Shown here piece after piece: positions 1-64,000 of a DNA stretch of 64,000 nt. The notes under the pieces are model-generated. The model saw nothing but the letters and a program-made list of their open reading frames with translations, did not search any database and was not told the DNA's origin. Position 1 is the stretch's first letter. Every line of letters begins with the position of its first letter. Origin of the DNA: Myroides profundi (GTDB lineage: Bacteria > Bacteroidota > Bacteroidia > Flavobacteriales > Flavobacteriaceae); assembly GCF_000833025.1 (NCBI RefSeq), contig NZ_CP010817.1, positions 1,860,001-1,924,000 on the forward strand, written 5' to 3'. Position numbers and translations under genes: made by a program.

Positions 1-1225
1 TTTTTAATAGTTGATCTAATAACTCTAGTCTTTCCTGATAAAACTTTTTAGCTTTTTTAAAATACCTTGTAAACTCTCCTTCTTTAATCAAGTTAGCTAA
101 AGAGTTTTGCATATACGCATCATTTCCTACATCAATTGTTTTTCTTAGTTCAACACATTGTTGAATGAAGTTTTTGGGAGCGACCATAAAACCTATACGA
201 ATGGATGGTCCTAATATCTTAGAAAATGAACCGATGTAAATAATATTACCATTATGCCCGCCACTAGCTAATGGAAGGTATGGAGGAGTTGTATAGTGAT
301 AATCAAAGTCATAATCATCTTCTATGATAGCGAAGTGATATTGCTTAGAAAGTTCTAAGAGATGAATACGTCTGTCAACACTTAAAGTGACAGTAGTAGG
401 GTAGTGATGATGAGAAATAACATAAACAGCTGTTATTGTTGTTGTTTTACAAAGTGATTCTAGTTCATCTGTTTTTAATCCTTTTTCATCTATTCCTATT
501 TCTAACACTTTCGCTCCAGTATTGTTGAATGTTTGACTAGCTTTTGGGTAATTAGGTTTAGCTACAACAATTTTTGCCTTTTTATTGAGTAATAATTGTG
601 CTGATAGATAAATACTCATTTGTGCTCCATGAGTAATAAGAATATTCTCTTTAGAGAAAATAAGCCCTCTTGTTTCGGATAGGTAATTGACAAGTTGTTC
701 TCTTAGGGCGAGGGTTCCCTGTGGGTTTTCAAGATTAGCATTTTTAATTGAATAGGTTCTTGTAACATAAGAGCGATAGGTCTTTAGTAATGCACTTATA
801 GGAGAAAGTCTAATATCTGGAAAACCATCATCGATAATAATATCTGGAATAACTGTGTTTTCTTCTACAGAGTGATCTACATCATGGTATTGATTAAAAG
901 GTAAATTAAAGTCAATATCATAGGATTGTATACTAGAGAATTCCTCCCACTTTGATGCTTTGAGATTAGGAATGGACTCTGATATAGTTGCTCTTTTTCG
1001 AGGTGACATAGAAATCCAGTCTTGTGTATACAGTTCTTCGTAAGCTGCAATTATAGTTTTTCTGTGAAGGTTTAAAGAATTTGCTAAATCTCTACTTCCT
1101 GGGAGTTGATCTCCTGCTTTAAGATATCCATTTTTTATTGCATTGATAATTGATATAGCAATTTGTCTATAGATAGGCATTTTACTTTTTTTATCGATAC
1201 GAATGATATGTTCTATTGGATACAT
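1..1225 (-). CDS. MocR/PdxR-type GntR regulator with aminotransferase domain (3' end outside window)
   Basis: The reading frame begins with ATG at 1223-1225 and runs off the left edge after about 408 codons, so roughly the last 50 residues are missing. The N-terminus (about residues 12-75) is a GntR winged helix containing QLPGSRDLANSL. A class-I aminotransferase-like domain follows, with IIEDDYDFDYHY and a PLP-lysine motif YIGSFSKILGPS. MocR/PdxR proteins usually use PLP or an aldimine as ligand to control B6 or amine metabolism genes, not as working aminotransferases. It is a paralogue of the complete protein at 45219-46631. No B6 gene is visible beside it, so its target is unknown. An imperfect dyad at 1383-1413 upstream may be its operator. 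Confidence 0.9.
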   Translation of the reverse strand, partial: MYPIEHIIRIDKKSKMPIYRQIAISIINAIKNGYLKAGDQLPGSRDLANSLNLHRKTIIAAYEELYTQDWISMSPRKRATISESIPNLKASKWEEFSSIQSYDIDFNLPFNQYHDVDHSVEENTVIPDIIIDDGFPDIRLSPISALLKTYRSYVTRTYSIKNANLENPQGTLALREQLVNYLSETRGLIFSKENILITHGAQMSIYLSAQLLLNKKAKIVVAKPNYPKASQTFNNTGAKVLEIGIDEKGLKTDELESLCKTTTITAVYVISHHHYPTTVTLSVDRRIHLLELSKQYHFAIIEDDYDFDYHYTTPPYLPLASGGHNGNIIYIGSFSKILGPSIRIGFMVAPKNFIQQCVELRKTIDVGNDAYMQNSLANLIKEGEFTRYFKKAKKFYQERLELLDQLLK

Positions 1226-1739
1226 ATGAACTATGAGTTGATTTATAAAGGATGCATAAATATAGAGTAAATAACGAGAATGAATTGTTGTTTTTGTTGA
1301 ATAATTGGTAAGGGAAGATCGAAGTGTTGTTTTTGATAGTAGCAACTTATTTTATAATTCAAGGATAATCGACTTAGTTAAATTATACCTAAGATAAATC
1401 AGTCTTAGTATAACTCATCTATAAAATATCTTTGATTAATTAGATTATATTACGATACAGTTTACTACTTCTTGTCATTTGTGTTTTGAGCTATTTTCAT
1501 CTCGCATTAGACTAATATGCTATACTTTGTATAGTTTTAGTTTTGTAATATCTTTTTAAGATATTACAAATTATAACCAAAAGATTTTCTCGAGACTCTG
1601 CCTCAGGGTAGTTCATTAAAAATACTAATTGATATGGCAATAAGCGGCATTTTTTGGCTTTCATAGAAAAGAAGTCTTTACTAATTAATCTTGTCAATTG
1701 TATTATAATTCCTATTTTTAAAAACCAATATTAATTATT
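1226..1739. other. Non-coding gap with one dyad and a possible gene remnant
   Basis: No convincing intact gene. It holds an imperfect inverted repeat (1383-1394 with 1403-1413, one unpaired base) about 160 bp upstream of the regulator start. On the minus strand near 1560-1670, a broken frame reading KMPLIAISISIF followed by a stop and then GRVSRKSFGYN resembles a decayed GntR/MocR N-terminus. Confidence 0.4.
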
Positions 1740-2207
1740 ATGAACCATTTAAAAGTGAGAGACTATCTAAAAAGCAAGGGTTTTGAAGATCGTTTTATTG
1801 AATTTAAGGAGAGTACAGCTACTGTAGGTGAAGCTGCAATTGCGATTGGTTGTGATAGCGACCAAATAGCAAAGAGTATAACACTTTATGCCCCAGAAGA
1901 GGGAACTGCTATTCTTGTCGTCGCTTCAGGAAATAGTAAAATAGATAATAAATCTTTTAAAGACACTTTTGGTATTAAAGCTAAGATGCTTAAATATGAA
2001 GATGTAGAAGAGTTAGTAGGCCATCGAGTAGGAGGAGTCTGTCCTTTTAAGGTAAAGGCATCAACTAAAATCTATTTTGATGAATCTTTAAAAAAACATC
2101 AAGAGCTCTATCCTGCTGGGGGTAGTGCTAACACTGTAGTTCAACTAAAACAAGAAGAATTGATTGACTTATGTAATTTTGTTGATTGGATATCTGTGAC
2201 AAAGTAG
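1740..2207 (+). CDS. YbaK/EbsC-family aminoacyl-tRNA deacylase-like protein
   Basis: A protein of 155 residues, the size of a stand-alone YbaK/ProX domain. Visible family marks are the conserved lysine in QIAKSI (K45), the loop GHRVGGVCPF (94-103) and AGGSAN (126-131). Members hydrolyse mischarged tRNAs, typically Cys-tRNA(Pro) or Ala-tRNA(Pro), in the cytoplasm; the exact substrate cannot be told from sequence. It stands alone. The nearest gene upstream points the other way and a hairpin at 2415-2467 may end transcription. Confidence 0.85.
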   Translation: MNHLKVRDYLKSKGFEDRFIEFKESTATVGEAAIAIGCDSDQIAKSITLYAPEEGTAILVVASGNSKIDNKSFKDTFGIKAKMLKYEDVEELVGHRVGGVCPFKVKASTKIYFDESLKKHQELYPAGGSANTVVQLKQEELIDLCNFVDWISVTK

Positions 2208-2414
2208 GTTGAAATTATGGTTTGCTATGTAATTCTAAATACGACCACTTAGTGTCATTAAATGCTTAGCGATATAAGTTTTTCTTATTTTGATACCAAT
2301 CAAGATAAAATACTATGCAAACTAACGATAAAAATAAAGAAGGAAGAAAGATAAAATTTAATGTAATCCTAAAAAATATAGCCATGTTTTAGGCTCACTG
2401 AATCTGAAAATAAG

Positions 2415-2467
2415 AGACAGTTTGTTTTGTTTACATCATCAAGAATGACAAACAAAGCAAGCTGTCT
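2415..2467. terminator. Long wobble-paired hairpin, possible bidirectional terminator
   Basis: The 17-nt arms at 2416-2432 and 2450-2466 pair completely if two G-U wobbles are allowed. The loop is about 17 nt and T-rich DNA follows. It lies between the YbaK-like gene and the remnant at 2485. Confidence 0.5.
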
Positions 2468-2484
2468 TGTTTCTATGCTTTTGC

Positions 2485-2640
2485 TTATTGTAAAACAATA
2501 CTAGCCAATTGATGGCTAATTTCAATAGCGCTAATTTTTGTGTTATTTGTCAATACAACGATTGTTATCTTTTTGTCTGGTATGCGAATAAAATTAGAAG
2601 CATAACTTGTCCAGCATAGGAGTATTTGATATCTCGATAT
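2485..2640 (-). pseudogene. C-terminal remnant of a beta-lactamase-family serine hydrolase
   Basis: Read on the minus strand, the segment ends in SNFIRIPDKKITIVVLTNN followed by about 20 residues and a stop at 2485-2487. This is the typical C-terminal strand of class C beta-lactamase/esterase-like proteins. Just upstream in another frame, YSYAGQVM resembles the conserved GHxG turn, so a frameshift separates the two pieces. No start codon, SxxK or YxN region is present. This is best read as the surviving tail of a deleted gene. Confidence 0.5.
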
Positions 2641-2756
2641 GTATTTGACTGTTAGTTTCCATTTGTTATATCATAATTTTAAGAGGCTACTTACAAAAGT
2701 AGGTCTTTTATATAAGTAACCAGTGGCGTTAGTATAATAGCTAAGAGTAACTATAC

Positions 2757-3650
2757 TTAGTAACTTAATTGCTCTTTGTGTTTTGCAATAAACTCAGGCC
2801 ATTTTGTGGGCTGTTTACCAGTTATGGCATAGAAATTATCAAAGACATCATCAGCTCCTGGTATTAGTCCGTCAGCATATAATTTCCAATGCTCATATAC
2901 GCAGGTCATATAGCTCATCTCTGCGCCAGCATTAATCATATCTTGAAGAAAATCCACAGGTGGTAAGGCGATATACTCATAGGGTTTACCAACAATATTA
3001 GTGATAAGCTCAGCTATCTCCGCATAGTTTTTAGCATCATATCCAAGTCTATAGGTTTGCCCTGCGTGTTTAGCAGGCGATTCAATGACTTTAGCGGCTA
3101 CTAAAGCAATATCATCTACATCGACCCAGCTTTGTCTAGCATCAGCTAGATAAGCGTTTAAAATGCCTTTTTCAGCCGTGCTCTTTCCACCATAACTTAG
3201 AATGTTTTGCATAAAAGCTTCTGGGCGCAAATGCGTAAAAGTAAATCCATGCCACTCGATATAGCGTTCTACCATTTGATGCCAAGCCCAATGTCCAACA
3301 GCAGTATCATCGCGTCCACAAGCCCCTAGATGAACTACATTTCTAACCCCTGCTTTTTTAGCATTGTCTAAGATTGTTTTACTTTGTTTTAGCATATTGA
3401 CTGTATACCCTGTTAGAAGAAATAACGTATCGATTCCTTCTAGAGCATTTAGGTGTGTAGAAGGATCATCTAGATCTATAAATACCGTATCTATTTGTCT
3501 TGACTCAAAACTTTCTTTCTGTTGTTCTGAGCGTATAGCAGCAACTATATTCACATTGGCTTTGTTTGCAAGTAAGGTATTAATAATCCTTGATCCCACT
3601 TGTCCAGTTGCGCCTATAATCAGTACCTTATCTTTGTTTTTCTCTATCAT
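2757..3650 (-). CDS. NmrA-like NAD(P)-binding oxidoreductase
   Basis: A 297-residue atypical short-chain dehydrogenase. The dinucleotide-binding loop GATGQVG is at 13-19, and LGACGRDD and HLRPEAFMQN fit the NmrA/HSCARG/QOR2 group. Such proteins act as NAD(P)H-dependent quinone or azo reductases or as redox sensors; the substrate is not evident here. It is divergent from an HxlR regulator at 3817, a common arrangement in which the regulator controls the reductase in response to electrophiles or quinones. A minus-strand -7 box TACCTTTG lies at 3688-3695, 38 bp before the start codon. Confidence 0.85.
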   Translation of the reverse strand: MIEKNKDKVLIIGATGQVGSRIINTLLANKANVNIVAAIRSEQQKESFESRQIDTVFIDLDDPSTHLNALEGIDTLFLLTGYTVNMLKQSKTILDNAKKAGVRNVVHLGACGRDDTAVGHWAWHQMVERYIEWHGFTFTHLRPEAFMQNILSYGGKSTAEKGILNAYLADARQSWVDVDDIALVAAKVIESPAKHAGQTYRLGYDAKNYAEIAELITNIVGKPYEYIALPPVDFLQDMINAGAEMSYMTCVYEHWKLYADGLIPGADDVFDNFYAITGKQPTKWPEFIAKHKEQLSY

Positions 3651-3687
3651 ATCGTAAGTTATTTACCTTTTTAATTTATCTATATAG

Positions 3688-3695
3688 CAAAGGTA
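3688..3695 (-). promoter_or_regulatory. -7 box TACCTTTG for the NmrA-like gene
   Basis: Exact match to the Bacteroidota TAnnTTTG consensus on the minus strand. No TTG was found at the expected -33 spacing. Confidence 0.5.
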
Positions 3696-3779
3696 AAAAC
3701 AAGAAAAAAGATATGGAATATAGGCTAAAAGAATCATATAGATAAAATTATCCCTATAAAGTATTTAAAAATCATTCAA

Positions 3780-3787
3780 TATATTTG
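3780..3787 (+). promoter_or_regulatory. -7 box TATATTTG for the HxlR gene
   Basis: Exact TAnnTTTG match ending 29 bp before the HxlR start codon. No clear -33 TTG was found. Together with 3688-3695 it defines a divergent promoter region of about 100 bp. Confidence 0.45.
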
Positions 3788-3816
3788 AACTATTATTAAG
3801 ATTACAAAACTGATTT

Positions 3817-4188
3817 ATGTACAATAATAAAATACCACAATTACTCGATTATGGAGTTTCAATTACTATGAAAGTTATTGGAGGAAAATGGAAACCTTGT
3901 ATTATTAATTGTATTAATAATGGAACCAATAGACCAGCTCATATTCACAAAGCAATACCAACAGCAACATTAAGGGTAATTAACCAACAATTAAGCGAGC
4001 TTTTGGATTATGAAATTATCTCAAAAGAAATCTTTGAGGGGTATCCACTACATGTAGAATACAAGCTAACAGAGTTTGGCAAGACACTACTTATGGTTAT
4101 TGACGCTATGGAAGTTTGGGGAGATACTCACGGAGATAAAATAACAGAGATAGCAATAAAAAGAAATGAGAATATAGAACCTCTTTAG
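3817..4188 (+). CDS. HxlR-family winged-helix transcriptional regulator
   Basis: A 123-residue single-domain DNA-binding protein. HxlR hallmarks are GGKWKPCII (22-30), the recognition region INQQLSELLDYEII and the wing VEYKLTEFGKTL, ending in MEVWG. The family usually acts as dimers sensing aldehydes, quinones or other electrophiles through cysteines; C28 and C32 are candidates here. The divergent NmrA-like reductase is the probable target. Confidence 0.9.
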   Translation: MYNNKIPQLLDYGVSITMKVIGGKWKPCIINCINNGTNRPAHIHKAIPTATLRVINQQLSELLDYEIISKEIFEGYPLHVEYKLTEFGKTLLMVIDAMEVWGDTHGDKITEIAIKRNENIEPL

Positions 4189-4274
4189 AGTTGGTTTGTA
4201 TGCTCATTTCTTTTGAAATAATATAAAACTATAGTTATATAACGTTATTAGCTACATTACATATTCAATGTGAA

Positions 4275-4970
4275 TTAGTTGTCTAAATAATCTTGAACAA
4301 CTGCTTTAGCTAGTGCTAAGGAAGAATCGACAAAATAAGTATCAACAGCGCTACGCTGCATCACAACGTTTAGATCTGTACAAGCAATAACAATACAATT
4401 AGTTTTATCTTTAACCTTATGAAGTAATTCTTCCCAAAGGATTAAGTTTTGAGGATTGCTTTTATCTTTTTTAATTCCTGATATCACTTCATTTAAAAGA
4501 GTTTGCCAATGAGATTCAAAGACAAAAGTATGTCCTTTTGCAAGTATCTCTTTTTGGTAGAGATTAGAATCAAAAGTTGTTTTAGTTGCAAATAAGGTTA
4601 CGTTTGTTTTATTTGTAGGTAATTGATTAACTGTTTGCTCAATAATATTAAAAAGCTTTGTTTTTATAGCTTGTTGTAGATGATCTATATAAATATGAGC
4701 TGAATTACAAGGCATAGCAATACTGTGAACTCCATTATCTTCTAATTTTTTTAATCCTTCGATAATTGTTTTCTGCATTAAATCATGGTCTATTTCTTTA
4801 TCTAAATAAAATGGAGTAGGTAAGGAATAGATAATAATCTTAGGAAACTCCTCATCTAACGTAGCATTATATTGTCTTTGACATTCATCAAGGACTTGTT
4901 CTAAAAAAGGTGTTGTAGAACGAGGTCCCATTCCAGCTAATATACCAAGTGTTTTAGGATTTGATTTCAT
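4275..4970 (-). CDS. Aspartate/glutamate racemase-family protein (RacX/YgeA type)
   Basis: A 231-residue protein with the two catalytic cysteines of PLP-independent Asp/Glu racemases: C88 in MPCNSAH and C197 in IVIACTDL. The N-terminal LGILAGMGP is also typical. YgeA/RacX relatives racemise several amino acids, so the substrate is uncertain. It is the last gene of a three-gene operon. Its ATG overlaps the stop of the nucleotidyltransferase by 4 bp (ATGA), implying translational coupling. The association with an aminoglycoside-modifying-type enzyme is unusual. Confidence 0.85.
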   Translation of the reverse strand: MKSNPKTLGILAGMGPRSTTPFLEQVLDECQRQYNATLDEEFPKIIIYSLPTPFYLDKEIDHDLMQKTIIEGLKKLEDNGVHSIAMPCNSAHIYIDHLQQAIKTKLFNIIEQTVNQLPTNKTNVTLFATKTTFDSNLYQKEILAKGHTFVFESHWQTLLNEVISGIKKDKSNPQNLILWEELLHKVKDKTNCIVIACTDLNVVMQRSAVDTYFVDSSLALAKAVVQDYLDN

Positions 4971-5737
4971 TTTTTTGTTTTTATTAGTGTAGCTATAAAA
5001 GTGGTAAACTGATGCAGTACATCTACATCTGTATCTTTAGAAACATTGCTTTCTCCTAAATAAACAGCTTTAGCCTGAACAAGTATAGGTTTAAACTTAT
5101 CAGGAGTAATAGGCAGTATATAATCTACTGCTTTGTCTTTTGAGATTACTTCCCCAGTTTGAATAGAGTAATACATTCTACAAAGGGTAAGAATAACATT
5201 TATCTCATCATCTTCTATTTCTCTTATTAAGTTAGGAAGAGATGCTAAAATAGCCTTATTAAATACGGTATCTGAGATAATAGGTATTACTTCAGTAGCT
5301 TCTTTTCCATATAGAGTTAAGCTATTAAGTCTCACTTTTCTAAGTAAGATAGTAAGGTCTTCATCCTTTACAGTCTCAGGAATGTATCCATTGCTATATT
5401 CTTCTCTTAGCCACTCACCATACTGAAACTCTCTGTGTAAGGGAAATGCTAACTTACTTAATTCTGATTGGTTTACAATGGTTACTTCCAAATACCTTTT
5501 GCCTTGGTTATTGTCAATTTCTCCTGATAGTACAAGTAATTGTTCTATGAGTGCTTTCTTTATTTCCAGAGATAACGTTTGATTAACGATAACAAAAAGA
5601 TCAATATCACTTTTATGTTTTAATCCTCCCATTACATAAGATCCATAAAGGTAAATACCTTGAAGAGTTTTCTCTAAAGTATCGATAAGAAATTCTGTGG
5701 TTTGGGTAACTTGAAGAGGTAAAGATTGGTTATTCAT
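4967..5737 (-). CDS. AadA-like aminoglycoside O-nucleotidyltransferase
   Basis: A 256-residue protein matching ANT(3'')/ANT(9) enzymes along its length. The nucleotidyltransferase signature is YGSYVMGGLK...SDID, with S33, D44 and D46. A conserved glutamate in LEVTIV (E84) aligns with the AadA catalytic base. FQYGEWLREE, ILTLCRMYYS and a C-terminal helical domain with AVYLGE also fit. Family members adenylylate streptomycin and/or spectinomycin. Here the gene sits in a chromosomal operon with 4-bp overlaps on both sides and no mobile element or integron. It is therefore an intrinsic homologue whose natural substrate may differ from the drugs. Confidence 0.8.
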   Translation of the reverse strand: MNNQSLPLQVTQTTEFLIDTLEKTLQGIYLYGSYVMGGLKHKSDIDLFVIVNQTLSLEIKKALIEQLLVLSGEIDNNQGKRYLEVTIVNQSELSKLAFPLHREFQYGEWLREEYSNGYIPETVKDEDLTILLRKVRLNSLTLYGKEATEVIPIISDTVFNKAILASLPNLIREIEDDEINVILTLCRMYYSIQTGEVISKDKAVDYILPITPDKFKPILVQAKAVYLGESNVSKDTDVDVLHQFTTFIATLIKTKK

Positions 5738-6813
5738 TTTTTTTGATTCATAAAGTTTTGTAATAATAAGTCCTCTTTCTCATAATCAAACTGATTAAAA
5801 GAATAAGCGGCTAATTGAGGGAAGTGTATTTCCCAATTCTCAGAACTAAAGCTAGAGAGCCATTTTATATAAGCTTTGCTGTCTTCTTGATAACTGCCTA
5901 GTTCTAATCCTACATTACTTAATAGCTGCTCAATATAGCTTGTGTCTAAGGTAAAAGGAGCCGCCACTGACCAAGGACTAAAACCTATAAAGGCATTCTT
6001 AGAATCAATAGAGTTGTAAGCAACAAACTCCGTTTTATAATCTAACTGATTTGTAATGAATTCTCCTATTTCTTTTACAGTTAGAATAGATTTATCAGCT
6101 ACGTTTACTATTTTGTAATCTTTACTCCCTATGCAAGCCCATATTACCTTAGCTATATTTTGTGTTGAAGAGATATGAAAAGTACTCTCTCCGTTAAACT
6201 TTAGGGGTATATAAGGTCTTTTGTCTAGTAGTCTTTTGACAAACCACCACTCTCTGGGATGATGAGAACAAATACCATATATGGCACAAGGTCTTAAAAT
6301 TGTAACGGGTTTATTACTGTATTTTAAAAAGTATTCTTCCATCGCTATTTTATGGGTTGAGTAGGTGGTATCACCAGCTTGTACTGTAGGAGTGTTTTCT
6401 TTTATAGGCAAAGAAAAATAAGGAAATCCAGTAACACTAGCTTCGTCTAAAGTTCTATCAGTTCTATCTTTATATACACTTGAAGAAGAAAGAACAATAT
6501 ACTGACCGATGTGCTTCTCAATAGAGAGTATTTGTTTAGCATCTTTTGCAGTAAAGGCAAGTAGATCAACTAGTATATCGGGTTGAATACTTGCTATATT
6601 TTCTAGTGTATGCGTATTTTCTCTAGTTCTATATATCGGTTTTATATTAGAAATGAAAGCAAGTGAAGCTGTTTCTAATAAAGATAGGAATGAATCAAAA
6701 GAATTCTTGTTTCTACATAGAAGATATACTTCCCAATTGCGTTGTACAAAAAAGTTAGTGATAGCATATCCTATTTGACCAGTACCTCCTATAATAGCAA
6801 TCTTTTTTTTCAT
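5734..6813 (-). CDS. NAD-dependent epimerase/dehydratase-like SDR protein
   Basis: A 359-residue extended-SDR protein. The Rossmann loop GGTGQIG is at 9-15, the SSSSVYKD strand is present, and the catalytic YxxxK occurs as YSTHK. The C-terminal substrate-binding part is less conserved. Relatives act on nucleotide sugars or serve as reductases. It is the first gene of the operon and overlaps the next by 4 bp. An NDP-sugar or modified-amino-acid role alongside the nucleotidyltransferase and racemase is possible but unproven. Confidence 0.75.
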   Translation of the reverse strand: MKKKIAIIGGTGQIGYAITNFFVQRNWEVYLLCRNKNSFDSFLSLLETASLAFISNIKPIYRTRENTHTLENIASIQPDILVDLLAFTAKDAKQILSIEKHIGQYIVLSSSSVYKDRTDRTLDEASVTGFPYFSLPIKENTPTVQAGDTTYSTHKIAMEEYFLKYSNKPVTILRPCAIYGICSHHPREWWFVKRLLDKRPYIPLKFNGESTFHISSTQNIAKVIWACIGSKDYKIVNVADKSILTVKEIGEFITNQLDYKTEFVAYNSIDSKNAFIGFSPWSVAAPFTLDTSYIEQLLSNVGLELGSYQEDSKAYIKWLSSFSSENWEIHFPQLAAYSFNQFDYEKEDLLLQNFMNQKK

Positions 6814-6992
6814 TGTATGTGTATTTATTTAGGTAAATACTTAGCCAGACTTATTATTGATGTGTTGAGCTAAGATAAAATAAGAAATCTAGATAGTTAT
6901 AAGTATTAAGAGTCTTTATATAAAAGCCATCTACATCCATAAACTTTCACAGTCAAATTTTCAAAATATTTTCAAAAGTCATTTTTATAAAA

Positions 6993-7100
6993 CAAAACAA
7001 TCAAAGGCTATTTCTGCTATTTATTATACTAAGGAGTTTACCATTTTTCGCTCAAGAAAACGGAGCCGTAGGAATAACACTAGTACTTCTATTTATTTAG
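6993..7100 (+). pseudogene. Signal-peptide-like remnant of a secreted protein
   Basis: A plus-strand frame without a start codon reads a hydrophobic stretch (RLFLLFIILRSLPFF) then AQENGAVGI, and ends at the stop 7098-7100. Signal peptide followed by (Q)NGAVGI is how many Bacteroidota adhesin and tail-fibre-like proteins begin. It looks like the start of a deleted gene. Confidence 0.3.
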
Positions 7101-7125
7101 TAATAGAGAATTCATAAAACGATAA

Positions 7126-7150
7126 GAGGCTGCCTAATAAGACAGCCTCT
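7126..7150 (-). terminator. Hairpin downstream of the outer-membrane receptor
   Basis: Inverted repeat AGAGGCTG...CAGCCTCT with a short loop, about 95 bp past the receptor stop codon. The T-tract is weak, so termination is only probable. Confidence 0.45.
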
Positions 7151-7246
7151 CCGAGGTCAACTACGACATGTACTATATAAGAATAGTGAAGAAGTTGAAA
7201 ATAATACATACCTCATTGACCTATTGAAACATAATTATTTGATGGT

Positions 7247-9652
7247 CTATTTAATAATCTTGACAGGAGGATGTCCTTTGTTTATCGTTGTTTCCTCTTG
7301 TGGAGCATCTCCTTTATTGTTCTTTCCACCGAAATTATAAGTTATTCCTAGTTTGAATACTCTCATATCATTCTTTACAGTGAAGTTGGTCAGTTGATCA
7401 GGATGTTCTAAAATTGTTGTTCTAATACCTCCTGTTTTGAACAGATCACTTACTGCAAGTGTAGCTGTAAATTTCTCATTTAAGAATTTCTTACTGACTC
7501 CTAAATTCACTTCCCCTAATGAACGATATCTAAAGTTAGATTCTATTCCTCCGTTTTGGTACCAAGCAGTAAGCTCGATATTCATATTATAAGGCAACTT
7601 AAAGTTGTTATAGGTAAATACCCCAACACTATTTTTATTCTCATTGATTAAGTTATTGTCAAATCGAGTATTAAAAAAGTAAACCCCATGGTAGTTTTCC
7701 CACCAATTAATACCTGGTATAGGAGCAGATAATGAAGCGTACCATTCACTTCTACTTTTACCATTAATACTAGTAAAATAAGATTTGTTTATTCCTTCGT
7801 TAAAATAACTGTATAGCATAGGGTCTGTAATGCGACTATATCCGATAGATAAATCTATGAAACCTAAGAACTGCTGATCTAGTTCTATATTATTAGAATA
7901 CTCAGGCTGTAGATTAGGGTTCCCCATAGATGTTGTTGTATTATTTAAATAGCGCACTGCAGGATTTAATTTATCGAATTCAGGCCTTTCTATTCTTCTA
8001 GAGTAAGAAGCCATTACAGAATAGTAATCACTAGCTGTATACGTTAGTTGTACAGTAGGAAATAGCGAGAAGTAATCTTGTTTTACTAACTTTTTATGAG
8101 CTAAGGTATCTCCATTGATATGTGTGTATTCTCCTCTTAAACCTGCTGTTATAGCCCATTTATCGAATGTCATATCTACTGCACCATAGAAAGCATGTAC
8201 GCCTGTTTTATACTCAAATTGACTTTTGTGCAAAGCATTAATATTGTTTCCATTGGAGATGAATGTGTATAAACGTTCATCTGTTTTAAGAATAGAATAA
8301 TTACTCTTTACGCCGAACTCTACTTTTGCAGTTGTATTTTCTTCATCCCAAAGTTGTTTCTGGTAATCAGATTTAAAGTTGAACTCTTTTCTATTTGTAG
8401 GATATTTATTCTGTTGTTTGGTTAGTAAGGCGTTTGGCAGTAATAGTTGTCCATTATTACCATAGATTACATCATTGATATCTGATTTGACATACATTGT
8501 ACCGATGGAGATAGTCCAACTTTCTTTTTCTTCTATTTTCATTTTATAGACTACATCAGCTTTAAAATTAGTCAATTTACTCTTGCTCTCATTCTTTTGT
8601 ACACTGTGAAAGAGATCATTATTATTTCCTAATTCTGTGTTGGTATGTACTGTACTAGGTGTATCATTATAGTCCATAGAAGTCTTTAAGCTTAGTACAT
8701 GACCATTCTGAAATGTTCTGTCTATATCTAGTTTGACTAAGTGAGACTTACTATTTAGAACCGAGAATTGAGATTGATTTGACCATGTATGATCTAATGA
8801 AGCCAGATCTTTTTTATCATATCTCTCTCTTAATCTATCAGGCGAATAGCTAAATGAGTACAAAAAGTTATAGTTCCAGTTATCATTGCCATACCCTAAG
8901 TTTAAAGAGTGATCTGTGCTTACTTTATTACTAACACCTACAGTTGAATTAACTGTTCCATAAAAGCCTTGAACTAGCTTTTTCTTAGAGATAATATTAA
9001 TTACCCCACCTGTACCAGAAGCATCTATATTAGCAGGAGGTATATTCATAATTTCAATAGACTCTAAAGTAGAGCCAGGAGTCCCTTTAAGTATGGTTTT
9101 TAATTGTTCTGCAGACAGCTGAGTAGGCTGTCCGTCCATCAATACTGTGACACCTGATTTACCTTTTATTTTTAATTCTCCGTTTTGACTAATAGTAACT
9201 CCAGGGAGTGTCTTTAGCACATCATAGGCAGACTGTGTTTGTGCTAAGTTACTCTGCTCTATATTTAATGTAGCTTTGCCAGGAGTTACTTTTAGAGCTT
9301 TTCTATGGCTGGTGATCATTACCTCATCTAAGATGTTTTCGTCACTTTCTATGATTAGATTGATTGGCGTATTATGATCACTTATAGTGATAGTAGAGGA
9401 TACATCTTTATACCCTATAAAGCTAGCAGTTAGTTTAAAACTTCCTTTTGACTTAATATCTGCAAAAACAAAAGTTCCATCTTCTTCACTTTTGATAAAG
9501 TATTCTTCTTTTGGATTGTCCTTTGCTTGTAAGACTACAGTTGCCCATCCGATAGGATTGGCTTGTGTGTCTTTTATCACCCCTTGTAATTGAGATTGAG
9601 CCCAAGAAGGTAAAGTCATTACCCCTAATAGAATTAATAATAGTTGCTTCAT
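7247..9652 (-). CDS. Outer-membrane beta-barrel receptor with CarboxypepD_reg domain (TonB-dependent receptor-like)
   Basis: An 801-residue protein. Domains in order: signal peptide ending near WAQS (about residue 19), a CarboxypepD_reg-like fold (about 22-110, ending in DEVMITSHR), a plug domain (about 130-230) with DVLKTLPGVTI, VLMDGQPT and GGVINIISKK, then a C-terminal 16-22-strand-type barrel (outer-membrane beta-barrel family 3). The cargo is unknown; neither a SusD partner nor a siderophore gene is adjacent. A minus-strand -7 box TATATTTG at 9685-9692 lies 33 bp upstream of the start. Confidence 0.9.
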   Translation of the reverse strand: MKQLLLILLGVMTLPSWAQSQLQGVIKDTQANPIGWATVVLQAKDNPKEEYFIKSEEDGTFVFADIKSKGSFKLTASFIGYKDVSSTITISDHNTPINLIIESDENILDEVMITSHRKALKVTPGKATLNIEQSNLAQTQSAYDVLKTLPGVTISQNGELKIKGKSGVTVLMDGQPTQLSAEQLKTILKGTPGSTLESIEIMNIPPANIDASGTGGVINIISKKKLVQGFYGTVNSTVGVSNKVSTDHSLNLGYGNDNWNYNFLYSFSYSPDRLRERYDKKDLASLDHTWSNQSQFSVLNSKSHLVKLDIDRTFQNGHVLSLKTSMDYNDTPSTVHTNTELGNNNDLFHSVQKNESKSKLTNFKADVVYKMKIEEKESWTISIGTMYVKSDINDVIYGNNGQLLLPNALLTKQQNKYPTNRKEFNFKSDYQKQLWDEENTTAKVEFGVKSNYSILKTDERLYTFISNGNNINALHKSQFEYKTGVHAFYGAVDMTFDKWAITAGLRGEYTHINGDTLAHKKLVKQDYFSLFPTVQLTYTASDYYSVMASYSRRIERPEFDKLNPAVRYLNNTTTSMGNPNLQPEYSNNIELDQQFLGFIDLSIGYSRITDPMLYSYFNEGINKSYFTSINGKSRSEWYASLSAPIPGINWWENYHGVYFFNTRFDNNLINENKNSVGVFTYNNFKLPYNMNIELTAWYQNGGIESNFRYRSLGEVNLGVSKKFLNEKFTATLAVSDLFKTGGIRTTILEHPDQLTNFTVKNDMRVFKLGITYNFGGKNNKGDAPQEETTINKGHPPVKIIK

Positions 9653-9684
9653 AATTAAAATGGTATTAGCATTTATTTCTGAGG

Positions 9685-9692
9685 CAAATATA
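9685..9692 (-). promoter_or_regulatory. -7 box TATATTTG for the receptor gene
   Basis: Exact TAnnTTTG match on the minus strand at typical distance from the ATG at 9650-9652. No -33 TTG was seen. Confidence 0.4.
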
Positions 9693-9787
9693 TTAGGATG
9701 TTTTATGGCTTATTGGAACTTTTACATTAACTAACTCATTTCTATACTAAAGCCACCGAAACGATGATTATAGTGCAATTAAGCTTA

Positions 9788-9943
9788 AACCCAGATTACG
9801 CATTAGCCAAATACTACAAAGCAATTCTACTTCATAGTTCTTTCATTAGCTCTAAAACCATACTATAGTATGCTTTTATCACTAATTCAGACCTATTTTG
9901 TATAATTACTTTTCGTTTATATGTCTATTGCATAATCTGGGTT
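9788..9943. repeat. Palindromic repeat element, copy 1 (MITE-like)
   Basis: This ~156-bp element begins AACCCAGATTACGCA and ends with the inverse (TGCATAATCTGGGTT). A 14-bp perfect palindrome CATACTATAGTATG (9859-9872) sits at its exact centre. The left half aligns with the reverse complement of the right half along nearly its full length, so the whole element can fold into one imperfect hairpin. A second copy in the opposite orientation lies at 62363-62515 and matches across the entire length. It encodes nothing evident. Confidence 0.8.
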
Positions 9944-10022
9944 AAATAGAAGTGAATAGGCTATTCAAGAGCAAAAAATGTCAATTGATGTATCTATACC
10001 CTATGGGAGCTTAATACTCCTG

Positions 10023-10030
10023 TACTTTTG
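10023..10030 (+). promoter_or_regulatory. -7 box TACTTTTG for the GNAT gene
   Basis: Exact TAnnTTTG match 20 bp before the start codon at 10051. A -33 TTG at standard spacing is not apparent. Confidence 0.45.
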
Positions 10031-10050
10031 TGTAAGAATAATTAGAGAAG

Positions 10051-10638
10051 ATGAGAATAAATAGATATCTGGGCAGGGGATACCGTAGTACTGCTGCTCA
10101 TGTTTTGCAACAGGCTTTTAATGAAAAACTAAAAGGAATACTAGGGACAGAGGAAGAAATACATCAAGTTATTTTAGCATCTCTAGATGCTAAGCATATT
10201 ATCGTGGCACGTTCTAGTGAAGGAGAATTAATAGGTGTAGCAGCTTATCAACACAATGGTCAATGTACTTTGAATATTTCTCTGAGTATTATGATTAAGG
10301 TATATGGGCTGATAAGAGGACTTTATAAGATGCTACAGCTCATCATGTACTTTCCATCTAAGAGAGATAAGGATGTAGTGTATGTAGATGCTATCGCAGT
10401 AGATGAGAATTTTAGAGGACTAGGAGTTGGTAAAATGCTATTAGAAGAAGTAGAAAAGTTAGCTTTAGAACATCATGCAAGATATGTAAGTTTAGATGTA
10501 ATCAAAGAAAATCCTCGCGCAAAAAAGCTATATGAGCAAATAGGTTTTGTAGAAGTAAAATACAACGAATTAGACGAACGAACAAGTGATAAACTTGGCT
10601 TTTCAGGGTATTATTATATGATGAAAATAATTAGTTAA
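10051..10638 (+). CDS. GNAT-family N-acetyltransferase
   Basis: A 195-residue protein with the acetyl-CoA pyrophosphate-binding motif RGLGVGK in VDENFRGLGVGKML, followed by VSLDVIKENPRAKKLYEQIGF, the usual C-terminal GNAT strands. The acceptor substrate is unknown. It is transcribed alone between a palindromic element and the LytS/LytTR pair. Confidence 0.85.
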   Translation: MRINRYLGRGYRSTAAHVLQQAFNEKLKGILGTEEEIHQVILASLDAKHIIVARSSEGELIGVAAYQHNGQCTLNISLSIMIKVYGLIRGLYKMLQLIMYFPSKRDKDVVYVDAIAVDENFRGLGVGKMLLEEVEKLALEHHARYVSLDVIKENPRAKKLYEQIGFVEVKYNELDERTSDKLGFSGYYYMMKIIS

Positions 10639-10792
10639 ATCCTATTTTGGTATTGTAATTGAGTGCTATTTCTTAACTTAAGACTAAGGAAGACAAGTTC
10701 AGTTATAAAAAATGTAAAACGAGCTTTGTTTTTTGTTACTTTAGGAATATAATCGAAAAAATCAGGAAAGAATACTATAATTTTAATCTGTA

Positions 10793-11839
10793 ATGAAAGC
10801 ACAAAAGCAAAGTAAGAAAGAATGGAGGTATAGAGTAGCTTTAACGCTCTTAGTAGCGTTGTTTTTTATTTTTTCGTTGTACATTATTAGTACTGCGGAT
10901 CAGTATCAGATAGTTTCTTTTGAGAGTGGATATACCTTTACGGCAGATGTGATTTGGTTTATTGCTATCAGTTGGATTGTAACGACCTTAGGGATCTATC
11001 TGTCAGATCGATTGCCGATAAAGACGTATTCCATAAAAGAAGTAATTCGGTTTGGAGTATTACATGTGATTATTTGTGTTGTAGTCTTCTTATTTTTAGT
11101 TATTGTGACAGATTACTATTTAATAGATCAAGATCATACAGCACGAGAAGATTGGTTAGACGCTAGACAGATGTTTTTTATAGGCTTATGTTTGACTGTA
11201 TTTGTTATCGTTGTACACAATGGAAGAAAGCTAATAACGATGTGGAAAGAATCCGTTTATGAAAATGCACAGATGAAAGAAATAGTATTACAGAGCCAAC
11301 TAGCATCTTTAAAAGCTCAGCTAGACCCACACTTTATGTTTAATAATTACAGTGTGTTAAGAAGTCTGATCCAAGAAGATAAAGAGAAAGCAAGTGAGTT
11401 CTTAGAGCGATTATCGGATGTACAACGCTATCTATTGGTAAACCTAGAGCATGACTTAGTCAGTCTAGCCAAAGAGATACAGTTCTTGATTGATTATTTA
11501 TACTTGATTAAGATTCGCTTTGGCGAAAGTATACAAGTAGAGATTAATGTTAGACCAGAGCTGTTAGGAATGAAGATTCCACCTATGACCTTACAATTGT
11601 TATTAGAAAATGCAATAAAACACAATAAAGCAACCAAAAAAAGTCCCCTCTTTGTGAATATTTATGGGGAAGAAGAATATTTAATTATTGAGAATAACCT
11701 CCAATTATTGAACACTCTTCCTCATTCTTCTAAGTTAGGGCTGACGAATATAAAGAAGAGATACTTACTGATCGAAGACAGAGAGGTCTTGATAGAACAG
11801 ACTGTATCCGTTTTTAGAGTTAAAATCCCATTGTTATAA
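10793..11839 (+). CDS. LytS-type sensor histidine kinase
   Basis: A 348-residue kinase. The N-terminus holds four predicted membrane helices (about residues 14-34, 48-66, 82-106 and 126-142). The His_kinase (LytS) motif DPHFMFNNYSVL follows, its histidine being the phosphoacceptor, and then an ATPase lobe with MTLQLLLENAIKHN and GLTNIKKRY. There is no dedicated sensory domain beyond the membrane part. It lies 3 bp before the LytTR response regulator gene, so the two form an operon and presumably a cognate pair. Confidence 0.9.
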   Translation: MKAQKQSKKEWRYRVALTLLVALFFIFSLYIISTADQYQIVSFESGYTFTADVIWFIAISWIVTTLGIYLSDRLPIKTYSIKEVIRFGVLHVIICVVVFLFLVIVTDYYLIDQDHTAREDWLDARQMFFIGLCLTVFVIVVHNGRKLITMWKESVYENAQMKEIVLQSQLASLKAQLDPHFMFNNYSVLRSLIQEDKEKASEFLERLSDVQRYLLVNLEHDLVSLAKEIQFLIDYLYLIKIRFGESIQVEINVRPELLGMKIPPMTLQLLLENAIKHNKATKKSPLFVNIYGEEEYLIIENNLQLLNTLPHSSKLGLTNIKKRYLLIEDREVLIEQTVSVFRVKIPLL

Positions 11840-11842
11840 GCT

Positions 11843-12601
11843 ATGATAAAAGTATTGATAGTAGAAGACGAACAGTATAATGCACAGCATCTGACTACCT
11901 TACTTCAGGATATAAAAGAAGATACTCAGGTCGTGCAGGTTATAGAAGGTGTAGAGGACTGTATAGAATGGCTAGAGCAGCATGATGATATTGACCTAAT
12001 CTTTATGGATATAAGATTAGGAGATGGAGTATGCTTCGAAATATTTGATGCCATAGAAGTAAACGTACCGATTGTTTTTACGACAGCTTATGATCAGTAT
12101 GCCTTGCAAGTATTTCAGGTTAACAGTATAGATTATTTATTAAAACCAATCAAAAAATCTGCCTTAGAACAAAGCATAACGAAGTATAAGAAACTTCACC
12201 AATTACAAGTTTTAGATAAAGAAATCTTAAGCAATCTAACCGAGGTTATACACGGAAAGAAACAGAGTTATAGAACACGTTTTTTACTGAGTAATAACGA
12301 TAGGTATAAAGTTATACAGACAAGTGATATTGCCTATATCTATACAGAATTTCGTCTGTCTAAAGCAGTTATGTTTGATAAATCTGTTCACGTATTACCA
12401 TTCACTATGGAAGAACTAGAATCAGAATTAGATCCTAATCGATTCTTTAGAATATCTAGACAATATCTAATAAGCTATGAGAGCATTACTGCTATTCAGA
12501 ATAATCTAAACAGTAAGGTAAGTGTAGTGTTACAGGGTGATGTAGAGGTAGATCTGAGTAGAGAGAGAACACGAGCGATAAAGCAATGGCTTGATACTTA
12601 A
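11843..12601 (+). CDS. LytTR-family response regulator
   Basis: A 252-residue protein with an N-terminal receiver domain (LIVEDE near the start, phosphoacceptor aspartate in LIFMDIRLGDG, conserved lysine in LLKPIKK). A C-terminal LytTR DNA-binding domain (about 150-250) contains RFFRISRQYLIS. It is the partner of the upstream LytS kinase. The target genes are not evident. A strong terminator at 12708-12741 follows the gene. Confidence 0.92.
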   Translation: MIKVLIVEDEQYNAQHLTTLLQDIKEDTQVVQVIEGVEDCIEWLEQHDDIDLIFMDIRLGDGVCFEIFDAIEVNVPIVFTTAYDQYALQVFQVNSIDYLLKPIKKSALEQSITKYKKLHQLQVLDKEILSNLTEVIHGKKQSYRTRFLLSNNDRYKVIQTSDIAYIYTEFRLSKAVMFDKSVHVLPFTMEELESELDPNRFFRISRQYLISYESITAIQNNLNSKVSVVLQGDVEVDLSRERTRAIKQWLDT

Positions 12602-12655
12602 TAAAGACATATACGTTAGTACGGTTTTGTCACTCTTTTGATGAAGATTTATTAA

Positions 12656-12689
12656 GTTGGTGTAGATTTATAACTGTACCATGCCTTAT
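12656..12689 (+). repeat. REP-like repeat, degenerate copy A
   Basis: This ~34-bp segment starting GTTGGTGTAGATTTATAA is a diverged copy of the segment at 12747-12782, in the same orientation. The two flank the terminator of the LytTR gene. Confidence 0.4.
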
Positions 12690-12707
12690 ATGATAGTTAG
12701 TTATAAG

Positions 12708-12741
12708 CAAGGGTAATCAGTATATTGATTACCCTTGTTTT
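12708..12741 (+). terminator. Rho-independent terminator after the LytS/LytTR operon
   Basis: A 12-bp perfect stem (CAAGGGTAATCA with TGATTACCCTTG), a 6-nt loop and a following T-rich run. Confidence 0.85.
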
Positions 12742-12746
12742 ATTCA

Positions 12747-12782
12747 GTTGGCGCGGATTTTATAATCCGTGCCATAAGGCAT
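12747..12782 (+). repeat. REP-like repeat, copy B, with internal hairpin
   Basis: The segment starts GTTGGCGCGGATTTTATAAT. It contains a 10-bp hairpin (12750-12759 with 12764-12773, one mismatch) and ends beside the stop codon of the thioesterase gene. It is GC-richer than its surroundings. It may also act as that gene's terminator on the minus strand. Confidence 0.45.
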
Positions 12783-13234
12783 TACTCTTTTAATTGTATA
12801 GCTAAGATTTCACCCGTAGCACAGATTACTCCATTAGCCTCTAGGGTTAGATCTACCCATACCTTTCTGCTCTCTATGCTTCTTAGTTTACCCTTTAGTA
12901 CTAGTTCTTCTCCCATAGGAGTAGAGGCTTTAAAATCAACTTTAAGAGAAGCTGTTACACATCTTACAGGTATAATGCCTTCTAGTGGGATATTATTGTG
13001 CTTACACAGAAATGCTGCTGCTGATCCTGTACCATGACAGTCTAGTAGAGAAGCGATTAATCCACCATATACGCTTCCTGGTATAGCGGTATATTTAGTA
13101 TCTGGAGTAAAACGAGCGATTGTTTCTTCTCCGTCAAGATATGTTTTTAGTTGATGTCCATTAGGATTGTTTTTTCCACAGCCATAGCAGTGCGCTAAGC
13201 TCTCAGGATATAGGTCTTGGATTGCTTGTGTCAT
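12782..13234 (-). CDS. PaaI-like hotdog-fold thioesterase
   Basis: A 150-residue hotdog protein. Near the N-terminus it carries HCYGCGKNNPNG, a motif frequent in PaaI-type thioesterases, and VYGGLIASLLDCHGTGSA forms the active-site helix region. Members hydrolyse small or aromatic acyl-CoA thioesters; the substrate here is unknown. It is monocistronic and convergent with the LytS/LytTR operon. Confidence 0.8.
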   Translation of the reverse strand: MTQAIQDLYPESLAHCYGCGKNNPNGHQLKTYLDGEETIARFTPDTKYTAIPGSVYGGLIASLLDCHGTGSAAAFLCKHNNIPLEGIIPVRCVTASLKVDFKASTPMGEELVLKGKLRSIESRKVWVDLTLEANGVICATGEILAIQLKE

Positions 13235-13470
13235 AATATTTGTTTTGGTTGTTATTCGATAGAGGAATCCCTCTATTACAAATAAAGTTATTTTTATTGA
13301 AGTACAAAAATTTAACCTGATTAGAGTGTGTATTATAACTGCTAAAAATGTAAAACATTTTTTATCAAATGATAAAAAAAAGCTTTTTCTATATCCTAAT
13401 CTTTGTATCCCAAAAATAGCGTGATAAGGCTATATCATTATTAAATAATAATTTAATCAATACAAGTAAA

Positions 13471-14448
13471 ATGGAAAATAGAGGACCTATTTCTCAATTT
13501 ATGGCGCATAATTATCGCCACTTTAACTCAGCAACTGTAGTAGATGCTGCTCAAGGGTATGAAAAGTTTTTAGATGAAGGAGGGAAGATGCTTATTTCTC
13601 TTGCAGGTGCGATGAGTACTGCTGAGCTAGGAATCTCATTAGCAGAGATGATTAGACAGGACAAAGTAGCTATTATCTCATGTACAGGGGCTAACTTAGA
13701 GGAGGATATTATGAACTTAGTAGCGCATTCTCACTATAAAAGAATTCCTAACTATAGAGACTTAACTCCTGAGGATGAGCTAGCGCTGTTAGAAAATAAA
13801 TATAACCGTGTTACGGATACGTGTATCCCTGAAGAAGAAGCATTTAGAAGAATCCAAGGGCATATCGAGAAAATATGGAAAGACAGTGAGGCAGCAGGTG
13901 AGAGTTATTTTCCACATGAGTATATGTATAAGTTACTATTAAGCGGTGTGTTAGAAGAGCATTATGAGATAGATCCTAAAAACTCATGGATGCTAGCTGC
14001 CGCAGAAAAAAACTTACCAATCGTAGTACCAGGATGGGAAGACTCTACGATGGGGAATATCTTCGCTTCTTATGTAATTAAGGGGGAATTGAAGTCTAGA
14101 ACAGTGAACAGTGGAATAGACTATATGGTGTGGTTAGCAGATTGGTATAAAAAGAATGCTGTAGATCAAGGAGTTGGTTTCTTCCAGATAGGAGGAGGTA
14201 TTGCTGGAGATTTCGCTATGTGTGTAGCTCCTATGTGGGCACAGGATTTAGAGGATGATTCAGTATTGAGATGGAGATATTACTGTCAGATTACAGATTC
14301 TACTACTTCTTTTGGATCTTACTCAGGATGTATTCCAAACGAGAAGATTACTTGGGGTAAACTAGACGTAGATACACCGAGTTATGTAATCGAATCAGAT
14401 GCTACTATTGTAGCCCCATTGATTTTCTCATGGGTATTGAAACAATAA
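13471..14448 (+). CDS. Deoxyhypusine synthase-family protein (probable polyamine enzyme)
   Basis: A 325-residue protein resembling deoxyhypusine synthase throughout. It has ISLAGAMSTAELG near the N-terminus, ISCTGANLEEDIMN (NAD-binding region), VVPGWEDSTMG, FFQIGGGIAGDFA, and ITWGKL near the C-terminus, where K297 matches the lysine that forms the enzyme-imine intermediate. Bacteria lack the eIF5A substrate. Bacterial and plant homologues can transfer the aminobutyl group of spermidine to putrescine (homospermidine synthase activity), which is the likeliest role. It is monocistronic with a strong terminator. No other polyamine biosynthesis gene is adjacent; a spermidine-synthase-like protein occurs at 53108. 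Confidence 0.85.
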   Translation: MENRGPISQFMAHNYRHFNSATVVDAAQGYEKFLDEGGKMLISLAGAMSTAELGISLAEMIRQDKVAIISCTGANLEEDIMNLVAHSHYKRIPNYRDLTPEDELALLENKYNRVTDTCIPEEEAFRRIQGHIEKIWKDSEAAGESYFPHEYMYKLLLSGVLEEHYEIDPKNSWMLAAAEKNLPIVVPGWEDSTMGNIFASYVIKGELKSRTVNSGIDYMVWLADWYKKNAVDQGVGFFQIGGGIAGDFAMCVAPMWAQDLEDDSVLRWRYYCQITDSTTSFGSYSGCIPNEKITWGKLDVDTPSYVIESDATIVAPLIFSWVLKQ

Positions 14449-14453
14449 ATAAG

Positions 14454-14478
14454 AAAGAGCCTTCGGGCTCTTTTTTTT
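14454..14478 (+). terminator. Rho-independent terminator with TTCG tetraloop
   Basis: AAAGAGCC-TTCG-GGCTCTTT followed directly by a T-run, six bases after the preceding stop codon. Confidence 0.9.
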
Positions 14479-14657
14479 GTCTTAGAATAAAGGACTAACA
14501 GTTGAGTTCCATTTCTTAGGAATGAAATAAAAGAATTTGGTAATCAGAGCCCTACTATAAGTTTATTGACTGTTTTTTACTCTATTATAGAAATACTAAA
14601 GCTTATGAAAATTCTAAATATGAGAATATTTTAACCGCTATAAATTCTAAAAACAGG

Positions 14658-14927
14658 ACAAATCACAGCTGTTAAAAATATTAACATTTAGGGTTTTTTA
14701 GGAATTTTAAGCATGCGATAAAGCTAGTGATATCAAGGGTTTCGGGAAGGTTGTATGGGCGTTGTTCGGAAGTTCTTTGCAAGGTGTTCGGAAAAAGGGG
14801 GTGTTTTCCGAACACCTTCCGAACAAACCACAACGTATACCGCATGAATACTCGGTTCGCAGTGAATTAATGCTGTTAAAAAACTTGTTAAAATTTTAAA
14901 ATTGAGATTTTGAAAGCTGTGATTTGT
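14658..14927. repeat. Large foldback element with GC-rich central hairpin
   Basis: Outer arms ACAAATCACAGCT (14658-14670) and AGCTGTGATTTGT (14915-14927) are perfect inverse complements. Near the same centre lies a 15-bp perfect stem (14781-14795 with 14804-14818). It extends to 14762 and 14826 if an 11-nt bulge on the left arm is allowed. The core is much GC-richer than the flanks and repeats the word TTCGGAA. The 820-bp gap around it has no credible gene. Confidence 0.6.
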
Positions 14928-15305
14928 GCTTTCTTTTTGGTGAGATGTACCAGACTTTGAATAGAAGAATATTCTCAATAATGGACATTGAGTCAAAGCC
15001 TTTACTGTAGGCAAAGGTAGTAAAAAAATAGATAGGAGAAAAGAGGGTGTAGGAGGTAAAGGGGAAAAATAAATGGTGTGTCTAAGAGAATTAAGTAATG
15101 GGAATTGTTTTATATAACTATTTGAATTGTTGTATTTTGGTTTTATTATTTTGATTAATTTTATTCAAAGTGTGAGGAAGTGCTATTTATGTATTAATAC
15201 CCTTATAATAGCAAATGATTTACCTTAAATTAAAAAACACTGCTTTATCTAGAATGATACTGTAGTTGTATAGCAGTAATGTAGATGTTATAATTAGATG
15301 ACACA

Positions 15306-15632
15306 ATGAAGTTAGTGGACTTAGTGAAATATTTCAGAAAAGGAGGGGCGTATCAAGACTTTTGTAAGGAGTACTCACTGAATGTTGATTCAGAGGTTAT
15401 CGAAATATATATGGAAACACCTTTTCAAATAGATAATGAGCTCTCTTTTTTTGAAATAGAACAGACAGAAGGAGTGTTAGAGTTTGAAGTTAATAATATA
15501 GTGTTGTCAAGTTTATTTGATTTCTATGTGTTTCTTGACATGATTGAAGAATCAAATCAAGAGACCTATAAGAATGTAAGCGATCTAGATATTGCTAAAA
15601 GGCTTATTAGTTATGGTTTAAATAATGCTTGA
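15306..15632 (+). CDS. Small acidic protein of unknown function
   Basis: A 108-residue cytoplasmic-type protein, rich in Glu and Asp, with no signal peptide or membrane segment. Visible features are VKYFRKGGAYQDFCKEY near the start and SLFDFYVFLDMIEES towards the end. The family was not recognised. Small acidic orphan proteins of this size beside similar orphans are often immunity proteins of polymorphic toxins, but that is inference only. The next gene starts 90 bp downstream on the same strand. Confidence 0.55.
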   Translation: MKLVDLVKYFRKGGAYQDFCKEYSLNVDSEVIEIYMETPFQIDNELSFFEIEQTEGVLEFEVNNIVLSSLFDFYVFLDMIEESNQETYKNVSDLDIAKRLISYGLNNA

Positions 15633-15722
15633 GGAAAGCAATACTTAATAGATGTTATTTTTATGAGACAGGATATATGGGGAATATTTGTGATAAAAGG
15701 AAGATTAAGATGAATAAATAAG

Positions 15723-16070
15723 ATGAAAGAGATTAGTGAAGAACAATTGTATAGCTATTTTTTAGAAACTCTTAATTGTTGTGGTACTTTTCTTCTAGAT
15801 CGTAATGATGATGAAATAGAGTATTTGATTTTTGAAGTATTCGATATTAATGTTCGTACATTTTTTTATTGTGATACGCTTATAAAGTTACTTACTAATA
15901 AAAGAATATCAATAGAAACGTATGAAAAAGCAGTGAAGGTTAGATGCCTATATTTGAGTATCGTGGGGACTGACTTATGGAGTATTAAAGGTATAAGAGA
16001 AAGTGATATATGGAAAGAGATTTTTAATCTATGTGATGATATAAGAAGAAATGAAATTATAAAAGAATGA
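15723..16070 (+). CDS. Small protein of unknown function
   Basis: A 115-residue acidic protein without signal peptide or membrane helix, containing NCCGTFLLDRNDDEIEYLIFEV near the start. The family was not recognised. It is codirectional with the orphan at 15306 and separated from the sensor-regulator at 16246 by about 175 bp. An orphan immunity or stress-related protein is possible. Confidence 0.5.
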   Translation: MKEISEEQLYSYFLETLNCCGTFLLDRNDDEIEYLIFEVFDINVRTFFYCDTLIKLLTNKRISIETYEKAVKVRCLYLSIVGTDLWSIKGIRESDIWKEIFNLCDDIRRNEIIKE

Positions 16071-16245
16071 ATAAGATACAGTTGTTTGGTAATCCCAGTA
16101 AGGAGATATTGCCAAGAGATGTGTTATCTATATAGTATTAAAACATTTTTTCTAACATATAGGTAACTATAATTTAACTTGGGCTTACGGACTAAATATT
16201 TGAATACCTTTATTTTTACGCATTTTATAAGCTATAATAGTGCCG

Positions 16246-19200
16246 ATGCGTTGGTTTTTTATATTTTTTCTGTTTTCTTGCCTCTCTTGGGGGCAAAATG
16301 TCCACTTTAAAACAATCACTACAAAAGAAGGACTTTCTAATAATTCTATTAATTGTATAGCAAATCACCCTGATGGGGCAGTCTGGATAGGGACTTGGGA
16401 TGGGCTAAACCTATTCGATGGTAAACAAGTAAAGGTCTACAAACACGACCCTAAGAATCCTAATTCTATTGGAGGTAATGATATTTATGCATTACTAAGA
16501 GATAAAGAAGATCGTTTGTGGATCTTATCTGATGGAAAACAGATTAGTTTGTGGATAAAGGATGATGTATTTCAGAATTATAGTTTTTCTAGTGAGCCTC
16601 GTGTATTGAGTTTAGATGAACAAGGCAATATTCTCGTACAGCTAGAATCAAAAAAGTGGTTCACTTTTAGAGGAGGTCAGTTTGTGTCTGTAGATGCTCG
16701 TTATAGTGGGGATATGGCAGATCACTTAGTGGAGGATGCAAGAAAGAAGTCACCTCAGTATTATGTACAAGCTAGTTTACTAGAAAATATACGAGAGCAA
16801 TTTCCCGAGTTTATTATCAATGCTATTGCAACAGAGGCTAACGGGAATACATGGATCGGTACTAAAAGTCAAGGTGTTTTTCTGTTAAGAGCAATAGAGG
16901 GGGAATATAAGATTATCGAAAACCACAAAGTAGATCCGCAGCATCCTTATAGTTTACTCAGTAATGAGGTGATGGTACTGCATATAGATAAGTTTGACAA
17001 TATATGGGTAGGGACTAAAGATGGTGGAGTCTCTATTCTACCGACGAATAAAGCAAGTCTTGATTATGTGTTTTCTCATTCAGAGAGACAACCTCATTTA
17101 CCACATGAGACCATTCGCGCTATTGCAGTAGATAAGCTAGGAGGTAGATGGATAGGGTATTATACACAAGGAGTGTTCTATCAAAAGAAGCGAAATGAAC
17201 CTTTCGTACCAGTTGTTATCGAAGAATATAAAGAGAATAAGGATTGGAATAGAGTACGCAGTTTATACTCGGACTCTCATGGTAATATCTGGATAGGAAC
17301 TTATGCAGGAGTAGTAAAAATAGAACAGGGCAAACAAGAGTTTTTTCAAGAGGGAATTACCAAGCATTTTATCAGTAATAGAACGTATGCTTTCGCAGAA
17401 GATATCAATCATTATCTATGGATGGGGAGCTGGGGAGGTGTGAGTAAGTATAATGCATTGACTAAAAAGTTTGAACCTTTTGTCAATCAAGATAAATTAA
17501 AGCAATACCATATTCGTCATATTTCTATTCAAGATAATTTATTGATTTTAGCTACTGAAGAACATGGGGTGGTATTCTACGATTGTCGATCTGGGGAGAT
17601 TAATATCATTAATCAAGAAAAAGGATTGCTAGGCAATAGTGTATTCTCTACTTATGCAGATGCTTTTACAGGTGATCTATGGGTGGCTACTTTAGGAGGA
17701 ATATCAGTATTTGATACTGACTATGAACTTAAGAAGCAAATTAGAGAAGAAGATGGTCTTCCTAGTCATTTGGTGTATAGTCTTACTCCTTCTCAGGATG
17801 ATGTTTGGATTAGTACTACTAAAGGAATAGCTTCAATAGACAAACATACTTATAACGTCTTAAACTTTAGTAATTATATTGGTTGGCAAGGACTAGAATT
17901 TTCTGAAGGAGCATATAGTCAGAGTAAAAAAGGCTTTCTGCTTTATGGAGGAAATAAAGGCTTAAATATTATAGATCCAGGACATCTGAGAAATGATCAA
18001 AAAGCTCCAGAATTTAGAGTCTTACTCAATGAACGTATAGCAGAAGAGGGGAAGGTTAGTTTTTTTGATCCAGATGAGAATAAATTGCGTCTTACACTCT
18101 ATCCTATAGGTTTTAATCAATATCCGATTAATCAATTTGAATATAGAATAGTAGGTCTTTTTGACGATTGGAGGGTTCTTCCTCAAAAAGAAGTTAATTT
18201 AGATGATTTAGACCATAAACGCTATCAGATAGAGATACGTGATACAGTACAAAAAGACAAGCGTATAGTATATATGATTGCTTTTGAAATCGAAAAGCCT
18301 TTCTTTCTACAGCCTTATTTTGTTATTTTATTTGTCATCGCTGGAGGGATGATTGTTTTATGGCGTGTACGTATCAAGCAAAGGAAGATGAGAAAGAGAG
18401 AGATCGAGCTTAAAAAACAAGTAAGAGATCGCACAAAGGAAGTGGAAGCACAAAAGAGACATCTCGCTAATAAAAATGAACAGCTTAGTATTCTAAATCA
18501 AGAGATACAACAACAGAAAGGAGAATTACTGAATCTACATAGCAAATTAAAGAATGACGATATAGAGATGGAGAATTTCAGAATCTTCTTGTTGTCTAGA
18601 ATTAAGAAGCCTATTGTCAATACATTGGGGATACTAGAAGAACTTAATGTAGAAACGACACAAAAGGAGGAGTTGATTAAAGTTTATGATATGGTTCGGG
18701 AGTGGAACTATATAGAGCAGGTTAAGGATTTTGATACTATAGAATTAGTAAGTGTAGAGATGACTTCTTTTATAGAGCACCTAAAAGAGGAGTGGGGAGC
18801 GATAAAAGAGAAGTATGGTGTAGAGGTAGTAGTGTGTAATGAAGTAGATGCTCAGTGGGTAGAAGTAGATTTATTGCGTTTTAAACTGTGCTTGCGTTAT
18901 CTGCTATACGAATGTTATAAATATTTAGAAGATAATCAGCAAATAACGGTTCGTTTCTATATGAAGAACAATGTTTTATATATTGATTTAGACTCTGTGA
19001 GTCATACTTTATTTGCGTTTTGGAATGACAACAGAAATTTTAGTCCTTACTATAGAGCTTTTGAGACTTTATTACAAAATCTAAATGGTACACTGATGAT
19101 TAATAGTCAGTCAGTGTTCTCTCTTGGCATATCTATTCCTTTAGTTCCATTAGAAGAGAATAAAGGGATTGAGAAAGGGAATTGGAATGAATTCTTAGAA

Positions 19201-19983
19201 GAGCTACAAGTGCTCCCAAAGGATAAAAACAATATTCTAGTGTATGCTAAAGAAGAGGATAAGGCAATTGTCAAACAGTTATTGGCTGGACAAGAAGATA
19301 CTAATTTGGTCTATAATCACAGTGTGAGTAGAGTGGTAGGGAATATAGAGCATTATAAGTATGACGCATTAGTACTTTATAATATTGAGATGTCTGATCG
19401 CACTTTATCTTTATTTGCACAGATTAAAAAACAGGCTCAGAAACAAAGGTTACTTATCTTTTATATTGCAGAGACAGTAGATTATTTTGTACAAGAGCAA
19501 TTGAGTCAATTGGGAGTTAGTGATTTTATTCACTTACCAGTTGGTAAAACGACCTTAGATAATATGGTTTTTAAGCGTATTCGCTATGATAAGGAAAACA
19601 AGGAAAGCAATACAGTCCTTTGGAAGGCGAATCTAACAGAGGATGTTATAGTGAATCTTTCACCTAATGAACGTTTGTTTAGAAAAGGAATGGAAATGAT
19701 GAATGCAAGATTTAGTGATGCCTCGTTCAGTGTAGATCAATTGACAGTAGAGCTAGGTATTTCTAAGATGAAGTGCTATCGTTTGTTTAAAGAGTTTGTA
19801 GAGCAATCTCCTTTAGAAATATTAATTGAAATGCGCTTACAAAAAGCAAAAGTATTGATCGAGAAAGGGGACTTGACAATTTCAGAAGTCTGTTTTGAAT
19901 GTGGTTTTAACGATCCAAAATACTTCAGTAAATCTTTTAAAAAGCGCTTTGAACATAGTCCTTCACACTTTAAAAATGACTAG
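16246..19983 (+). CDS. Hybrid one-protein sensor/AraC-type regulator with degenerate kinase and receiver (HTCS-like)
   Basis: About 1245 residues. The ATG at 16246 was chosen over an in-frame GTG at 16240 because it gives a clean signal peptide ending SWGQ. Domains in order: periplasmic Reg_prop beta-propeller repeats (recurrent NIWIGT, GNTWIGT), a Y_Y_Y domain (to about 680), a membrane helix (about 690-710), a coiled coil, a kinase-like region, a receiver-like region and a C-terminal AraC HTH (about 1140-1245). The H-box position reads LLSRIKKPIV with no histidine (about 778). The receiver strand reads DALVLYNIEM, so the usual aspartate is Asn or Tyr (about 1040). HTCS proteins normally sense a periplasmic ligand and activate an adjacent SusCD operon. 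That operon follows directly. Confidence 0.85.
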   Translation: MRWFFIFFLFSCLSWGQNVHFKTITTKEGLSNNSINCIANHPDGAVWIGTWDGLNLFDGKQVKVYKHDPKNPNSIGGNDIYALLRDKEDRLWILSDGKQISLWIKDDVFQNYSFSSEPRVLSLDEQGNILVQLESKKWFTFRGGQFVSVDARYSGDMADHLVEDARKKSPQYYVQASLLENIREQFPEFIINAIATEANGNTWIGTKSQGVFLLRAIEGEYKIIENHKVDPQHPYSLLSNEVMVLHIDKFDNIWVGTKDGGVSILPTNKASLDYVFSHSERQPHLPHETIRAIAVDKLGGRWIGYYTQGVFYQKKRNEPFVPVVIEEYKENKDWNRVRSLYSDSHGNIWIGTYAGVVKIEQGKQEFFQEGITKHFISNRTYAFAEDINHYLWMGSWGGVSKYNALTKKFEPFVNQDKLKQYHIRHISIQDNLLILATEEHGVVFYDCRSGEINIINQEKGLLGNSVFSTYADAFTGDLWVATLGGISVFDTDYELKKQIREEDGLPSHLVYSLTPSQDDVWISTTKGIASIDKHTYNVLNFSNYIGWQGLEFSEGAYSQSKKGFLLYGGNKGLNIIDPGHLRNDQKAPEFRVLLNERIAEEGKVSFFDPDENKLRLTLYPIGFNQYPINQFEYRIVGLFDDWRVLPQKEVNLDDLDHKRYQIEIRDTVQKDKRIVYMIAFEIEKPFFLQPYFVILFVIAGGMIVLWRVRIKQRKMRKREIELKKQVRDRTKEVEAQKRHLANKNEQLSILNQEIQQQKGELLNLHSKLKNDDIEMENFRIFLLSRIKKPIVNTLGILEELNVETTQKEELIKVYDMVREWNYIEQVKDFDTIELVSVEMTSFIEHLKEEWGAIKEKYGVEVVVCNEVDAQWVEVDLLRFKLCLRYLLYECYKYLEDNQQITVRFYMKNNVLYIDLDSVSHTLFAFWNDNRNFSPYYRAFETLLQNLNGTLMINSQSVFSLGISIPLVPLEENKGIEKGNWNEFLEELQVLPKDKNNILVYAKEEDKAIVKQLLAGQEDTNLVYNHSVSRVVGNIEHYKYDALVLYNIEMSDRTLSLFAQIKKQAQKQRLLIFYIAETVDYFVQEQLSQLGVSDFIHLPVGKTTLDNMVFKRIRYDKENKESNTVLWKANLTEDVIVNLSPNERLFRKGMEMMNARFSDASFSVDQLTVELGISKMKCYRLFKEFVEQSPLEILIEMRLQKAKVLIEKGDLTISEVCFECGFNDPKYFSKSFKKRFEHSPSHFKND

Positions 19984-20068
19984 AAGAATGTGTAGAATAG
20001 ATTATCCTAGTGTTAACTAAAGGTTATTGTCCAAATAGTACACTACTCTGATATAGAATTAGTCTTTT

Positions 20069-20105
20069 ACTGAAAGATTATTACACTTGACTGAAAGAAA
20101 ATTAC
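20069..20105 (+). promoter_or_regulatory. Tandem direct repeat, probable operator of the AraC-type regulator
   Basis: ACTGAAAGATTATTAC (20069-20084) and ACTGAAAGAAAATTAC (20090-20105) match at 14 of 16 positions with a 21-bp period, so both face the same side of the helix. The pair lies 60-96 bp upstream of the susC start, where an AraC-family activator would bind. No TAnnTTTG box is seen between it and the ATG, consistent with an activator-dependent promoter. Confidence 0.6.
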
Positions 20106-20164
20106 CCCTGTATTATACAAAGCAGAAGTACTTTCGAAAGTGAAATATCAATGTAATCAATCTT

Positions 20165-23100
20165 ATGAAAAGACATTTCTTAGTATGGCTGTTATGTATA
20201 GGAGGTAGTACTTTCTTACATGCACAAGTGATAGTAAAGGGAAAGGTAGCAGGCAAAAGTGATGGCCTACCTGTTTCTTTTGCTACAGTAATCGCGAATA
20301 AGGACAATTCTACTTGGGTAACTACGGATGCCGATGGGAATTTTACGCTAGAATTAGCCAAAGAAGCAGGTACTCTTTCTGTGGAGTATTTAGGGTACAA
20401 AACAAAAACGATCAACTATCAAGGCGCTCAATTAGTAAGTATCCTTTTAGAACAAGACAGCAATATCTTAGATGAGGTCGTTTTAATTGGATATGGAGCT
20501 TCAAAGAAAAAAGATATTACCACTTCGATTGCAACAGTGGATAATATTAAGCAAGTTGCCTCTAGACCAGTGTCTAATTTAAGTGATTTCTTACAAGGAC
20601 AAGTTGCTGGGGTAACTGTAACACAGCAAGGAGGAGATCCTTCTGAGAGCAGTAAGATGGTTATCCGTGGTTCAGGTTCATTAGCTAATGAAGCACCACT
20701 TACTGTAGTAGATGGTGTCCCTTATTATGGACCAGCAATTAGCCCAAATGATATTGAATCTGTATCTATCTTAAAAGATGCAGCTGCAGCTGCAATCTAC
20801 GGAGCTCAGGCTGCTTCAGGAGTAATTGTAATTACAACTAAAAAAGGAGTAAAGGGAGATCCTAGTGTTTCTTTAAATGTGTATACAGGTTTTTCAAAAG
20901 CTACAAACTTACCAACGCCATTAGATGCACAAGGGCAAGCTTCTGTATATAATATGGCTGCAGATAATGCAGGAGTACCTAGGCAGTCTGCGCATGATGC
21001 TCTACTTAATCCATGGGGACAAGTGAATAGAACAAATTGGATGGATGAAATCTTTAGAACTGCAGCTATGCACAATGTAGATGCTAGTATTTCTGGAGCT
21101 TCTGACCATACGAATTATTTTGCTTCTCTTGGGTATAATAAAAAAGAAGGAACTTTAATAGGAACATTTTCTGAACGTTATAACTTTAGATTAAAGGCAG
21201 ATACTAAGCTGACTGATAAAGTTACTATTGGAGAGAATGTATACTACTCTAATACGAATGCTATTGGCACTAATACTACAAGTTCTTATTCAGGAAGTGT
21301 CATCAGTGCTTTATATATGCCTTCTGCAGCGCCTGTATACGATGCTGATGGTAAATTTGGAGGAGTAGTACCTCATGATTTAGCACAGTTTGCTGGAGCG
21401 TATGGAGATGTATATAATCCAGTAGCATTACTGTTAAGACCTACAACATCTAATCCAACGAATTTCTTAAATGCCAATGTGTATTTAAACTATGATATCG
21501 TTGATGGATTATCCTTCAAAACTTCTTACAGTTATGATTACACAAGTAATAAGTATAAGAAATTTACGCCTAAGGCACCAGAGTTAGGAAGAACAAACTT
21601 AAATAATTACCTATTAGAAAATAACTACGAAAAGACCCATTGGATATGGGATAACCAGTTGACTTACCACAAGACATTTGGTAAGCATGATGTTAATTTA
21701 ACGGCTATCCATTCAGCACAAAAAACAAATTACGACTATATTTCTGTTCAAGGAGAAGGTTTTGGAAGTGAAGAATCATTTAACCAGTATATGGGGAATG
21801 CCTCTATCATCAGAAAGCCAGTTACAGAGGTGTATGAAGATGCATTAACTTCTTTGATAGGACGTGTGATGTATAACTTCGATGATCGATATTTTGTATC
21901 GGGAAGTTTGCGTAAGGACACTACTTCACGTCTAGCTAAGAATAACCAATCAGAAGTATTCCCTTCTGCGTCTGTGGGGTGGAGAATATCACAAGAGAAC
22001 TTCTTTAATGTAAATGCAATAAGTGAATTAAAATTAAGAGCTTCTTGGGGACAAATCGGGAATATTAATTCTGTAGGCTATTATTCTTTTGATGTACCAC
22101 TTAGCAATAGTGATATTATTATGGGAGAAGATGGTATGCTTACAGGTAAAGGAACTTATGTAAACCGTCAGTCTAACCCTAACTTAAAGTGGGAAACATC
22201 AGAATCTTTTGATATTGGGCTAGATGCTGCTTTCTTTAACGGACGTTTAAACGTAGTGGCTGATTACTTTAGTAAGCGTACTAAAGGGATGATTATTCCA
22301 GGATTAGAAGATGCTCATCATGGTACAGCGGCAGCAGATGTAAATGGTGGTGAAGTACTGAATAAAGGTATTGAATTGTCATTGAGTTATAATGATCATA
22401 TAGGAGACTTAAACTATAAGATTTTTGGAAATGCAAGTTTCTTAGAAAATGAACTAGTAAACTTAAATGGATATAACCAAAGTGGAATAGACTATATCGC
22501 CCATGGAGATAATGTTCGTGGGGTGCTTTCTCCATATAGATCTGTAGTAGGTAGACCGCTTTACTCTACTTATTTAGTTCCTTATTTGGGAATCTTCCAG
22601 TCGCAATCAGAGATTGATGCGCACCGTTCTAATGAGGGTAAATTAATACAACCTAATGCTAAACCTGGTGACTTTAAGTTCGAAGACAGCAATGGAGATG
22701 GTAAGATAGATAATAATGATAAGCAGTTTATGAACGCTTATTTACCTAAGATTACTTATAGTTTTGGTTTAAACTTAGAATATAAAAACTTTGATCTAAG
22801 TATGTTCTTCCAAGGAGTAGGTGATGTGAAAGTATTCAACGGATATAAGTTCACAGCTTACAATGCTTCTTTACAAGGATATAATTTAGATAGTCGTGTG
22901 ATGGGAGCATGGACTCCTGATAATCCGAATGCTAGTCTTCCTAGATTATCTACTAAAGATGATAATCAGAACTATGGAACGACTTCTAGTTGGTACTTAG
23001 AAGATGCTTCTTATTTACGATTAAAGAACTTAACAATCGGATACACTATGCCTAAGAGTGTAATGAATAGTCTATCCCCTAAATCTAGTTTAAGAATATT

Positions 23101-23233
23101 CATGTCTGGAGATAATTTATTTACGATTACTGGATATGATGGTATAGATCCAGAAGTAGGAGGTGTAGGAATGGACGTAGCAAGATATCCTGTGTCAAGA
23201 ACAATATCAGGAGGTTTCTTATTTACTTTTTAA
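20165..23233 (+). CDS. SusC/RagA-family TonB-linked outer-membrane transporter
   Basis: A 1022-residue protein. It has a signal peptide ending LHAQ (about residue 20), a CarboxypepD_reg-like domain (about 25-105), the SusC plug with DEVVLIGYGASKKKD, VRGSGSLANEAPLTVVDG and SILKDAAAAAIYGAQAASG, and a 22-strand-type barrel ending in F. SusC transporters import oligomeric nutrients with a SusD lid. The two downstream hydrolases act on phosphate esters, so the cargo is more likely a phosphorylated compound than a plain glycan. It is the first gene of the operon, 12 bp before susD. Confidence 0.93.
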   Translation: MKRHFLVWLLCIGGSTFLHAQVIVKGKVAGKSDGLPVSFATVIANKDNSTWVTTDADGNFTLELAKEAGTLSVEYLGYKTKTINYQGAQLVSILLEQDSNILDEVVLIGYGASKKKDITTSIATVDNIKQVASRPVSNLSDFLQGQVAGVTVTQQGGDPSESSKMVIRGSGSLANEAPLTVVDGVPYYGPAISPNDIESVSILKDAAAAAIYGAQAASGVIVITTKKGVKGDPSVSLNVYTGFSKATNLPTPLDAQGQASVYNMAADNAGVPRQSAHDALLNPWGQVNRTNWMDEIFRTAAMHNVDASISGASDHTNYFASLGYNKKEGTLIGTFSERYNFRLKADTKLTDKVTIGENVYYSNTNAIGTNTTSSYSGSVISALYMPSAAPVYDADGKFGGVVPHDLAQFAGAYGDVYNPVALLLRPTTSNPTNFLNANVYLNYDIVDGLSFKTSYSYDYTSNKYKKFTPKAPELGRTNLNNYLLENNYEKTHWIWDNQLTYHKTFGKHDVNLTAIHSAQKTNYDYISVQGEGFGSEESFNQYMGNASIIRKPVTEVYEDALTSLIGRVMYNFDDRYFVSGSLRKDTTSRLAKNNQSEVFPSASVGWRISQENFFNVNAISELKLRASWGQIGNINSVGYYSFDVPLSNSDIIMGEDGMLTGKGTYVNRQSNPNLKWETSESFDIGLDAAFFNGRLNVVADYFSKRTKGMIIPGLEDAHHGTAAADVNGGEVLNKGIELSLSYNDHIGDLNYKIFGNASFLENELVNLNGYNQSGIDYIAHGDNVRGVLSPYRSVVGRPLYSTYLVPYLGIFQSQSEIDAHRSNEGKLIQPNAKPGDFKFEDSNGDGKIDNNDKQFMNAYLPKITYSFGLNLEYKNFDLSMFFQGVGDVKVFNGYKFTAYNASLQGYNLDSRVMGAWTPDNPNASLPRLSTKDDNQNYGTTSSWYLEDASYLRLKNLTIGYTMPKSVMNSLSPKSSLRIFMSGDNLFTITGYDGIDPEVGGVGMDVARYPVSRTISGGFLFTF

Positions 23234-23245
23234 TCACTTATAATT

Positions 23246-24835
23246 ATGAAAAAATATAGTTTATCTAAATATAGCTTAGTATTAGGTTTATCAGCAATCT
23301 TATCACTAGGAGCTTGTAGTTCTGATTTTACAGAGTTAGATCCAAAAGGAAATACATCTTATGAGAATTTCTGGAAAACAGAGCAGGATGCTACAGAGGC
23401 GGCTAATAGCTTGTATCAGATGATGATGGAAGATGAAATGTTTGGGAGAGGATTCTTTTGGTATATTAATGCTTCTGACGATATGGTAACAGGACGTCTT
23501 AATGCAACAGCAGACAATATTAAAAACTTTAACCTAAATGGGGATGAGGGTTATATCAATGGTATTTATCAAAATGCTTATAAAGTAATCCGAAGAGCTA
23601 ATGATATCATTGTTAATGTTCCTGGAATGAAAATCAGTGAATCATTAAAAAAGAGAGTACTAGGTGAGGCTTATTTTATGCGTGGTTTCTTTTATTTCTG
23701 GCTAGCGCATACATATGGAGATAATGGAAATAACGGTGGTGTGCCTATTATTACAGAGGCTAATATGTCGCAGCCAGCAGGTAGCTATACAAGGCCAAAA
23801 AGCGTGATTGAGAACTATGACCATATCGTTCAGGATTTGACAAAAGCATCAGAGTTATTGCCTCTTTTTACTTCTTATTCAGCTGATAATTATGGTAGAG
23901 CACATAAAGATGCTGCTTTAGCCTATATCGCAAAGACTTATTTATATTGGGCACAATATGACTCTTCTAAGTTTAATGAAGTAATTAAGTATGCAGATGC
24001 AGTTACAAATTCTGGATCAGGAAGAGCACTTGTCAATACAGGTAATCCTTCTAAAGATTACAGAGAATTACACAGTGCTTTAAACAACTGGAAGAGTGAG
24101 TATATCTGGTCTGTAAACTCTGGAATAGAAGGAGGGAGTATTCTTCCGGGCTGTATGTTAGAGAACAAAGGATGGGGAGCTTATAACGGATGGGGGTATT
24201 TTACACCTACAGAAGGACTATATCAAGAGTTCGAAAAAGGGGATGCACGTAGAGCAGTAACGCTAATGGTCTTCGGAGATGAGTTTAGCTACTTTGGGCA
24301 AACCAAAAGATATTCTTCAGAGAACTCGATGTCTGGACTTCAGTTTAACAAATATATGTATGAGTATAGTACAGAAGATGCTTTAGGGAAGTTTATCAAT
24401 ATGAATGGAGATAAACCAACAACAAACTACAATGTTCCTCTAATGCGCTATGCTGAGATTTTATTAATGAAGGCTGAAGCTCAAATCATGTTAGGGCAGA
24501 ATGGTGATCAGGCATTAAATCAGGTGCGTAAGCGCGCTGGATTAGCACCTAAGAATGGGGCGACGATGACAGACTTAAAACATGAGAGAAGAGTAGAGTT
24601 AGCTGGAGAATTTGCAAATAGACATTTTGACTTAGTAAGATGGGGAGATGCAAAAGAGGCTTATGGAAAACCTCTTTATGGAAGAATTCATGAAGATCGT
24701 TCTAACCCTGATTCTCCTTATAAGGTATCAGAGGTATGGAAAGCTAGAAACTTTGACGCAAGTTATATGCATGTATGGCCAATACCGAATAGGGCTGTAC
24801 AATCATCAGGAATACAACAAAACGTAGGATGGTAA
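23246..24835 (+). CDS. SusD/RagB-family nutrient-binding lipoprotein
   Basis: A 529-residue protein with a lipoprotein signal peptide ending LGAC (Cys24) followed by acidic residues typical of surface-exported Bacteroidota lipoproteins. The N-terminus (FTELDPKGNTSYENFWKTEQ) and C-terminus (NQVRKRAGL, HERRVELAGEFANRHFDLVRWG) are standard SusD signatures, with TPR-like helices between. It caps the SusC barrel and selects the ligand. A terminator 20 bp beyond its stop separates it from the hydrolase genes. Confidence 0.93.
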   Translation: MKKYSLSKYSLVLGLSAILSLGACSSDFTELDPKGNTSYENFWKTEQDATEAANSLYQMMMEDEMFGRGFFWYINASDDMVTGRLNATADNIKNFNLNGDEGYINGIYQNAYKVIRRANDIIVNVPGMKISESLKKRVLGEAYFMRGFFYFWLAHTYGDNGNNGGVPIITEANMSQPAGSYTRPKSVIENYDHIVQDLTKASELLPLFTSYSADNYGRAHKDAALAYIAKTYLYWAQYDSSKFNEVIKYADAVTNSGSGRALVNTGNPSKDYRELHSALNNWKSEYIWSVNSGIEGGSILPGCMLENKGWGAYNGWGYFTPTEGLYQEFEKGDARRAVTLMVFGDEFSYFGQTKRYSSENSMSGLQFNKYMYEYSTEDALGKFINMNGDKPTTNYNVPLMRYAEILLMKAEAQIMLGQNGDQALNQVRKRAGLAPKNGATMTDLKHERRVELAGEFANRHFDLVRWGDAKEAYGKPLYGRIHEDRSNPDSPYKVSEVWKARNFDASYMHVWPIPNRAVQSSGIQQNVGW

Positions 24836-24854
24836 TTTAATTTCAAAACCAATT

Positions 24855-24890
24855 GAGGGCTACCTTTTTGGGGCTAGCCCTCTTTTTTAT
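24855..24890 (+). terminator. Intra-operon terminator/attenuator after susD
   Basis: GAGGGCTA pairs with TAGCCCTC (8 bp, 12-nt loop) and is followed by a T-run. It ends only about 10 bp before the next start codon, so it probably lets only part of the transcripts read into the phosphatase genes. Confidence 0.75.
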
Positions 24891-24898
24891 GCAACACA

Positions 24899-26692
24899 AT
24901 GAAACGACTTTTTTTATCTATAGCCTTTATTTCAAGTGTCTTAATGGCTAATGCTCAATCAAAAAATTATAAGATACACTCTCATAATGATTATCATCAA
25001 TCTACTCCTTTCTGGACGGCTTATTCTAATGGAGCAGAGTCCATAGAGATTGATTTAGTCATAGAACAAGGCAAGTTATATGTAGCACACGAAGTAAGTT
25101 CTGTACAAGTGAATAGAACGATAGAAAGCTTGTATTTGGAATCATTAGAAAAAGCTATTCAATTAGGTATTGGTAAGGCAAAGGGACTTAGTTTTTTAAT
25201 TGATTTAAAATCAAATGCAAATCAGTCTATGGAGCTATTATTACCAGTACTGAAGAAGTATGAAAGATTAATTAAAGAACAAGAAATTACTTTTGTTATT
25301 TCTGGGAATAAGCCAGATACAAAAGTTTTTGAACAATATCCTTACTATGTAAAATTAGATCACCAGAGTTTAACTCCTTTAAAAAATGCAATGCTATGGG
25401 AACGAGTAGCCATGGTAAGTCTTAATTTTAAAGATTACTCTGTTTGGAATGGTAAGGGGCGCATGGTAGAAGAAGAAAGACAAAAACTTCAAGAAGTAAT
25501 AGACTTAGTTCACAAGCAAGGTAAACAAGTTCGCTTTTGGGGAACTCCAGATGGAAAAACTGCATTTAAGGCGTTTTATGATATGGGCATTGATGTTATC
25601 AATACTGATAATCCTTACTTAGCACAGACATACTTAAAAAACTTAGATCGTGCTGTATATCATAATACAACAGTATCTGAGGTCTATAAGCCAACATTTG
25701 CAAATGATGATAAGGATGTACCTATTAAGAATGTTATTCTCTTAATAGGGGATGGAAATGGGTTGACACAGATATCTTCTGCTGCTTTAGCAAATGGAGG
25801 TGACTTAAGTTTACTTCAGTTGAAGAGTGTAGGCTTTATCAAAACGCAAGCAGGGGATGATTTTACAACAGACTCTGCAGCAGCAGGAACTGCTTTAGCA
25901 ACAGGTCAGAAAACCTATAATCGTTCTATTGGGATGGGTATGGACAGAATGCCTTTAAAGAATATGACGGAGTACTTAGCGCCGTTTAATTATAAAACGG
26001 GAGTAATTACCACGGATGAATTAACAGGAGCTACGCCTTCTGCTTTTTACGCACATCAAAAAGATAGAGATGATAGTTCATTAATAGCTCAAGATTTATT
26101 AAAAAGCCAACTTTCTCTCTTTGTAGGTGGAGGAAGGAAGTCCTTTAAGAATGTGAATTTAAAGCAAGAGTTTACTTTACTAGAGCAAGTAGAACAGCTT
26201 AGTACTAGTAAGGATGCTCGTGTTGGTTATTTCTTAGGAGAAGGAGGATTAAAAGGTGTAATAGAAGGAAGAATAGACGTTTTAGCACAGTCTACTAAAC
26301 ACAGTTTAGACTTTTTGTCAAAAGGAGATCAACCTTTCTTTTTAATGGTAGAAGGAGCTAAAATAGATTCTTATGGTCATTTTAATAATACAGGAGGCAT
26401 TGTAACAGAGGGAATTGACTTCGATAAAGCGATAACAGAAGCTTTAAAGTTTGCAGATAAAGACGGGCAAACCTTAGTTATTATAACAGCAGATCACGAG
26501 ACAGGCGGTTTTGCAATTCCACAAGGAGATGTAAAACAAGGCATTATTGAAGGGGATTTCATCTCTCATGATCATACAGGAACTATGGTGCCTATTTTTG
26601 CTTATGGACCTAAATCGGGTGAGTTTAGAGGAGCTTATGAGAATAATGAAGTATACCATAAGATTATAAAACTCTTAAATCTTGATAACTAA
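24899..26692 (+). CDS. Secreted fusion: glycerophosphodiesterase/PI-PLC-like domain plus alkaline phosphatase
   Basis: A 597-residue protein with a signal peptide ending ANAQ (19-20). The N-terminal part (about 25-250) has the GDPD-type active-site layout: H29 in SHND, E50 and D52 in ESIEIDL, H64 in VAHE. The C-terminal part (about 277-597) is a complete alkaline phosphatase: D285 in IGDGNG, nucleophile S326 in TTDSAAAGTA, MVEGAKID, SYGHFN, TADHETGG and HDHTGTMVP. The fusion could release an alcohol-linked phosphomonoester and then dephosphorylate it in one protein. It overlaps the next gene by one base (TAATG). Confidence 0.88.
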   Translation: MKRLFLSIAFISSVLMANAQSKNYKIHSHNDYHQSTPFWTAYSNGAESIEIDLVIEQGKLYVAHEVSSVQVNRTIESLYLESLEKAIQLGIGKAKGLSFLIDLKSNANQSMELLLPVLKKYERLIKEQEITFVISGNKPDTKVFEQYPYYVKLDHQSLTPLKNAMLWERVAMVSLNFKDYSVWNGKGRMVEEERQKLQEVIDLVHKQGKQVRFWGTPDGKTAFKAFYDMGIDVINTDNPYLAQTYLKNLDRAVYHNTTVSEVYKPTFANDDKDVPIKNVILLIGDGNGLTQISSAALANGGDLSLLQLKSVGFIKTQAGDDFTTDSAAAGTALATGQKTYNRSIGMGMDRMPLKNMTEYLAPFNYKTGVITTDELTGATPSAFYAHQKDRDDSSLIAQDLLKSQLSLFVGGGRKSFKNVNLKQEFTLLEQVEQLSTSKDARVGYFLGEGGLKGVIEGRIDVLAQSTKHSLDFLSKGDQPFFLMVEGAKIDSYGHFNNTGGIVTEGIDFDKAITEALKFADKDGQTLVIITADHETGGFAIPQGDVKQGIIEGDFISHDHTGTMVPIFAYGPKSGEFRGAYENNEVYHKIIKLLNLDN

Positions 26693-28191
26693 TGAAGCGC
26701 TTATTAGTAGGTATAAGTCTTATTATAACGAGTGGAGCTTGGGCACAACAGACACAAGTAAAAGGTAGAGTATTTGAAGATACCAATCAAAATAAGCAAT
26801 ACGATAAAGGAGAACCTCTGTTAAAAGATGTTTTGATCAGTAATGGTAAGGATTTAGTTGTGACTAATGCTAAAGGTGAATATAAGATCAACAGTTTAGG
26901 GCAAGGTCAAATCTTTTTAATCAAGCCTTCAGGATATCAGTCTCCTTTGTCAAAGTCTAATAAAGTTGAGTTTTATATTCCTTTTGGAGAAGAACATAAG
27001 AGTTATGATTTTCCTGTGTATAAGCAAGAGGAAGGTAAACCTCTAAAAGCTGTTTTATTGGGAGATTTGCAGTCGGATGTAATGGATGATATTCATCACG
27101 TAGAAAAACTCGTGGTAAGCGAATTAGCTACCACACCTCCAGATTTAATCTTTCCTCTTGGAGATTTAGCTTTTGATCGATTAGAGGTGTTTGAACCTTT
27201 ATCACAGGCATTAGGCGTAATCGGTAGCCCTATATATTATGTGGTTGGAAATCATGATTTAAACTTTGGGTCAGGTCTAACACTTAATGATAGAGATAGT
27301 AGTTATAAGAAAGCTTTTGGCCCTTCTTATTATGCATTAGAATATGGAGAGGAGCTTATTTTAGTACTTAATAATATACTCCCTGTAAATGACAAAGAAT
27401 ATATAGGAACAATAGATGAGGTACAAAAAACTTTTATACAAAATGTACTGGCGCGATATACTCTAAAGTATGATAAAGTAAAAGTGATGATGCATATTCC
27501 TATTGAGTTTATGGAAGATAAGCAGGAGTTTCTAGACTTGTTTAAGGACTATAAAGAAGTCTTTGTGGCTGTAGGACATACGCATACACAGTATCATCAG
27601 TACTTTGAAAGAGAGAATAAGAAACCTGTACATCAATTAGTAGCTGGAGCTGTTTGTGGTGCGTGGTGGCAAGGGCCTCATGATATAGAAGGTATTCCTT
27701 TTGCTATGATGTATGATGGTACTTGGAAGGGATACTGGACACTAGAAACAAAAAAAGGAGATTATAATTTATCCTATAAAGTATCTGGTAGAGCTGAGGA
27801 TAAACAGATTCAGATTTGGACTCCAGAAGTACAAGAGTGGGATAAGAGTTTAGAACACTTAAACGATGGATATGTCTATGCGAATGTATTTGCGGCTGAT
27901 CTAAATACAAATGTTGAAATAAGCTTCGATGGTGTAAGTTGGCAAAAGATGGAGTACTATGAAGGCGTAGACCCTCATTATACCCGTCTAATAGAACTAC
28001 AGAATCAAGGGCGATATAAAAATATGAAAAGTTCTCCTTTAGTAGATGCTAAAAGGAAGAGTAAACATTTATGGCGTATGCCAATACCAAAGGGGTTAAA
28101 AGAAGGCCCTCAGTTAATTAAAGTAAAAGCTATTGATCCTAGATACGGTCTTAATCATGTGGAGAATCGTGTCTTGTGGACCCCAAAATAG
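26692..28191 (+). CDS. Calcineurin-like metallophosphoesterase with N- and C-terminal accessory domains
   Basis: A 499-residue secreted protein (signal peptide ending WAQQ, about residue 19). Layout: an SdrD/MetallophosN-like beta domain containing DTNQNKQYDKGEPLLKDV (about 25-110), a calcineurin-like catalytic domain and a C-terminal beta domain. Metal-site motifs are GDLQ (D125; glutamine where many families have histidine), GDLAFD, GNHD (187-189), MHIPIEF and VGHTHTQYH. Substrates of this subfamily are phosphodiesters or phosphomonoesters; here unknown. Start and stop overlap with the fusion gene indicates coupled translation. Confidence 0.85.
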   Translation: MKRLLVGISLIITSGAWAQQTQVKGRVFEDTNQNKQYDKGEPLLKDVLISNGKDLVVTNAKGEYKINSLGQGQIFLIKPSGYQSPLSKSNKVEFYIPFGEEHKSYDFPVYKQEEGKPLKAVLLGDLQSDVMDDIHHVEKLVVSELATTPPDLIFPLGDLAFDRLEVFEPLSQALGVIGSPIYYVVGNHDLNFGSGLTLNDRDSSYKKAFGPSYYALEYGEELILVLNNILPVNDKEYIGTIDEVQKTFIQNVLARYTLKYDKVKVMMHIPIEFMEDKQEFLDLFKDYKEVFVAVGHTHTQYHQYFERENKKPVHQLVAGAVCGAWWQGPHDIEGIPFAMMYDGTWKGYWTLETKKGDYNLSYKVSGRAEDKQIQIWTPEVQEWDKSLEHLNDGYVYANVFAADLNTNVEISFDGVSWQKMEYYEGVDPHYTRLIELQNQGRYKNMKSSPLVDAKRKSKHLWRMPIPKGLKEGPQLIKVKAIDPRYGLNHVENRVLWTPK

Positions 28192-28246
28192 TTTTGTTGT
28201 AAGAAGTTGTTGTTTCAACTTTTTAGATTAGTAGTGTTTGTATTGG

Positions 28247-28278
28247 AAGGTGGCCTGGCGAGGTCACCTTTCTTTTTT
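28247..28278 (+). terminator. Terminator at the end of the SusCD/phosphatase operon
   Basis: AAGGTGGCC pairs with GGTCACCTT through one G-U wobble, followed by a T-rich run. Confidence 0.8.
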
Positions 28279-28389
28279 GATTCCCATTTAAAAGCACAAA
28301 GTAGGTTATTTTAAAAAAGATTGATTTTTTAACTTTTATAAAATAATAAAAATGAGAATTAGCTGTTATAATATACATACTAGTAAAAG

Positions 28390-28420
28390 TTGCGTAGGTA
28401 TATGCTTAACTTTATCTTTG
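28390..28420 (+). promoter_or_regulatory. Bacteroidota-type promoter for the S41 peptidase gene
   Basis: A -33 TTG at 28390-28392, a 20-bp spacer and the -7 box TATCTTTG at 28413-28420. The implied leader is about 90 nt. Confidence 0.65.
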
Positions 28421-28519
28421 TATGCTTAGGAAATAAAGAGATTTGCATAAATTGCTTTTGGAATAATGTTTTAAAATGCTATAAATTCTTTATTTTAGAT
28501 AATTTAATTGAGAACAGGA

Positions 28520-30007
28520 ATGATAAAAAAAGGTTTATTATTAATTGCCTTATTATTGAGTAGTTCTTTTGTATTAGGACAGAAGAAATATTCGGAGTTG
28601 ACGAAAGAAGATTATTTAAATGATTTTGATATACTTATTAATATTATAAAAAAGCAACACCCTAATCCATTTCGAACTATTAGTGAAAAGGACTTGGATG
28701 CAAAAGTTGCTGAAATAAGAAAAAAACTAGAAGAGAATCCTTCTTATGCTAATTTCTTATTATCTAATCCGATTCCTTTAATTCATGATGCTCACTCTTC
28801 ATTGAGTACAGATAGTACCGTTTTTGAGGATTTTACAAAGGAAACTTCTTTTTTTCCAATTAATACAATTGTCTATGATGGAAAGGTGTTTGTGAATCAA
28901 CACAACCCTACTATACCTGTAGGAAGTATTATTACCAAAGTAAATGATGTAAAATCAGGAGATTACTTAAAGCGTATTAATGTAACCACGGATGGAAGTA
29001 TAGAAGCTGATGATGCAAAGGACTTTTCGTTCTATGTGTCTTTAATGAGTCCTGAGCAAGAGTATAAAATCACTTATCTTGATAGTCTAAATGCTGTAGA
29101 GAGTAAAGAAGCTACACTGAAGGCAGTTAACTATGCACGAAATTATTACAATGTACAGAAAGCTATATTGCCAGTAGACATCATTAGTTATTCTTATGGA
29201 ATCTATGGGCAGAAGGTCAATGACGATACATACTGCTTAACAATTAAGACTTTTGCTTTTTCAGAAGAGTTCGCTTACCAGAAGTTAAGTTCTTTCTTTG
29301 AGAAGATTAATGAAGAAGGAGTGAAGAATTTAATTATTGATATCAGAGGTAATGGAGGAGGATATCTTAGTAATATTCCTTTGTTTTACTCTTTTATATC
29401 ACAAGAAAAAGTGTTTAAGAACAATTACAGATATGCAACTAAGGTAATAGATATCAATGTACGTGAGAATCTTATAGATGCTAGTGGTAGACAGTATTCT
29501 GATATGGATATTAAGAATATGAATAACTTTATGTTCCAGCGATATGACAAGAGCGAGGTAGAAGGAGATGAGTACTACTATGGTAATAATCGATTAGATG
29601 AGTCTTATGTAGAGAACTATCCTCGTGATCGTTATTTCTTTGAAGGGAATACGATGTTATTAATAGATAATAACACAGTGTCTGCAGCAGCGTATTTTGC
29701 TTCTTTGTTTAAAGAGAATAAAAGAGGAATTATCATAGGACAAGAGACACGTACATGTAGTAACTTCACTACTGCATCTTGGTTTATTAATTATAAACTG
29801 CCTAATACGCAGACGGTGGTAGATTTGCCTCGATCAGAAGTGTTCTTTAATAATTCTATCAGTACAGAGAAGGGGTGTAGAGGAGTACTACCAGACTATA
29901 CTGTAGATGAAAAAGGTTTTTATAGAAGTATCTTAAACGAAGAAGACCCTGAACTTACATTTGCTTTAGATTTACTAAAGAGACAAGCTCAGAATGAAGA
30001 ACAGTAA
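28520..30007 (+). CDS. S41-family (C-terminal-processing-like) secreted peptidase
   Basis: About 495 residues from ATG 28520, preferred over an in-frame TTG at 28508 because it gives a standard signal peptide (MIKKGLLLIALLL, cleavage near LGQ). The S41 core has LIIDIRGNGGG (about 270-281) and NTVSAAAYFASLF, where the serine (about 387) occupies the nucleophile position, and GIIIGQETRTCS. No PDZ signature was clearly recognised. Such proteins are periplasmic or surface peptidases, sometimes lipoprotein-anchored; the substrate is unknown. It is monocistronic with its own promoter and terminator. Confidence 0.85.
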   Translation: MIKKGLLLIALLLSSSFVLGQKKYSELTKEDYLNDFDILINIIKKQHPNPFRTISEKDLDAKVAEIRKKLEENPSYANFLLSNPIPLIHDAHSSLSTDSTVFEDFTKETSFFPINTIVYDGKVFVNQHNPTIPVGSIITKVNDVKSGDYLKRINVTTDGSIEADDAKDFSFYVSLMSPEQEYKITYLDSLNAVESKEATLKAVNYARNYYNVQKAILPVDIISYSYGIYGQKVNDDTYCLTIKTFAFSEEFAYQKLSSFFEKINEEGVKNLIIDIRGNGGGYLSNIPLFYSFISQEKVFKNNYRYATKVIDINVRENLIDASGRQYSDMDIKNMNNFMFQRYDKSEVEGDEYYYGNNRLDESYVENYPRDRYFFEGNTMLLIDNNTVSAAAYFASLFKENKRGIIIGQETRTCSNFTTASWFINYKLPNTQTVVDLPRSEVFFNNSISTEKGCRGVLPDYTVDEKGFYRSILNEEDPELTFALDLLKRQAQNEEQ

Positions 30008-30045
30008 TTAAGAATACTCTAAATAAATATAGATATAAGATGTAG

Positions 30046-30075
30046 AAGGATGACTCAAGCAGTCATCCTTTTTAT
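30046..30075 (+). terminator. Rho-independent terminator after the S41 peptidase
   Basis: AAGGATGACT pairs perfectly with AGTCATCCTT across a 5-nt loop, followed by TTTT. Confidence 0.85.
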
Positions 30076-30122
30076 TATATGTTTTTTGTAAGTTTGATTA
30101 TTAATAATATAAATAGAGAACC

Positions 30123-30833
30123 ATGTTAGATCTAGTGATCGGAATGTCTATTACACAACTAATCCTTTTTAGTATAGTATTGAATATACTGTTCTATGGT
30201 GTATCTATTGGATTGTATTTGACTTTAAACAGATGTAAGAAGGGAGAGTATATCCAAGAAATAAAACAAGAGATTACTAGAAGGGATCTAATATTATCAT
30301 TTGTTGTTTTACTGTGTAATGCAGGCGTTTTTGTATTAGGAGTAGGGTTGTATAATTATGGGTATATTCATGTTCTAGAAGGTAGCTCTATCACTGTTAT
30401 AGCTCTACAAACATTAGGACTAGTGATCGGTATGGACTTTCTGATGTATGTATTTCACAGATTAGCTCATATCCCGATTTTTTATCCATTAGCGCATCTA
30501 AGACACCATGAGCACAACAGTGTTAATGCGATAAGTTTATTTGTATTACATCCACTAGAGGCTATTGGTTTTGGTCTATTGTTTATCTTGTTGTTGTGTA
30601 TATATCCCTTTGACACTTTTTCGATAGGATTTTATTTACTTATTAATCTTATTTGGGGAACTATAGGTCATATAGATAAGGATGTGTTTAAGAATACTTA
30701 CTTTGAATGTTGGACACGAGATATACTGTGCCTTACCTTGTTTCACAATATTCATCATCAAGATCCGAACTGTAATTATGGTTTTTACACATTATTATGG
30801 GATAAACTTTTTAAAACGTATCGAAAAGTATAG
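30123..30833 (+). CDS. Sterol desaturase/fatty acid hydroxylase-family membrane protein
   Basis: A 236-residue integral membrane protein with about five hydrophobic helices and the histidine boxes of the di-iron hydroxylase superfamily: HRLAH (112-116), HLRHHEH (125-131) and HNIHH (208-212). Homologues hydroxylate or desaturate lipids. In Bacteroidota they are often linked to carotenoid or lipid modification; the substrate here is unknown. No lipid pathway gene is adjacent. Confidence 0.85.
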   Translation: MLDLVIGMSITQLILFSIVLNILFYGVSIGLYLTLNRCKKGEYIQEIKQEITRRDLILSFVVLLCNAGVFVLGVGLYNYGYIHVLEGSSITVIALQTLGLVIGMDFLMYVFHRLAHIPIFYPLAHLRHHEHNSVNAISLFVLHPLEAIGFGLLFILLLCIYPFDTFSIGFYLLINLIWGTIGHIDKDVFKNTYFECWTRDILCLTLFHNIHHQDPNCNYGFYTLLWDKLFKTYRKV

Positions 30834-31024
30834 TAAATGCCTTGTAAATATTTGAATATTAGCAGGGTACTAATTTTTTTACTATCATTATAATGATGTG
30901 ATTTACTTGTTTCCATTTGTAAGGTGTTGATATATAATGGTGTCTATATCTATACAGTGGTTTATAACTATCTATTTAATTGTTTTTGGAAACGTAATTT
31001 TATTTTTTTGTCATTTGAAATTTG

Positions 31025-31032
31025 TAAATTTG
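31025..31032 (+). promoter_or_regulatory. -7 box TAAATTTG for the secreted unknown protein
   Basis: Exact TAnnTTTG match. A TTG at 31008-31010 is somewhat close for a -33 element. The position supports the start at 31096, not an upstream in-frame ATG. Confidence 0.4.
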
Positions 31033-31095
31033 ATATTCATGGTTTTAGACAAGGAGTTTAGGATTATGTATACTATGTTATTTAAAAAGAAAAAT

Positions 31096-32229
31096 ATGAA
31101 AAAGGGTATTGTAATATTGGCACTAAGTATAGGAGGAGTACTATATGCGCAAGATCATACTACAGTGACAGATTCTATACATAGAGATACTCTTAAGTTG
31201 AAGGATATTAGTTATCTAGTAGAGACTTCTACTGTTAATGATAGTTTGAAAGTTGTAGAGAAGGCAGCGTCATATCCTAATACACTAACTATGCTAACGG
31301 ATCGATTAAAGTTTATTTCACTTTATGATCAGCAAGCTAAGGCATATATAGAGGTAGAGAACAAACAAGATACAATACAGGTAAACGCTATATATCAAGA
31401 AGGGGAGATATATAACGGATTATTAGTAGAAGAAAATGTATCTAATGATCTTGATATTGTCTATTATAAAGATGCTATTCCGAGATATCGTTATACTACA
31501 GATCATGATTATCATTACTACACGTTATTATCTAGTGAGTTAGATAAGAACGATTCCATACGTGGACAGTTCTATGATTTACATGAAGGGAGTCTATTAC
31601 CTTTAAAGCAATACTATGTAGATGGACAATGGGTAACAACATGGCAGAAAGGCTTAGAACAGCAAGAAGTAGTGATAAATGGCTTATCTACACCTGTTAC
31701 CTTATTTTCTTCATTAGACAATAAAAAAGAGCGCATGTTATGGAAAATAAAGGATGAACACGAGGTCTTACATTATGTTTTTTTACAGAGAGTAGGTAAT
31801 GTTCTCTTAGTATATGAACAGACTTGTCCTACAGTAGAAGGAGAAGAAATATATTTAAATATTGCCTCTATCATTAATGTTGGCTTTGATAAGAAAAGAG
31901 TTACCGCAAGGACTAATGATAAGGAATCTATCTCTGATGTTTACTTTGAAAACTTTGGTAAACGCGATTGGAAAAAGCCTAATCAGTATGTTTTTGATTA
32001 TTATAGAAGATCTGATAAGAAGCTTGTACGTGCTCGTGCTGTACTAGATCCAACTGTGATGAGTAATAAGGTGTTCTCAGACTTTATAATCGCTTTAGTG
32101 AATAATCCAGAGTTGTTTAGAAGAGACGTTCATTTAAAAGATTTTTCTTTTGAAGATGTATTGAGTAAACAAATTCTACGATTAAATTCTACGATTAAGC
32201 CAACTCACATTTTAGACGAACAGAAATAA
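31096..32229 (+). CDS. Secreted protein of unknown function
   Basis: A 377-residue protein from the ATG at 31096, which gives a signal peptide (MKKGIVILALSIGG, cleavage near LYAQ). In-frame codons upstream to 30937 are unlikely to be translated because a promoter box lies within them. The mature protein is rich in charged and aromatic residues and shows no membrane helix or recognised domain. The context (monocistronic, own terminator) gives no functional clue. Confidence 0.7.
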   Translation: MKKGIVILALSIGGVLYAQDHTTVTDSIHRDTLKLKDISYLVETSTVNDSLKVVEKAASYPNTLTMLTDRLKFISLYDQQAKAYIEVENKQDTIQVNAIYQEGEIYNGLLVEENVSNDLDIVYYKDAIPRYRYTTDHDYHYYTLLSSELDKNDSIRGQFYDLHEGSLLPLKQYYVDGQWVTTWQKGLEQQEVVINGLSTPVTLFSSLDNKKERMLWKIKDEHEVLHYVFLQRVGNVLLVYEQTCPTVEGEEIYLNIASIINVGFDKKRVTARTNDKESISDVYFENFGKRDWKKPNQYVFDYYRRSDKKLVRARAVLDPTVMSNKVFSDFIIALVNNPELFRRDVHLKDFSFEDVLSKQILRLNSTIKPTHILDEQK

Positions 32230-32237
32230 AATAAAAG

Positions 32238-32262
32238 AAGCCAACTAAATGTTGGCTTTTTT
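32238..32262 (+). terminator. Rho-independent terminator
   Basis: AAGCCAAC pairs with GTTGGCTT across TAAAT, followed by a T-run. Confidence 0.85.
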
Positions 32263-32335
32263 ACATTTAAGGGATTAGAAATTAAGCTAGTATCTACAGA
32301 AGTAAAAACTATTCTAATTTAACAGATTTATCTTT

Positions 32336-32363
32336 TTGTAGTACTCGTCATTTTGTACCTTTA
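32336..32363 (+). promoter_or_regulatory. Probable promoter of the aminopeptidase P gene
   Basis: TTG at 32336-32338, a 17-bp spacer and TACCTTTA at 32356-32363, one base off the TAnnTTTG consensus. Confidence 0.5.
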
Positions 32364-32385
32364 GCTTGAAAAATTTATTATCATA

Positions 32386-34164
32386 ATGACATATTTAGAA
32401 AAATTATCGAAGATACGTTCACTGATGAAGGAGAGAGGAATTGATGGATACATTATCCCTTCTTCAGATCCACATATCAGTGAATATTTACCAGATTATT
32501 ATAAGTGTATAGTTTGGACATCTGGTTTTAGTGGTTCAGCAGGAACATTAGTGATTACACAAGATTTTGCTGGATTATGGACTGACTCTCGTTATTTTGT
32601 ACAAGGACCAGCACAGTTAAAAGGTTCTGGTTTTGAGTTAGTAAAATTAAAAGTTCAACATGCACCAGAGTATGTGTCATGGTTAGGAGATAAATTACAA
32701 GCAGGAAATACAGTTGCCTTTGATGGTAACTTAGCTTCATTAGCAGTAGCGAATGCTGTAAATACTATATTAGGTCCTTTAAACATTAAGGTAGATGGTC
32801 ATGTAGACTTATTAGATGTAATATGGAATGATAGACCAGCTTTACCTACAGAGCCAGCTTATACATTACCTATTTCTATTACAGGGCAATCTACTCCAGA
32901 TAAGATAGCAGCTGTACGCAAAGTTTTAAAACAAAAAAGAGCGACATGTCACCTAATTTCATCTTTAGATGATTTAGCTTGGGTATTGAATATTAGAGGT
33001 ACAGATGTAAAATGTAATCCTGTTACACTAGGGTTTGTATTTATTAGTCAAGATAAATCAATCTTATTCATTGATTCTAAGAAATTAGATAAAGGTACAG
33101 CTGAGGAATTACAAGGGTATGGTATCTTAATCAAACCTTATGAGGAAGTAAGAAATTACCTAAAATCACTAGGAACAAGCGAAACTATCTTGTTAGATCC
33201 TAAGCGTACTTGTTTTGCTACTTATGATTCTGTTCCTGAGGGAGTAACTATCTTAGAGGATATGAACCCGTCTACTATGCTAAAAGCAGTGAAGAATGAA
33301 GTGGAGTTAAACCATGAGAGACATGCCATGATTAATGATGGTGTAGCACTGACGAAGTTCTTTAAATGGATAGAAGAAAATGTAGCTTCAGGCGAATTAT
33401 CTGAGATGAGTATTGCAGATCATTTAAGAGGATTACGTGCAGAACAGCCAGGTTTTAAAGATATTAGTTTTGATACTATTGCTGGATATAAAGATCACGG
33501 AGCTTTACCACACTATAAGGCAGAACTGGATAGCAACTATAAATTAGAGGCTAAAGGATTGCTTTTAGTAGATTCTGGTGGACAATACGAGACAGGAACT
33601 ACAGATATTACACGTGTAGTATCTTTAGGACAGTTGACTCAAGAAGAAAAAGAAGATTACACTATTGTTTTAAAAGGAACGATAGAAGGATCTATGGCTA
33701 TCTTCACTAAAGGTACTAGAGGATATCAAATCGATGCTATAACACGTCGTCCTATCTGGGCTACTATGCGTAACTATGGACATGGTACAGGTCATGGAGT
33801 AGGATTCTTCTTGAACGTACACGAGGGGCCTCATACTTTTAATGGTGCTGCAGTAGATATTGCGATAGAGCCAGGAATGATCAGTTCTATAGAACCAGGA
33901 TTATACAGAGAAGGTAAGCACGGTATTCGTATCGAAAACTTAGTAGTATCTAAGGATTTAGCTTCTAATCAATTCGGTGATTTTATGGATTTCGAAACAA
34001 TCACCATCTGTTATATCGCAACAGATTTAGTAGAGAAGTCACTATTAGATCAAGTACATATTGATTGGTTAAATAACTATAATCAATGGGTGTATGAATC
34101 TTTAGAATCAAAATTATCAGCTGAAGAAGCTGCTTGGTTAAAAGAAAAGACAAAAGCAATTTAA
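32386..34164 (+). CDS. Xaa-Pro aminopeptidase (aminopeptidase P, M24B)
   Basis: A 592-residue three-domain enzyme, the usual length in Bacteroidota: two creatinase N-like domains (about 1-310) and a C-terminal pita-bread metallopeptidase. Metal ligands are visible in LLVDSGGQYETGTTDITR (two aspartates), HGTGHGVGFF with its histidine, SSIEPGLY (Glu) and GIRIENL (Glu). It removes an N-terminal residue preceding proline, in the cytoplasm. It is monocistronic and convergent with the next gene across a shared terminator. Confidence 0.92.
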   Translation: MTYLEKLSKIRSLMKERGIDGYIIPSSDPHISEYLPDYYKCIVWTSGFSGSAGTLVITQDFAGLWTDSRYFVQGPAQLKGSGFELVKLKVQHAPEYVSWLGDKLQAGNTVAFDGNLASLAVANAVNTILGPLNIKVDGHVDLLDVIWNDRPALPTEPAYTLPISITGQSTPDKIAAVRKVLKQKRATCHLISSLDDLAWVLNIRGTDVKCNPVTLGFVFISQDKSILFIDSKKLDKGTAEELQGYGILIKPYEEVRNYLKSLGTSETILLDPKRTCFATYDSVPEGVTILEDMNPSTMLKAVKNEVELNHERHAMINDGVALTKFFKWIEENVASGELSEMSIADHLRGLRAEQPGFKDISFDTIAGYKDHGALPHYKAELDSNYKLEAKGLLLVDSGGQYETGTTDITRVVSLGQLTQEEKEDYTIVLKGTIEGSMAIFTKGTRGYQIDAITRRPIWATMRNYGHGTGHGVGFFLNVHEGPHTFNGAAVDIAIEPGMISSIEPGLYREGKHGIRIENLVVSKDLASNQFGDFMDFETITICYIATDLVEKSLLDQVHIDWLNNYNQWVYESLESKLSAEEAAWLKEKTKAI

Positions 34165-34174
34165 GTTGCACATA

Positions 34175-34208
34175 AAAAAAGGTTGATTCATTTGAATCAA
34201 CCTTTTTT
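34175..34208. terminator. Bidirectional terminator
   Basis: A 16-bp perfect stem (34175-34190 with 34193-34208) with A-run and T-run ends, between convergent genes. Confidence 0.9.
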
Positions 34209-34215
34209 ACTTTTA

Positions 34216-35079
34216 TTACGCTTGTAATATGTTTGAGTAGCGAATAATAGGATTATATCCGTTACTTTCAAATTTTTTGTACTTTGTGATTAATGACTCA
34301 GTAGACTTAAAACCACATACATCAGCAATCTCCTCAAATGAATTCTTCGTAAAGAATACAAGTTCCAAACTCTGTAAGTACTTTCTCTTATCATAAAAGG
34401 TAAGATACTCCTCTCCAAAGAAATAGATGAAATCATTATTAAAATCTACACTAGAGATACTCTTCTTATCTAGGGCATCTTTTAGAGCCTGTGGTGTTGT
34501 TACTTTACTTAACGCTAATTCTCTATAAAGCTTTACATACTTAGCCTTGTCTTTCATATAGAAATCTACTTCTAATAAAGAATCAATACGTTCATTACGA
34601 ATGTTTAAGTAGAATAAGTTTAGTATAAATTCTCCTGTCTTAGAATCTTTAAATAAAGTTCCTCCTAAGCCACATAGTCTATTCTCTCTATTCAGACAAT
34701 TAAACTTAATGTAATGATAGGTGTCTTCGCTCAGTCCTTTAGTTAAAAAAGGAAGATCACCTAGTACTACTTTTAAAATCTGCTGTTGAACTTTAGGTTC
34801 AAACTTGTCAAAATTAATATCTCTTACTTGTTTAAAATTTTTATCTAATACTAATGAGAAGGCTTCTGCATATTGGACATTATCTTTCTCTTGTTGTATA
34901 GTCGCATAGTTTAAGTGAACTAATGACTTATACAGTGTAGTTGTCATAGAATCAAAATAATTGTAATGAAATCGTTGCCAAGCTAGAGAATGCTTGTTCG
35001 TTTTAATGTTGAGGTTAGTAAATTTCTCTACGAATACCCCCAGGACATCTGAGAGTTCTTCAAATAATTCAAGTGTCAT
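34216..35079 (-). CDS. Unknown protein with AraC-like C-terminal helix-turn-helix
   Basis: A 287-residue cytoplasmic protein. Its C-terminal 60 residues contain SFEEIADVCGFKSTESLITKYKKF, which fits the second half of an AraC-family HTH. A first HTH half is not clear. The N-terminal 220 residues match no family I recognise. It may be a divergent AraC-type regulator. It is monocistronic. Confidence 0.6.
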   Translation of the reverse strand: MTLELFEELSDVLGVFVEKFTNLNIKTNKHSLAWQRFHYNYFDSMTTTLYKSLVHLNYATIQQEKDNVQYAEAFSLVLDKNFKQVRDINFDKFEPKVQQQILKVVLGDLPFLTKGLSEDTYHYIKFNCLNRENRLCGLGGTLFKDSKTGEFILNLFYLNIRNERIDSLLEVDFYMKDKAKYVKLYRELALSKVTTPQALKDALDKKSISSVDFNNDFIYFFGEEYLTFYDKRKYLQSLELVFFTKNSFEEIADVCGFKSTESLITKYKKFESNGYNPIIRYSNILQA

Positions 35080-35455
35080 AATAAGTTGTTTGATTAGTTA
35101 GGTTTTGTTAAGGACAATTTATATAATTTTTCTATAAAAACAAACAAGAATATTTTAATTTAAGTATTTATTCCTGTGTTAAAATTGTAAATAGCTAAAT
35201 AATTTCGGTATACTGTTGCATTATAATCAATGTGGGTCAAGTGCCTAAAGTCTGTATAACCGTGGTGTTTAGAAGGATTTAGTATTAAAATTGAAAACAA
35301 AAATGGGGAGAAATGAAAGATGTTTTTTTACATTATCTTTGTCTATAAAAAGTTCTGTAAAAATGAAAAAACTTTCTAAAAACAGGGATTTAAGTTCTTA
35401 TTATAAAGCTTTTTTTAGACTATGAACGATTGGTAAAGTAAAGAAAAGGTAACTT

Positions 35456-35521
35456 TTGTTCTTAGGACTACTGCTTTTAGTAGTATATGGATGTAAAAAT
35501 AAGAGTAGAGTTACCTCTTAG
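35456..35521 (+). pseudogene. Lipoprotein signal-peptide remnant or very small lipoprotein
   Basis: A TTG-initiated frame of 21 codons encodes LGLLLLVVYGC followed by KNKSRVTS and a stop, an obvious lipobox. A separate ATG frame at 35363 (MKKLSKN) lies 90 bp upstream behind a good -7 box. The simplest reading is a lipoprotein gene truncated and frameshifted after its signal peptide. A genuine tiny lipoprotein cannot be excluded. Confidence 0.35.
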
Positions 35522-35624
35522 TAGAGTTGTGGTTAATCCTAAATATAGGATGGTGTATGTGCCGTTATAGTTGGACGAGACATCTCTCATTTGACTTGAG
35601 TCTGTTGTAAGTCCGTTATGAGTG

Positions 35625-35668
35625 CGTAGTGAGTCCGTTAAAACAAACATTATTACGGATTCACTACG
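35625..35668. repeat. Intergenic hairpin with direct repeats
   Basis: CGTAGTGAGTCCGT and ACGGATTCACTACG form a 14-bp stem with one mismatch and a 16-nt loop. AGTCCGTTA also occurs twice in direct orientation (35610-35618 and 35632-35640). Confidence 0.5.
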
Positions 35669-35750
35669 GAAATATTATGCTAAGAAGATAGCAGGATTAG
35701 CAATCTTAGTGCTAAGAGGTAGCAATGAGTATAGAAGATATACTAAGTGG

Positions 35751-36245
35751 TTACTTTTTAATGTAGTTCATTTGTTTACTAAACCATTGTTCTCCGTTCG
35801 GTAGATCAAAACTTCTCATAGGAACATCAGCAAAGGTAAAGCCTATTTTTTCATAACATTTAATAGCTCCAATATTCCAATCAAATACATTAAGGATAAC
35901 AGAATCACTTTGAATGTCATTTAGACAATAATCTACAAAGGCTTGCATCATCTTTTGTCCATATCCTTTTCCTCTATTGTTTCGATCACCTACTACTATA
36001 CGAGCTAGTTTAGTAGCATTATTCTCCATTAAAATAATTTCACCTACTCCAATTGTAGTCTCATTATCACTATCGATTGCTTTAAAGAATAAAGAATTTT
36101 CGACTTTTAAGAATTGTTCGACTTGATCCTCTGTTAGAGGGTAAGTAAATGCAGTTCCTCCAAATTGAAGTAGTTCTTCTTCCGTAAAATTCCAATCTAT
36201 AATTAATGGAATATCAGTTTTCGTAAATGGTTTTATTATAATCAT
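35751..36245 (-). CDS. GNAT-family N-acetyltransferase
   Basis: A 164-residue single GNAT domain. The acetyl-CoA loop is RNNRGKGYGQKMM; DSVILNVFDWNIGAIKCYEKIGF is the typical C-terminal half. The acceptor is unknown. It is transcribed alone, divergent from aroC. Confidence 0.85.
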   Translation of the reverse strand: MIIIKPFTKTDIPLIIDWNFTEEELLQFGGTAFTYPLTEDQVEQFLKVENSLFFKAIDSDNETTIGVGEIILMENNATKLARIVVGDRNNRGKGYGQKMMQAFVDYCLNDIQSDSVILNVFDWNIGAIKCYEKIGFTFADVPMRSFDLPNGEQWFSKQMNYIKK

Positions 36246-36423
36246 ATTATTAATTTGATTTACAAATATACTGATATATGATAAAATGGAGAGGGGGAGT
36301 TAGAATATAAAAGAAATAGAATCAGCGTTAGCGGTAGGAATAGAATGGCATTTGTCAAAAAATATCCAAAATAACAAGGTGCAAAACTTAGAAAAGTAGT
36401 AAACTTGTATAAAATACATTAAT

Positions 36424-37491
36424 ATGGCAGGTAATACTTATGGCAATAGATTTAGAGTAACTACTTTCGGTGAATCTCATGGAGTAGCGATCGGTGGTAT
36501 TATAGACGGTTGTCCAGCAGGAATAGAGTTAGATTTAGAACAAATCCAGTTGGAATTAGACAGACGTAAACCAGGTCAATCTAAGATAGTTACACAGCGA
36601 AAAGAAGCAGATGAAGTAAAGTTTCTTTCAGGAATATTTGAAGGGAAGACAACAGGTACTCCTATTGGTTTTGTAATTGAAAATACAAATTCAAAATCAA
36701 AGGATTATGATCATATCAAAGATATTTATCGTCCAAGCCATGCAGATTATGTATATGATGAAAAATATGGACATCGTGACCACAGAGGAGGTGGGCGTAG
36801 TTCTGCTCGTGAGACTGCCAGTAGAGTAGTAGCGGGAGCAATAGCAAAGCAAGTATTAAAAGAAATAAAAATAACAGCTTATGTATCTTCAGTAGGAGAT
36901 ATTGCTGTTGAGAAAAAATACAGTGAATTAGATTTTAACGAGATAGAGAACAATCCTGTTCGTTGTGCTGATCCTATTAAAGCAGTAGAGATGGAGACTT
37001 TAATTAAGGAAGTCAAAAAAGATGGGGATTCTATAGGAGGAACTATTATATGCGTGGTACAGAATGTGCCTGTAGGATTAGGAGAACCTGTGTTTGACCG
37101 ACTTGATGCTGATTTGGCTAAAGCTATGCTAGGGATCAATGCTGTTAAAGGAGTAGAGTTTGGTCGTGGTTTTGAAGGGACAAAGATGAGAGGTAGCCAA
37201 CATAATGATTCTATTCTTCCTGATGGCTCTACAACAACAAATAATGCAGGAGGAATCGTAGGAGGTATAAGTAACGGAATGGATATCTATTTCAAAGTTG
37301 CTTTTAAACCAACAGCTACTTTAATGAAAGATCAACAATCCATCAATACCGCACATGAAGTGGTGACTGTACAAGGGAAAGGAAGACATGACGCGTGTGT
37401 ATTACCACGTGCAGTACCTATTGTGGAAGCGATGACTGCAATTACTCTTCTAGATTTTTATATTGAACAGTTTGGATTCAAAAGAAAATAG
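36424..37491 (+). CDS. aroC: Chorismate synthase
   Basis: A 355-residue enzyme matching AroC throughout: [18 protein letters not shown] near the start, [20 protein letters not shown] in the middle and [18 protein letters not shown] at the end. It converts 5-enolpyruvylshikimate-3-phosphate to chorismate using reduced FMN, the last step of the shikimate pathway. It is monocistronic and ends 3 bp from the convergent histidine kinase gene, with no room for a terminator between them. Confidence 0.97.
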
Positions 37492-37494
37492 ACT

Positions 37495-38844
37495 TTAAAA
37501 AATTAAAGAAATAACTGTTCCTTGTTCTAACTGAGAAGTAATATCAAATTGAATACGATGTTGCTCAAAGATAATAGTAGCAAGGGACAGTCCTATACCA
37601 CTACCTTTAATTTCGCCTACATTCTTTCCTCTATAGAATGTTTGTTTTATAAAAGCTAATTCTTCTTCAGATATACCCTTTCCTTGATCTTCTACACTTA
37701 ACTTAAGTCTGTTATTTTGAAGAGACAGATCTATCGTAATAGGCTTGCTATTAGAGTATTTTACAGCATTTTCGACAATATTGTATAAGGCTAGATGGAT
37801 TAGCGTTTCATTACCTTTATATTCTAGTTTAGTGAAGTCATTTACATTGATATTGATTTGTAATGTGGTCTGTAGCTCTGTTAACTTATCTTGTAGTGCT
37901 TCATATATATTCCAGATTATCTCGTCTATTCTAAATAGACTAGCATCTTTCTCTGTGTTTTTTAATCCTGATAATAAAAGAAGGTTACTTAAGATATTCT
38001 CTATTTTGTAAACATTTTTTAAAGCTTCTTTGACTACTTGATTATATTCTTCAGGAGAACGTTCTTTCTGAGCAAAAACCTCTAGGTTACCACTGATAGC
38101 TGTAAGGGGAGTCTTAAACTCATGAGAAACATAGTTAATAAAGTTCTTTTGAATCAAGAATGTTTCAGATAGCCTTATTAATAGGTTGTTATAAGTAGAG
38201 ATTAATTCTTCTAATTCATCATTTGTTTTTGGTACTTCTATCCCGTTTTCTAGATTAGAGTAGTTTACTTCATTTACCTGTTGAACGATATTCTTAAGAG
38301 GCTTATAGGCAATATTAGAGATGTATTTACTTAAGAAATAAATGGCTAGTAATCCTCCTACAAGTACAATGCATAGGATAAGAATAAGGCTTTTCATCTG
38401 ATTCATAAAGTCAGCTGTAGACTCTCTCGTATAGACTACAAAATCCCCTTGATTATCAGGGTAATATATTCCGTAATAGAAAAAGTCATTTGCTTTAAAT
38501 CGATGTGATTTATCTGTTCTCGTTTTGCTTAAAATAGCGTTTGTCAGTACAGGATCATTAACTAGAGCTCCATAGGATAACTGATTACTAAAGTTATATA
38601 CAGCTACATTTTTAGACTGAATAGTAGCTCTAAACTCTTCTTTTACAACAGAATGCTCTGTATGAGATAGCTCGTCTTGTTCTAAGTAATATATTGCAGA
38701 TAGGAGAGTAGTATTCTTCAGATTGTTAAACACAGACTCTTGTGTCTTAGAGAAGTAAGCTAAGAATATAATAAGTGATGCAATAAAAAATACTATACCG
38801 AATACTATAGTACTGTATGTGGTAAGACGAGTGCGTAAATTCAT
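37495..38844 (-). CDS. Sensor histidine kinase (OmpR-partner type)
   Basis: A 449-residue kinase. It has two membrane helices (about 9-31 and 150-172) flanking a periplasmic sensor of about 120 residues, then HAMP, a HisKA box with NYVSHEFKTPLTAISGN and an ATPase domain with NIVENAVKYSN, DQGKGIS and GSGIGLSLATI. It starts 1 bp after the response regulator stop and is the last gene of the apparent hutI-hutG-regulator-kinase operon. Because the pair is co-transcribed with histidine degradation genes it may sense a related nutrient, but two-component genes can also be passengers. Confidence 0.93.
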   Translation of the reverse strand: MNLRTRLTTYSTIVFGIVFFIASLIIFLAYFSKTQESVFNNLKNTTLLSAIYYLEQDELSHTEHSVVKEEFRATIQSKNVAVYNFSNQLSYGALVNDPVLTNAILSKTRTDKSHRFKANDFFYYGIYYPDNQGDFVVYTRESTADFMNQMKSLILILCIVLVGGLLAIYFLSKYISNIAYKPLKNIVQQVNEVNYSNLENGIEVPKTNDELEELISTYNNLLIRLSETFLIQKNFINYVSHEFKTPLTAISGNLEVFAQKERSPEEYNQVVKEALKNVYKIENILSNLLLLSGLKNTEKDASLFRIDEIIWNIYEALQDKLTELQTTLQININVNDFTKLEYKGNETLIHLALYNIVENAVKYSNSKPITIDLSLQNNRLKLSVEDQGKGISEEELAFIKQTFYRGKNVGEIKGSGIGLSLATIIFEQHRIQFDITSQLEQGTVISLIF

Positions 38845-38845
38845 A

Positions 38846-39520
38846 TTATTCTTGTAGCATATAGCCAGTTCCTTTTATGGTGTGTATCATTTTTACTTTA
38901 GATTCATCTATTTTACTTCTGAGGTAAGATATATAGACATCTACTACATTAGTATTGGTATCAAATTGTATTCCCCATACACGTTCTAGAATCTGCATCC
39001 TAGAGACTACGCGATCTTTATTTTCTAATAAGAAAAGTAATAATTTGTATTCTCTAGGAGACAGGTCTATTGTTTTACCTCCTTGTGTAACTAGGTGTTT
39101 CTCAGGGTCTAGTTTTAGGTCACTACAGATGTAAATATGGTCTTTCTTTTCGTAGTTAAATTTAGTTCGTCTTGTCAAAGCATTAATTCTCGATAGTAAT
39201 TCGCTAAAGTGAAATGGCTTCGTTAGATAGTCATCTGCGCCACTGTCTAGAGCAGATATCTTATCAGTGGTTTCGCTTAGAGCACTTAATATCAGTATAG
39301 GGGTATAGTTCTTTTTAAAACGAATCATTTTGGTCAACTGAATACCATCTATACCTGGAAGCATAATATCCATCAAGATAAGATCCCAATCGGCATTAAG
39401 AATAAAATCTCTTGCCTCTTCTCCAGAAGCAGCAAGTTGTACTTGCATACCATTTTCTTTTAAACCTTTGACGATAAAATCGCTAATGCGAGAATCGTCT
39501 TCGACAAGTAATATATTCAA
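38846..39520 (-). CDS. OmpR/PhoB-family response regulator
   Basis: A 224-residue protein. The receiver domain has D51 in LILMDIMLPG and K101 in YLTKPFHF; the winged-helix output domain ends in MIHTIKGTGYML. It starts 2 bp after the hutG stop and 1 bp before the kinase gene, so it is surely co-transcribed with the kinase and very probably with hutIG. Confidence 0.94.
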   Translation of the reverse strand: MNILLVEDDSRISDFIVKGLKENGMQVQLAASGEEARDFILNADWDLILMDIMLPGIDGIQLTKMIRFKKNYTPILILSALSETTDKISALDSGADDYLTKPFHFSELLSRINALTRRTKFNYEKKDHIYICSDLKLDPEKHLVTQGGKTIDLSPREYKLLLFLLENKDRVVSRMQILERVWGIQFDTNTNVVDVYISYLRSKIDESKVKMIHTIKGTGYMLQE

Positions 39521-39522
39521 GA

Positions 39523-40587
39523 TTAAAGTTTTTCTGTATTTGACTTGATAAAATCTGTTACTAAATAAGTGATTAACTTTCCTACAAGATGGCTGTTCTG
39601 TTCGAAATCTAAAGAAGGAGCCCCTTCACAAATGTGAATATATCCTACATTCTTAGATTTAGCAAAGTAGTGAATGAACTGTCTCAGTCTCTCAGCAGAG
39701 AAGCCTGTAGGAGTGATAGCACTACTAGCTACTAGTGGCACAGCATCTAAGTCTATTTCGATACCGTAAGTATTGTTTTCGATATGTCGTTGAGCTGTTA
39801 GCAATTCGGTGTCAAAAGATTTCTCTTTGCGAATGCGTATTTGCTCATAAGTATTATACTTAACGCGGTCCGCATGAAGTTTTATATCCCCAAAAACAGT
39901 CTTAGAAGTATAGTTCTCATGAAGACCGAAGATAAAATAGTTCTTTAAAAAACCTTCTTCGAATGCATAAGAAAACCCGTTACCACTATGTCTTCCTTCT
40001 AGTGGTCTAAAATCTGTATGCGCATCAAAGTTGATTACATTAATCGCTTTGCCTTTTGCTAAGGCAAGTCCTTTAATGTTACCGTAAGCATTATTGTGTC
40101 CACCACCTATAACAATAGGTATCTTGCCTGCTTTTACAATTTTAGCGATGGTATGTGACACTTCTTTATCTATACGAGACACTAATTCGAAGAGTCTTTT
40201 GCGATCTTCTCGATTATTAGGATCTAGTTGTTCTGCTTCTTTTTGCTCTTCACTGAAATCTAAATGGCCAATTAACGTAGTCCAGCTTCCTTTACAGAAT
40301 CTGTTGTGTTGAATATTTAAAAGGCTGTTTAAGAAATTTTGCCAAGCAGAAGAAGTACCTGTACGACCTAGATTCGCTTTTACACCTATATCTTCAGGAA
40401 TACCAATAATAGCATATTTAGCGTCTGTAGCAGCTAATTCGCTATGCCAATTCTCTTCTGATTCTAAAGTGTGAACTCTTTCTCCAAATTTGATTTCTCC
40501 ACTTCTGAATTTGGTCAAGGCAACCAAATCAGTTTTCTTAAATAACACTAGTTTTTGTTTGTTCATAGCTATGTTGTTGTGATGCAA
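39523..40587 (-). CDS. hutG: Formimidoylglutamase (arginase superfamily)
   Basis: A 354-residue ureohydrolase-fold enzyme. Mn-binding motifs are GGGHNN, NFDAHTDFR and EIDLDAV. Adjacent to hutI, it most likely hydrolyses N-formimino-glutamate to glutamate and formamide, the last step of histidine degradation. An internal ATG at 40566 (MNKQKLVLF) is an equally plausible start; no Shine-Dalgarno sequence decides. It lies 18 bp after hutI. Confidence 0.88.
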   Translation of the reverse strand: MHHNNIAMNKQKLVLFKKTDLVALTKFRSGEIKFGERVHTLESEENWHSELAATDAKYAIIGIPEDIGVKANLGRTGTSSAWQNFLNSLLNIQHNRFCKGSWTTLIGHLDFSEEQKEAEQLDPNNREDRKRLFELVSRIDKEVSHTIAKIVKAGKIPIVIGGGHNNAYGNIKGLALAKGKAINVINFDAHTDFRPLEGRHSGNGFSYAFEEGFLKNYFIFGLHENYTSKTVFGDIKLHADRVKYNTYEQIRIRKEKSFDTELLTAQRHIENNTYGIEIDLDAVPLVASSAITPTGFSAERLRQFIHYFAKSKNVGYIHICEGAPSLDFEQNSHLVGKLITYLVTDFIKSNTEKL

Positions 40588-40605
40588 TAGATACTAGGGT
40601 ATCTT

Positions 40606-41847
40606 TTATTTTTGTATTTGTCCATTTAGAATTACCTGGTCTATAAGGTTGGAACCAAAAGCATAAGGTAATTCATAAAATGAATTTAGTGGTTTTGTGA
40701 TAATTAAACTAGCTTTTTTGCCTTTTGTTATACTACCGTACTCTTGTTGTAGTCCCATTGCATAAGCTCCATTTATTGTAGCTGCATTAATTGCTTCTTC
40801 AGGAGTCATTTTCATTTTGATACATGCTGTAGCTACGACAAAGTTCATATTTCCAGACGGTGTAGTACCAGGGTTAGAATCAGAGGCTAAAGCTAGTGGT
40901 AGACCTGCTTCTAACATCTTTCTAGCAGGCGTATAAGGAATAGAGATAAAGAAAGAACATGTAGGCAAGGCTACAGGCATTGTCTTACTGTCTTTTAGGA
41001 TTTCGATATCTTCGTCTGTTACTATTTCTAGGTGATCTACTGATAGCGCACCATTTTTTACACAAGTTTCGATTCCGCCAATAGCTGTAAATTGGTTAAC
41101 GTGAACTTTAGCAATAAGCCCGTGTTCTTGTCCTGCTTTAATGATACGCTCTGTTTCTTCACAAGAGAAATAACCTGTCTCTAAGAAAGCGTCTACATAT
41201 TCTGCTAAGTTTTCTTTAGCAATAGCAGGAATCATTTCATTGACTATAAGATCAATATAACCTTGGTGGTTATCTTTATATTCAGTAGGGAAGGCGTGAG
41301 CCCCTAAGAAAGTTGCTTTAATCGCGATAGGGTAGTTTTCTTTTAGTTTTTTAATCACGCGTAGCATTTTAAGCTCTGCTTCAACAGTAAGACCATATCC
41401 AGATTTAATTTCAACAGCTCCAGTACCTTGACTAATTACTTCTTCTAAACGTTTGCGCGATTGTTCATATAAATCTTCTTCTGAAGTTTCTTGTAGTTTC
41501 TTTGCAGAGTTTAAGATACCACCACCTCTGTTGAAGATCTCTTCATAACTAAGACCATTGATGCGGTCAACGAACTCTAATTCTCTATTACCAGCATAGA
41601 CTAAGTGTGTATGACTATCTACCCATGTAGGTAAGATCGTTTTCCCAGTAGCATCTATTACTTGATCCATTTCATTCTCATTAGGACAAGTGTCCATCGT
41701 ACCATAATCTGCTATCAAGTCGTGTTCAATAAGTAGATATGCATTGTCTAGCTTAGGTAAAGTTGCCATATCAGCTCCTGATACTTTCTCTATAGCTTCA
41801 TTTCTAACTTGTAGTATTTCTTTTATATTCTTAATTAGTGTTTTCAT
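40606..41847 (-). CDS. hutI: Imidazolonepropionase
   Basis: A 413-residue amidohydrolase. DSHTHLVYAG carries the first metal histidines. GGGILNSAKKLQ, EIKSGYGL, VHVNQFTAIGG, SVDHLE and ALASDSNPGT are HutI signatures. It hydrolyses imidazolone-5-propionate to N-formimino-glutamate. It is the first gene of the operon. The promoter region is shared with a divergent CorA gene and contains a 10-bp perfect inverted repeat at 41882-41907 plus a minus-strand -7 box TAAATTTG at 41913-41920. Confidence 0.96.
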   Translation of the reverse strand: MKTLIKNIKEILQVRNEAIEKVSGADMATLPKLDNAYLLIEHDLIADYGTMDTCPNENEMDQVIDATGKTILPTWVDSHTHLVYAGNRELEFVDRINGLSYEEIFNRGGGILNSAKKLQETSEEDLYEQSRKRLEEVISQGTGAVEIKSGYGLTVEAELKMLRVIKKLKENYPIAIKATFLGAHAFPTEYKDNHQGYIDLIVNEMIPAIAKENLAEYVDAFLETGYFSCEETERIIKAGQEHGLIAKVHVNQFTAIGGIETCVKNGALSVDHLEIVTDEDIEILKDSKTMPVALPTCSFFISIPYTPARKMLEAGLPLALASDSNPGTTPSGNMNFVVATACIKMKMTPEEAINAATINGAYAMGLQQEYGSITKGKKASLIITKPLNSFYELPYAFGSNLIDQVILNGQIQK

Positions 41848-41881
41848 ATTTGTTTGAGTTGTTTTTTTAGGCTTATAAATG

Positions 41882-41907
41882 AGATAAAAGTCTAAAAACT
41901 TTTATCT
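41882..41907. promoter_or_regulatory. Inverted repeat in the hutI/corA intergenic region (possible operator)
   Basis: AGATAAAAGT and ACTTTTATCT form a perfect 10-bp dyad with a 6-bp spacer. It lies between the hutI start and its -7 box, so it could be a repressor site or a leader hairpin. Confidence 0.5.
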
Positions 41908-41912
41908 TTAAG

Positions 41913-41920
41913 CAAATTTA
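41913..41920 (-). promoter_or_regulatory. -7 box TAAATTTG for hutI
   Basis: Exact TAnnTTTG match on the minus strand, 66 bp upstream of the hutI start. Confidence 0.45.
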
Positions 41921-41926
41921 CAAAAT

Positions 41927-43012
41927 GTGAGACGAGTTAAATATAAGAAAGCTAGAAAACTTCAACCAAATTCTTTAGAATATGCAGGTTCTTTCCCAGA
42001 AGTACCTATTTCTATGCAATTGTTCATTTATGATGAGAATACGTTCGAGGAGTACAATGATTTAAGTCTGAAGGAAATAGAAGAGATATTGATAGCAGCA
42101 TCTCCTCATGCTATAAAATGGTTTAACTTACATGGACTGCATGATATAGATTTATTAAAAGAAGTAGGTAACTTTTTTCATATAGAGTCTTATATCATGG
42201 CAGAGATTCTAAATTTCTCTAGAAGAACTAGAGTGGAGGAGTTAGATAATACATTATTCTTTAGTGTTAAGGCTATTTTGCCGTATTCTAATGAAGATAT
42301 TTTAGTAGGGATTGAACAGATAAGCTTTATCCTTCAAGAGAATGTACTGTTGTCATTTCAAGAAAAAAGAGGTGCGTTCTTTAATTTGATCAGAGAGCGT
42401 ATTAGAACCAAAACAGGACAAATAAGAAGAAAAGATTCAGGATATCTATTATATGGATTACTAGATTCACTCATGGAGAGTTATTTCGTAACCTTAGACT
42501 TGATAGAAGATAATGTAGAACAAATCCTATTAGAAGCTAGAACTAAATATCACAAGCAAATTCTGGTAAGTATAGAAGAATATACTCAACAACTACAAGA
42601 GGTGAAGAGGGCTATTATACCGCTAAGAGAAGTGTTATACAATCTAAAAACACAACATGATAAAAAGAATGTAGAGTGCCAGATTAGCAGAAGTAGTATT
42701 GTTTTCTTTGATCGATTACAGTATAAAAGCTATGAAATGCTTGATCAAATCGATTATAATTTGAATAAATTAGATAGTGCTACCAACTATTATTTCTCAT
42801 CTCAGAGCAATCGAATGAATGAGATCATGAAGGTATTGACTATTGTCTCTGTAGTCTTTATTCCGCTAACGTTTATCGTTGGAGTATATGGAATGAACTT
42901 TGAGAATATGCCAGAATTAAAAACAGAGAATGGATATTTCTATACTTTATGGGTAATGTTAGGTTTGGTTGTTTTAATGATTACCTATTTTAAATGGAGA
43001 AAATGGTTCTAA
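41927..43012 (+). CDS. CorA-family magnesium/cobalt transporter
   Basis: A 361-residue protein with a long cytoplasmic N-terminal domain, a stalk helix and two C-terminal membrane helices. The invariant pore motif GMN occurs in FIVGVYGMNFENMPE. GTG at 41927 is used because the ATG at 41925 leads straight to a stop. The sequence starts MRRVKYKKARKLQ. It is divergent from hutI. Confidence 0.93.
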   Translation: MRRVKYKKARKLQPNSLEYAGSFPEVPISMQLFIYDENTFEEYNDLSLKEIEEILIAASPHAIKWFNLHGLHDIDLLKEVGNFFHIESYIMAEILNFSRRTRVEELDNTLFFSVKAILPYSNEDILVGIEQISFILQENVLLSFQEKRGAFFNLIRERIRTKTGQIRRKDSGYLLYGLLDSLMESYFVTLDLIEDNVEQILLEARTKYHKQILVSIEEYTQQLQEVKRAIIPLREVLYNLKTQHDKKNVECQISRSSIVFFDRLQYKSYEMLDQIDYNLNKLDSATNYYFSSQSNRMNEIMKVLTIVSVVFIPLTFIVGVYGMNFENMPELKTENGYFYTLWVMLGLVVLMITYFKWRKWF

Positions 43013-44120
43013 TAAGCTTCTAGTGATATTAGATTGACTTTAAAAGTCGGGGAACGCATAAAACAATATCTTTGTTTTATGATGGATAGCAAAGAAATAT
43101 TAAGCTACTCTAGGTAGAGCTTTCAATAGTGTAACAGTTGAAGAATAAAATAGTTGTATAGCTATTTATTTCGAAGAAAAAATGTTTACTTCCACTTTTT
43201 TCCATTTTCTTCCATTCTTTTCCGAATACTTCTCAATATTTCCAAAAAAGTCTATTTATTTCCATTTTTTAAACTATAAGTGTCTTATTATCAATGGTTA
43301 TGTGTTTTAAACACACCCATTTATTCGGAAGCTCTTCGGAAGAGTTCAGTATTTGTTCGGACTGAGGGGCAGTTTTCCGAAGAGCACCCAAAGACTGCCC
43401 AATAAACTCCCGAAGAATATGCACTTAGGTTTCTAATTTTTAATGATCTTTAAGGATATATTATTATTGATAATCAAAGTAATTTTGCTGTTTTAGTAAC
43501 GTTTAAAAATTACTATAGGATACGATAAAAAAAAGCTCTATCAACAACAATAGAGCTTTCATAATAGGAAACAACATTATAACTTAAATAGAACTTTATG
43601 TTCTATGATAGTTCTTTTTTAGCACTCAGTCTCTTTGTTAAATATTAAAATACTGAATAATAGTATTTTAATGATGTGAGACAAAAGATTTGTATTTACT
43701 TAAAAAGAGAAACATAATAATCTAGAATTTATACTTCTATTCCTCTTTATTATTAATCTTGTAGGACAAAAGTATAAAAAAAGCCTTGTATAATTTCCTA
43801 ATTTGACGCTAAAACTTACTAAAAGTGTCCTTTTTGCGAATAAAACTTTTTGATTGTTAATCTGTATATCTTACAACTTCAAATTATATTAAAAGAGATT
43901 AAGTTCTTTAAATAAATGTAGAAAACTGTAATACTTTTATGTTTGAACAAGCTGTTTTTTTAACTTAAAATACCTTTTTCGTCATTTTCTTTGAATAATA
44001 TTAAGCTTTCATCTAGTAGGGAGTGATTATTGACAATATGTGACGCGATATATCTTAATATAGATTAAGTATAATTCATATTAATAGGAGTAATTTTATA
44101 CTATCATAAAAAAGAGAAAG
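43013..44120. other. 1.1-kb non-coding gap with hairpins and a pyrimidine-rich tract
   Basis: The gap holds a pyrimidine-rich tract with repeated TTCCA words at about 43190-43270, a GC-rich hairpin cluster at 43325-43418, a terminator-like hairpin at about 43534-43562 (AAAGCTCTAT with ATAGAGCTTT) and an inverted repeat ATTAAAATACT/AGTATTTTAAT near 43645-43673. No gene was accepted. Confidence 0.5.
43325..43418. repeat. GC-rich hairpin cluster with TTCGGA words
   Basis: GCTCTTCGGAA (43331-43341) pairs with TTCCGAAGAGC (43375-43385). GGGCAGT (43367-43373) pairs with ACTGCCC (43394-43400), so the two hairpins overlap and exclude each other. TTCGGA or its complement recurs several times. Confidence 0.5.
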
Positions 44121-45155
44121 ATGGAAATAGGAATTAGCATGTTTGGGGATTTAAAATTCGACAAACAAAACAATAGTTATCAGTCAAGTACACAACGTAT
44201 AAATGAGATTATAGAAGAGGTTAAATTAATGGATGAAGTAGGACTGGATGTTTTCGGTATAGGAGAACATCACCGTAAAGATTACGCAGTCTCTACTCCA
44301 GATATCATATTAGCCGGAGTAGCTACTGTAACTAAGAATATAAAATTAACAAGTGCAGTAACAGTATTAAGTTCTAATGATCCTGTGCGCGTGTATCAAT
44401 CATTCTCTACTATAGACGCAATGTCTAATGGTAGAGCAGAGATTACGGTGGGACGTGGAAGTTTTATAGAGTCATTCCCTTTATTTGGATATGATCTTAA
44501 TGACTACAATGAGTTGTTTACAGAAAAACTTAATTTGTTGTTGAATATCAATGCTATAGATGAACCATTGACATGGACAGGAAAACACAGAGCTTCTCTA
44601 AAAGAACAGCAGGTCTTTCCACGAAGTGAACAGCCAATGGATATATGGATTGCGGCAGGTGGAACACCAGAGTCTGTATTAAGAGCGGCTAAATTAGGAT
44701 TACCACTTGTGTTTGCTATTATTGGTGGAATGCCAGAACAATATAAACCATTCTTCGATTATTATAAACAAGAGTATATCAATGCAGGTCATGATATTAG
44801 TAAGATGCAGATCGCTACTCACTCACATGGATTAGTAGGAGTAGATGGAAATGCGTTAGCTAAAGATTATTTCCCTGTATATAAAGAGCAGATGGATAGG
44901 ATAGGAGCATCACGTGGATGGCAACCTTACACTTATGAGCAGTATGAAGGAGGAAGAAGTAGAGACGGCGCTTTATTCATAGGAGATGTAGATCAAGTAG
45001 TAGATAAAATTTTATATCATCAAGAGATGTTTGGATTAACACGTTGGTTAATGCATAGTGACTTAGGAGCACCTGATCACTTAACACAGATGAAAAATAT
45101 AGAACTATTAGGTACTAAAATAGCTCCTGCAGTTAAAAAAGCTTTGCGTAAATAA
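44121..45155 (+). CDS. LLM-class (luciferase-like) flavin-dependent oxidoreductase
   Basis: A 344-residue TIM-barrel monooxygenase-type protein: MEIGISMFGDL, DVFGIGEHH, AEITVGRGSF, IWIAAGGTPES and ALFIGDVDQV. Members use FMNH2 or F420 to oxidise varied substrates; in Bacteroidota FMN is expected. The substrate is unknown. It is monocistronic and convergent with the MocR regulator across a strong bidirectional terminator. Confidence 0.88.
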   Translation: MEIGISMFGDLKFDKQNNSYQSSTQRINEIIEEVKLMDEVGLDVFGIGEHHRKDYAVSTPDIILAGVATVTKNIKLTSAVTVLSSNDPVRVYQSFSTIDAMSNGRAEITVGRGSFIESFPLFGYDLNDYNELFTEKLNLLLNINAIDEPLTWTGKHRASLKEQQVFPRSEQPMDIWIAAGGTPESVLRAAKLGLPLVFAIIGGMPEQYKPFFDYYKQEYINAGHDISKMQIATHSHGLVGVDGNALAKDYFPVYKEQMDRIGASRGWQPYTYEQYEGGRSRDGALFIGDVDQVVDKILYHQEMFGLTRWLMHSDLGAPDHLTQMKNIELLGTKIAPAVKKALRK

Positions 45156-45172
45156 TACCAATGATTAGAGTA

Positions 45173-45213
45173 AAAAAATTCCTTTAGTAAAGTCTTTACT
45201 AAAGGAATTTTTT
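45173..45213. terminator. Bidirectional terminator
   Basis: A 19-bp perfect stem (45173-45191 with 45195-45213), a 3-nt loop and A/T-run ends, between convergent genes. Confidence 0.9.
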
Positions 45214-45218
45214 TATTG

Positions 45219-46631
45219 TTATAAATGTCTTTTTAAGCAAAGGATAGCTTCTTCTATTTGTCGTTCTGACAACGATCCGAAACTAAATCTAATCCCTTGT
45301 AATTTCTCGCTATAGGAGAACCTTTCGGGGCCCATAAAAGCAATTTTATCTAAGTCTAGTTTCTTTTTAAGTTTATCCCAATCTGTCTCTTTTTTAGGAA
45401 CTAACCAGATTGCTAATCCTCCATCAGCGATTGTATAATTTACTTGTTCGTTAAGGTTTTTATCTAGTAAATTGGCAGTTATATCTCTCTTGTTTTTATA
45501 GTAGCTATGTGCTTTTTTTAAATGCTTTCTTATTGTCCCATCCTCCATTAATTGTAAGATAGCTTGTTCCATTATATTGTCACCTTGTACATCGATGATA
45601 CTTCTTAGCTCTCCTATTTTTAGGATTAGATCACTATTGGTAGCTATATAACCGATACGAAGAGAAGGAGCTACGACTTTACTCAAAGTTCCTATATATA
45701 CATAGTTTTGATTATTAGGTAAACTACTTATTGGCATAATGGGTCTATGTCCATAGTGAAACTCATAATCGTAATCATCTTCTATAATTGTAAAATTATA
45801 GAGATTAGATAGCTCTATTAGTTTATACCTTCTTTGTAAACTAAGGGTTGCTGTAGTTGGGTATTGATGGTGTGGGGTGATATAGATCGCTTTAATTTTT
45901 TTGTTTTCTTTTAGAAGGCGTTCTACCTGATCTATATTTATACCTTGTTCATCTACATCAGCATACAGTAATCTAGCTCCAGCATGCTCAAATGTGTGCC
46001 ATGCCTTTCTATACCCAGGGTGTTCCACTATGATATAGTCATCTTTCTTTAATAATACTTGAGCGATAAGATACATGGCCATTTGGCTTCCTCTAGAAAT
46101 ACATATTTCCTCAGCAGTTACTTGCATTCCACGCCAATGATTAAGCATCTTACTAATATGTTCTCTAAACTCAAATAACCCTAATGGAGATGAATACCCC
46201 ATCATCTGCCACTTTCCTTTTCGTTTAAATATTTGGCGATAAGCTCTAGCTAGTTCTTCTACAGGAGCAATAGTTGTGTCCGGATTTCCATCATCAACAC
46301 TGATATTATAATGAATCGCTTTATGGCTATCATTCACTATAGGTTTCTTTTTTAGAGGAGTAGCATTTATCTCAGCAAGTTTAGAGACGAAAGTACCACT
46401 GCGAGATTTAGAATTGATCCAACCTTCACTTAATAATACATCATAGGCTTCTATAACAGTATTTCTGTTTACTCCTAAGATCTCTGCTAATTTTCTACTA
46501 CCAGGTAAAGCTTCTTCTTCTTTTAGTTGCCCTGTTTTTATAGCTTCTATGATAGCATCAGCTATCTGAAGATAAATAGCTTTTTTTTCTGTATTACTGA
46601 TTTGTATCTGTAACGGCCAAGGTCTAAGCAT
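45219..46631 (-). CDS. MocR/PdxR-type GntR regulator with aminotransferase domain
   Basis: A 470-residue full-length protein. The winged helix (about 12-80) has ALPGSRKLAEILGVNRNTV. The aminotransferase-like domain has SRGSQMAMYLIAQ, IIEDDYDYEFHYGH and the PLP-lysine motif YIGTLSKVVAPSLR. It is a paralogue of the truncated gene at 1-1225. An inverted repeat at 46663-46710 between the start and a -7 box suggests autoregulation. No B6 or amine gene lies beside it. Confidence 0.93.
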   Translation of the reverse strand: MLRPWPLQIQISNTEKKAIYLQIADAIIEAIKTGQLKEEEALPGSRKLAEILGVNRNTVIEAYDVLLSEGWINSKSRSGTFVSKLAEINATPLKKKPIVNDSHKAIHYNISVDDGNPDTTIAPVEELARAYRQIFKRKGKWQMMGYSSPLGLFEFREHISKMLNHWRGMQVTAEEICISRGSQMAMYLIAQVLLKKDDYIIVEHPGYRKAWHTFEHAGARLLYADVDEQGINIDQVERLLKENKKIKAIYITPHHQYPTTATLSLQRRYKLIELSNLYNFTIIEDDYDYEFHYGHRPIMPISSLPNNQNYVYIGTLSKVVAPSLRIGYIATNSDLILKIGELRSIIDVQGDNIMEQAILQLMEDGTIRKHLKKAHSYYKNKRDITANLLDKNLNEQVNYTIADGGLAIWLVPKKETDWDKLKKKLDLDKIAFMGPERFSYSEKLQGIRFSFGSLSERQIEEAILCLKRHL

Positions 46632-46662
46632 ATTAATAAAATAGATGAAAGAATAATAGATT

Positions 46663-46710
46663 TAAACCTAGTCTACACTTCATCTTTAGATAAGGCATAG
46701 ACTAGATTTA
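46663..46710. promoter_or_regulatory. Dyad operator candidate of the MocR-type regulator
   Basis: TAAACCTAGTCTA (46663-46675) and TAGACTAGATTTA (46698-46710) are inverse complements at 12 of 13 positions, about 32 bp upstream of the regulator start. Confidence 0.5.
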
Positions 46711-46720
46711 AAAGTTCAAT

Positions 46721-46728
46721 CAAAGGTA
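46721..46728 (-). promoter_or_regulatory. -7 box TACCTTTG for the MocR-type gene
   Basis: Exact TAnnTTTG match on the minus strand, just upstream of the dyad at 46663-46710. Confidence 0.5.
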
Positions 46729-46754
46729 CAATGAAAAAGAGAATATAGTATTTA

Positions 46755-47222
46755 TTAGTTTTTCTTTGTTATCAGTTTTATACAAGACGGTTGTCTCTCT
46801 ATACAAGAGGTTCCGTCTGAAGAAGGGTAACAGATAGTCTTGTCATTAGGTGTAATACAATGGTTACTTCCATAGATTAGATATTCACCTTCTACACGAG
46901 GTATGGAAACTAGATGAGCAAGAGAAACAAGTGTGTAATCTTTTCTTTTAGAAACAAAATAGTATAGATTATTATGCTTCAAGATAGTTAGTATAGGAGA
47001 AGTGATTTTAGAAAAATGAGGAGAAAAGTACTCTTCGATTTCAGCTTTAAGAGCTTTAGGTTTGATTAGGAACTGATAAGATTCATTGCCTACGGAATCT
47101 CTTATAATTCGAACAATATTCTTTTCTTGTAGGGTTTTCTTTTGATAGGCAGTGATAGTAGTCTTTTTTTTCTGTCCAAAACTGTAAACGGTGCAGAACA
47201 AAAAGATAAGTAGGAATCTCAT
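46755..47222 (-). CDS. Small secreted protein of unknown function
   Basis: A 155-residue protein with a signal peptide (MRFLLIFLFCTVYSFG, cleavage near FGQ). The mature part has four cysteines near the C-terminus (NHCITPNDKTICYPSS, then CIERQPSC), compatible with two disulphides. No family was recognised. It lies alone on the minus strand. Confidence 0.65.
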   Translation of the reverse strand: MRFLLIFLFCTVYSFGQKKKTTITAYQKKTLQEKNIVRIIRDSVGNESYQFLIKPKALKAEIEEYFSPHFSKITSPILTILKHNNLYYFVSKRKDYTLVSLAHLVSIPRVEGEYLIYGSNHCITPNDKTICYPSSDGTSCIERQPSCIKLITKKN

Positions 47223-47336
47223 TGTTTAGAAGTGTATATGTTTAATAATAAGCGGACAAACACTATTCCAATTGTTAAGATTATGTATTAGTAAAATGTT
47301 AGTAAGGTGTTAAGCTTTGATTACCTATAAAACTCC

Positions 47337-47576
47337 CTAGAATTGGATGAGATAATACTTTATTTTTTTCTTTTTAAAGAGGAAGTATTTGTATTTATAG
47401 ACTGGAATGATAATAAATCCTTTTTGTTTTAATTTTTTTGAGATAGAAATCGGTAAATTAGTTATGAGACATGAGTTTTTTCCTTTTATAGCACATTCTT
47501 TCAGTTGATTTATAATTTTCTTGTATTGATCATTAAGAGCATTTTCTGCAATATTATTAAGTTCTTCGGCTGTCAT
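47337..47576 (-). CDS. Small basic protein of unknown function
   Basis: 79 codons. The N-terminal 60 residues (MTAEELNNIAENALNDQ, then a Lys/Ile-rich part) look protein-like with regular amphipathic helices. The C-terminus degenerates into Lys/Phe/Tyr-rich sequence as expected from AT-rich DNA. It may be a truncated or phage-derived gene. Confidence is limited. Confidence 0.4.
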   Translation of the reverse strand: MTAEELNNIAENALNDQYKKIINQLKECAIKGKNSCLITNLPISISKKLKQKGFIIIPVYKYKYFLFKKKKIKYYLIQF

Positions 47577-47934
47577 TATATTCTTAATTAAATATATTGT
47601 GTAGGTGTAAAATTATATAATTGATTAAAATAATTCTCAAAAACTGATTTTTTTATATTATTTTCATCTATATAAAGGGATTTTTTATTGAATTCATTAT
47701 TTAGAAGTATAACTACTAATAATGTTTCTTTTTTGAAAGTGAAATCAATAATAATGGCTTTGTAAATTAACAATAACTGACAAGTATAGCTTAATGTTTG
47801 ATTTTTTTAGTTTAAATTAGAATAAAAGATATTGTTGTTTTTGATATACTGATTTATTTTTATTTAAAATTCAAAAACAGTACTCGTTGCTTTAAATAAA
47901 AGAGCTATAATGTTAAAAATTGTAAAATAATATG

Positions 47935-47942
47935 TAGTTTTG
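47935..47942 (+). promoter_or_regulatory. -7 box TAGTTTTG for the OmpA-like gene
   Basis: Exact TAnnTTTG match, 43 bp before the preferred start at 47986. This favours that start over an in-frame ATG at 47959, which would leave a very short leader. Confidence 0.45.
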
Positions 47943-47985
47943 TCTAAGAGCAATAACAATGTTTATTTGTTTATACTTAAATGAT

Positions 47986-48720
47986 ATGAAAAAATTACAA
48001 TTAATTACTTTAGGATTTTCTTTATTTGGTTTTATGTCTATGTCTGCTCAGAAAGTAGAAGGTAGAGTATTTGATAAAAAAACAAATAATCCGATAGCAG
48101 AAGGAGAAGTAACGTTTTTTAATGATAAGGGTGATAGAATTGCTACAGTGTACACTTCTACAGATGGGGCTTATGTATTCGAGCCTAAGAGAATGGCAGA
48201 CATTCATAAAGTATCTACAGCAGCAAAGAATTATAGTAAAGCAGAGGTTCTTTTGAATCAAATGGATAATGGTGTAGTAGCCAATTTTGGTTTAACGAGT
48301 GTACAAGAGACGCAAAATAAGAGCTATGCAACTGCGAGTGGGGATTATAATACATCTAGAACTTCTAATCAAAACTATGATAGTTCTACGTTGCCTTCTT
48401 TTTATTACGACTTTAATAGCTCTTATTTAAATGCTGATAATAAAGCATCTGTAGATGAGATAGTATCTTATATGTATAATAACGGAGAGGCTAGAGTAAG
48501 AGTGCACGTGTATTTTGATACTAGGGGTAATGCTAGATATGACGAATGGTTAGCTGATAGAAGAGCTGATAGAGTTATTAATTATATGATCATGAAAGGA
48601 ATTTCTCCTTCAAGATTATTAAAATTAGTTGAAACTGTATACCAGAACGTACCACCTAAAGAAGGTAGTTATAGAAGTGGAGGATCAGAAAATAGAAGAT
48701 GTGATTTTGACCTTATTTAA
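47986..48720 (+). CDS. OmpA-like outer-membrane protein with CarboxypepD_reg-like domain
   Basis: 244 residues from ATG 47986, chosen because it yields a clean signal peptide (MKKLQLITLGFSLFG, cleavage near SAQ). A beta-sandwich domain (about 22-105, VEGRVFDKKTNNPIAEG) is followed by a Ser/Asn-rich linker and a C-terminal OmpA-type peptidoglycan-binding region (FDTRGNARYDEWLADRRADRV, KGISPSRL). It lacks a beta-barrel, so it probably sits in the periplasm or outer membrane as a wall anchor. A terminator follows directly. Confidence 0.8.
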   Translation: MKKLQLITLGFSLFGFMSMSAQKVEGRVFDKKTNNPIAEGEVTFFNDKGDRIATVYTSTDGAYVFEPKRMADIHKVSTAAKNYSKAEVLLNQMDNGVVANFGLTSVQETQNKSYATASGDYNTSRTSNQNYDSSTLPSFYYDFNSSYLNADNKASVDEIVSYMYNNGEARVRVHVYFDTRGNARYDEWLADRRADRVINYMIMKGISPSRLLKLVETVYQNVPPKEGSYRSGGSENRRCDFDLI

Positions 48721-48740
48721 ACGATAAGTATAAATATAGG

Positions 48741-48774
48741 AAGCTGGAAGTATTCATTACTTTCAGCTTTTTTT
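48741..48774 (+). terminator. Rho-independent terminator
   Basis: AAGCTGGAAGTA pairs with TACTTTCAGCTT through one G-U wobble, followed by a T-run. Confidence 0.8.
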
Positions 48775-48847
48775 ATGTTGTTTAGTTTTGATTATAGCTG
48801 TTATAAATAAAGTTTCTGAAAAATAGTTAGAGTTGGGACATTTGTCT

Positions 48848-48855
48848 TATTTTTG
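48848..48855 (+). promoter_or_regulatory. -7 box TATTTTTG for purC
   Basis: Exact TAnnTTTG match 26 bp before the purC start. The -33 element is not obvious. Confidence 0.45.
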
Positions 48856-48881
48856 AGCTTTAATAACAACACTAACACACA

Positions 48882-49565
48882 ATGACATTAAAGTATCAAG
48901 GAAAGACTAAAGATGTATATAGTCTATCAAACAATCAAGTTCTTTTAAAGTTTAAAGATGATGTAACAGGAGAAGATGGTGTATTCGATCCAGGTGCTAA
49001 TACAGTAGGATTAACGATCGATGGAGCAGGGAAGAGTGGACTAAAAATGACAAAACACTTCTTTGAAGTTTTAGCACAAAAAAATGTACCTACACATTAT
49101 GTTTCTGCTGATATAGAGGATGTATCAATGGTTGTAAAAGAGGCTATACCTTTTGGAAAAGGATTAGAAGTAATCTGTCGCTATAGAGCGGTAGGAAGTT
49201 TCTTTAGAAGATATGGCGCTTATTGTACAGAGGGTCAACCATTAGATAGCTTCGTAGAAGTAACTATTAAAGATGATGAAAGAGCTGATCCAACTATTTC
49301 TGACGATGCATTAGAAATGTTAGGTATTTTATCAAAAGAAGAATATGCTATTTTAAAGTCTCGTACTAAAGAGATTTGCCAAATTATAAAGGATGAATTA
49401 GCTACTAAAAACTTAGAGCTATATGATATCAAATTAGAATTTGGAAGAGATAAAGCTACAAATGATATTATTTTAATAGACGAAATTTCTGGAGGTAATA
49501 TGAGAGTGTATAAGGACAATGTCTATATCGCTCCATTAGACTTAGAAAAGGAGTTCTTAAAATAA
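48882..49565 (+). CDS. purC: Phosphoribosylaminoimidazole-succinocarboxamide synthase
   Basis: A 227-residue enzyme of the short bacterial SAICAR synthetase type. It starts LKYQGKTKDVYSL, with EVICRYRAVGSFFRRYG in the middle and the ATP/metal region LIDEISGGNMRVY near the end. It joins aspartate to CAIR using ATP in de novo purine synthesis. It stands alone with its own promoter box and terminator. Confidence 0.93.
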   Translation: MTLKYQGKTKDVYSLSNNQVLLKFKDDVTGEDGVFDPGANTVGLTIDGAGKSGLKMTKHFFEVLAQKNVPTHYVSADIEDVSMVVKEAIPFGKGLEVICRYRAVGSFFRRYGAYCTEGQPLDSFVEVTIKDDERADPTISDDALEMLGILSKEEYAILKSRTKEICQIIKDELATKNLELYDIKLEFGRDKATNDIILIDEISGGNMRVYKDNVYIAPLDLEKEFLK

Positions 49566-49573
49566 GAAGAAAA

Positions 49574-49608
49574 TAAAAAAGGGATATAGTAATATATCCC
49601 TTTTTTTT
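49574..49608. terminator. Terminator between purC and tatA (bidirectional)
   Basis: AAAAAGGGATATA pairs with TATATCCCTTTTT, flanked by A- and T-runs, between convergent genes. Confidence 0.85.
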
Positions 49609-49620
49609 GCTTAAAACCCC

Positions 49621-49860
49621 TTATTTAATAGGTTCGTTTGTCGAATCAACATTGCTTTTTGGCTCTTGAGCATTCTCATTTGCAATAGCATTAGTTGTAT
49701 TTGTTTCTCTTGTAGCTTGTTTGAATTCTTTAATTCCTGTTCCAAGTCCCTTCATTAATTCTGGAATTTTCTTTCCACCAAAAAGTAATAAAGCTATTGC
49801 AACAACAACTATTAATTCAGAAGGAGCTACTCCGCCTAATGGGATAATTGTTGAAACCAT
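49621..49860 (-). CDS. tatA: Sec-independent translocase component TatA/E
   Basis: 79 residues from the ATG at 49858-49860. This start places the membrane helix ([21 protein letters not shown]) near the N-terminus as in all TatA proteins; an upstream in-frame ATG would add 19 atypical residues. The [21 protein letters not shown] hinge and amphipathic helix are diagnostic, followed by an acidic tail. It forms the pore of the twin-arginine pathway. tatC is not adjacent. A minus-strand -7 box TACATTTG is at 49889-49896. Confidence 0.93.
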
Positions 49861-49954
49861 ATTGTAAAGATGTTTTGATTGAGGAAAACAAATGTAATTA
49901 AGAGAATTCTTAATCAATTTTTTTTAACATGATTTTAATTTGTGAATAAAGGAA

Positions 49955-51034
49955 TTACTCTTTACCAATTACTCTTTTTTCAACATAATTAGAATTCATA
50001 ATTCTAAGAATCCCCATATAGCTCATATAGAATGAGATAGTGTCACCTACTTTTAAGTTATCAGGATTATCTCCTAGATCCATAACCATCATATCAGAAC
50101 TAGATCCAACGAATTGTTGTTTCGCATTAGTAGGTGTGATGTGATCTTCTTCTATATCTAATAATCCGAGATCTATAATTGCGCGATAATTAACGCTATT
50201 TTCCCATTCTGGTGCTAATTCTACTTTCTCTCCTGTCATTTTTAGACCGAATTCTCCTTCAGGCATCATTGGTTTTTCATATAACTCAATGATTTCGGCA
50301 TGAAGCATAAAGATATTCTGTTCAAAATCAGGATAAGCTACATTGTCATAGGCATTGGTTCCCATAAATAAGGTCTCTCCAATTCTAAAGTGATTAATAG
50401 CAGTTGGGATAGTTTCATTTAATATTAAAGGAAGAGTTACAGATGCACCTCCCGATAAATAGGGGATTTGTTTTTTAAATTTAAGCTCTAGTAAGTCTCT
50501 AAATAGCGTTAGCTGTATTAACTTATCATTATTAGGTAATACACCATACATACAAGTAAGATTAGTTCCTAGCCCAATAATATCAATATTAGGTAGGTTA
50601 AAGACTTGGCTATAGAAATCGATTAGTTCTTCTCTTAGAACACCTTCTCTCAGTTCGCCAAGTTCTACCATAATAACAATTTTATGTACAGTGTTTTGAC
50701 GTTGAGCTTCTTCTGAAAGAAGTTTTATCGTCTCTAGTTCTGTATTAAAACTGATATCAGCATATTCAATAATCTCTTCGATACTGCCATTAGGAGCAGG
50801 TTTTATATAAATGGTTTCTACTGTGGGATCAATTTGTTTGATCATTTTTAAATTAGAAACTCTAGAGTCACATATTTGTTGAGGGTTTAATGCTAAAACC
50901 TCTCTAAGGAAGGTCTCATCACCACAAAGTAATTTACCTACAACAGCCCAATGTATCTCTTTCTCCTGAAATAAGGTATCTAGTTTGTTGTAATTATGTT
51001 TTAATTTACTTTGATTTAATGTTATATAAGCCAT
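49955..51034 (-). CDS. Alanine/ornithine racemase-family PLP enzyme
   Basis: A 359-residue fold-type III PLP enzyme with the PLP lysine K34 in WAVVGKLLCGD and a racemase barrel (LGTNLTCMYG, SGGASVTLPL, HFRIGETLFMG). It resembles the clostridial-type alanine/ornithine racemase group, not classical Alr, which normally carries a longer second domain. Its stop-to-start spacing to the upstream GNAT gene is 4 bp, so the pair forms an operon. D-amino acid production is likely; the preferred substrate is unknown. Confidence 0.8.
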   Translation of the reverse strand: MAYITLNQSKLKHNYNKLDTLFQEKEIHWAVVGKLLCGDETFLREVLALNPQQICDSRVSNLKMIKQIDPTVETIYIKPAPNGSIEEIIEYADISFNTELETIKLLSEEAQRQNTVHKIVIMVELGELREGVLREELIDFYSQVFNLPNIDIIGLGTNLTCMYGVLPNNDKLIQLTLFRDLLELKFKKQIPYLSGGASVTLPLILNETIPTAINHFRIGETLFMGTNAYDNVAYPDFEQNIFMLHAEIIELYEKPMMPEGEFGLKMTGEKVELAPEWENSVNYRAIIDLGLLDIEEDHITPTNAKQQFVGSSSDMMVMDLGDNPDNLKVGDTISFYMSYMGILRIMNSNYVEKRVIGKE

Positions 51035-51038
51035 CTTC

Positions 51039-51482
51039 CTATTTTGTTAATCTCATTTCTATGTATTTTTTCTCAAAACCTTTTCTTTCATATAAGTTTT
51101 GAGCAGGATTGTCTTTATCTACATGTAGTGCGATAGATCCATGAGCTTCTTGTTTTAGTTTGTCTATTAATTGGCCTCCTAAACCTTGACCACGTACGCT
51201 TGAGTCTATTGCGATATAGACAAGAATATGCTCAGGAATGAAGCCTCCCATTAATGTGTCTAATAAGACTGTAATACCAGCAATTTTATCATCTTGGTTT
51301 TTGGCAACTAATACAAACCCTCCTGGTTTATTATCATAAGAAAGAGCGTAGTGAATTGCTTTTTCGATATCTTGTTTTTCGTCACCATATTGTTCTAAAT
51401 GAAGGTATAGAAAGTCTACATATTCTTTGATCTGTGATTCGTTTGTAGAGGTGTGTTTGTCTATTTTATGAATTGAAAGCAT
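51039..51482 (-). CDS. GNAT-family N-acetyltransferase
   Basis: A 147-residue GNAT domain with SSVRGQGLGGQLIDKL as the acetyl-CoA loop and HVDKDNPAQNLYERKGFEK at the C-terminus. It precedes the racemase gene by 4 bp; acetylation of a D-amino acid is conceivable but untested. Confidence 0.85.
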   Translation of the reverse strand: MLSIHKIDKHTSTNESQIKEYVDFLYLHLEQYGDEKQDIEKAIHYALSYDNKPGGFVLVAKNQDDKIAGITVLLDTLMGGFIPEHILVYIAIDSSVRGQGLGGQLIDKLKQEAHGSIALHVDKDNPAQNLYERKGFEKKYIEMRLTK

Positions 51483-51865
51483 AAAAAAATGTTTATATGC
51501 TTATTTAGGCTTTACAGAAAAGATGAAGACAAAAAAGAAAAGGTAAAAACCTTTGATTTGAAAGTGAAAAAATAGAAACGAATATTGTGTTTCTATGGAA
51601 TATCTCTTTTAATAAAATAGCTAAATAAGCTTGATTAAATAAATTTGATTTTTGTAAAAATACAAAAAGTTTGATGTTTTGACAAGTTTAAATAGATTTT
51701 ATTGATAAAAAGTAATTGTTATTAGCTATAACTATACTTTGTTTTTCTTTATACAAAGAGGGGTAAGCCCTTTGTTATAAAGGATTTAGTACTGATCTAG
51801 TAAGAGAGATAAATAATAAAACAAATGATACTGATTATCAGACGATTTTAAAGTTAATAAATAAA

Positions 51866-51902
51866 AAAAGACTAATAGTAGGTTCTATTAGTCTTATGTT
51901 TT
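51866..51902 (-). terminator. Terminator of the large GNAT-like gene
   Basis: AAGACTAATAG pairs with CTATTAGTCTT around a 6-nt loop. The minus-strand T-run comes from the A-run at 51863-51869. Confidence 0.8.
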
Positions 51903-53020
51903 TATTGAATATCTAATCGATATGTTTTGCGTTCTTTGTGAATCTCTGGATCTAATTGTTTCCACAACTGTTGAATCTTATTGTTTTCAATCAATAGGGG
52001 ATTAGTTTCCACGAATGTGATATTGTGCTTTGTAAAACACTTGTATATCTCTTCAAAAATTACTGCAGTAACTCCTTTGTTTCTATATTCTGGATCTACA
52101 CCAATTAAATAGAACTCTGCGTGACTGTTTTTCTTAATCGCTTGTAGTAGATGCCAAAAACCAAAAGGAAATAGTTTTCCATTTGCCTTTTGAAAAGCTC
52201 TAGAAAAAGAAGGCATTGTAATGGCAAAAGCAATCATTTTATTGTTTTCATCCATAATACAAGAGATATAGTCTGGATGAATGAACTGTAAATACTTCTT
52301 TTTATAATGCTCTACTTGGAACGGCTCTATAGGAACAAAGCTTTGTAAGTCTGCATAAGTCTTATTTAATAGAGCAAACATCTCATCAACATAAGGCATT
52401 AGTTCTTTTATGGTTTTAAACTCTAATACTTTGACTTTATATCTCGTCTTGACAAGAGAAGACATCTTGTCTATTTTTGGTTTGTCGAATTTAGAAATAT
52501 CGAGTTTATACTCAATCCATTCAGCCTCAGGTGTAAAACCAAGTTGCTGCATATGTTTTGGATAATACTCAAAGTTGTATAATCCTATCATAGTGGCTAC
52601 ATAGTCAAATCCTTTAGTTAGCATTCCTGCCTTATCCATATTAGAGAATCCCATAGGACCTTCTATATATTCCATATTTTGACTTTTTCCGAATGCGATC
52701 ACAGTGTCTATTAAAGCTTTGGTCACTTCTATATCATCAATCATTTCTAACCATCCGAAGCGAACTTTAGGTTTGTGTAGATCTTTTACTTCTGTCCAGT
52801 TGATGCAACAAGCAACTCGTCCTACGATTTCATTGTTTTTATAAGCTAGGTAAAAGTGAACATCTACAGTCTTGAAGATATCATTGTTTCTATCAAAACT
52901 TTTGATTTCTTCTTTGATCATAGAAGGAACCCAGTACTTATTGTCTTTATATAGTTTAAAAGGGAACTTAACGAATTCTTTAATTTCTTGATTCGTTTTA
53001 GCTTCTCTAATTTCAATCAT
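51902..53020 (-). CDS. Large GNAT-like protein, conserved in Bacteroidota
   Basis: A 372-residue protein resembling two fused acetyltransferase-like halves. EGPMGFSNMDKAGML is a strongly conserved motif of this family, and FYLIGVDPEYRNKGVTAVIFEE is a GNAT acetyl-CoA loop in the second half. Close relatives are widespread in Bacteroidota with no firm function and are sometimes mislabelled as GTP cyclohydrolase. A minus-strand -7 box TATCTTTG is at 53050-53057. Confidence 0.7.
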   Translation of the reverse strand: MIEIREAKTNQEIKEFVKFPFKLYKDNKYWVPSMIKEEIKSFDRNNDIFKTVDVHFYLAYKNNEIVGRVACCINWTEVKDLHKPKVRFGWLEMIDDIEVTKALIDTVIAFGKSQNMEYIEGPMGFSNMDKAGMLTKGFDYVATMIGLYNFEYYPKHMQQLGFTPEAEWIEYKLDISKFDKPKIDKMSSLVKTRYKVKVLEFKTIKELMPYVDEMFALLNKTYADLQSFVPIEPFQVEHYKKKYLQFIHPDYISCIMDENNKMIAFAITMPSFSRAFQKANGKLFPFGFWHLLQAIKKNSHAEFYLIGVDPEYRNKGVTAVIFEEIYKCFTKHNITFVETNPLLIENNKIQQLWKQLDPEIHKERKTYRLDIQ

Positions 53021-53107
53021 TTTATTTCGGTTTTATAAACTCAGGATTACAAAGATACTTATTTGTGATATTAGAAAAACATAGTTTATCTAATTAAAGT
53101 ATAGTAA

Positions 53108-53776
53108 CTATTGTAGTTTCTTTATCGTAAGGAGTACATTGTATTTTTGTTGTTTAGGATAAGAACGGATAGAATAGTTTTCTTTAGGAAATAAAGTATA
53201 AAACTGTTCATTTCGATTTTCATCTTCTTCTGTCAATACAATGGTATTAAATAAGATAAAGCCTTTGGGATTCAATATTTTTTGTATTTGCTCTACAAAA
53301 TATCGTTCAAATAAGAAGTCTGGCATTTTAGCATCTTGGAAGATATCTATGATGATTAAATCATACTGTTCTTTAGAACGCAAGACAAATTCAAAAGCAT
53401 CTATATTGTGAATAGTATGGTTTGTACTGTATTGCTCGATACCAAAGTATTTTTTCCCAATAAATAAAATAGCTTCATCTAGTTCAACACTATCAATAGC
53501 GTTAAGGTATTTCACCTCATCTCTTAGTGTTTTTAAAACTCCGCCTGCACCTAGACCAAGGATAAGCACCTTGTCCATATTCTTGATTTTTTCAAAACCA
53601 ATAAAACTGAGGCCATTCTTTAATACCTTTTCTAAATTTCCATAAGAGTAGTTAGTATGCTTGGTGTCTACTACGAGATGACCATCTATCCAGGTCACTT
53701 CTAATTGCTGACTAACTTTTGAGGGGATTTTCTTTTCTATAATAGGAGTAAAGTAACTTAGGATTCTCTTTATCAT
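53108..53776 (-). CDS. Spermidine synthase-like methyltransferase-fold protein
   Basis: A 222-residue Rossmann-fold protein. VLILGLGAGGVLKTLRDE is the nucleotide-binding loop; IDSVELDEAI and YDLIIIDIFQDAKMP match the spermidine synthase group. It is shorter than true SpeE (about 280 residues) and lacks a clear N-terminal beta-domain, so aminopropyl transfer is not certain. A minus-strand -7 box TATCTTTG is at 53799-53806. It is separate from the XRE gene upstream. Confidence 0.7.
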   Translation of the reverse strand: MIKRILSYFTPIIEKKIPSKVSQQLEVTWIDGHLVVDTKHTNYSYGNLEKVLKNGLSFIGFEKIKNMDKVLILGLGAGGVLKTLRDEVKYLNAIDSVELDEAILFIGKKYFGIEQYSTNHTIHNIDAFEFVLRSKEQYDLIIIDIFQDAKMPDFLFERYFVEQIQKILNPKGFILFNTIVLTEEDENRNEQFYTLFPKENYSIRSYPKQQKYNVLLTIKKLQ

Positions 53777-53855
53777 TTTTTCTAGCTCAACTTTACTTCA
53801 AAGATAAATCAAATATTAGACACATAGAAAGGCAATTTTTAATACTTGATAAGGA

Positions 53856-54374
53856 TTAAAATTCGCGTGGTTTAAACTGACTAAATGTTCCGTCTTTATA
53901 AAAAATAACCACTTGTTCTATGTCTCCTTTATTTGTTCCAAAGGGAAAAGGAGGGAGAATATTCTCAGTGCTATTTTCTTGTTTTGGTTCTTGAATTTGA
54001 TCCATTTTTTCAGAGACTTTACTCTCCTTTTTTTCTGAAAAAGAAGGGGTGATTTCTTCCTCTTTTTCACTAGAAAAAAGATCAGTTGAGTAAGGAGTGG
54101 TCATTGGAGTAGAAGGAGGAGTTTGGATTATTTTAGTGATAGTAGTGGTATTGTCTTTCTCTAAATAATTACCTGTTCCTTTGATTAACCATTCCAAACT
54201 TAGCTCAGGAAAAGCGTCATTTATTTTTAAAATAAAGTCTAAACTAGGTTTGTTTCTACCTGACAAAAGATGAGATAAACTAGATCTTTGCACACCAACT
54301 TTGTCTGCAAAAGAAGAGGCAGAGTAGTCATAGTTGTGAAGTATAAATTCAAGTCTGTTTACAAAGTTATCCAT
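53856..54374 (-). CDS. XRE-family helix-turn-helix regulator
   Basis: About 172 residues from the ATG at 54372-54374 (MDNFVNRLEF). An upstream in-frame start at 54497 would place the operator array inside the gene and is rejected. The Cro/CI HTH is at about 8-65 (SASSFADKVGVQRSSLSHLLSGRNKPS). A disordered Ser/Glu/Pro-rich linker follows, then the short conserved tail VVIFYKDGTFSQFKPR. Its promoter region carries several TTTACA-N2-TGTAAA dyads, and two minus-strand -7 boxes (54413-54420 and 54439-54446) lie inside two of them. Autorepression is the simplest reading. Confidence 0.85.
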   Translation of the reverse strand: MDNFVNRLEFILHNYDYSASSFADKVGVQRSSLSHLLSGRNKPSLDFILKINDAFPELSLEWLIKGTGNYLEKDNTTTITKIIQTPPSTPMTTPYSTDLFSSEKEEEITPSFSEKKESKVSEKMDQIQEPKQENSTENILPPFPFGTNKGDIEQVVIFYKDGTFSQFKPREF

Positions 54375-54659
54375 AGTATTTTGTTTATAGAAGTAAATAG
54401 TTTTAGTGTTTACAAATGTAATATCGTTTATTATATTACAAATGTATACATAATTATAATTGTAAACAACATTGAAGTTTATATTCATATAAAGCATATT
54501 TAAGTATTGAATATTAGTTAGTTAATCTACTATGTTTAATTTTGTAAACTTCTAAAGTGTTAGTGTTAGTCGTCATGCTTTAATTATGTTACTTTTGTAA
54601 ACAAGGATGTTCTTTAAATTGTTTACAGATGTAAAAGATAAGTTATTTACATTTGTAAC
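54358..54659. promoter_or_regulatory. Divergent regulatory region with an array of TTTACA-N2-TGTAAA dyads
   Basis: Dyads: TTTACAaaTGTAAT (54409-54422), ATTACAaaTGTATA (54435-54448), TTTACAgaTGTAAA (54622-54635, perfect) and TTTACAttTGTAAC (54646-54659). Half sites TGTAAAC or TTTACA lie at 54358, 54461, 54543 and 54597. Two dyads flank each of the divergent genes. The spacing between the paired dyads is 26 and 24 bp, centre to centre. A plus-strand -7 box TACTTTTG is at 54590-54597. Confidence 0.65.
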
Positions 54660-54678
54660 ATCATATAATAATCAAGGG

Positions 54679-55830
54679 ATGGACTATAACTTTTTAGTAG
54701 AAAACTATACGAATAAATGTGTGTCAGGTAGATATGTGACAGCTGACATGATTAGTGATTTTTTAAATGACTTAAACCAAAAGTTCAAGGTTGAGGAGAA
54801 AGGAAAATCAGTAGAAGGGAGGTCGATAAAAACAGTAACTTGGGGTGTGGGTACTACACGTATTTTTATGTGGTCTCAGATGCACGGAAATGAATCTACA
54901 ACAACAAAAGCAGTACTGGATTTTCTTCATTTACTTAATCAAGAAAAAGAGAGTTTTATTAAAGAGTGGTATGCTAAGTTTACCTTTTATATAGTTCCTA
55001 TTTTAAACCCTGATGGAGCACATTATTATACTCGTGTAAATGCAAATCAAGTTGACCTTAATAGAGACTCTATTAACCTTACTCAACCAGAAAGTAGATT
55101 ACTTAGAACCTTGTTAGAAGAGTATAAGCCAGACTATGCTTTTAACTTACATGATCAACGAACTATATTTGGTGTAGGAGAGACAGGTAAGCCTGCTACA
55201 ATATCTTTTTTAGCACCTTCTTATAATGAGGAGAGAGAAGTTAATGATAATCGTTTAGAAGCAATCAGATTAATCGTAGCGATGAATGAAGAGCTTCAAA
55301 AGGTTATTCCTGGACAGGTAGGAAGGTTTGATGATGGTTTTAATATAAATTGTATTGGTGATTATTGCCAAGCACAAGGAATACCTACTATATTATTTGA
55401 AGCAGGACATTATCAGGGGGATTATGATAGAGAATATAGTAGTAATATTGTTTTTAGGAGTCTTTTAATATCGGTTTCCGCGTTGATTAATAAAAATTAC
55501 ACAGATAATACAATAGAATCATATATAAGTATACCAGAAAATCATAAAAACTTTAATGATATTGCAATTGAGGGGGTTACATTAAAAGAAACTGGAGAAG
55601 ATTATATTGTGAAAATTCAATATTTAGAGCAATTAGAAAGTAATAATGTTAAATTTTATCCCATTATTGTTGATATTATTAAAAAAGAAAGTAAATTTGT
55701 CCATCATCGTGTCAAGGAAAACTTGTTTTTCTTAGAGAGTATTAAAAATACAGAAGATGCGATAGATAAAATATTAACTGATGTTGTAGAGTTAGGTGGG
55801 CGAGAGGTTAATTATTTATTAAAAAAATAA
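54679..55830 (+). CDS. M14-family zinc carboxypeptidase-like protein
   Basis: About 383 residues from the ATG at 54679 (MDYNFLVENYTNK). An in-frame ATG at 54607 is less likely because two operator dyads would then lie in the coding region. Zinc ligands are H69 and E72 in MHGNES and H158 in NLHDQR. NPDGAHYYTRVNANQVDLNRD provides substrate-binding residues, and TILFEAGHYQGDY carries the probable catalytic glutamate. There is no signal peptide, so it is cytoplasmic; the C-terminal 110 residues form an extra domain. Its promoter is shared with the XRE regulator. Confidence 0.85.
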   Translation: MDYNFLVENYTNKCVSGRYVTADMISDFLNDLNQKFKVEEKGKSVEGRSIKTVTWGVGTTRIFMWSQMHGNESTTTKAVLDFLHLLNQEKESFIKEWYAKFTFYIVPILNPDGAHYYTRVNANQVDLNRDSINLTQPESRLLRTLLEEYKPDYAFNLHDQRTIFGVGETGKPATISFLAPSYNEEREVNDNRLEAIRLIVAMNEELQKVIPGQVGRFDDGFNINCIGDYCQAQGIPTILFEAGHYQGDYDREYSSNIVFRSLLISVSALINKNYTDNTIESYISIPENHKNFNDIAIEGVTLKETGEDYIVKIQYLEQLESNNVKFYPIIVDIIKKESKFVHHRVKENLFFLESIKNTEDAIDKILTDVVELGGREVNYLLKK

Positions 55831-55918
55831 TAAAGTTTATTTTTTTTTCAAAAAATGTAAATTTTATTTAGTATTATTGTACAGAATTATAGATTATAAT
55901 AAGATAAATAATTGATTT

Positions 55919-56398
55919 ATGAGTAAATTTCGTTTAGATGAAATCGATCACCAAATCTTAGATATGTTGATTGACAATACGAGAGTTCCTTTCACTGATA
56001 TAGCAAAAAAACTATTAATCTCAGCAGGTACTGTTCACGTTCGTGTTAAGAAAATGGAAGATGCAGGTATTATCCAAGGATCTTCTTTAACATTAGATTA
56101 CGAAAAATTAGGATATGCTTTTATTGCATACATTGGAATCTTTTTACATAATACTTCACAAACTAAGTTTGTATTAGAGCGTATTAATGAAATTCCTTTC
56201 GTAACAGTAGCTCACGTTACTACAGGTAAATTTAATGTTTTCTGTAAAATTAGAGCAAAAAATACACGTCACGCAAAAGAAGTTATTTATATGATTGATG
56301 ACATTGAAGGAGTTTACAGAACTGAATCAATGATTTCTTTAGAAGAAAGTATCAATGATAAAAAACGTTTAATGCACACTATCTTTAAAGAATTATAA
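55919..56398 (+). CDS. Lrp/AsnC-family transcriptional regulator
   Basis: A 159-residue protein. The N-terminal HTH (EIDHQILDMLIDNTRVPFT, then AKKLLISAGTVHVRVKKMEDAGII) is followed by a RAM/AsnC ligand-binding domain (about 75-155) with TTGKFNVFCKIRA. Such regulators sense amino acids as octamers. The target is unknown. Codon use is A/T-rich but regular, as in highly conserved genes. A strong terminator follows. Confidence 0.93.
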   Translation: MSKFRLDEIDHQILDMLIDNTRVPFTDIAKKLLISAGTVHVRVKKMEDAGIIQGSSLTLDYEKLGYAFIAYIGIFLHNTSQTKFVLERINEIPFVTVAHVTTGKFNVFCKIRAKNTRHAKEVIYMIDDIEGVYRTESMISLEESINDKKRLMHTIFKEL

Positions 56399-56420
56399 GA
56401 ACTGTGTGTTTATAATATAG

Positions 56421-56456
56421 AAAAGAGGATATCATCATGATATCCTCTTTTTTTTG
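56421..56456 (+). terminator. Rho-independent terminator after the Lrp gene
   Basis: A 14-bp perfect stem (56421-56434 with 56438-56451), a 3-nt loop and a T-run. Confidence 0.9.
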
Positions 56457-56560
56457 TATTTATCATATTAAGAGAATCCGATATTTCCTTTATTTCTTCA
56501 TTGTTTAGGTTAGCTTTTCAGAACACTTTTCATTTTCTTTGTAACTTAACACAAAAAAAT

Positions 56561-57565
56561 ATGGACTCGTTAACTCAAATTGTACTAGGAGCAGCTGTTG
56601 GGAATGCTATTATCGGACGTAAGATAGGCAATAGAGCAGTTTTATATGGAGCGATAGCAGGCACGATACCTGACTTAGACATTTTAGCTATGTTCTTTAC
56701 AGATCCTATAACTGCTGTAGAATTGCATCGTGGATTCACACACTCTATTCTATTTGCTTGTTTCGGAGCCATATTATTTGGGTATTTACTTTATTATATA
56801 GAAAAGAAGAATAAAGTAACCTATGAGGAGGGGTTTTGGCTTTTCTTCTGGGGGTTCTTTACTCACGCTCTTTTAGATATGTTTACCACATGGGGCACAC
56901 GACTGTTTTGGCCTCTTGATTATTCTTTTGCGTTCAAGTCTATTTTTGTGATAGATCCGTTATATACTTTACCTTTTGCTTATTTCCTAATACGTTCGAT
57001 GCGAGAAAAGTCAAATCTGGATAAAAGGATGTATTATAATAGAATGGGGTTCTATGTGAGTTCATTCTATCTATTTGTGACATTGACATTAAAAGCGTTT
57101 GCTTTTTATAGCTTTACGGATGCATTAGACCGTCAAGGAATTAAGTATACAGAAATGTCTGTAAAGCCTACAGTGATGAATACGATACTGTGGAATGCAA
57201 TAGTAGAAACAGACAGCTCTTTCTTAATAGGGGAGTATTCTTTCTTTGACAAATCTCCTATTACTTTCCAGGAGTTTCCTAAAAACCACACATTGATAAA
57301 GTCTCTAGAGACTCATCCACTTATTGTTAGATTGGTAAAGATTAGTGAAGGATATTATACTTTCTCTGAAAAGAAGGATGAAATCTATTTTAATGACTTG
57401 CGCTTTGGTTTACTGAAAAATGAAGGTGAAGAAGTACAGTTTGCTTTTAGTTATAGATTCTATTTAGATGATAAAGGAGAATTACAAGTAGAAGAGGTAA
57501 AAAAGGAACGTAAAGACGGTTTACTCTTGCTAAAGAAATTGTGGACTAGAATATGGGGTATTTAG
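56561..57565 (+). CDS. YdjM-type membrane-bound metal-dependent hydrolase
   Basis: About 334 residues from the ATG at 56561 (MDSLTQIVLGAAVG), the canonical YdjM/LexA-regulated start; an in-frame ATG at 56501 is atypical. IPDLDILAMFF and HRGFTHSILF give the conserved Asp and His residues, and FTHALLDMFTTWGT the second histidine motif. Several membrane helices follow, then a soluble C-terminus. The biochemical role of the family is unsettled. The HTH protein at 57572 begins 6 bp after it, so the two are co-transcribed. Confidence 0.85.
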   Translation: MDSLTQIVLGAAVGNAIIGRKIGNRAVLYGAIAGTIPDLDILAMFFTDPITAVELHRGFTHSILFACFGAILFGYLLYYIEKKNKVTYEEGFWLFFWGFFTHALLDMFTTWGTRLFWPLDYSFAFKSIFVIDPLYTLPFAYFLIRSMREKSNLDKRMYYNRMGFYVSSFYLFVTLTLKAFAFYSFTDALDRQGIKYTEMSVKPTVMNTILWNAIVETDSSFLIGEYSFFDKSPITFQEFPKNHTLIKSLETHPLIVRLVKISEGYYTFSEKKDEIYFNDLRFGLLKNEGEEVQFAFSYRFYLDDKGELQVEEVKKERKDGLLLLKKLWTRIWGI

Positions 57566-57571
57566 AAAGGA

Positions 57572-58525
57572 ATGGTTATGAACTTATATCAAAAACATTT
57601 TATTCATATTATATCAGAGCAACTTCCTCAGGGGATTAAGTTAGTTGATTTTATTTCTGAACTGATTCATTTAGGTAAGGAAGCTTGTTATAGAAGAATC
57701 AGAGGAGAGGTAGAGTTTACTTTGACAGAAGTAGTTACTATTGCTAAAGCCATGAATATTAATCTTACTTCTTTAATCATTAGAGAAGGTGGAGATAAGA
57801 TTACTTGTAATCTTAGAGTCTCTGAAGGAGATTCTTTAGAGCGAGTTTATATCAGAATGATGGAAGCAGAATTAAACGTTTTGGAGGGGTTTGAACAAAA
57901 AAGTAAGCATACACTTCACATAGCATGTAAAGAGCTCCCAGAGCTTCTATATTTAGCTTCTGAAAGTTTGATGAAGCTTCGTCTAATGAAGATAGAATTA
58001 AATCAAGGAGCTCTGATTCCTACTGCGTTTGATAAAATAGAGATTACCTCAGCGATTAAGCAAATTCAACAGAGGTATTGGCAAGCTTTAGAGAGCTTTA
58101 AACTTACTTTATACTTAGCTCCAGATATTTTAAACACTTTAGTATATGATATAGCCTATTTTTATAGAATCAATACGTTGACAAATGAAGAAAAAACGCT
58201 AATACAGCATGAGCTTAATGAAGTATTAGATCTACTAAGTTTAATAGGAAGTACAGGCAAGTATAAGGATAAAGAGATAGAGCTCTATCTATCTTATCTA
58301 GGTTTAGATATTTCTCATAGTTATTTAAAATCGGATGGATTAGAAGCAACCATAGTTCACTTGAATAGTCCCAATAGTATTTTATCGTTTGATCCAGCCT
58401 TTAATAAGGCACAAGAACATCGTATTAGCATGATAAAACGAACTTCTACCTTGATTAGTTTATCGGGAGAATTGGAGAAAGTAGCTTACTTAAATAAGCA
58501 GAGAGCAATTCTTAAAAATATATAA
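57572..58525 (+). CDS. Probable HTH protein with long helical C-terminal domain
   Basis: A 317-residue protein. Residues about 20-65 (FISELIHLGKEACYRRIRGEVEFTLTEV) fit a BetR/XRE-like HTH often found in Bacteroidota. The remaining 250 residues are helical with no recognised domain. Either ATG 57572 or ATG 57578 may start translation. It lies 6 bp downstream of the YdjM-like gene. Confidence 0.6.
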   Translation: MVMNLYQKHFIHIISEQLPQGIKLVDFISELIHLGKEACYRRIRGEVEFTLTEVVTIAKAMNINLTSLIIREGGDKITCNLRVSEGDSLERVYIRMMEAELNVLEGFEQKSKHTLHIACKELPELLYLASESLMKLRLMKIELNQGALIPTAFDKIEITSAIKQIQQRYWQALESFKLTLYLAPDILNTLVYDIAYFYRINTLTNEEKTLIQHELNEVLDLLSLIGSTGKYKDKEIELYLSYLGLDISHSYLKSDGLEATIVHLNSPNSILSFDPAFNKAQEHRISMIKRTSTLISLSGELEKVAYLNKQRAILKNI

Positions 58526-58655
58526 AGAGCAAGTGATTGTTCTTTTTTTGTAAAAATAGACAAGAATGAGATTTCTTGTTTCGCTATTAGACACGGATTC
58601 AAAAGTTTTTTTTCTTTTATAGTTGTTATTTGCAGTTAATAAAAACAACGTAGCA

Positions 58656-59945
58656 ATGGCAAATAAAGATTTTCAACCAGGTATAGAACAAGCGAAAGCA
58701 CTTGATAAAGCAGATGTATTACATAAATTTAGAGAGAGATTCTTCCCTTTAGCAGATAATAAGATCTATATGGATGGTAATTCTCTAGGACTAGCTTCTA
58801 AAGATGCAGAACAGGCTTTACTTCAAGTAATGGAGGTCTGGAAGAACGAAGGTATTCTAATCTGGAATGTAGAGAACGGACATTATTTTAATTATGGCAA
58901 AAACCTAGGTAATAGAGTAGGGCGTTTAATTAATGCAGAGGAGAATGAGGTAATGATCACAGCTAATACAACGCTTAATATACACCAAGTGATCGCTACG
59001 TTTTGGAAACCAACTAAAGAACGCTATAAAATACTAGTAGATGATCTAAACTTCCCTACAGATAGATATGCTGTAGATAGTCAGATAGCACTAAAAGGCA
59101 TGAAGGTAGAGGAAGTTCTAAAAGTTGTGGAAAGTGCAGATGGAGTGTTTATTGATGAGGACGCAGTGATAGAAGCGATGACTCCAGATGTGGCTATTAT
59201 CTTATTGCCGTCAGTCTTATATAGAAGTGCTCAACTTTTAGATATGGAGAGACTGACTAAAGAAGCGCATAAACGCGGTATTTATATCGGCTTCGACCTA
59301 TGTCATTCTATTGGAGCAGTAGCGCATGATTTTGAGGTTATTCAACCTGATTTTGCTATCTGGTGTAATTATAAGTATCTATCAGCTGGCCCTGGTTCTA
59401 CAGCAGGAATTTATGTGAACAAAAAACACTTTAATAAGACTGTAGGATTAGCGGGGTGGTTTGGAAATAAAGACGAAACGCAGTTTCAGTTAAACCATGA
59501 GTTTGAACAAGCTGCGGATATAACAGCATTTCAGACAGGTACGCCTAATATCTTTTCGATGGCACCATTAGAAGGGGTATTAAATATTTATGAAAAGGCA
59601 GGGATGAAGCATATTCGAGCTAAATCTCTAAATTTAACTGCTTATATGATGTACCTAATTGATAGTCACCTTAAGGTATACGGGTACACCTATAATAACG
59701 AAACAGAAGATCATAAACGTGGAGGGCATGTAGCTTTAGTACATGATGAAGCTTATAGAATTTGTTTAGCATTAAAACATCATAATATTATTCCTGATTA
59801 TAGAGAGCCTAATGTAATTCGTCTTGCCCCTATAGCCTTGTATAATTCATATGAAGAAGTCTATACATTGATCGAAGTATTAGAAGTAATCGGGCAAGGC
59901 CAGCAATGGAATAACTTTAGTAATGAAAGAGCAATAGTGGTTTAA
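58656..59945 (+). CDS. kynU: Kynureninase
   Basis: About 429 residues from the ATG at 58656, preferred over an upstream in-frame TTG. Motifs: MDGNSLGLASK, NFPTDRYAVDSQ, YIGFDLCHSIGAVAHDF, and the PLP-lysine segment WCNYKYLSAGPGS. It cleaves kynurenine or 3-hydroxykynurenine to anthranilate or 3-hydroxyanthranilate plus alanine, in tryptophan breakdown or de novo NAD synthesis. Other kyn genes are not adjacent. Confidence 0.93.
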   Translation: MANKDFQPGIEQAKALDKADVLHKFRERFFPLADNKIYMDGNSLGLASKDAEQALLQVMEVWKNEGILIWNVENGHYFNYGKNLGNRVGRLINAEENEVMITANTTLNIHQVIATFWKPTKERYKILVDDLNFPTDRYAVDSQIALKGMKVEEVLKVVESADGVFIDEDAVIEAMTPDVAIILLPSVLYRSAQLLDMERLTKEAHKRGIYIGFDLCHSIGAVAHDFEVIQPDFAIWCNYKYLSAGPGSTAGIYVNKKHFNKTVGLAGWFGNKDETQFQLNHEFEQAADITAFQTGTPNIFSMAPLEGVLNIYEKAGMKHIRAKSLNLTAYMMYLIDSHLKVYGYTYNNETEDHKRGGHVALVHDEAYRICLALKHHNIIPDYREPNVIRLAPIALYNSYEEVYTLIEVLEVIGQGQQWNNFSNERAIVV

Positions 59946-60356
59946 ACCTGTGTTTGATCTATAATTAGTTCTTTATCCATTAAATAAGGAGTGAAATACT
60001 CAAGGATTCTATTTATAAATAATGAGGTAATGAATCTTTTTATTCTTAGTATTTATAGCGATACTAGAGATAGGATTGTACTGACGTGCTAGGAGATTGC
60101 TAGAGGTGTTCTTGCACCTTTCTTCGACAAAGAGGCCTTCTGGGCAAGAAAAGCCCTAGAAATCTCCTAGGAAACCCCTAGAATGTGCAAGCCAAACGAG
60201 CTTATTATTTATACATATTGACATTGCTTTGAAATAATACTGTTACTTGATTCTGTTTAATCAAACTGAGGTTGTATTATAGAAAAAGACTTTTTAATAG
60301 TATTTGGAGCGCCTTTTCTTTTTACTTTTACAATAGAATTAGAAATTGTTTATTGA
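59946..60356. other. Non-coding gap holding a long hairpin
   Basis: A 411-bp gap. Its only recognisable feature is the GC-rich hairpin at 60089-60170. No gene was accepted. Confidence 0.5.
60089..60170. repeat. 82-bp hairpin, 29-nt arms
   Basis: Arms 60089-60117 and 60142-60170 pair at about 24 of 29 positions, with CTAGGAGATT against AATCTCCTAG perfect at the base. The loop is 24 nt. Sequence after it (60171-60191) repeats arm words (CCCCTAGAA, GTGCAAG). It is GC-richer than its surroundings. It may encode a structured RNA or be a foldback repeat. Confidence 0.55.
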
Positions 60357-60923
60357 ATGATTATCGATATTAATCAACACAAAATCTCTATTGGGAGTCA
60401 CTATGACATATTTATTGATGGAGAAAAGAAGTATTATGGAAAGCAAAAGCTTTTTAAGTTGTTTGCAGAAGTGAATTTGTTTGCAGAAACAACCAATGAA
60501 CAAGCCTTTAAGGTCAAAAAGAAATTCTTTCTATTGTACCCTACCTATGTACTAACAGATAGTCAAGGAAAAGAAGCTATATTAGAGATGAAGTCTTATT
60601 GGAAGACTCATTATCAATGTACTTACCAACATAAAGTATATGATATCTATGCACATCGAGGGCGAAAGTGTTCTGTTTTTATAAATGGAAAGCAAGTAGC
60701 ATGGTGGGATAAACAAGCAGTTTCTTGGTTTGATGGAGATAATTATCAAATTATAGCAGATGATGATATTAATGAACAAGTATTAATTGCTTGTTGTTTG
60801 GCTTATGATAATTATACTTATAAATCTCAAGATAAAGGGGTGTTTAATTATGATTTAGGTAACTTAGTCTTTCAAAACAGAAGTTTTGATAAGCAATGGA
60901 AACCTAACAATAAAAATAAATAA
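60357..60923 (+). CDS. Unknown protein, paralogue A of a tandem pair
   Basis: A 188-residue protein rich in aromatic residues, with no signal peptide. It shares the block KSYWKTHYQC, YDIYAHRG and AWWDK with its neighbour at 61010. The strand-rich pattern (FKVKKKFFLLYPTYVLTDSQGKEAILEM) vaguely recalls tubby-like/LURP-one beta-barrels, but that is weak. A strong terminator separates the two copies, so they are expressed independently. The location beside DUF4240 and SUKH genes suggests an immunity-type role, by inference only. Confidence 0.65.
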   Translation: MIIDINQHKISIGSHYDIFIDGEKKYYGKQKLFKLFAEVNLFAETTNEQAFKVKKKFFLLYPTYVLTDSQGKEAILEMKSYWKTHYQCTYQHKVYDIYAHRGRKCSVFINGKQVAWWDKQAVSWFDGDNYQIIADDDINEQVLIACCLAYDNYTYKSQDKGVFNYDLGNLVFQNRSFDKQWKPNNKNK

Positions 60924-60933
60924 AGCATTTTAA

Positions 60934-60976
60934 GATAAAAAGGCTCTCGACACTAGTGTTGAGAGCCTTTTTATCT
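60934..60976 (+). terminator. Strong terminator between the paralogues
   Basis: A 20-bp stem (60934-60953 with 60956-60975) with one G-U wobble, centred on ACACTAGTGT. Confidence 0.85.
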
Positions 60977-61009
60977 TTAGTTTTATAGAGTCAAACACAA
61001 AGATGAATA

Positions 61010-61597
61010 ATGGTTATAGAAGTAGACCAATTGGTAGATTACCATTTGATTAAGTACAAAGGGTTTATCAATAAGGAGAAGAGATTTTACGCAGAACAGA
61101 ATGTAGATAGCGATTTTGTAGATATTAATTTGTTTTCAACGACTAGTGATATTCCTGTTTTTAATATTAGAAGAGGAGAAGGCACAGGTCTATTTAAGCC
61201 TGCAAAATATGTCTTAACAGATCAGCATGGGAATACAGGGAGGTTAGAAATGCTCTCTTATTGGAAAACTCACTATCAATGTCATTATAATTATAAGGTA
61301 TATGATATTTATGCTCATCGTGGACTAAAGTGCTCTATTTTTGAAAATAGGAAGCAAATCGCTTGGTGGGATAAGGAAAGAATAAGTATTAGTTATGCTG
61401 ATAATTATTTCATGATTGCCAATAATGATGTTAATCAAGAATTACTTATTGCTTTTTGTCTAGCGTATGATGATTATCATTTTGAACCATCCATATATAG
61501 AAGACATCTCATAAGGGATAAAATAAAACTAAGTATAGGAAATATCTTTTTTGAGAAAAGAAAATTTGATAAAAACTGGAAGGCAAATAAATATTGA
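61010..61597 (+). CDS. Unknown protein, paralogue B of a tandem pair
   Basis: A 195-residue protein homologous to the product of 60357-60923 along its length (RLEMLSYWKTHYQC, VYDIYAHRGLKCSIF, AWWDK, LLIAFCLAYDDY). The N-terminal halves have diverged more than the centre. It arose by tandem duplication. It starts about 34 bp past the terminator of copy A and precedes the DUF4240 gene by 71 bp. Confidence 0.65.
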   Translation: MVIEVDQLVDYHLIKYKGFINKEKRFYAEQNVDSDFVDINLFSTTSDIPVFNIRRGEGTGLFKPAKYVLTDQHGNTGRLEMLSYWKTHYQCHYNYKVYDIYAHRGLKCSIFENRKQIAWWDKERISISYADNYFMIANNDVNQELLIAFCLAYDDYHFEPSIYRRHLIRDKIKLSIGNIFFEKRKFDKNWKANKY

Positions 61598-61668
61598 GTA
61601 AAACAAAATCCAATAGATAATATTATCTAAATTTATAAATAGAACAAGAACCTTAAAAATATACAGAA

Positions 61669-62316
61669 ATGAGTATTCTAAAAGCAACACAACAAGAACA
61701 AGATAACTTCTTTTGGAAGATTATAGATGAGTCTAATGATGTAAAAGACTTTGATTGGGAAGAATATGACCAAGATCAACACATCGATCAAATGATTGAT
61801 ATATTAAGTAAAACAGACAAAGATCATTTAATCGTTTTTGAAAAAGTAATGCAACAACAATTACATAGATTGTACACTGCTGAAATAGCAGAGCTGTACA
61901 TCGTCTTGAATAATGACTTTGATGTAGAAGAAGGTGTTATAGATTTCGATGATACGATTTCTGATGATGCATTTATCTATTTTAGATGTTGGTTATTACT
62001 TAAAGGAAAAGACTTCGTAGAAGAAATCATAAGTGATATTCAGAACTTTGTGAATGGAGAATATAGTTTTGACATTGGAGAGTGTGATGCAGAAGAGTTG
62101 TTGTATGTAGCAGACCTAGCTAATGAAGAAATGACAGGTATCGAAGAGTCTGAAGAGATTAGAGATGCTATTTATGAATCTTTTCCAGATGTAGTAAACT
62201 ATGATGATGTAGAGGTGAAGATGAATAGAGAGGTAAAGGGAGGAACAGCACTACATAAGATGTATCCTGAGCTTGTAGAAGAAATATGTGATGTACGTTC
62301 TGACGTAGAAGAATAA
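61669..62316 (+). CDS. DUF4240-like protein
   Basis: A 215-residue very acidic cytoplasmic protein. The N-terminal region (QQEQDNFFWKIIDESND) and the helical middle (FEKVMQQQLHRLYTAEIAELYIV, DDAFIYFRCWLLLKG) fit DUF4240, a domain often found among polymorphic-toxin immunity genes. The C-terminus ends TALHKMYPELVEEICD. Its function is unproven. It ends in a terminator directly abutting the palindromic element. Confidence 0.65.
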   Translation: MSILKATQQEQDNFFWKIIDESNDVKDFDWEEYDQDQHIDQMIDILSKTDKDHLIVFEKVMQQQLHRLYTAEIAELYIVLNNDFDVEEGVIDFDDTISDDAFIYFRCWLLLKGKDFVEEIISDIQNFVNGEYSFDIGECDAEELLYVADLANEEMTGIEESEEIRDAIYESFPDVVNYDDVEVKMNREVKGGTALHKMYPELVEEICDVRSDVEE

Positions 62317-62322
62317 GATAAG

Positions 62323-62361
62323 AGGAAGTATAGAGCATAGATGCTTTATACTTCCTTTTTT
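62323..62361 (+). terminator. Terminator after the DUF4240 gene
   Basis: AGGAAGTATAGAGCAT pairs with ATGCTTTATACTTCCT (16 bp, one G-U), a 2-nt loop, then a T-run that runs straight into the palindromic element. Confidence 0.85.
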
Positions 62362-62362
62362 T

Positions 62363-62515
62363 AACTCAGATTAAGCGATAGACATATAAATCAAGTAATT
62401 TACAAAATAGGTCTGAACTAGTGAGTAAAGCATACTATAGTATCGTTTTAGAGCTAATGAGAGAGAGATGAAGTAAAATTGCTTTGTGGTATTTGGTTAA
62501 CGTATAATCTGGGTT
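62363..62515. repeat. Palindromic repeat element, copy 2 (MITE-like, inverted relative to copy 1)
   Basis: Reverse complement of the element at 9788-9943 with scattered substitutions and small indels over about 153 bp. Conserved parts include CAGACCTATTTTGTA, CATTAGCTCTAAAAC and the central CATACTATAGTAT. Its ends are AACTCAGATTAAGCG and the inverse of AACCCAGATTATACG. It lies between a terminator and the start of the secreted-protein gene at 62535. Confidence 0.8.
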
Positions 62516-62534
62516 TAAATAATAAAAGGTAAGT

Positions 62535-63203
62535 ATGAAAGGAAAGACATTGTTTAGGAGTTTGTTTATAGCAGGTTTGTTATTTGTGGCTACAGAAGCA
62601 CAAGCTCAAAAAATAGAGAAAAATTATAGAGAAGATTGGACTTATTCGCATAATAGATATGATGCCCAATTGGAGAAAGCTTTCTTTGGTGGTCTAGATT
62701 TTTCGGATAATAATAGAAATAAAATAGAATTTTCAAAAGAGTATCTAAACCTAGAATACAGCGGAATTCTGGAGGATGACGAGTTACAGCAGTTGTTCTT
62801 AATGGACTTAGTTAAGAAGTATAAGTATACTAATCGTTATACAGCAACTTATGAGGTGGATATGTTTGGAAAAGTGACGATAAAAGATAACCAAGGAAAT
62901 AAGATTGAATACGGTACAGATCTTTTTGGGAATAAAATTTATGAAGACAAGAAAAGAGGGATTAAGTATTCTATTGGAAAAGATTTAATGGGAGACTATA
63001 ACTATAAGTCTGGTAGAGAAAGTGCTAGTTTAAAGAAAGATATCTTTGACAAATGGAAGTATACAGATAGTTTTGGTAATAAATTAGAGATAGGACAAGA
63101 GACATGGGGACGCTGGATTACACAGTTTAGAGATGAAGAGGGAGTATTATTTTATTTGATAACCGTATTCTTTAGACCAAATGAAAACATTATGTATAGA
63201 TAA
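62535..63203 (+). CDS. Secreted repeat-containing protein of unknown function
   Basis: A 222-residue protein with a signal peptide (MKGKTLFRSLFIAGLLF, cleavage near AQAQ). The mature part has about four degenerate repeats of a short beta motif containing YEVDMFGKVTI, YGTDLFGNKIY, IGKDLMGDYNY and LKKDIFDKWKY, each about 20 residues. No known domain was recognised. Its last 23 bp overlap the start of the SUKH gene, indicating coupled translation. A secreted effector paired with an immunity protein is possible, but no toxin motif is visible. Confidence 0.7.
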   Translation: MKGKTLFRSLFIAGLLFVATEAQAQKIEKNYREDWTYSHNRYDAQLEKAFFGGLDFSDNNRNKIEFSKEYLNLEYSGILEDDELQQLFLMDLVKKYKYTNRYTATYEVDMFGKVTIKDNQGNKIEYGTDLFGNKIYEDKKRGIKYSIGKDLMGDYNYKSGRESASLKKDIFDKWKYTDSFGNKLEIGQETWGRWITQFRDEEGVLFYLITVFFRPNENIMYR

Positions 63204-63792
63204 GAAGGAAGATATCATCATTCCTTTTACTAAAATAGGTGATCCTTTATGGAAAGACAAGACTAAACTAATCATTGAGTCCTTAGCTGATAATTGGGGA
63301 AATGATTTAGTAGACCCCAAATCAGAAGAGGAAATACAACTATTAGAAGCAAGAATAGAAACCAGTTTACCAAATTCTTTAAAGGAGTTTTATAAAGTGT
63401 TTGGGGTAGCTGATATAGGCGAACAGTTAATCAGCTTTGACGAAATAGACTATATTATAAAAATATGGGAACCTCACCCAGAATACGGACCTAGTTTCAC
63501 CCTGGAGGACTTATCAGTGTTGCCTTACTTAATTACTTTTAGTGATTATCTAGGTAATGGGAATATGTTCTGTTTTCATAAAGAGACTAAAGAGATCTAT
63601 TATTTTGATCATGATAGTCAACCTTATTTGACAAAGATGTTTAGTCATTTTGATGATTATTTAAAAGGGTGTTTGGTTTTTGCGCAAGCAGATTTATTTG
63701 GAGAAGTAGGGCAGGATAAAGTAGATCAATGGACAGAACAAATAGTTGATGAGCTGATAGGAGCAGACCTAGTTCGTAAATGGAGATATTAA
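63181..63792 (+). CDS. SMI1/KNR4 (SUKH) family protein, probable immunity protein
   Basis: A 203-residue cytoplasmic protein with a SUKH-type core at about residues 50-170: LLEARIETSLPNSLKEFYKVFG, DYLGNGNMFCFHKETKEIYYFDHDS and FDDYLKGCL. SUKH proteins commonly neutralise polymorphic toxins delivered by contact or secretion systems. It overlaps the secreted-protein gene by 23 bp and is followed 16 bp later by another small gene. The ATG at 63181 is the only one ahead of the domain. Confidence 0.8.
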   Translation: MKTLCIDKKEDIIIPFTKIGDPLWKDKTKLIIESLADNWGNDLVDPKSEEEIQLLEARIETSLPNSLKEFYKVFGVADIGEQLISFDEIDYIIKIWEPHPEYGPSFTLEDLSVLPYLITFSDYLGNGNMFCFHKETKEIYYFDHDSQPYLTKMFSHFDDYLKGCLVFAQADLFGEVGQDKVDQWTEQIVDELIGADLVRKWRY

Positions 63793-63807
63793 AATAAAAC
63801 AATTGGA

Positions 63808-64000
63808 ATGATAGAAATAACTAATTGGAAAACTTTCGAAGAACAGTATAACTTTGAATCGTCTGTATATAATTATGTAAAAGAATCACTTGAGTTAATC
63901 GGTCAGTCTACTTTAAAAGAAGAGATCTTTTGTTCTTTTGCTTTTAACTGTAGTGCTTATAATGGGTATGTATTATTGAGTTTAGACACTGATGTGCTGA
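63808..64000 (+). CDS. Partial gene, possible DUF4303-like immunity protein (3' end outside window)
   Basis: 64 codons from the ATG at 63808 to the edge of the window. The visible part (ITNWKTFEEQYNFESS, VKESLELIG, IFCSFAFNCSAYNGYVLLSL) vaguely resembles the N-terminus of DUF4303 proteins. It starts 16 bp after the SUKH stop, so it is probably in the same operon. Confidence 0.45.
   Translation, partial: MIEITNWKTFEEQYNFESSVYNYVKESLELIGQSTLKEEIFCSFAFNCSAYNGYVLLSLDTDVL

Follow-up and report, generated by a model that had tools for sequence, protein, structure and literature searches.

A probable PUSII-like phosphoester locus in Myroides profundi, apparently run by an HTCS-derived regulator without phosphorelay residues

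The window analysed here, a 64,000-nucleotide stretch of the Myroides profundi genome, carries a regulator, a SusC, a SusD, a phosphatase fusion and a calcineurin-like phosphoesterase in that order and on one strand (Table 1), and ORF calls with Pfam/NCBIfam profile searches of the translated ORFs bore out all five as real genes, as the first-pass annotation had proposed. The regulator ORF runs from 16240 to 19983 if it starts at the GTG, with the ATG at 16246 also a possible start. Gaps of 12, 63 and −1 bp separate the genes from susC to the phosphoesterase gene, suggesting a single transcript, and these four genes therefore probably form one operon. In agreement with the first-pass annotation, none of the five genes matched a glycoside hydrolase, lyase, sulfatase or esterase profile in Pfam/NCBIfam. 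The next gene (28508–30007), encoding an S41 peptidase, was rejected as a member of the locus because of its 316-bp gap and because L003 and L004 alone were seen to have an orthologue at that place.

Table 1. Features of the SusCD–phosphoesterase locus, numbered from the first letter of the window
Feature	Position	Strand	Basis or remark
Putative HTCS-derived transmembrane regulator ('pseudo-HTCS')	16246..19983	+	Pfam, alignment, orthologue model
Candidate operator, TTA repeats at 11-bp spacing	19999..20034	+	Just behind regulator stop codon
Second candidate operator element, direct repeat	20070..20105	+	By eye
SusC-type TonB-dependent transporter	20165..23233	+	TIGR04056
SusD-type surface lipoprotein, subfamily with loop motif YNGWG	23246..24835	+	PF07980, PF14322
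Periplasmic GDPD/PI-PLC-like + PhoA-type alkaline phosphatase fusion	24899..26692	+	GDPD_2, Alk_phosphatase
MetallophosN/Metallophos/MetallophosC calcineurin-like phosphoesterase, optional member	26692..28191	+	Pfam

SusC scored 852 bits against its NCBIfam profile (curated cut-off 368), and Pfam gave no STN or FecR_C match in it. The YNGWG loop of the window SusD is shared with SusDs of sigma/FecR-type loci from Pedobacter and same-genus genomes, a class assigned from the sizes and arrangement of its genes (21 loci with 22 susC genes, L033 counting twice) and checked by Pfam at L111 only, where both STN and FecR_C were found. Against the window, these loci show 37–41% for SusC and 44–48% for SusD. 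The loop is present in 44 of 47 SusD rows, the remaining three coming from other SusCD pairs, and is rich in Trp and Tyr, as sugar binders are. The SusD structure model has a mean pLDDT of 83.5, with the likely ligand loop (residues 301–317) under 50; most of the closest folds listed for it are SusDs that are known to bind glycans or carry this in their title, headed by a laminarin binder, and neither of its best PDB sequence matches, 9sje and 9sjj, was among the fold matches listed.

No PF00245 gene was found in the genome besides the fusion, which carries a signal peptide (by eye), a GDPD/PI-PLC-like half at about 24971–25636 (GDPD_2, 32.9 bits, cut-off 27) and a PhoA-type half at about 25721–26677 (183 bits). 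Residues H27, H29, E50, D52, H64 and D102 of the former, and Ser326 and the metal residues of the latter, are kept in 194–196 of 196 aligned fusions (193 distinct rows; the 196 contain the window gene with two duplicates). The fifth gene matches MetallophosN, Metallophos and MetallophosC.

Eighteen further loci show the same order of regulator, SusC, SusD and fusion, and in 17 of them the fusion immediately follows SusD; a chance gene cluster was rejected on this recurrence. Directly behind the fusion lies a phosphoesterase gene in 11 of the 18, a NagX-like gene in two, a gene on the opposite strand in two and another gene in three (a response regulator twice, a TonB receptor once). Two relatives of the same SusD subfamily adjoin a GlpT/UhpT/PgtP-type antiporter gene. 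Together with the intact enzyme residues and the Pi induction published for the nearest relative in the literature, PUSII of Flavobacterium johnsoniae, this supports the first-pass view of a SusCD locus built round phosphoesterases. The proposed five-gene neighbourhood stood for its first four genes; the fifth is optional, being complete in 6 of the 18 loci and a cut-off piece in a seventh (the 10 calcineurin-like rows include one extra copy of the window's gene). In a family sample of 299 genomes, all 13 with the regulator have a full-length fusion enzyme nearby, and these are the same 13 that have a window-type SusD at at least 65%; in a genus sample of 101 genomes, the fusion enzyme lies nearby in 11 of 11 with the regulator. 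In both samples the regulator is thus locked to this locus.

It was on the regulator itself that the first-pass annotation failed. A working hybrid sensor had been proposed, yet the Pfam matches are Reg_prop and HTH_18, with no HisKA, HATPase_c or Response_reg match. The sensor and the AraC-type DNA-binding domain share one chain, which reads, behind a signal peptide and around a transmembrane segment near residues 683–705 (both by eye), as periplasmic propellers, degenerate kinase core, degenerate receiver and DNA-binding domain. A search with the cytosolic part returned 112 database hits, of which the best 55 were taken as relatives and 21 of the rest as intact HTCSs. Across 81 aligned regulators (77 distinct, the 12 of L122–L133 included), no His occurs in the phospho-acceptor column, the receiver phospho-acceptor Asp is replaced by Tyr throughout, the N-box, G2 box and receiver Lys are missing in all 81, and the G1 Gly is missing in 79, the window's among them, the other two having one G1 Gly. 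Partial receiver remnants persist: the second pocket position is acidic in 41/81, and the switch position is Ser/Thr in 63/81. The S/CHIP-D-K contact motif between REC and DBD in HTCSs, absent from a small subset of true HTCSs according to its description (Gao et al. 2024; PMC11253607), keeps its His in 4, its Asp in 2 and its Lys in none of the 81 regulators, as against 18, 22 and 23 of 23 intact HTCSs. The loss of the acceptor His, of the N and G2 boxes and of Asp and Lys in the receiver leaves the protein with no normal ATP site and no normal phospho-acceptor, and the regulator is, judged from its residues, unable to work by HTCS phosphorelay; an ordinary working HTCS was rejected on these losses and on the missing kinase and receiver matches. 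In a tree of 41 rows (40 different), 18 degenerate regulators stand on one side of a 100/100 branch and 23 intact HTCSs on the other, and the degenerate regulators are one clade in the sample used. A structure model of the orthologue P0135, built from an alignment of 31 regulator proteins, keeps secondary structure in the kinase-core-like and receiver-like regions; its best Foldseek match was 4a2l (BT4663), in a search dominated by the propellers and bearing on the periplasmic part. The protein therefore appears to be an HTCS derivative that has kept the layout and lost the usual phosphate-relay parts.

Between the regulator gene and susC lie two candidate operator elements, the first with the pattern GATTA-N8-TTA-N8-TTA and a TTA spacing of 11 bp, the second a direct repeat (CTGAAAGATTATTAC / CTGAAAGAAAATTAC, 21 bp apart). 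The pattern of the first has one perfect match in the 4.06 Mb genome, whereas a four-repeat TTA pattern was unspecific (4 matches, control 4). An operator PWM was applied upstream of susC at 27 regulator loci, 25 of these 27 belonging to its training set. It scored at least 15 bits at 25 of the 27; L100, a training locus, reaches 26.4 given enough upstream sequence. Held out of training, the window site scored 24.9 bits, and the held-out sites as a set (the window, its near-copy L003, L004, L110 and the second susC in L133) scored 24.9–36.0. In contrast, none of the 22 sigma/FecR-type susC genes reached 15 bits, and their sigma genes gave at most 11.2. The 11-bp TTA element tracks the regulator, not the transporter.

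The concept of a SusCD system for phosphoesters is already known from soil Flavobacterium, and the part that differs here is the control. PUSII of Flavobacterium johnsoniae, reported in 2020, is a SusCD cluster induced by phosphate depletion that comprises PusC2 (Fjoh_3251), PusD2 (Fjoh_3250) and PhoA1 (Fjoh_3249), the last a PF00245 + PF13653 GDPD_2 fusion, and its description lists it with a FecR-like regulator and a PF16344-bearing SusC (PMC8115612). The present locus, which the first-pass annotation had set against the classical role of SusCD in glycan import, is therefore not the first of its kind to leave that paradigm. Judged by domain content and order, it resembles the PUSII so described in placing SusCD beside an alkaline phosphatase with an extra PF13653 domain, and it shows the PUS hallmark of SusCD co-localised with phosphomono- and phosphodiesterases in place of CAZymes; it adds the MetallophosN/C phosphoesterase. 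PUSII as there described has FecR-like control and a SusC with an N-terminal signalling domain, whereas the window has the HTCS-derived regulator and a SusC without STN or FecR_C; the two PUSII traits belong to PUSII as described and perhaps not to PUS in general. With HTCSs as described (BT4663, BT4124 and others; PMC11253607), the regulator shares the periplasmic propeller sensor, the single polypeptide, the kinase-core-like, receiver-like and AraC-type regions and the gene position beside susCD, but not the phospho-acceptor His, the ATP-site boxes, the receiver Asp or an unbroken S/CHIP-D-K latch.

Plebeiobacterium sediminum (L061) and Saccharicrinis aurantiacus (L064) have SusC/SusD pairs with 51/61% and 40/49% identity to the window, adjoining GDPD-like and alkaline phosphatase genes, and operator-like elements of 29.1 and 18.8 bits, both in the training set. 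Unlike the window, these loci have an intact HTCS with HisKA, HATPase_c and Response_reg, and the two enzymes are unfused; L061 adds a PA14-metallophosphoesterase. Signalling folds retained without phosphotransfer chemistry have parallels in pseudo-histidine kinases such as DivL and in ChxR, an atypical response regulator that reportedly works without phosphorylation, but the present protein combines a degenerate kinase core and a degenerate receiver in a single chain that runs from the sensor to the DNA-binding domain. A search of open-licence literature gave, among the matches listed, neither a degenerate HTCS nor a PUS under an HTCS-like regulator, which is weak evidence of novelty.

We consider it probable that the locus scavenges phosphoesters in the manner of PUSII, under a one-component regulator that descends from an HTCS and is dead for phosphorelay. 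The cargo would be a phosphate ester, as the first-pass annotation had supposed: SusD and SusC would bind and take up an organophosphate, for which a phosphodiester bearing a polyol, inositol or glycan moiety is the likeliest candidate. Once this is in the periplasm, its diester would be opened by the GDPD/PI-PLC-like half of the fusion and its phosphate removed by the alkaline phosphatase half next to it; the calcineurin-like enzyme would broaden the substrate range. We infer that the operon is induced through allosteric activation of the regulator, which would itself be the protein that binds the element: ligand binding to the propellers would cause a shape change that travels, via what is left of the kinase core and the receiver, to an AraC-type dimer on the operator.

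The cargo may differ from this. Under the same regulator, the fusion is followed by NAGLU in L102 and L106, GH92 in L105, an HGSNAT/NagX-like gene in L122 and L124 (gaps of 16–17 bp) and a PI-PLC-X gene in L130, and GH92 also occurs in L134 and L135, whose SusDs are of the window's subfamily but which lack such a regulator. With the fusion followed by NAGLU, GH92 or NagX-like genes at 5 of 26 further mapped regulator loci (18 + 8), and with an aromatic SusD loop, it is possible, if doubtful, that the cargo is a phosphorylated glycan (GPI-/GIPC-type, phosphomannan or teichoic-acid-like) taken up for carbon and phosphate, the phosphoesterases clearing phosphate bridges. The first-pass statement that every degradative enzyme attacks phosphate esters thus holds for the window's locus and fails in those five relatives, where glycan-degrading enzymes, named in that annotation as evidence against it, are in part found. 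The window locus, however, has no glycan enzyme, and at 16 of the 18 others with the same SusC/SusD and regulator no such enzyme immediately follows the fusion (genes further away being annotated in part); the two NAGLU genes start 434–466 bp after the fusion and perhaps have their own promoter; and PUSII responds to Pi depletion (PMC8115612). An ordinary glycan PUL with incidental phosphatase neighbours would account for the PUL hallmarks of an HTCS-like regulator beside SusCD and for a SusD that folds like known glycan binders, but it is very improbable given the fusion's recurrence directly behind SusD, the phosphoesterase so often next to it and the lack of a CAZyme in the window locus.

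On the side of control, we regard it as unlikely that PhoB mainly sets transcription, with a Pho box in the 11-bp TTA repeats and an accessory or vestigial role for the HTCS-derived protein. PhoB-type boxes are 11-bp direct repeats, the form seen here, and in this genome a divergent SusCD–Exo_endo_phos set faces pstSCAB with a triple TTA repeat between them; such a weak triple lies between susC and pstS in 4/4 Myroides-like genomes, this one included, so a PhoB-like reader is conceivable. That intergenic site, however, scores at most 4.0 bits here (8.5–10.9 in three relatives) against 24.9 at the window operator, any triple TTA occurs at only 1 of 10 other pstS genes, and the regulator is conserved over distant genera. 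The sigma/FecR-type susC and sigma genes also fall short of 15 bits, and this in a class of loci whose published example is Pi-induced. That the repeats generally serve these loci as a Pho box was rejected on the low scores before sigma/FecR-type susC and the rarity of such repeats at other pstS genes. That the regulator still phospho-signals, through the receiver Tyr, another residue or a partner kinase, draws on the invariance of that Tyr, the frequent switch Ser/Thr and the secondary structure kept in the P0135 model; set against the phosphotransfer residues absent from all 81 members, and the G1 Gly from 79, it is hardly credible.

On the PUSII-like reading, PUS occur beyond rhizosphere Flavobacterium, in a Myroides-type genome and in further Flavobacteriaceae, and similar SusCD/phosphatase modules stand under three switches: ECF sigma/FecR, an intact HTCS, or an HTCS derivative dead for phosphorelay. 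The third would be a natural test of HTCS signal passage without phosphotransfer, and the operator prediction makes the signalling idea directly testable. A broader proposal, which we think quite unlikely, is that a whole Bacteroidota clade of HTCS derivatives has given up phosphotransfer and, as one-component transmembrane sensors, detects a phosphodiester-linked inositol glycan (GPI-/GIPC-type head group) by direct shape change, and that the locus, with its scattered GDPD/PI-PLC, alkaline phosphatase, metallophosphoesterase, NagX-like, NAGLU and GH92 members, scavenges such lipid-anchor glycans.

The window covers bases 1860001–1924000 of a genome that forms a single contig of 4,064,534 bases and in which one gene with PF00245 was found, the fusion of a GDPD-like domain and alkaline phosphatase (AP). 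It belongs to the five-gene run on the plus strand that the first-pass annotation had correctly described, with gaps of 12, 63 and −1 bp from SusC through the phosphoesterase. The nearest named relative among the genomes listed, Myroides odoratimimus CCUG 39352 (L003), shares 96.0% DNA identity across 20.4 kb.

Genes of the phosphoesterase SusCD locus and their positions in the window
Feature	Position	Strand	Evidence
HTCS-like regulator	16240/16246-19983	+	ORF call, Pfam
SusC	20165-23233	+	ORF call, Pfam
SusD	23246-24835	+	ORF call, Pfam
GDPD-like/alkaline phosphatase fusion	24899-26692	+	ORF call, Pfam
Calcineurin-like phosphoesterase	26692-28191	+	ORF call, Pfam

Lidbury et al. (PMC8115612) describe the Flavobacterium johnsoniae cluster PUSII as FecR-like Fjoh_3252, PusC2, PusD2 and PhoA1, the last carrying PF00245 and PF13653, with transcript changes on Pi depletion of 7.4–9.9 (headed FC; log2FC in the text). 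The window locus is therefore of the published kind except for its regulator, HTCS-derived where that of PUSII is FecR-like, and its extra calcineurin-like phosphoesterase, absent from PUSII as described there; putative orthology was judged from domain content, gene order and shared SusD loops. The interpretation offered in the first-pass annotation was mostly right, yet its outline had already been published. The SusD loop YNGWG occurs in 44/47 SusD rows, the three lacking it being SusDs of other SusCD pairs, and a neighbouring loop, INASDDMVTGR, is kept in many rows and altered in Belliella and the L111–L116 group.

Besides the window, 18 loci (L003, L004, L012, L013, L100, L101 and L122–L133) carry regulator, SusC and SusD, their SusC sharing roughly 48% identity or more with the window's and their SusD no less than 53%, and the fusion directly follows SusD in 17 of them. 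The exception, L133, places a second SusCD and an AP between the two; its two SusCD pairs follow one another in one regulator locus, and the second pair has a strong operator match (36.0 bits). Behind the fusion, the next gene is a phosphoesterase in 11/18 loci: calcineurin-like in seven (truncated in one, where the sequence examined ends), an additional AP in L012 and L013 (the latter by similarity alone), a purple acid phosphatase in L129 and a PI-PLC-X in L130. In the remainder it is NagX/HGSNAT-like (L122, L124), encodes a response regulator or a TonB receptor (L127, L131, L132), or lies on the opposite strand (L126, L128). The proposed search for the same neighbourhood recovers a recurrent four-gene core, but a complete calcineurin-like gene in only 6/18 loci. 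In a sample of 299 genomes of the family, the regulator was found in 13 (E ≤ 1e-120), identical to the 13 with window-type SusD (at least 65% identity); a full-length fusion occurs in 33 genomes of this sample, including all 13. Of 101 genomes in the genus sample, 24 carry a full-length fusion and 11 a regulator orthologue, always with a fusion nearby (contig ends interrupt the loci in G031 and G074); a twelfth candidate, G089, gave only a partial match (1e-33) and was excluded.

Related loci combine these parts differently. In eight genomes (L102, L103/L104, L105–L110), the same regulator precedes a different SusCD pair (SusC ~31–33%) and the fusion, contig ends cutting the fusion to a piece in L103 and the regulator in L110; glycan enzymes follow the fusion in some (NAGLU in L102 and L106, GH92 in L105). 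Pedobacter and several same-genus genomes have ECF-sigma- and FecR-sized genes, then a longer SusC, SusD and fusion; in L111, checked with Pfam, these are ECF sigma and FecR, and SusC carries STN and FecR_C. Unlike the window, L061 and L064 have an intact HTCS ahead of SusC/SusD (51/61% and 40/49% identity, respectively), and their GDPD-like and AP domains are separate adjoining genes. Four family-sample loci have a more distant SusD of the window's subfamily: L134 with GH92, AP and metallophosphoesterase; L135 with GH92, AP, Exo_endo_phos, a further glycoside-hydrolase-like gene and a sugar-type MFS transporter; and L136 and L137 with an organophosphate:phosphate antiporter-family transporter (TIGR00881 E 4e-98 and 3e-99; glpT 3e-90 and 2e-90; none of the matches reaches its curated cut-off). 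The fusion also occurs without SusCD (L005, L007, L044, L049), alongside a complete or partial conserved opposite-strand run of genes (~620, 344, 301, 491, 337, 290 and 313 aa).

Across 196 aligned fusions (the window, 119 database proteins and 76 locus copies; 193 distinct, two extra rows duplicating the window's gene), His27, His29, Glu50, Asp52, His64 and Asp102 of the GDPD-like half, which we take to be those expected of a GDPD/PI-PLC-like active site, are conserved in 194–196 rows. The AP serine and metal residues are conserved in 195–196, and this half aligns across 319 residues with structure 2w5v, a TAB5-type enzyme. The calcineurin-like enzyme has GNHD in 10/10 rows (two being the window's own gene) and GHTH in nine, with AHTH in L043; the usual first motif of such enzymes is DxH, and here it reads GDxQ in 10/10.

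The regulator had been annotated as a hybrid sensor, a misreading: Pfam matched Reg_prop and AraC-type domains in the window protein, with no kinase or receiver domain found. In an alignment of 81 degenerate members (the window, 55 database relatives and 25 locus copies; 77 distinct), the acceptor-column His, N-box Asn and G2 box are absent from all 81, the receiver acceptor Asp is replaced by Tyr and the receiver Lys by Leu, Met or Phe in all, and the G1 Gly is retained in two; the second acidic-pocket position is still Asp/Glu in 41 and the switch position Ser/Thr in 63. The S/CHIP-D-K contact that Gao et al. (PMC11253607) report for HTCSs is broken too, with His in 4/81, Asp in 2/81 (Asn in 74/81) and Lys in 0/81, against 18/23, 22/23 and 23/23 in intact HTCSs (21 proteins plus the L061 and L064 regulators). 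In a 41-row tree with a sample of intact HTCSs, the 18 degenerate regulators fall together, split from the rest by a branch with 100/100 support. Judged by secondary structure, the model of an orthologue, P0135 (mean pLDDT 81.4, pTM 0.52), has propellers and a long helix, a region of mixed alpha/beta structure resembling a kinase core, a receiver-like region with five strands, and the DNA-binding helices. The regulator is therefore maintained as a protein, though not as a normal phosphorelay.

TTA triplets repeat every 11 bp in the interval from the regulator's stop codon to susC: 28 sequences hold 58 pairs at 11 bp, against 1–13 at each other spacing from 4 to 20 bp, and 15 of these related sequences have runs of at least three, against 0.35 in mononucleotide shuffles. 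A 36-bp matrix, for which 25 loci from outside Myroides served as training set, ranks the window element (19999–20034) highest among 203,794 positions (24.9 bits, against 6.1 for the next site that does not overlap it). A pattern of the element has one exact hit in the genome and four hits at three mismatches (control 2). Scores of at least 15 bits precede susC in 25/27 regulator loci (25 of the 27 used in training), the others being Belliella (14.0 and 11.4), and in 0/22 sigma/FecR-type susC genes, whose sigma genes reach at most 11.2. Two of 21 other susC genes reach 15 bits, and both come from regulator loci too, one from L110 and the other being the second susC in L133; these sites, the window, L003 and L004 were held out. 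The element therefore follows the regulator, and its simplest reader would be the regulator itself. A PhoB-like protein might read it instead, as a triple TTA repeat separates pstSCAB from a divergent SusCD/Exo_endo_phos set in 4/4 Myroides-like genomes, this one included, but only 1/10 other pstS genes has such a repeat. A second SusCD phosphoesterase set in the window's genome (L138; G000:C1:2136000-2155000, 5789–16391) comprises SusC (1085 aa), SusD (578 aa) and a pair of Exo_endo_phos genes. It is transcribed divergently from a pstS-like operon whose pstC and pstA were named from position and sequence start.

Control would most likely pass from the propellers to an AraC-type dimer by direct shape change, and SusCD would most likely import a phosphodiester that the fusion would hydrolyse in the periplasm in two steps. 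A cargo of phosphate esters alone would fit the enzymes of the window's locus; against it stand the aromatic SusD loop, nearest SusD folds that include glycan-binding SusDs, and NAGLU, GH92 or NagX-like genes in 5/26 other regulator loci. NAGLU, GH92 and NagX-like enzymes, with PI-PLC and phosphatases, would be the set that breakdown of a GPI- or GIPC-type glycan calls for; we regard the reading with such a glycan as cargo as possible but unlikely.

Further TTA repeats at 11-bp spacing lie elsewhere in the window. A triple repeat upstream of the regulator gene (16145–16180, minus strand) is perhaps an autoregulatory site, or chance, and four repeats at 47287–47323 precede a 155-aa ORF without a Pfam match, the four-repeat pattern being at chance level across the genome. 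The window also encodes a 430-aa protein matching no Pfam family (30937–32229) and, in this bacterial host, a deoxyhypusine-synthase family protein (13471–14448; PF01916, 140.7 bits).
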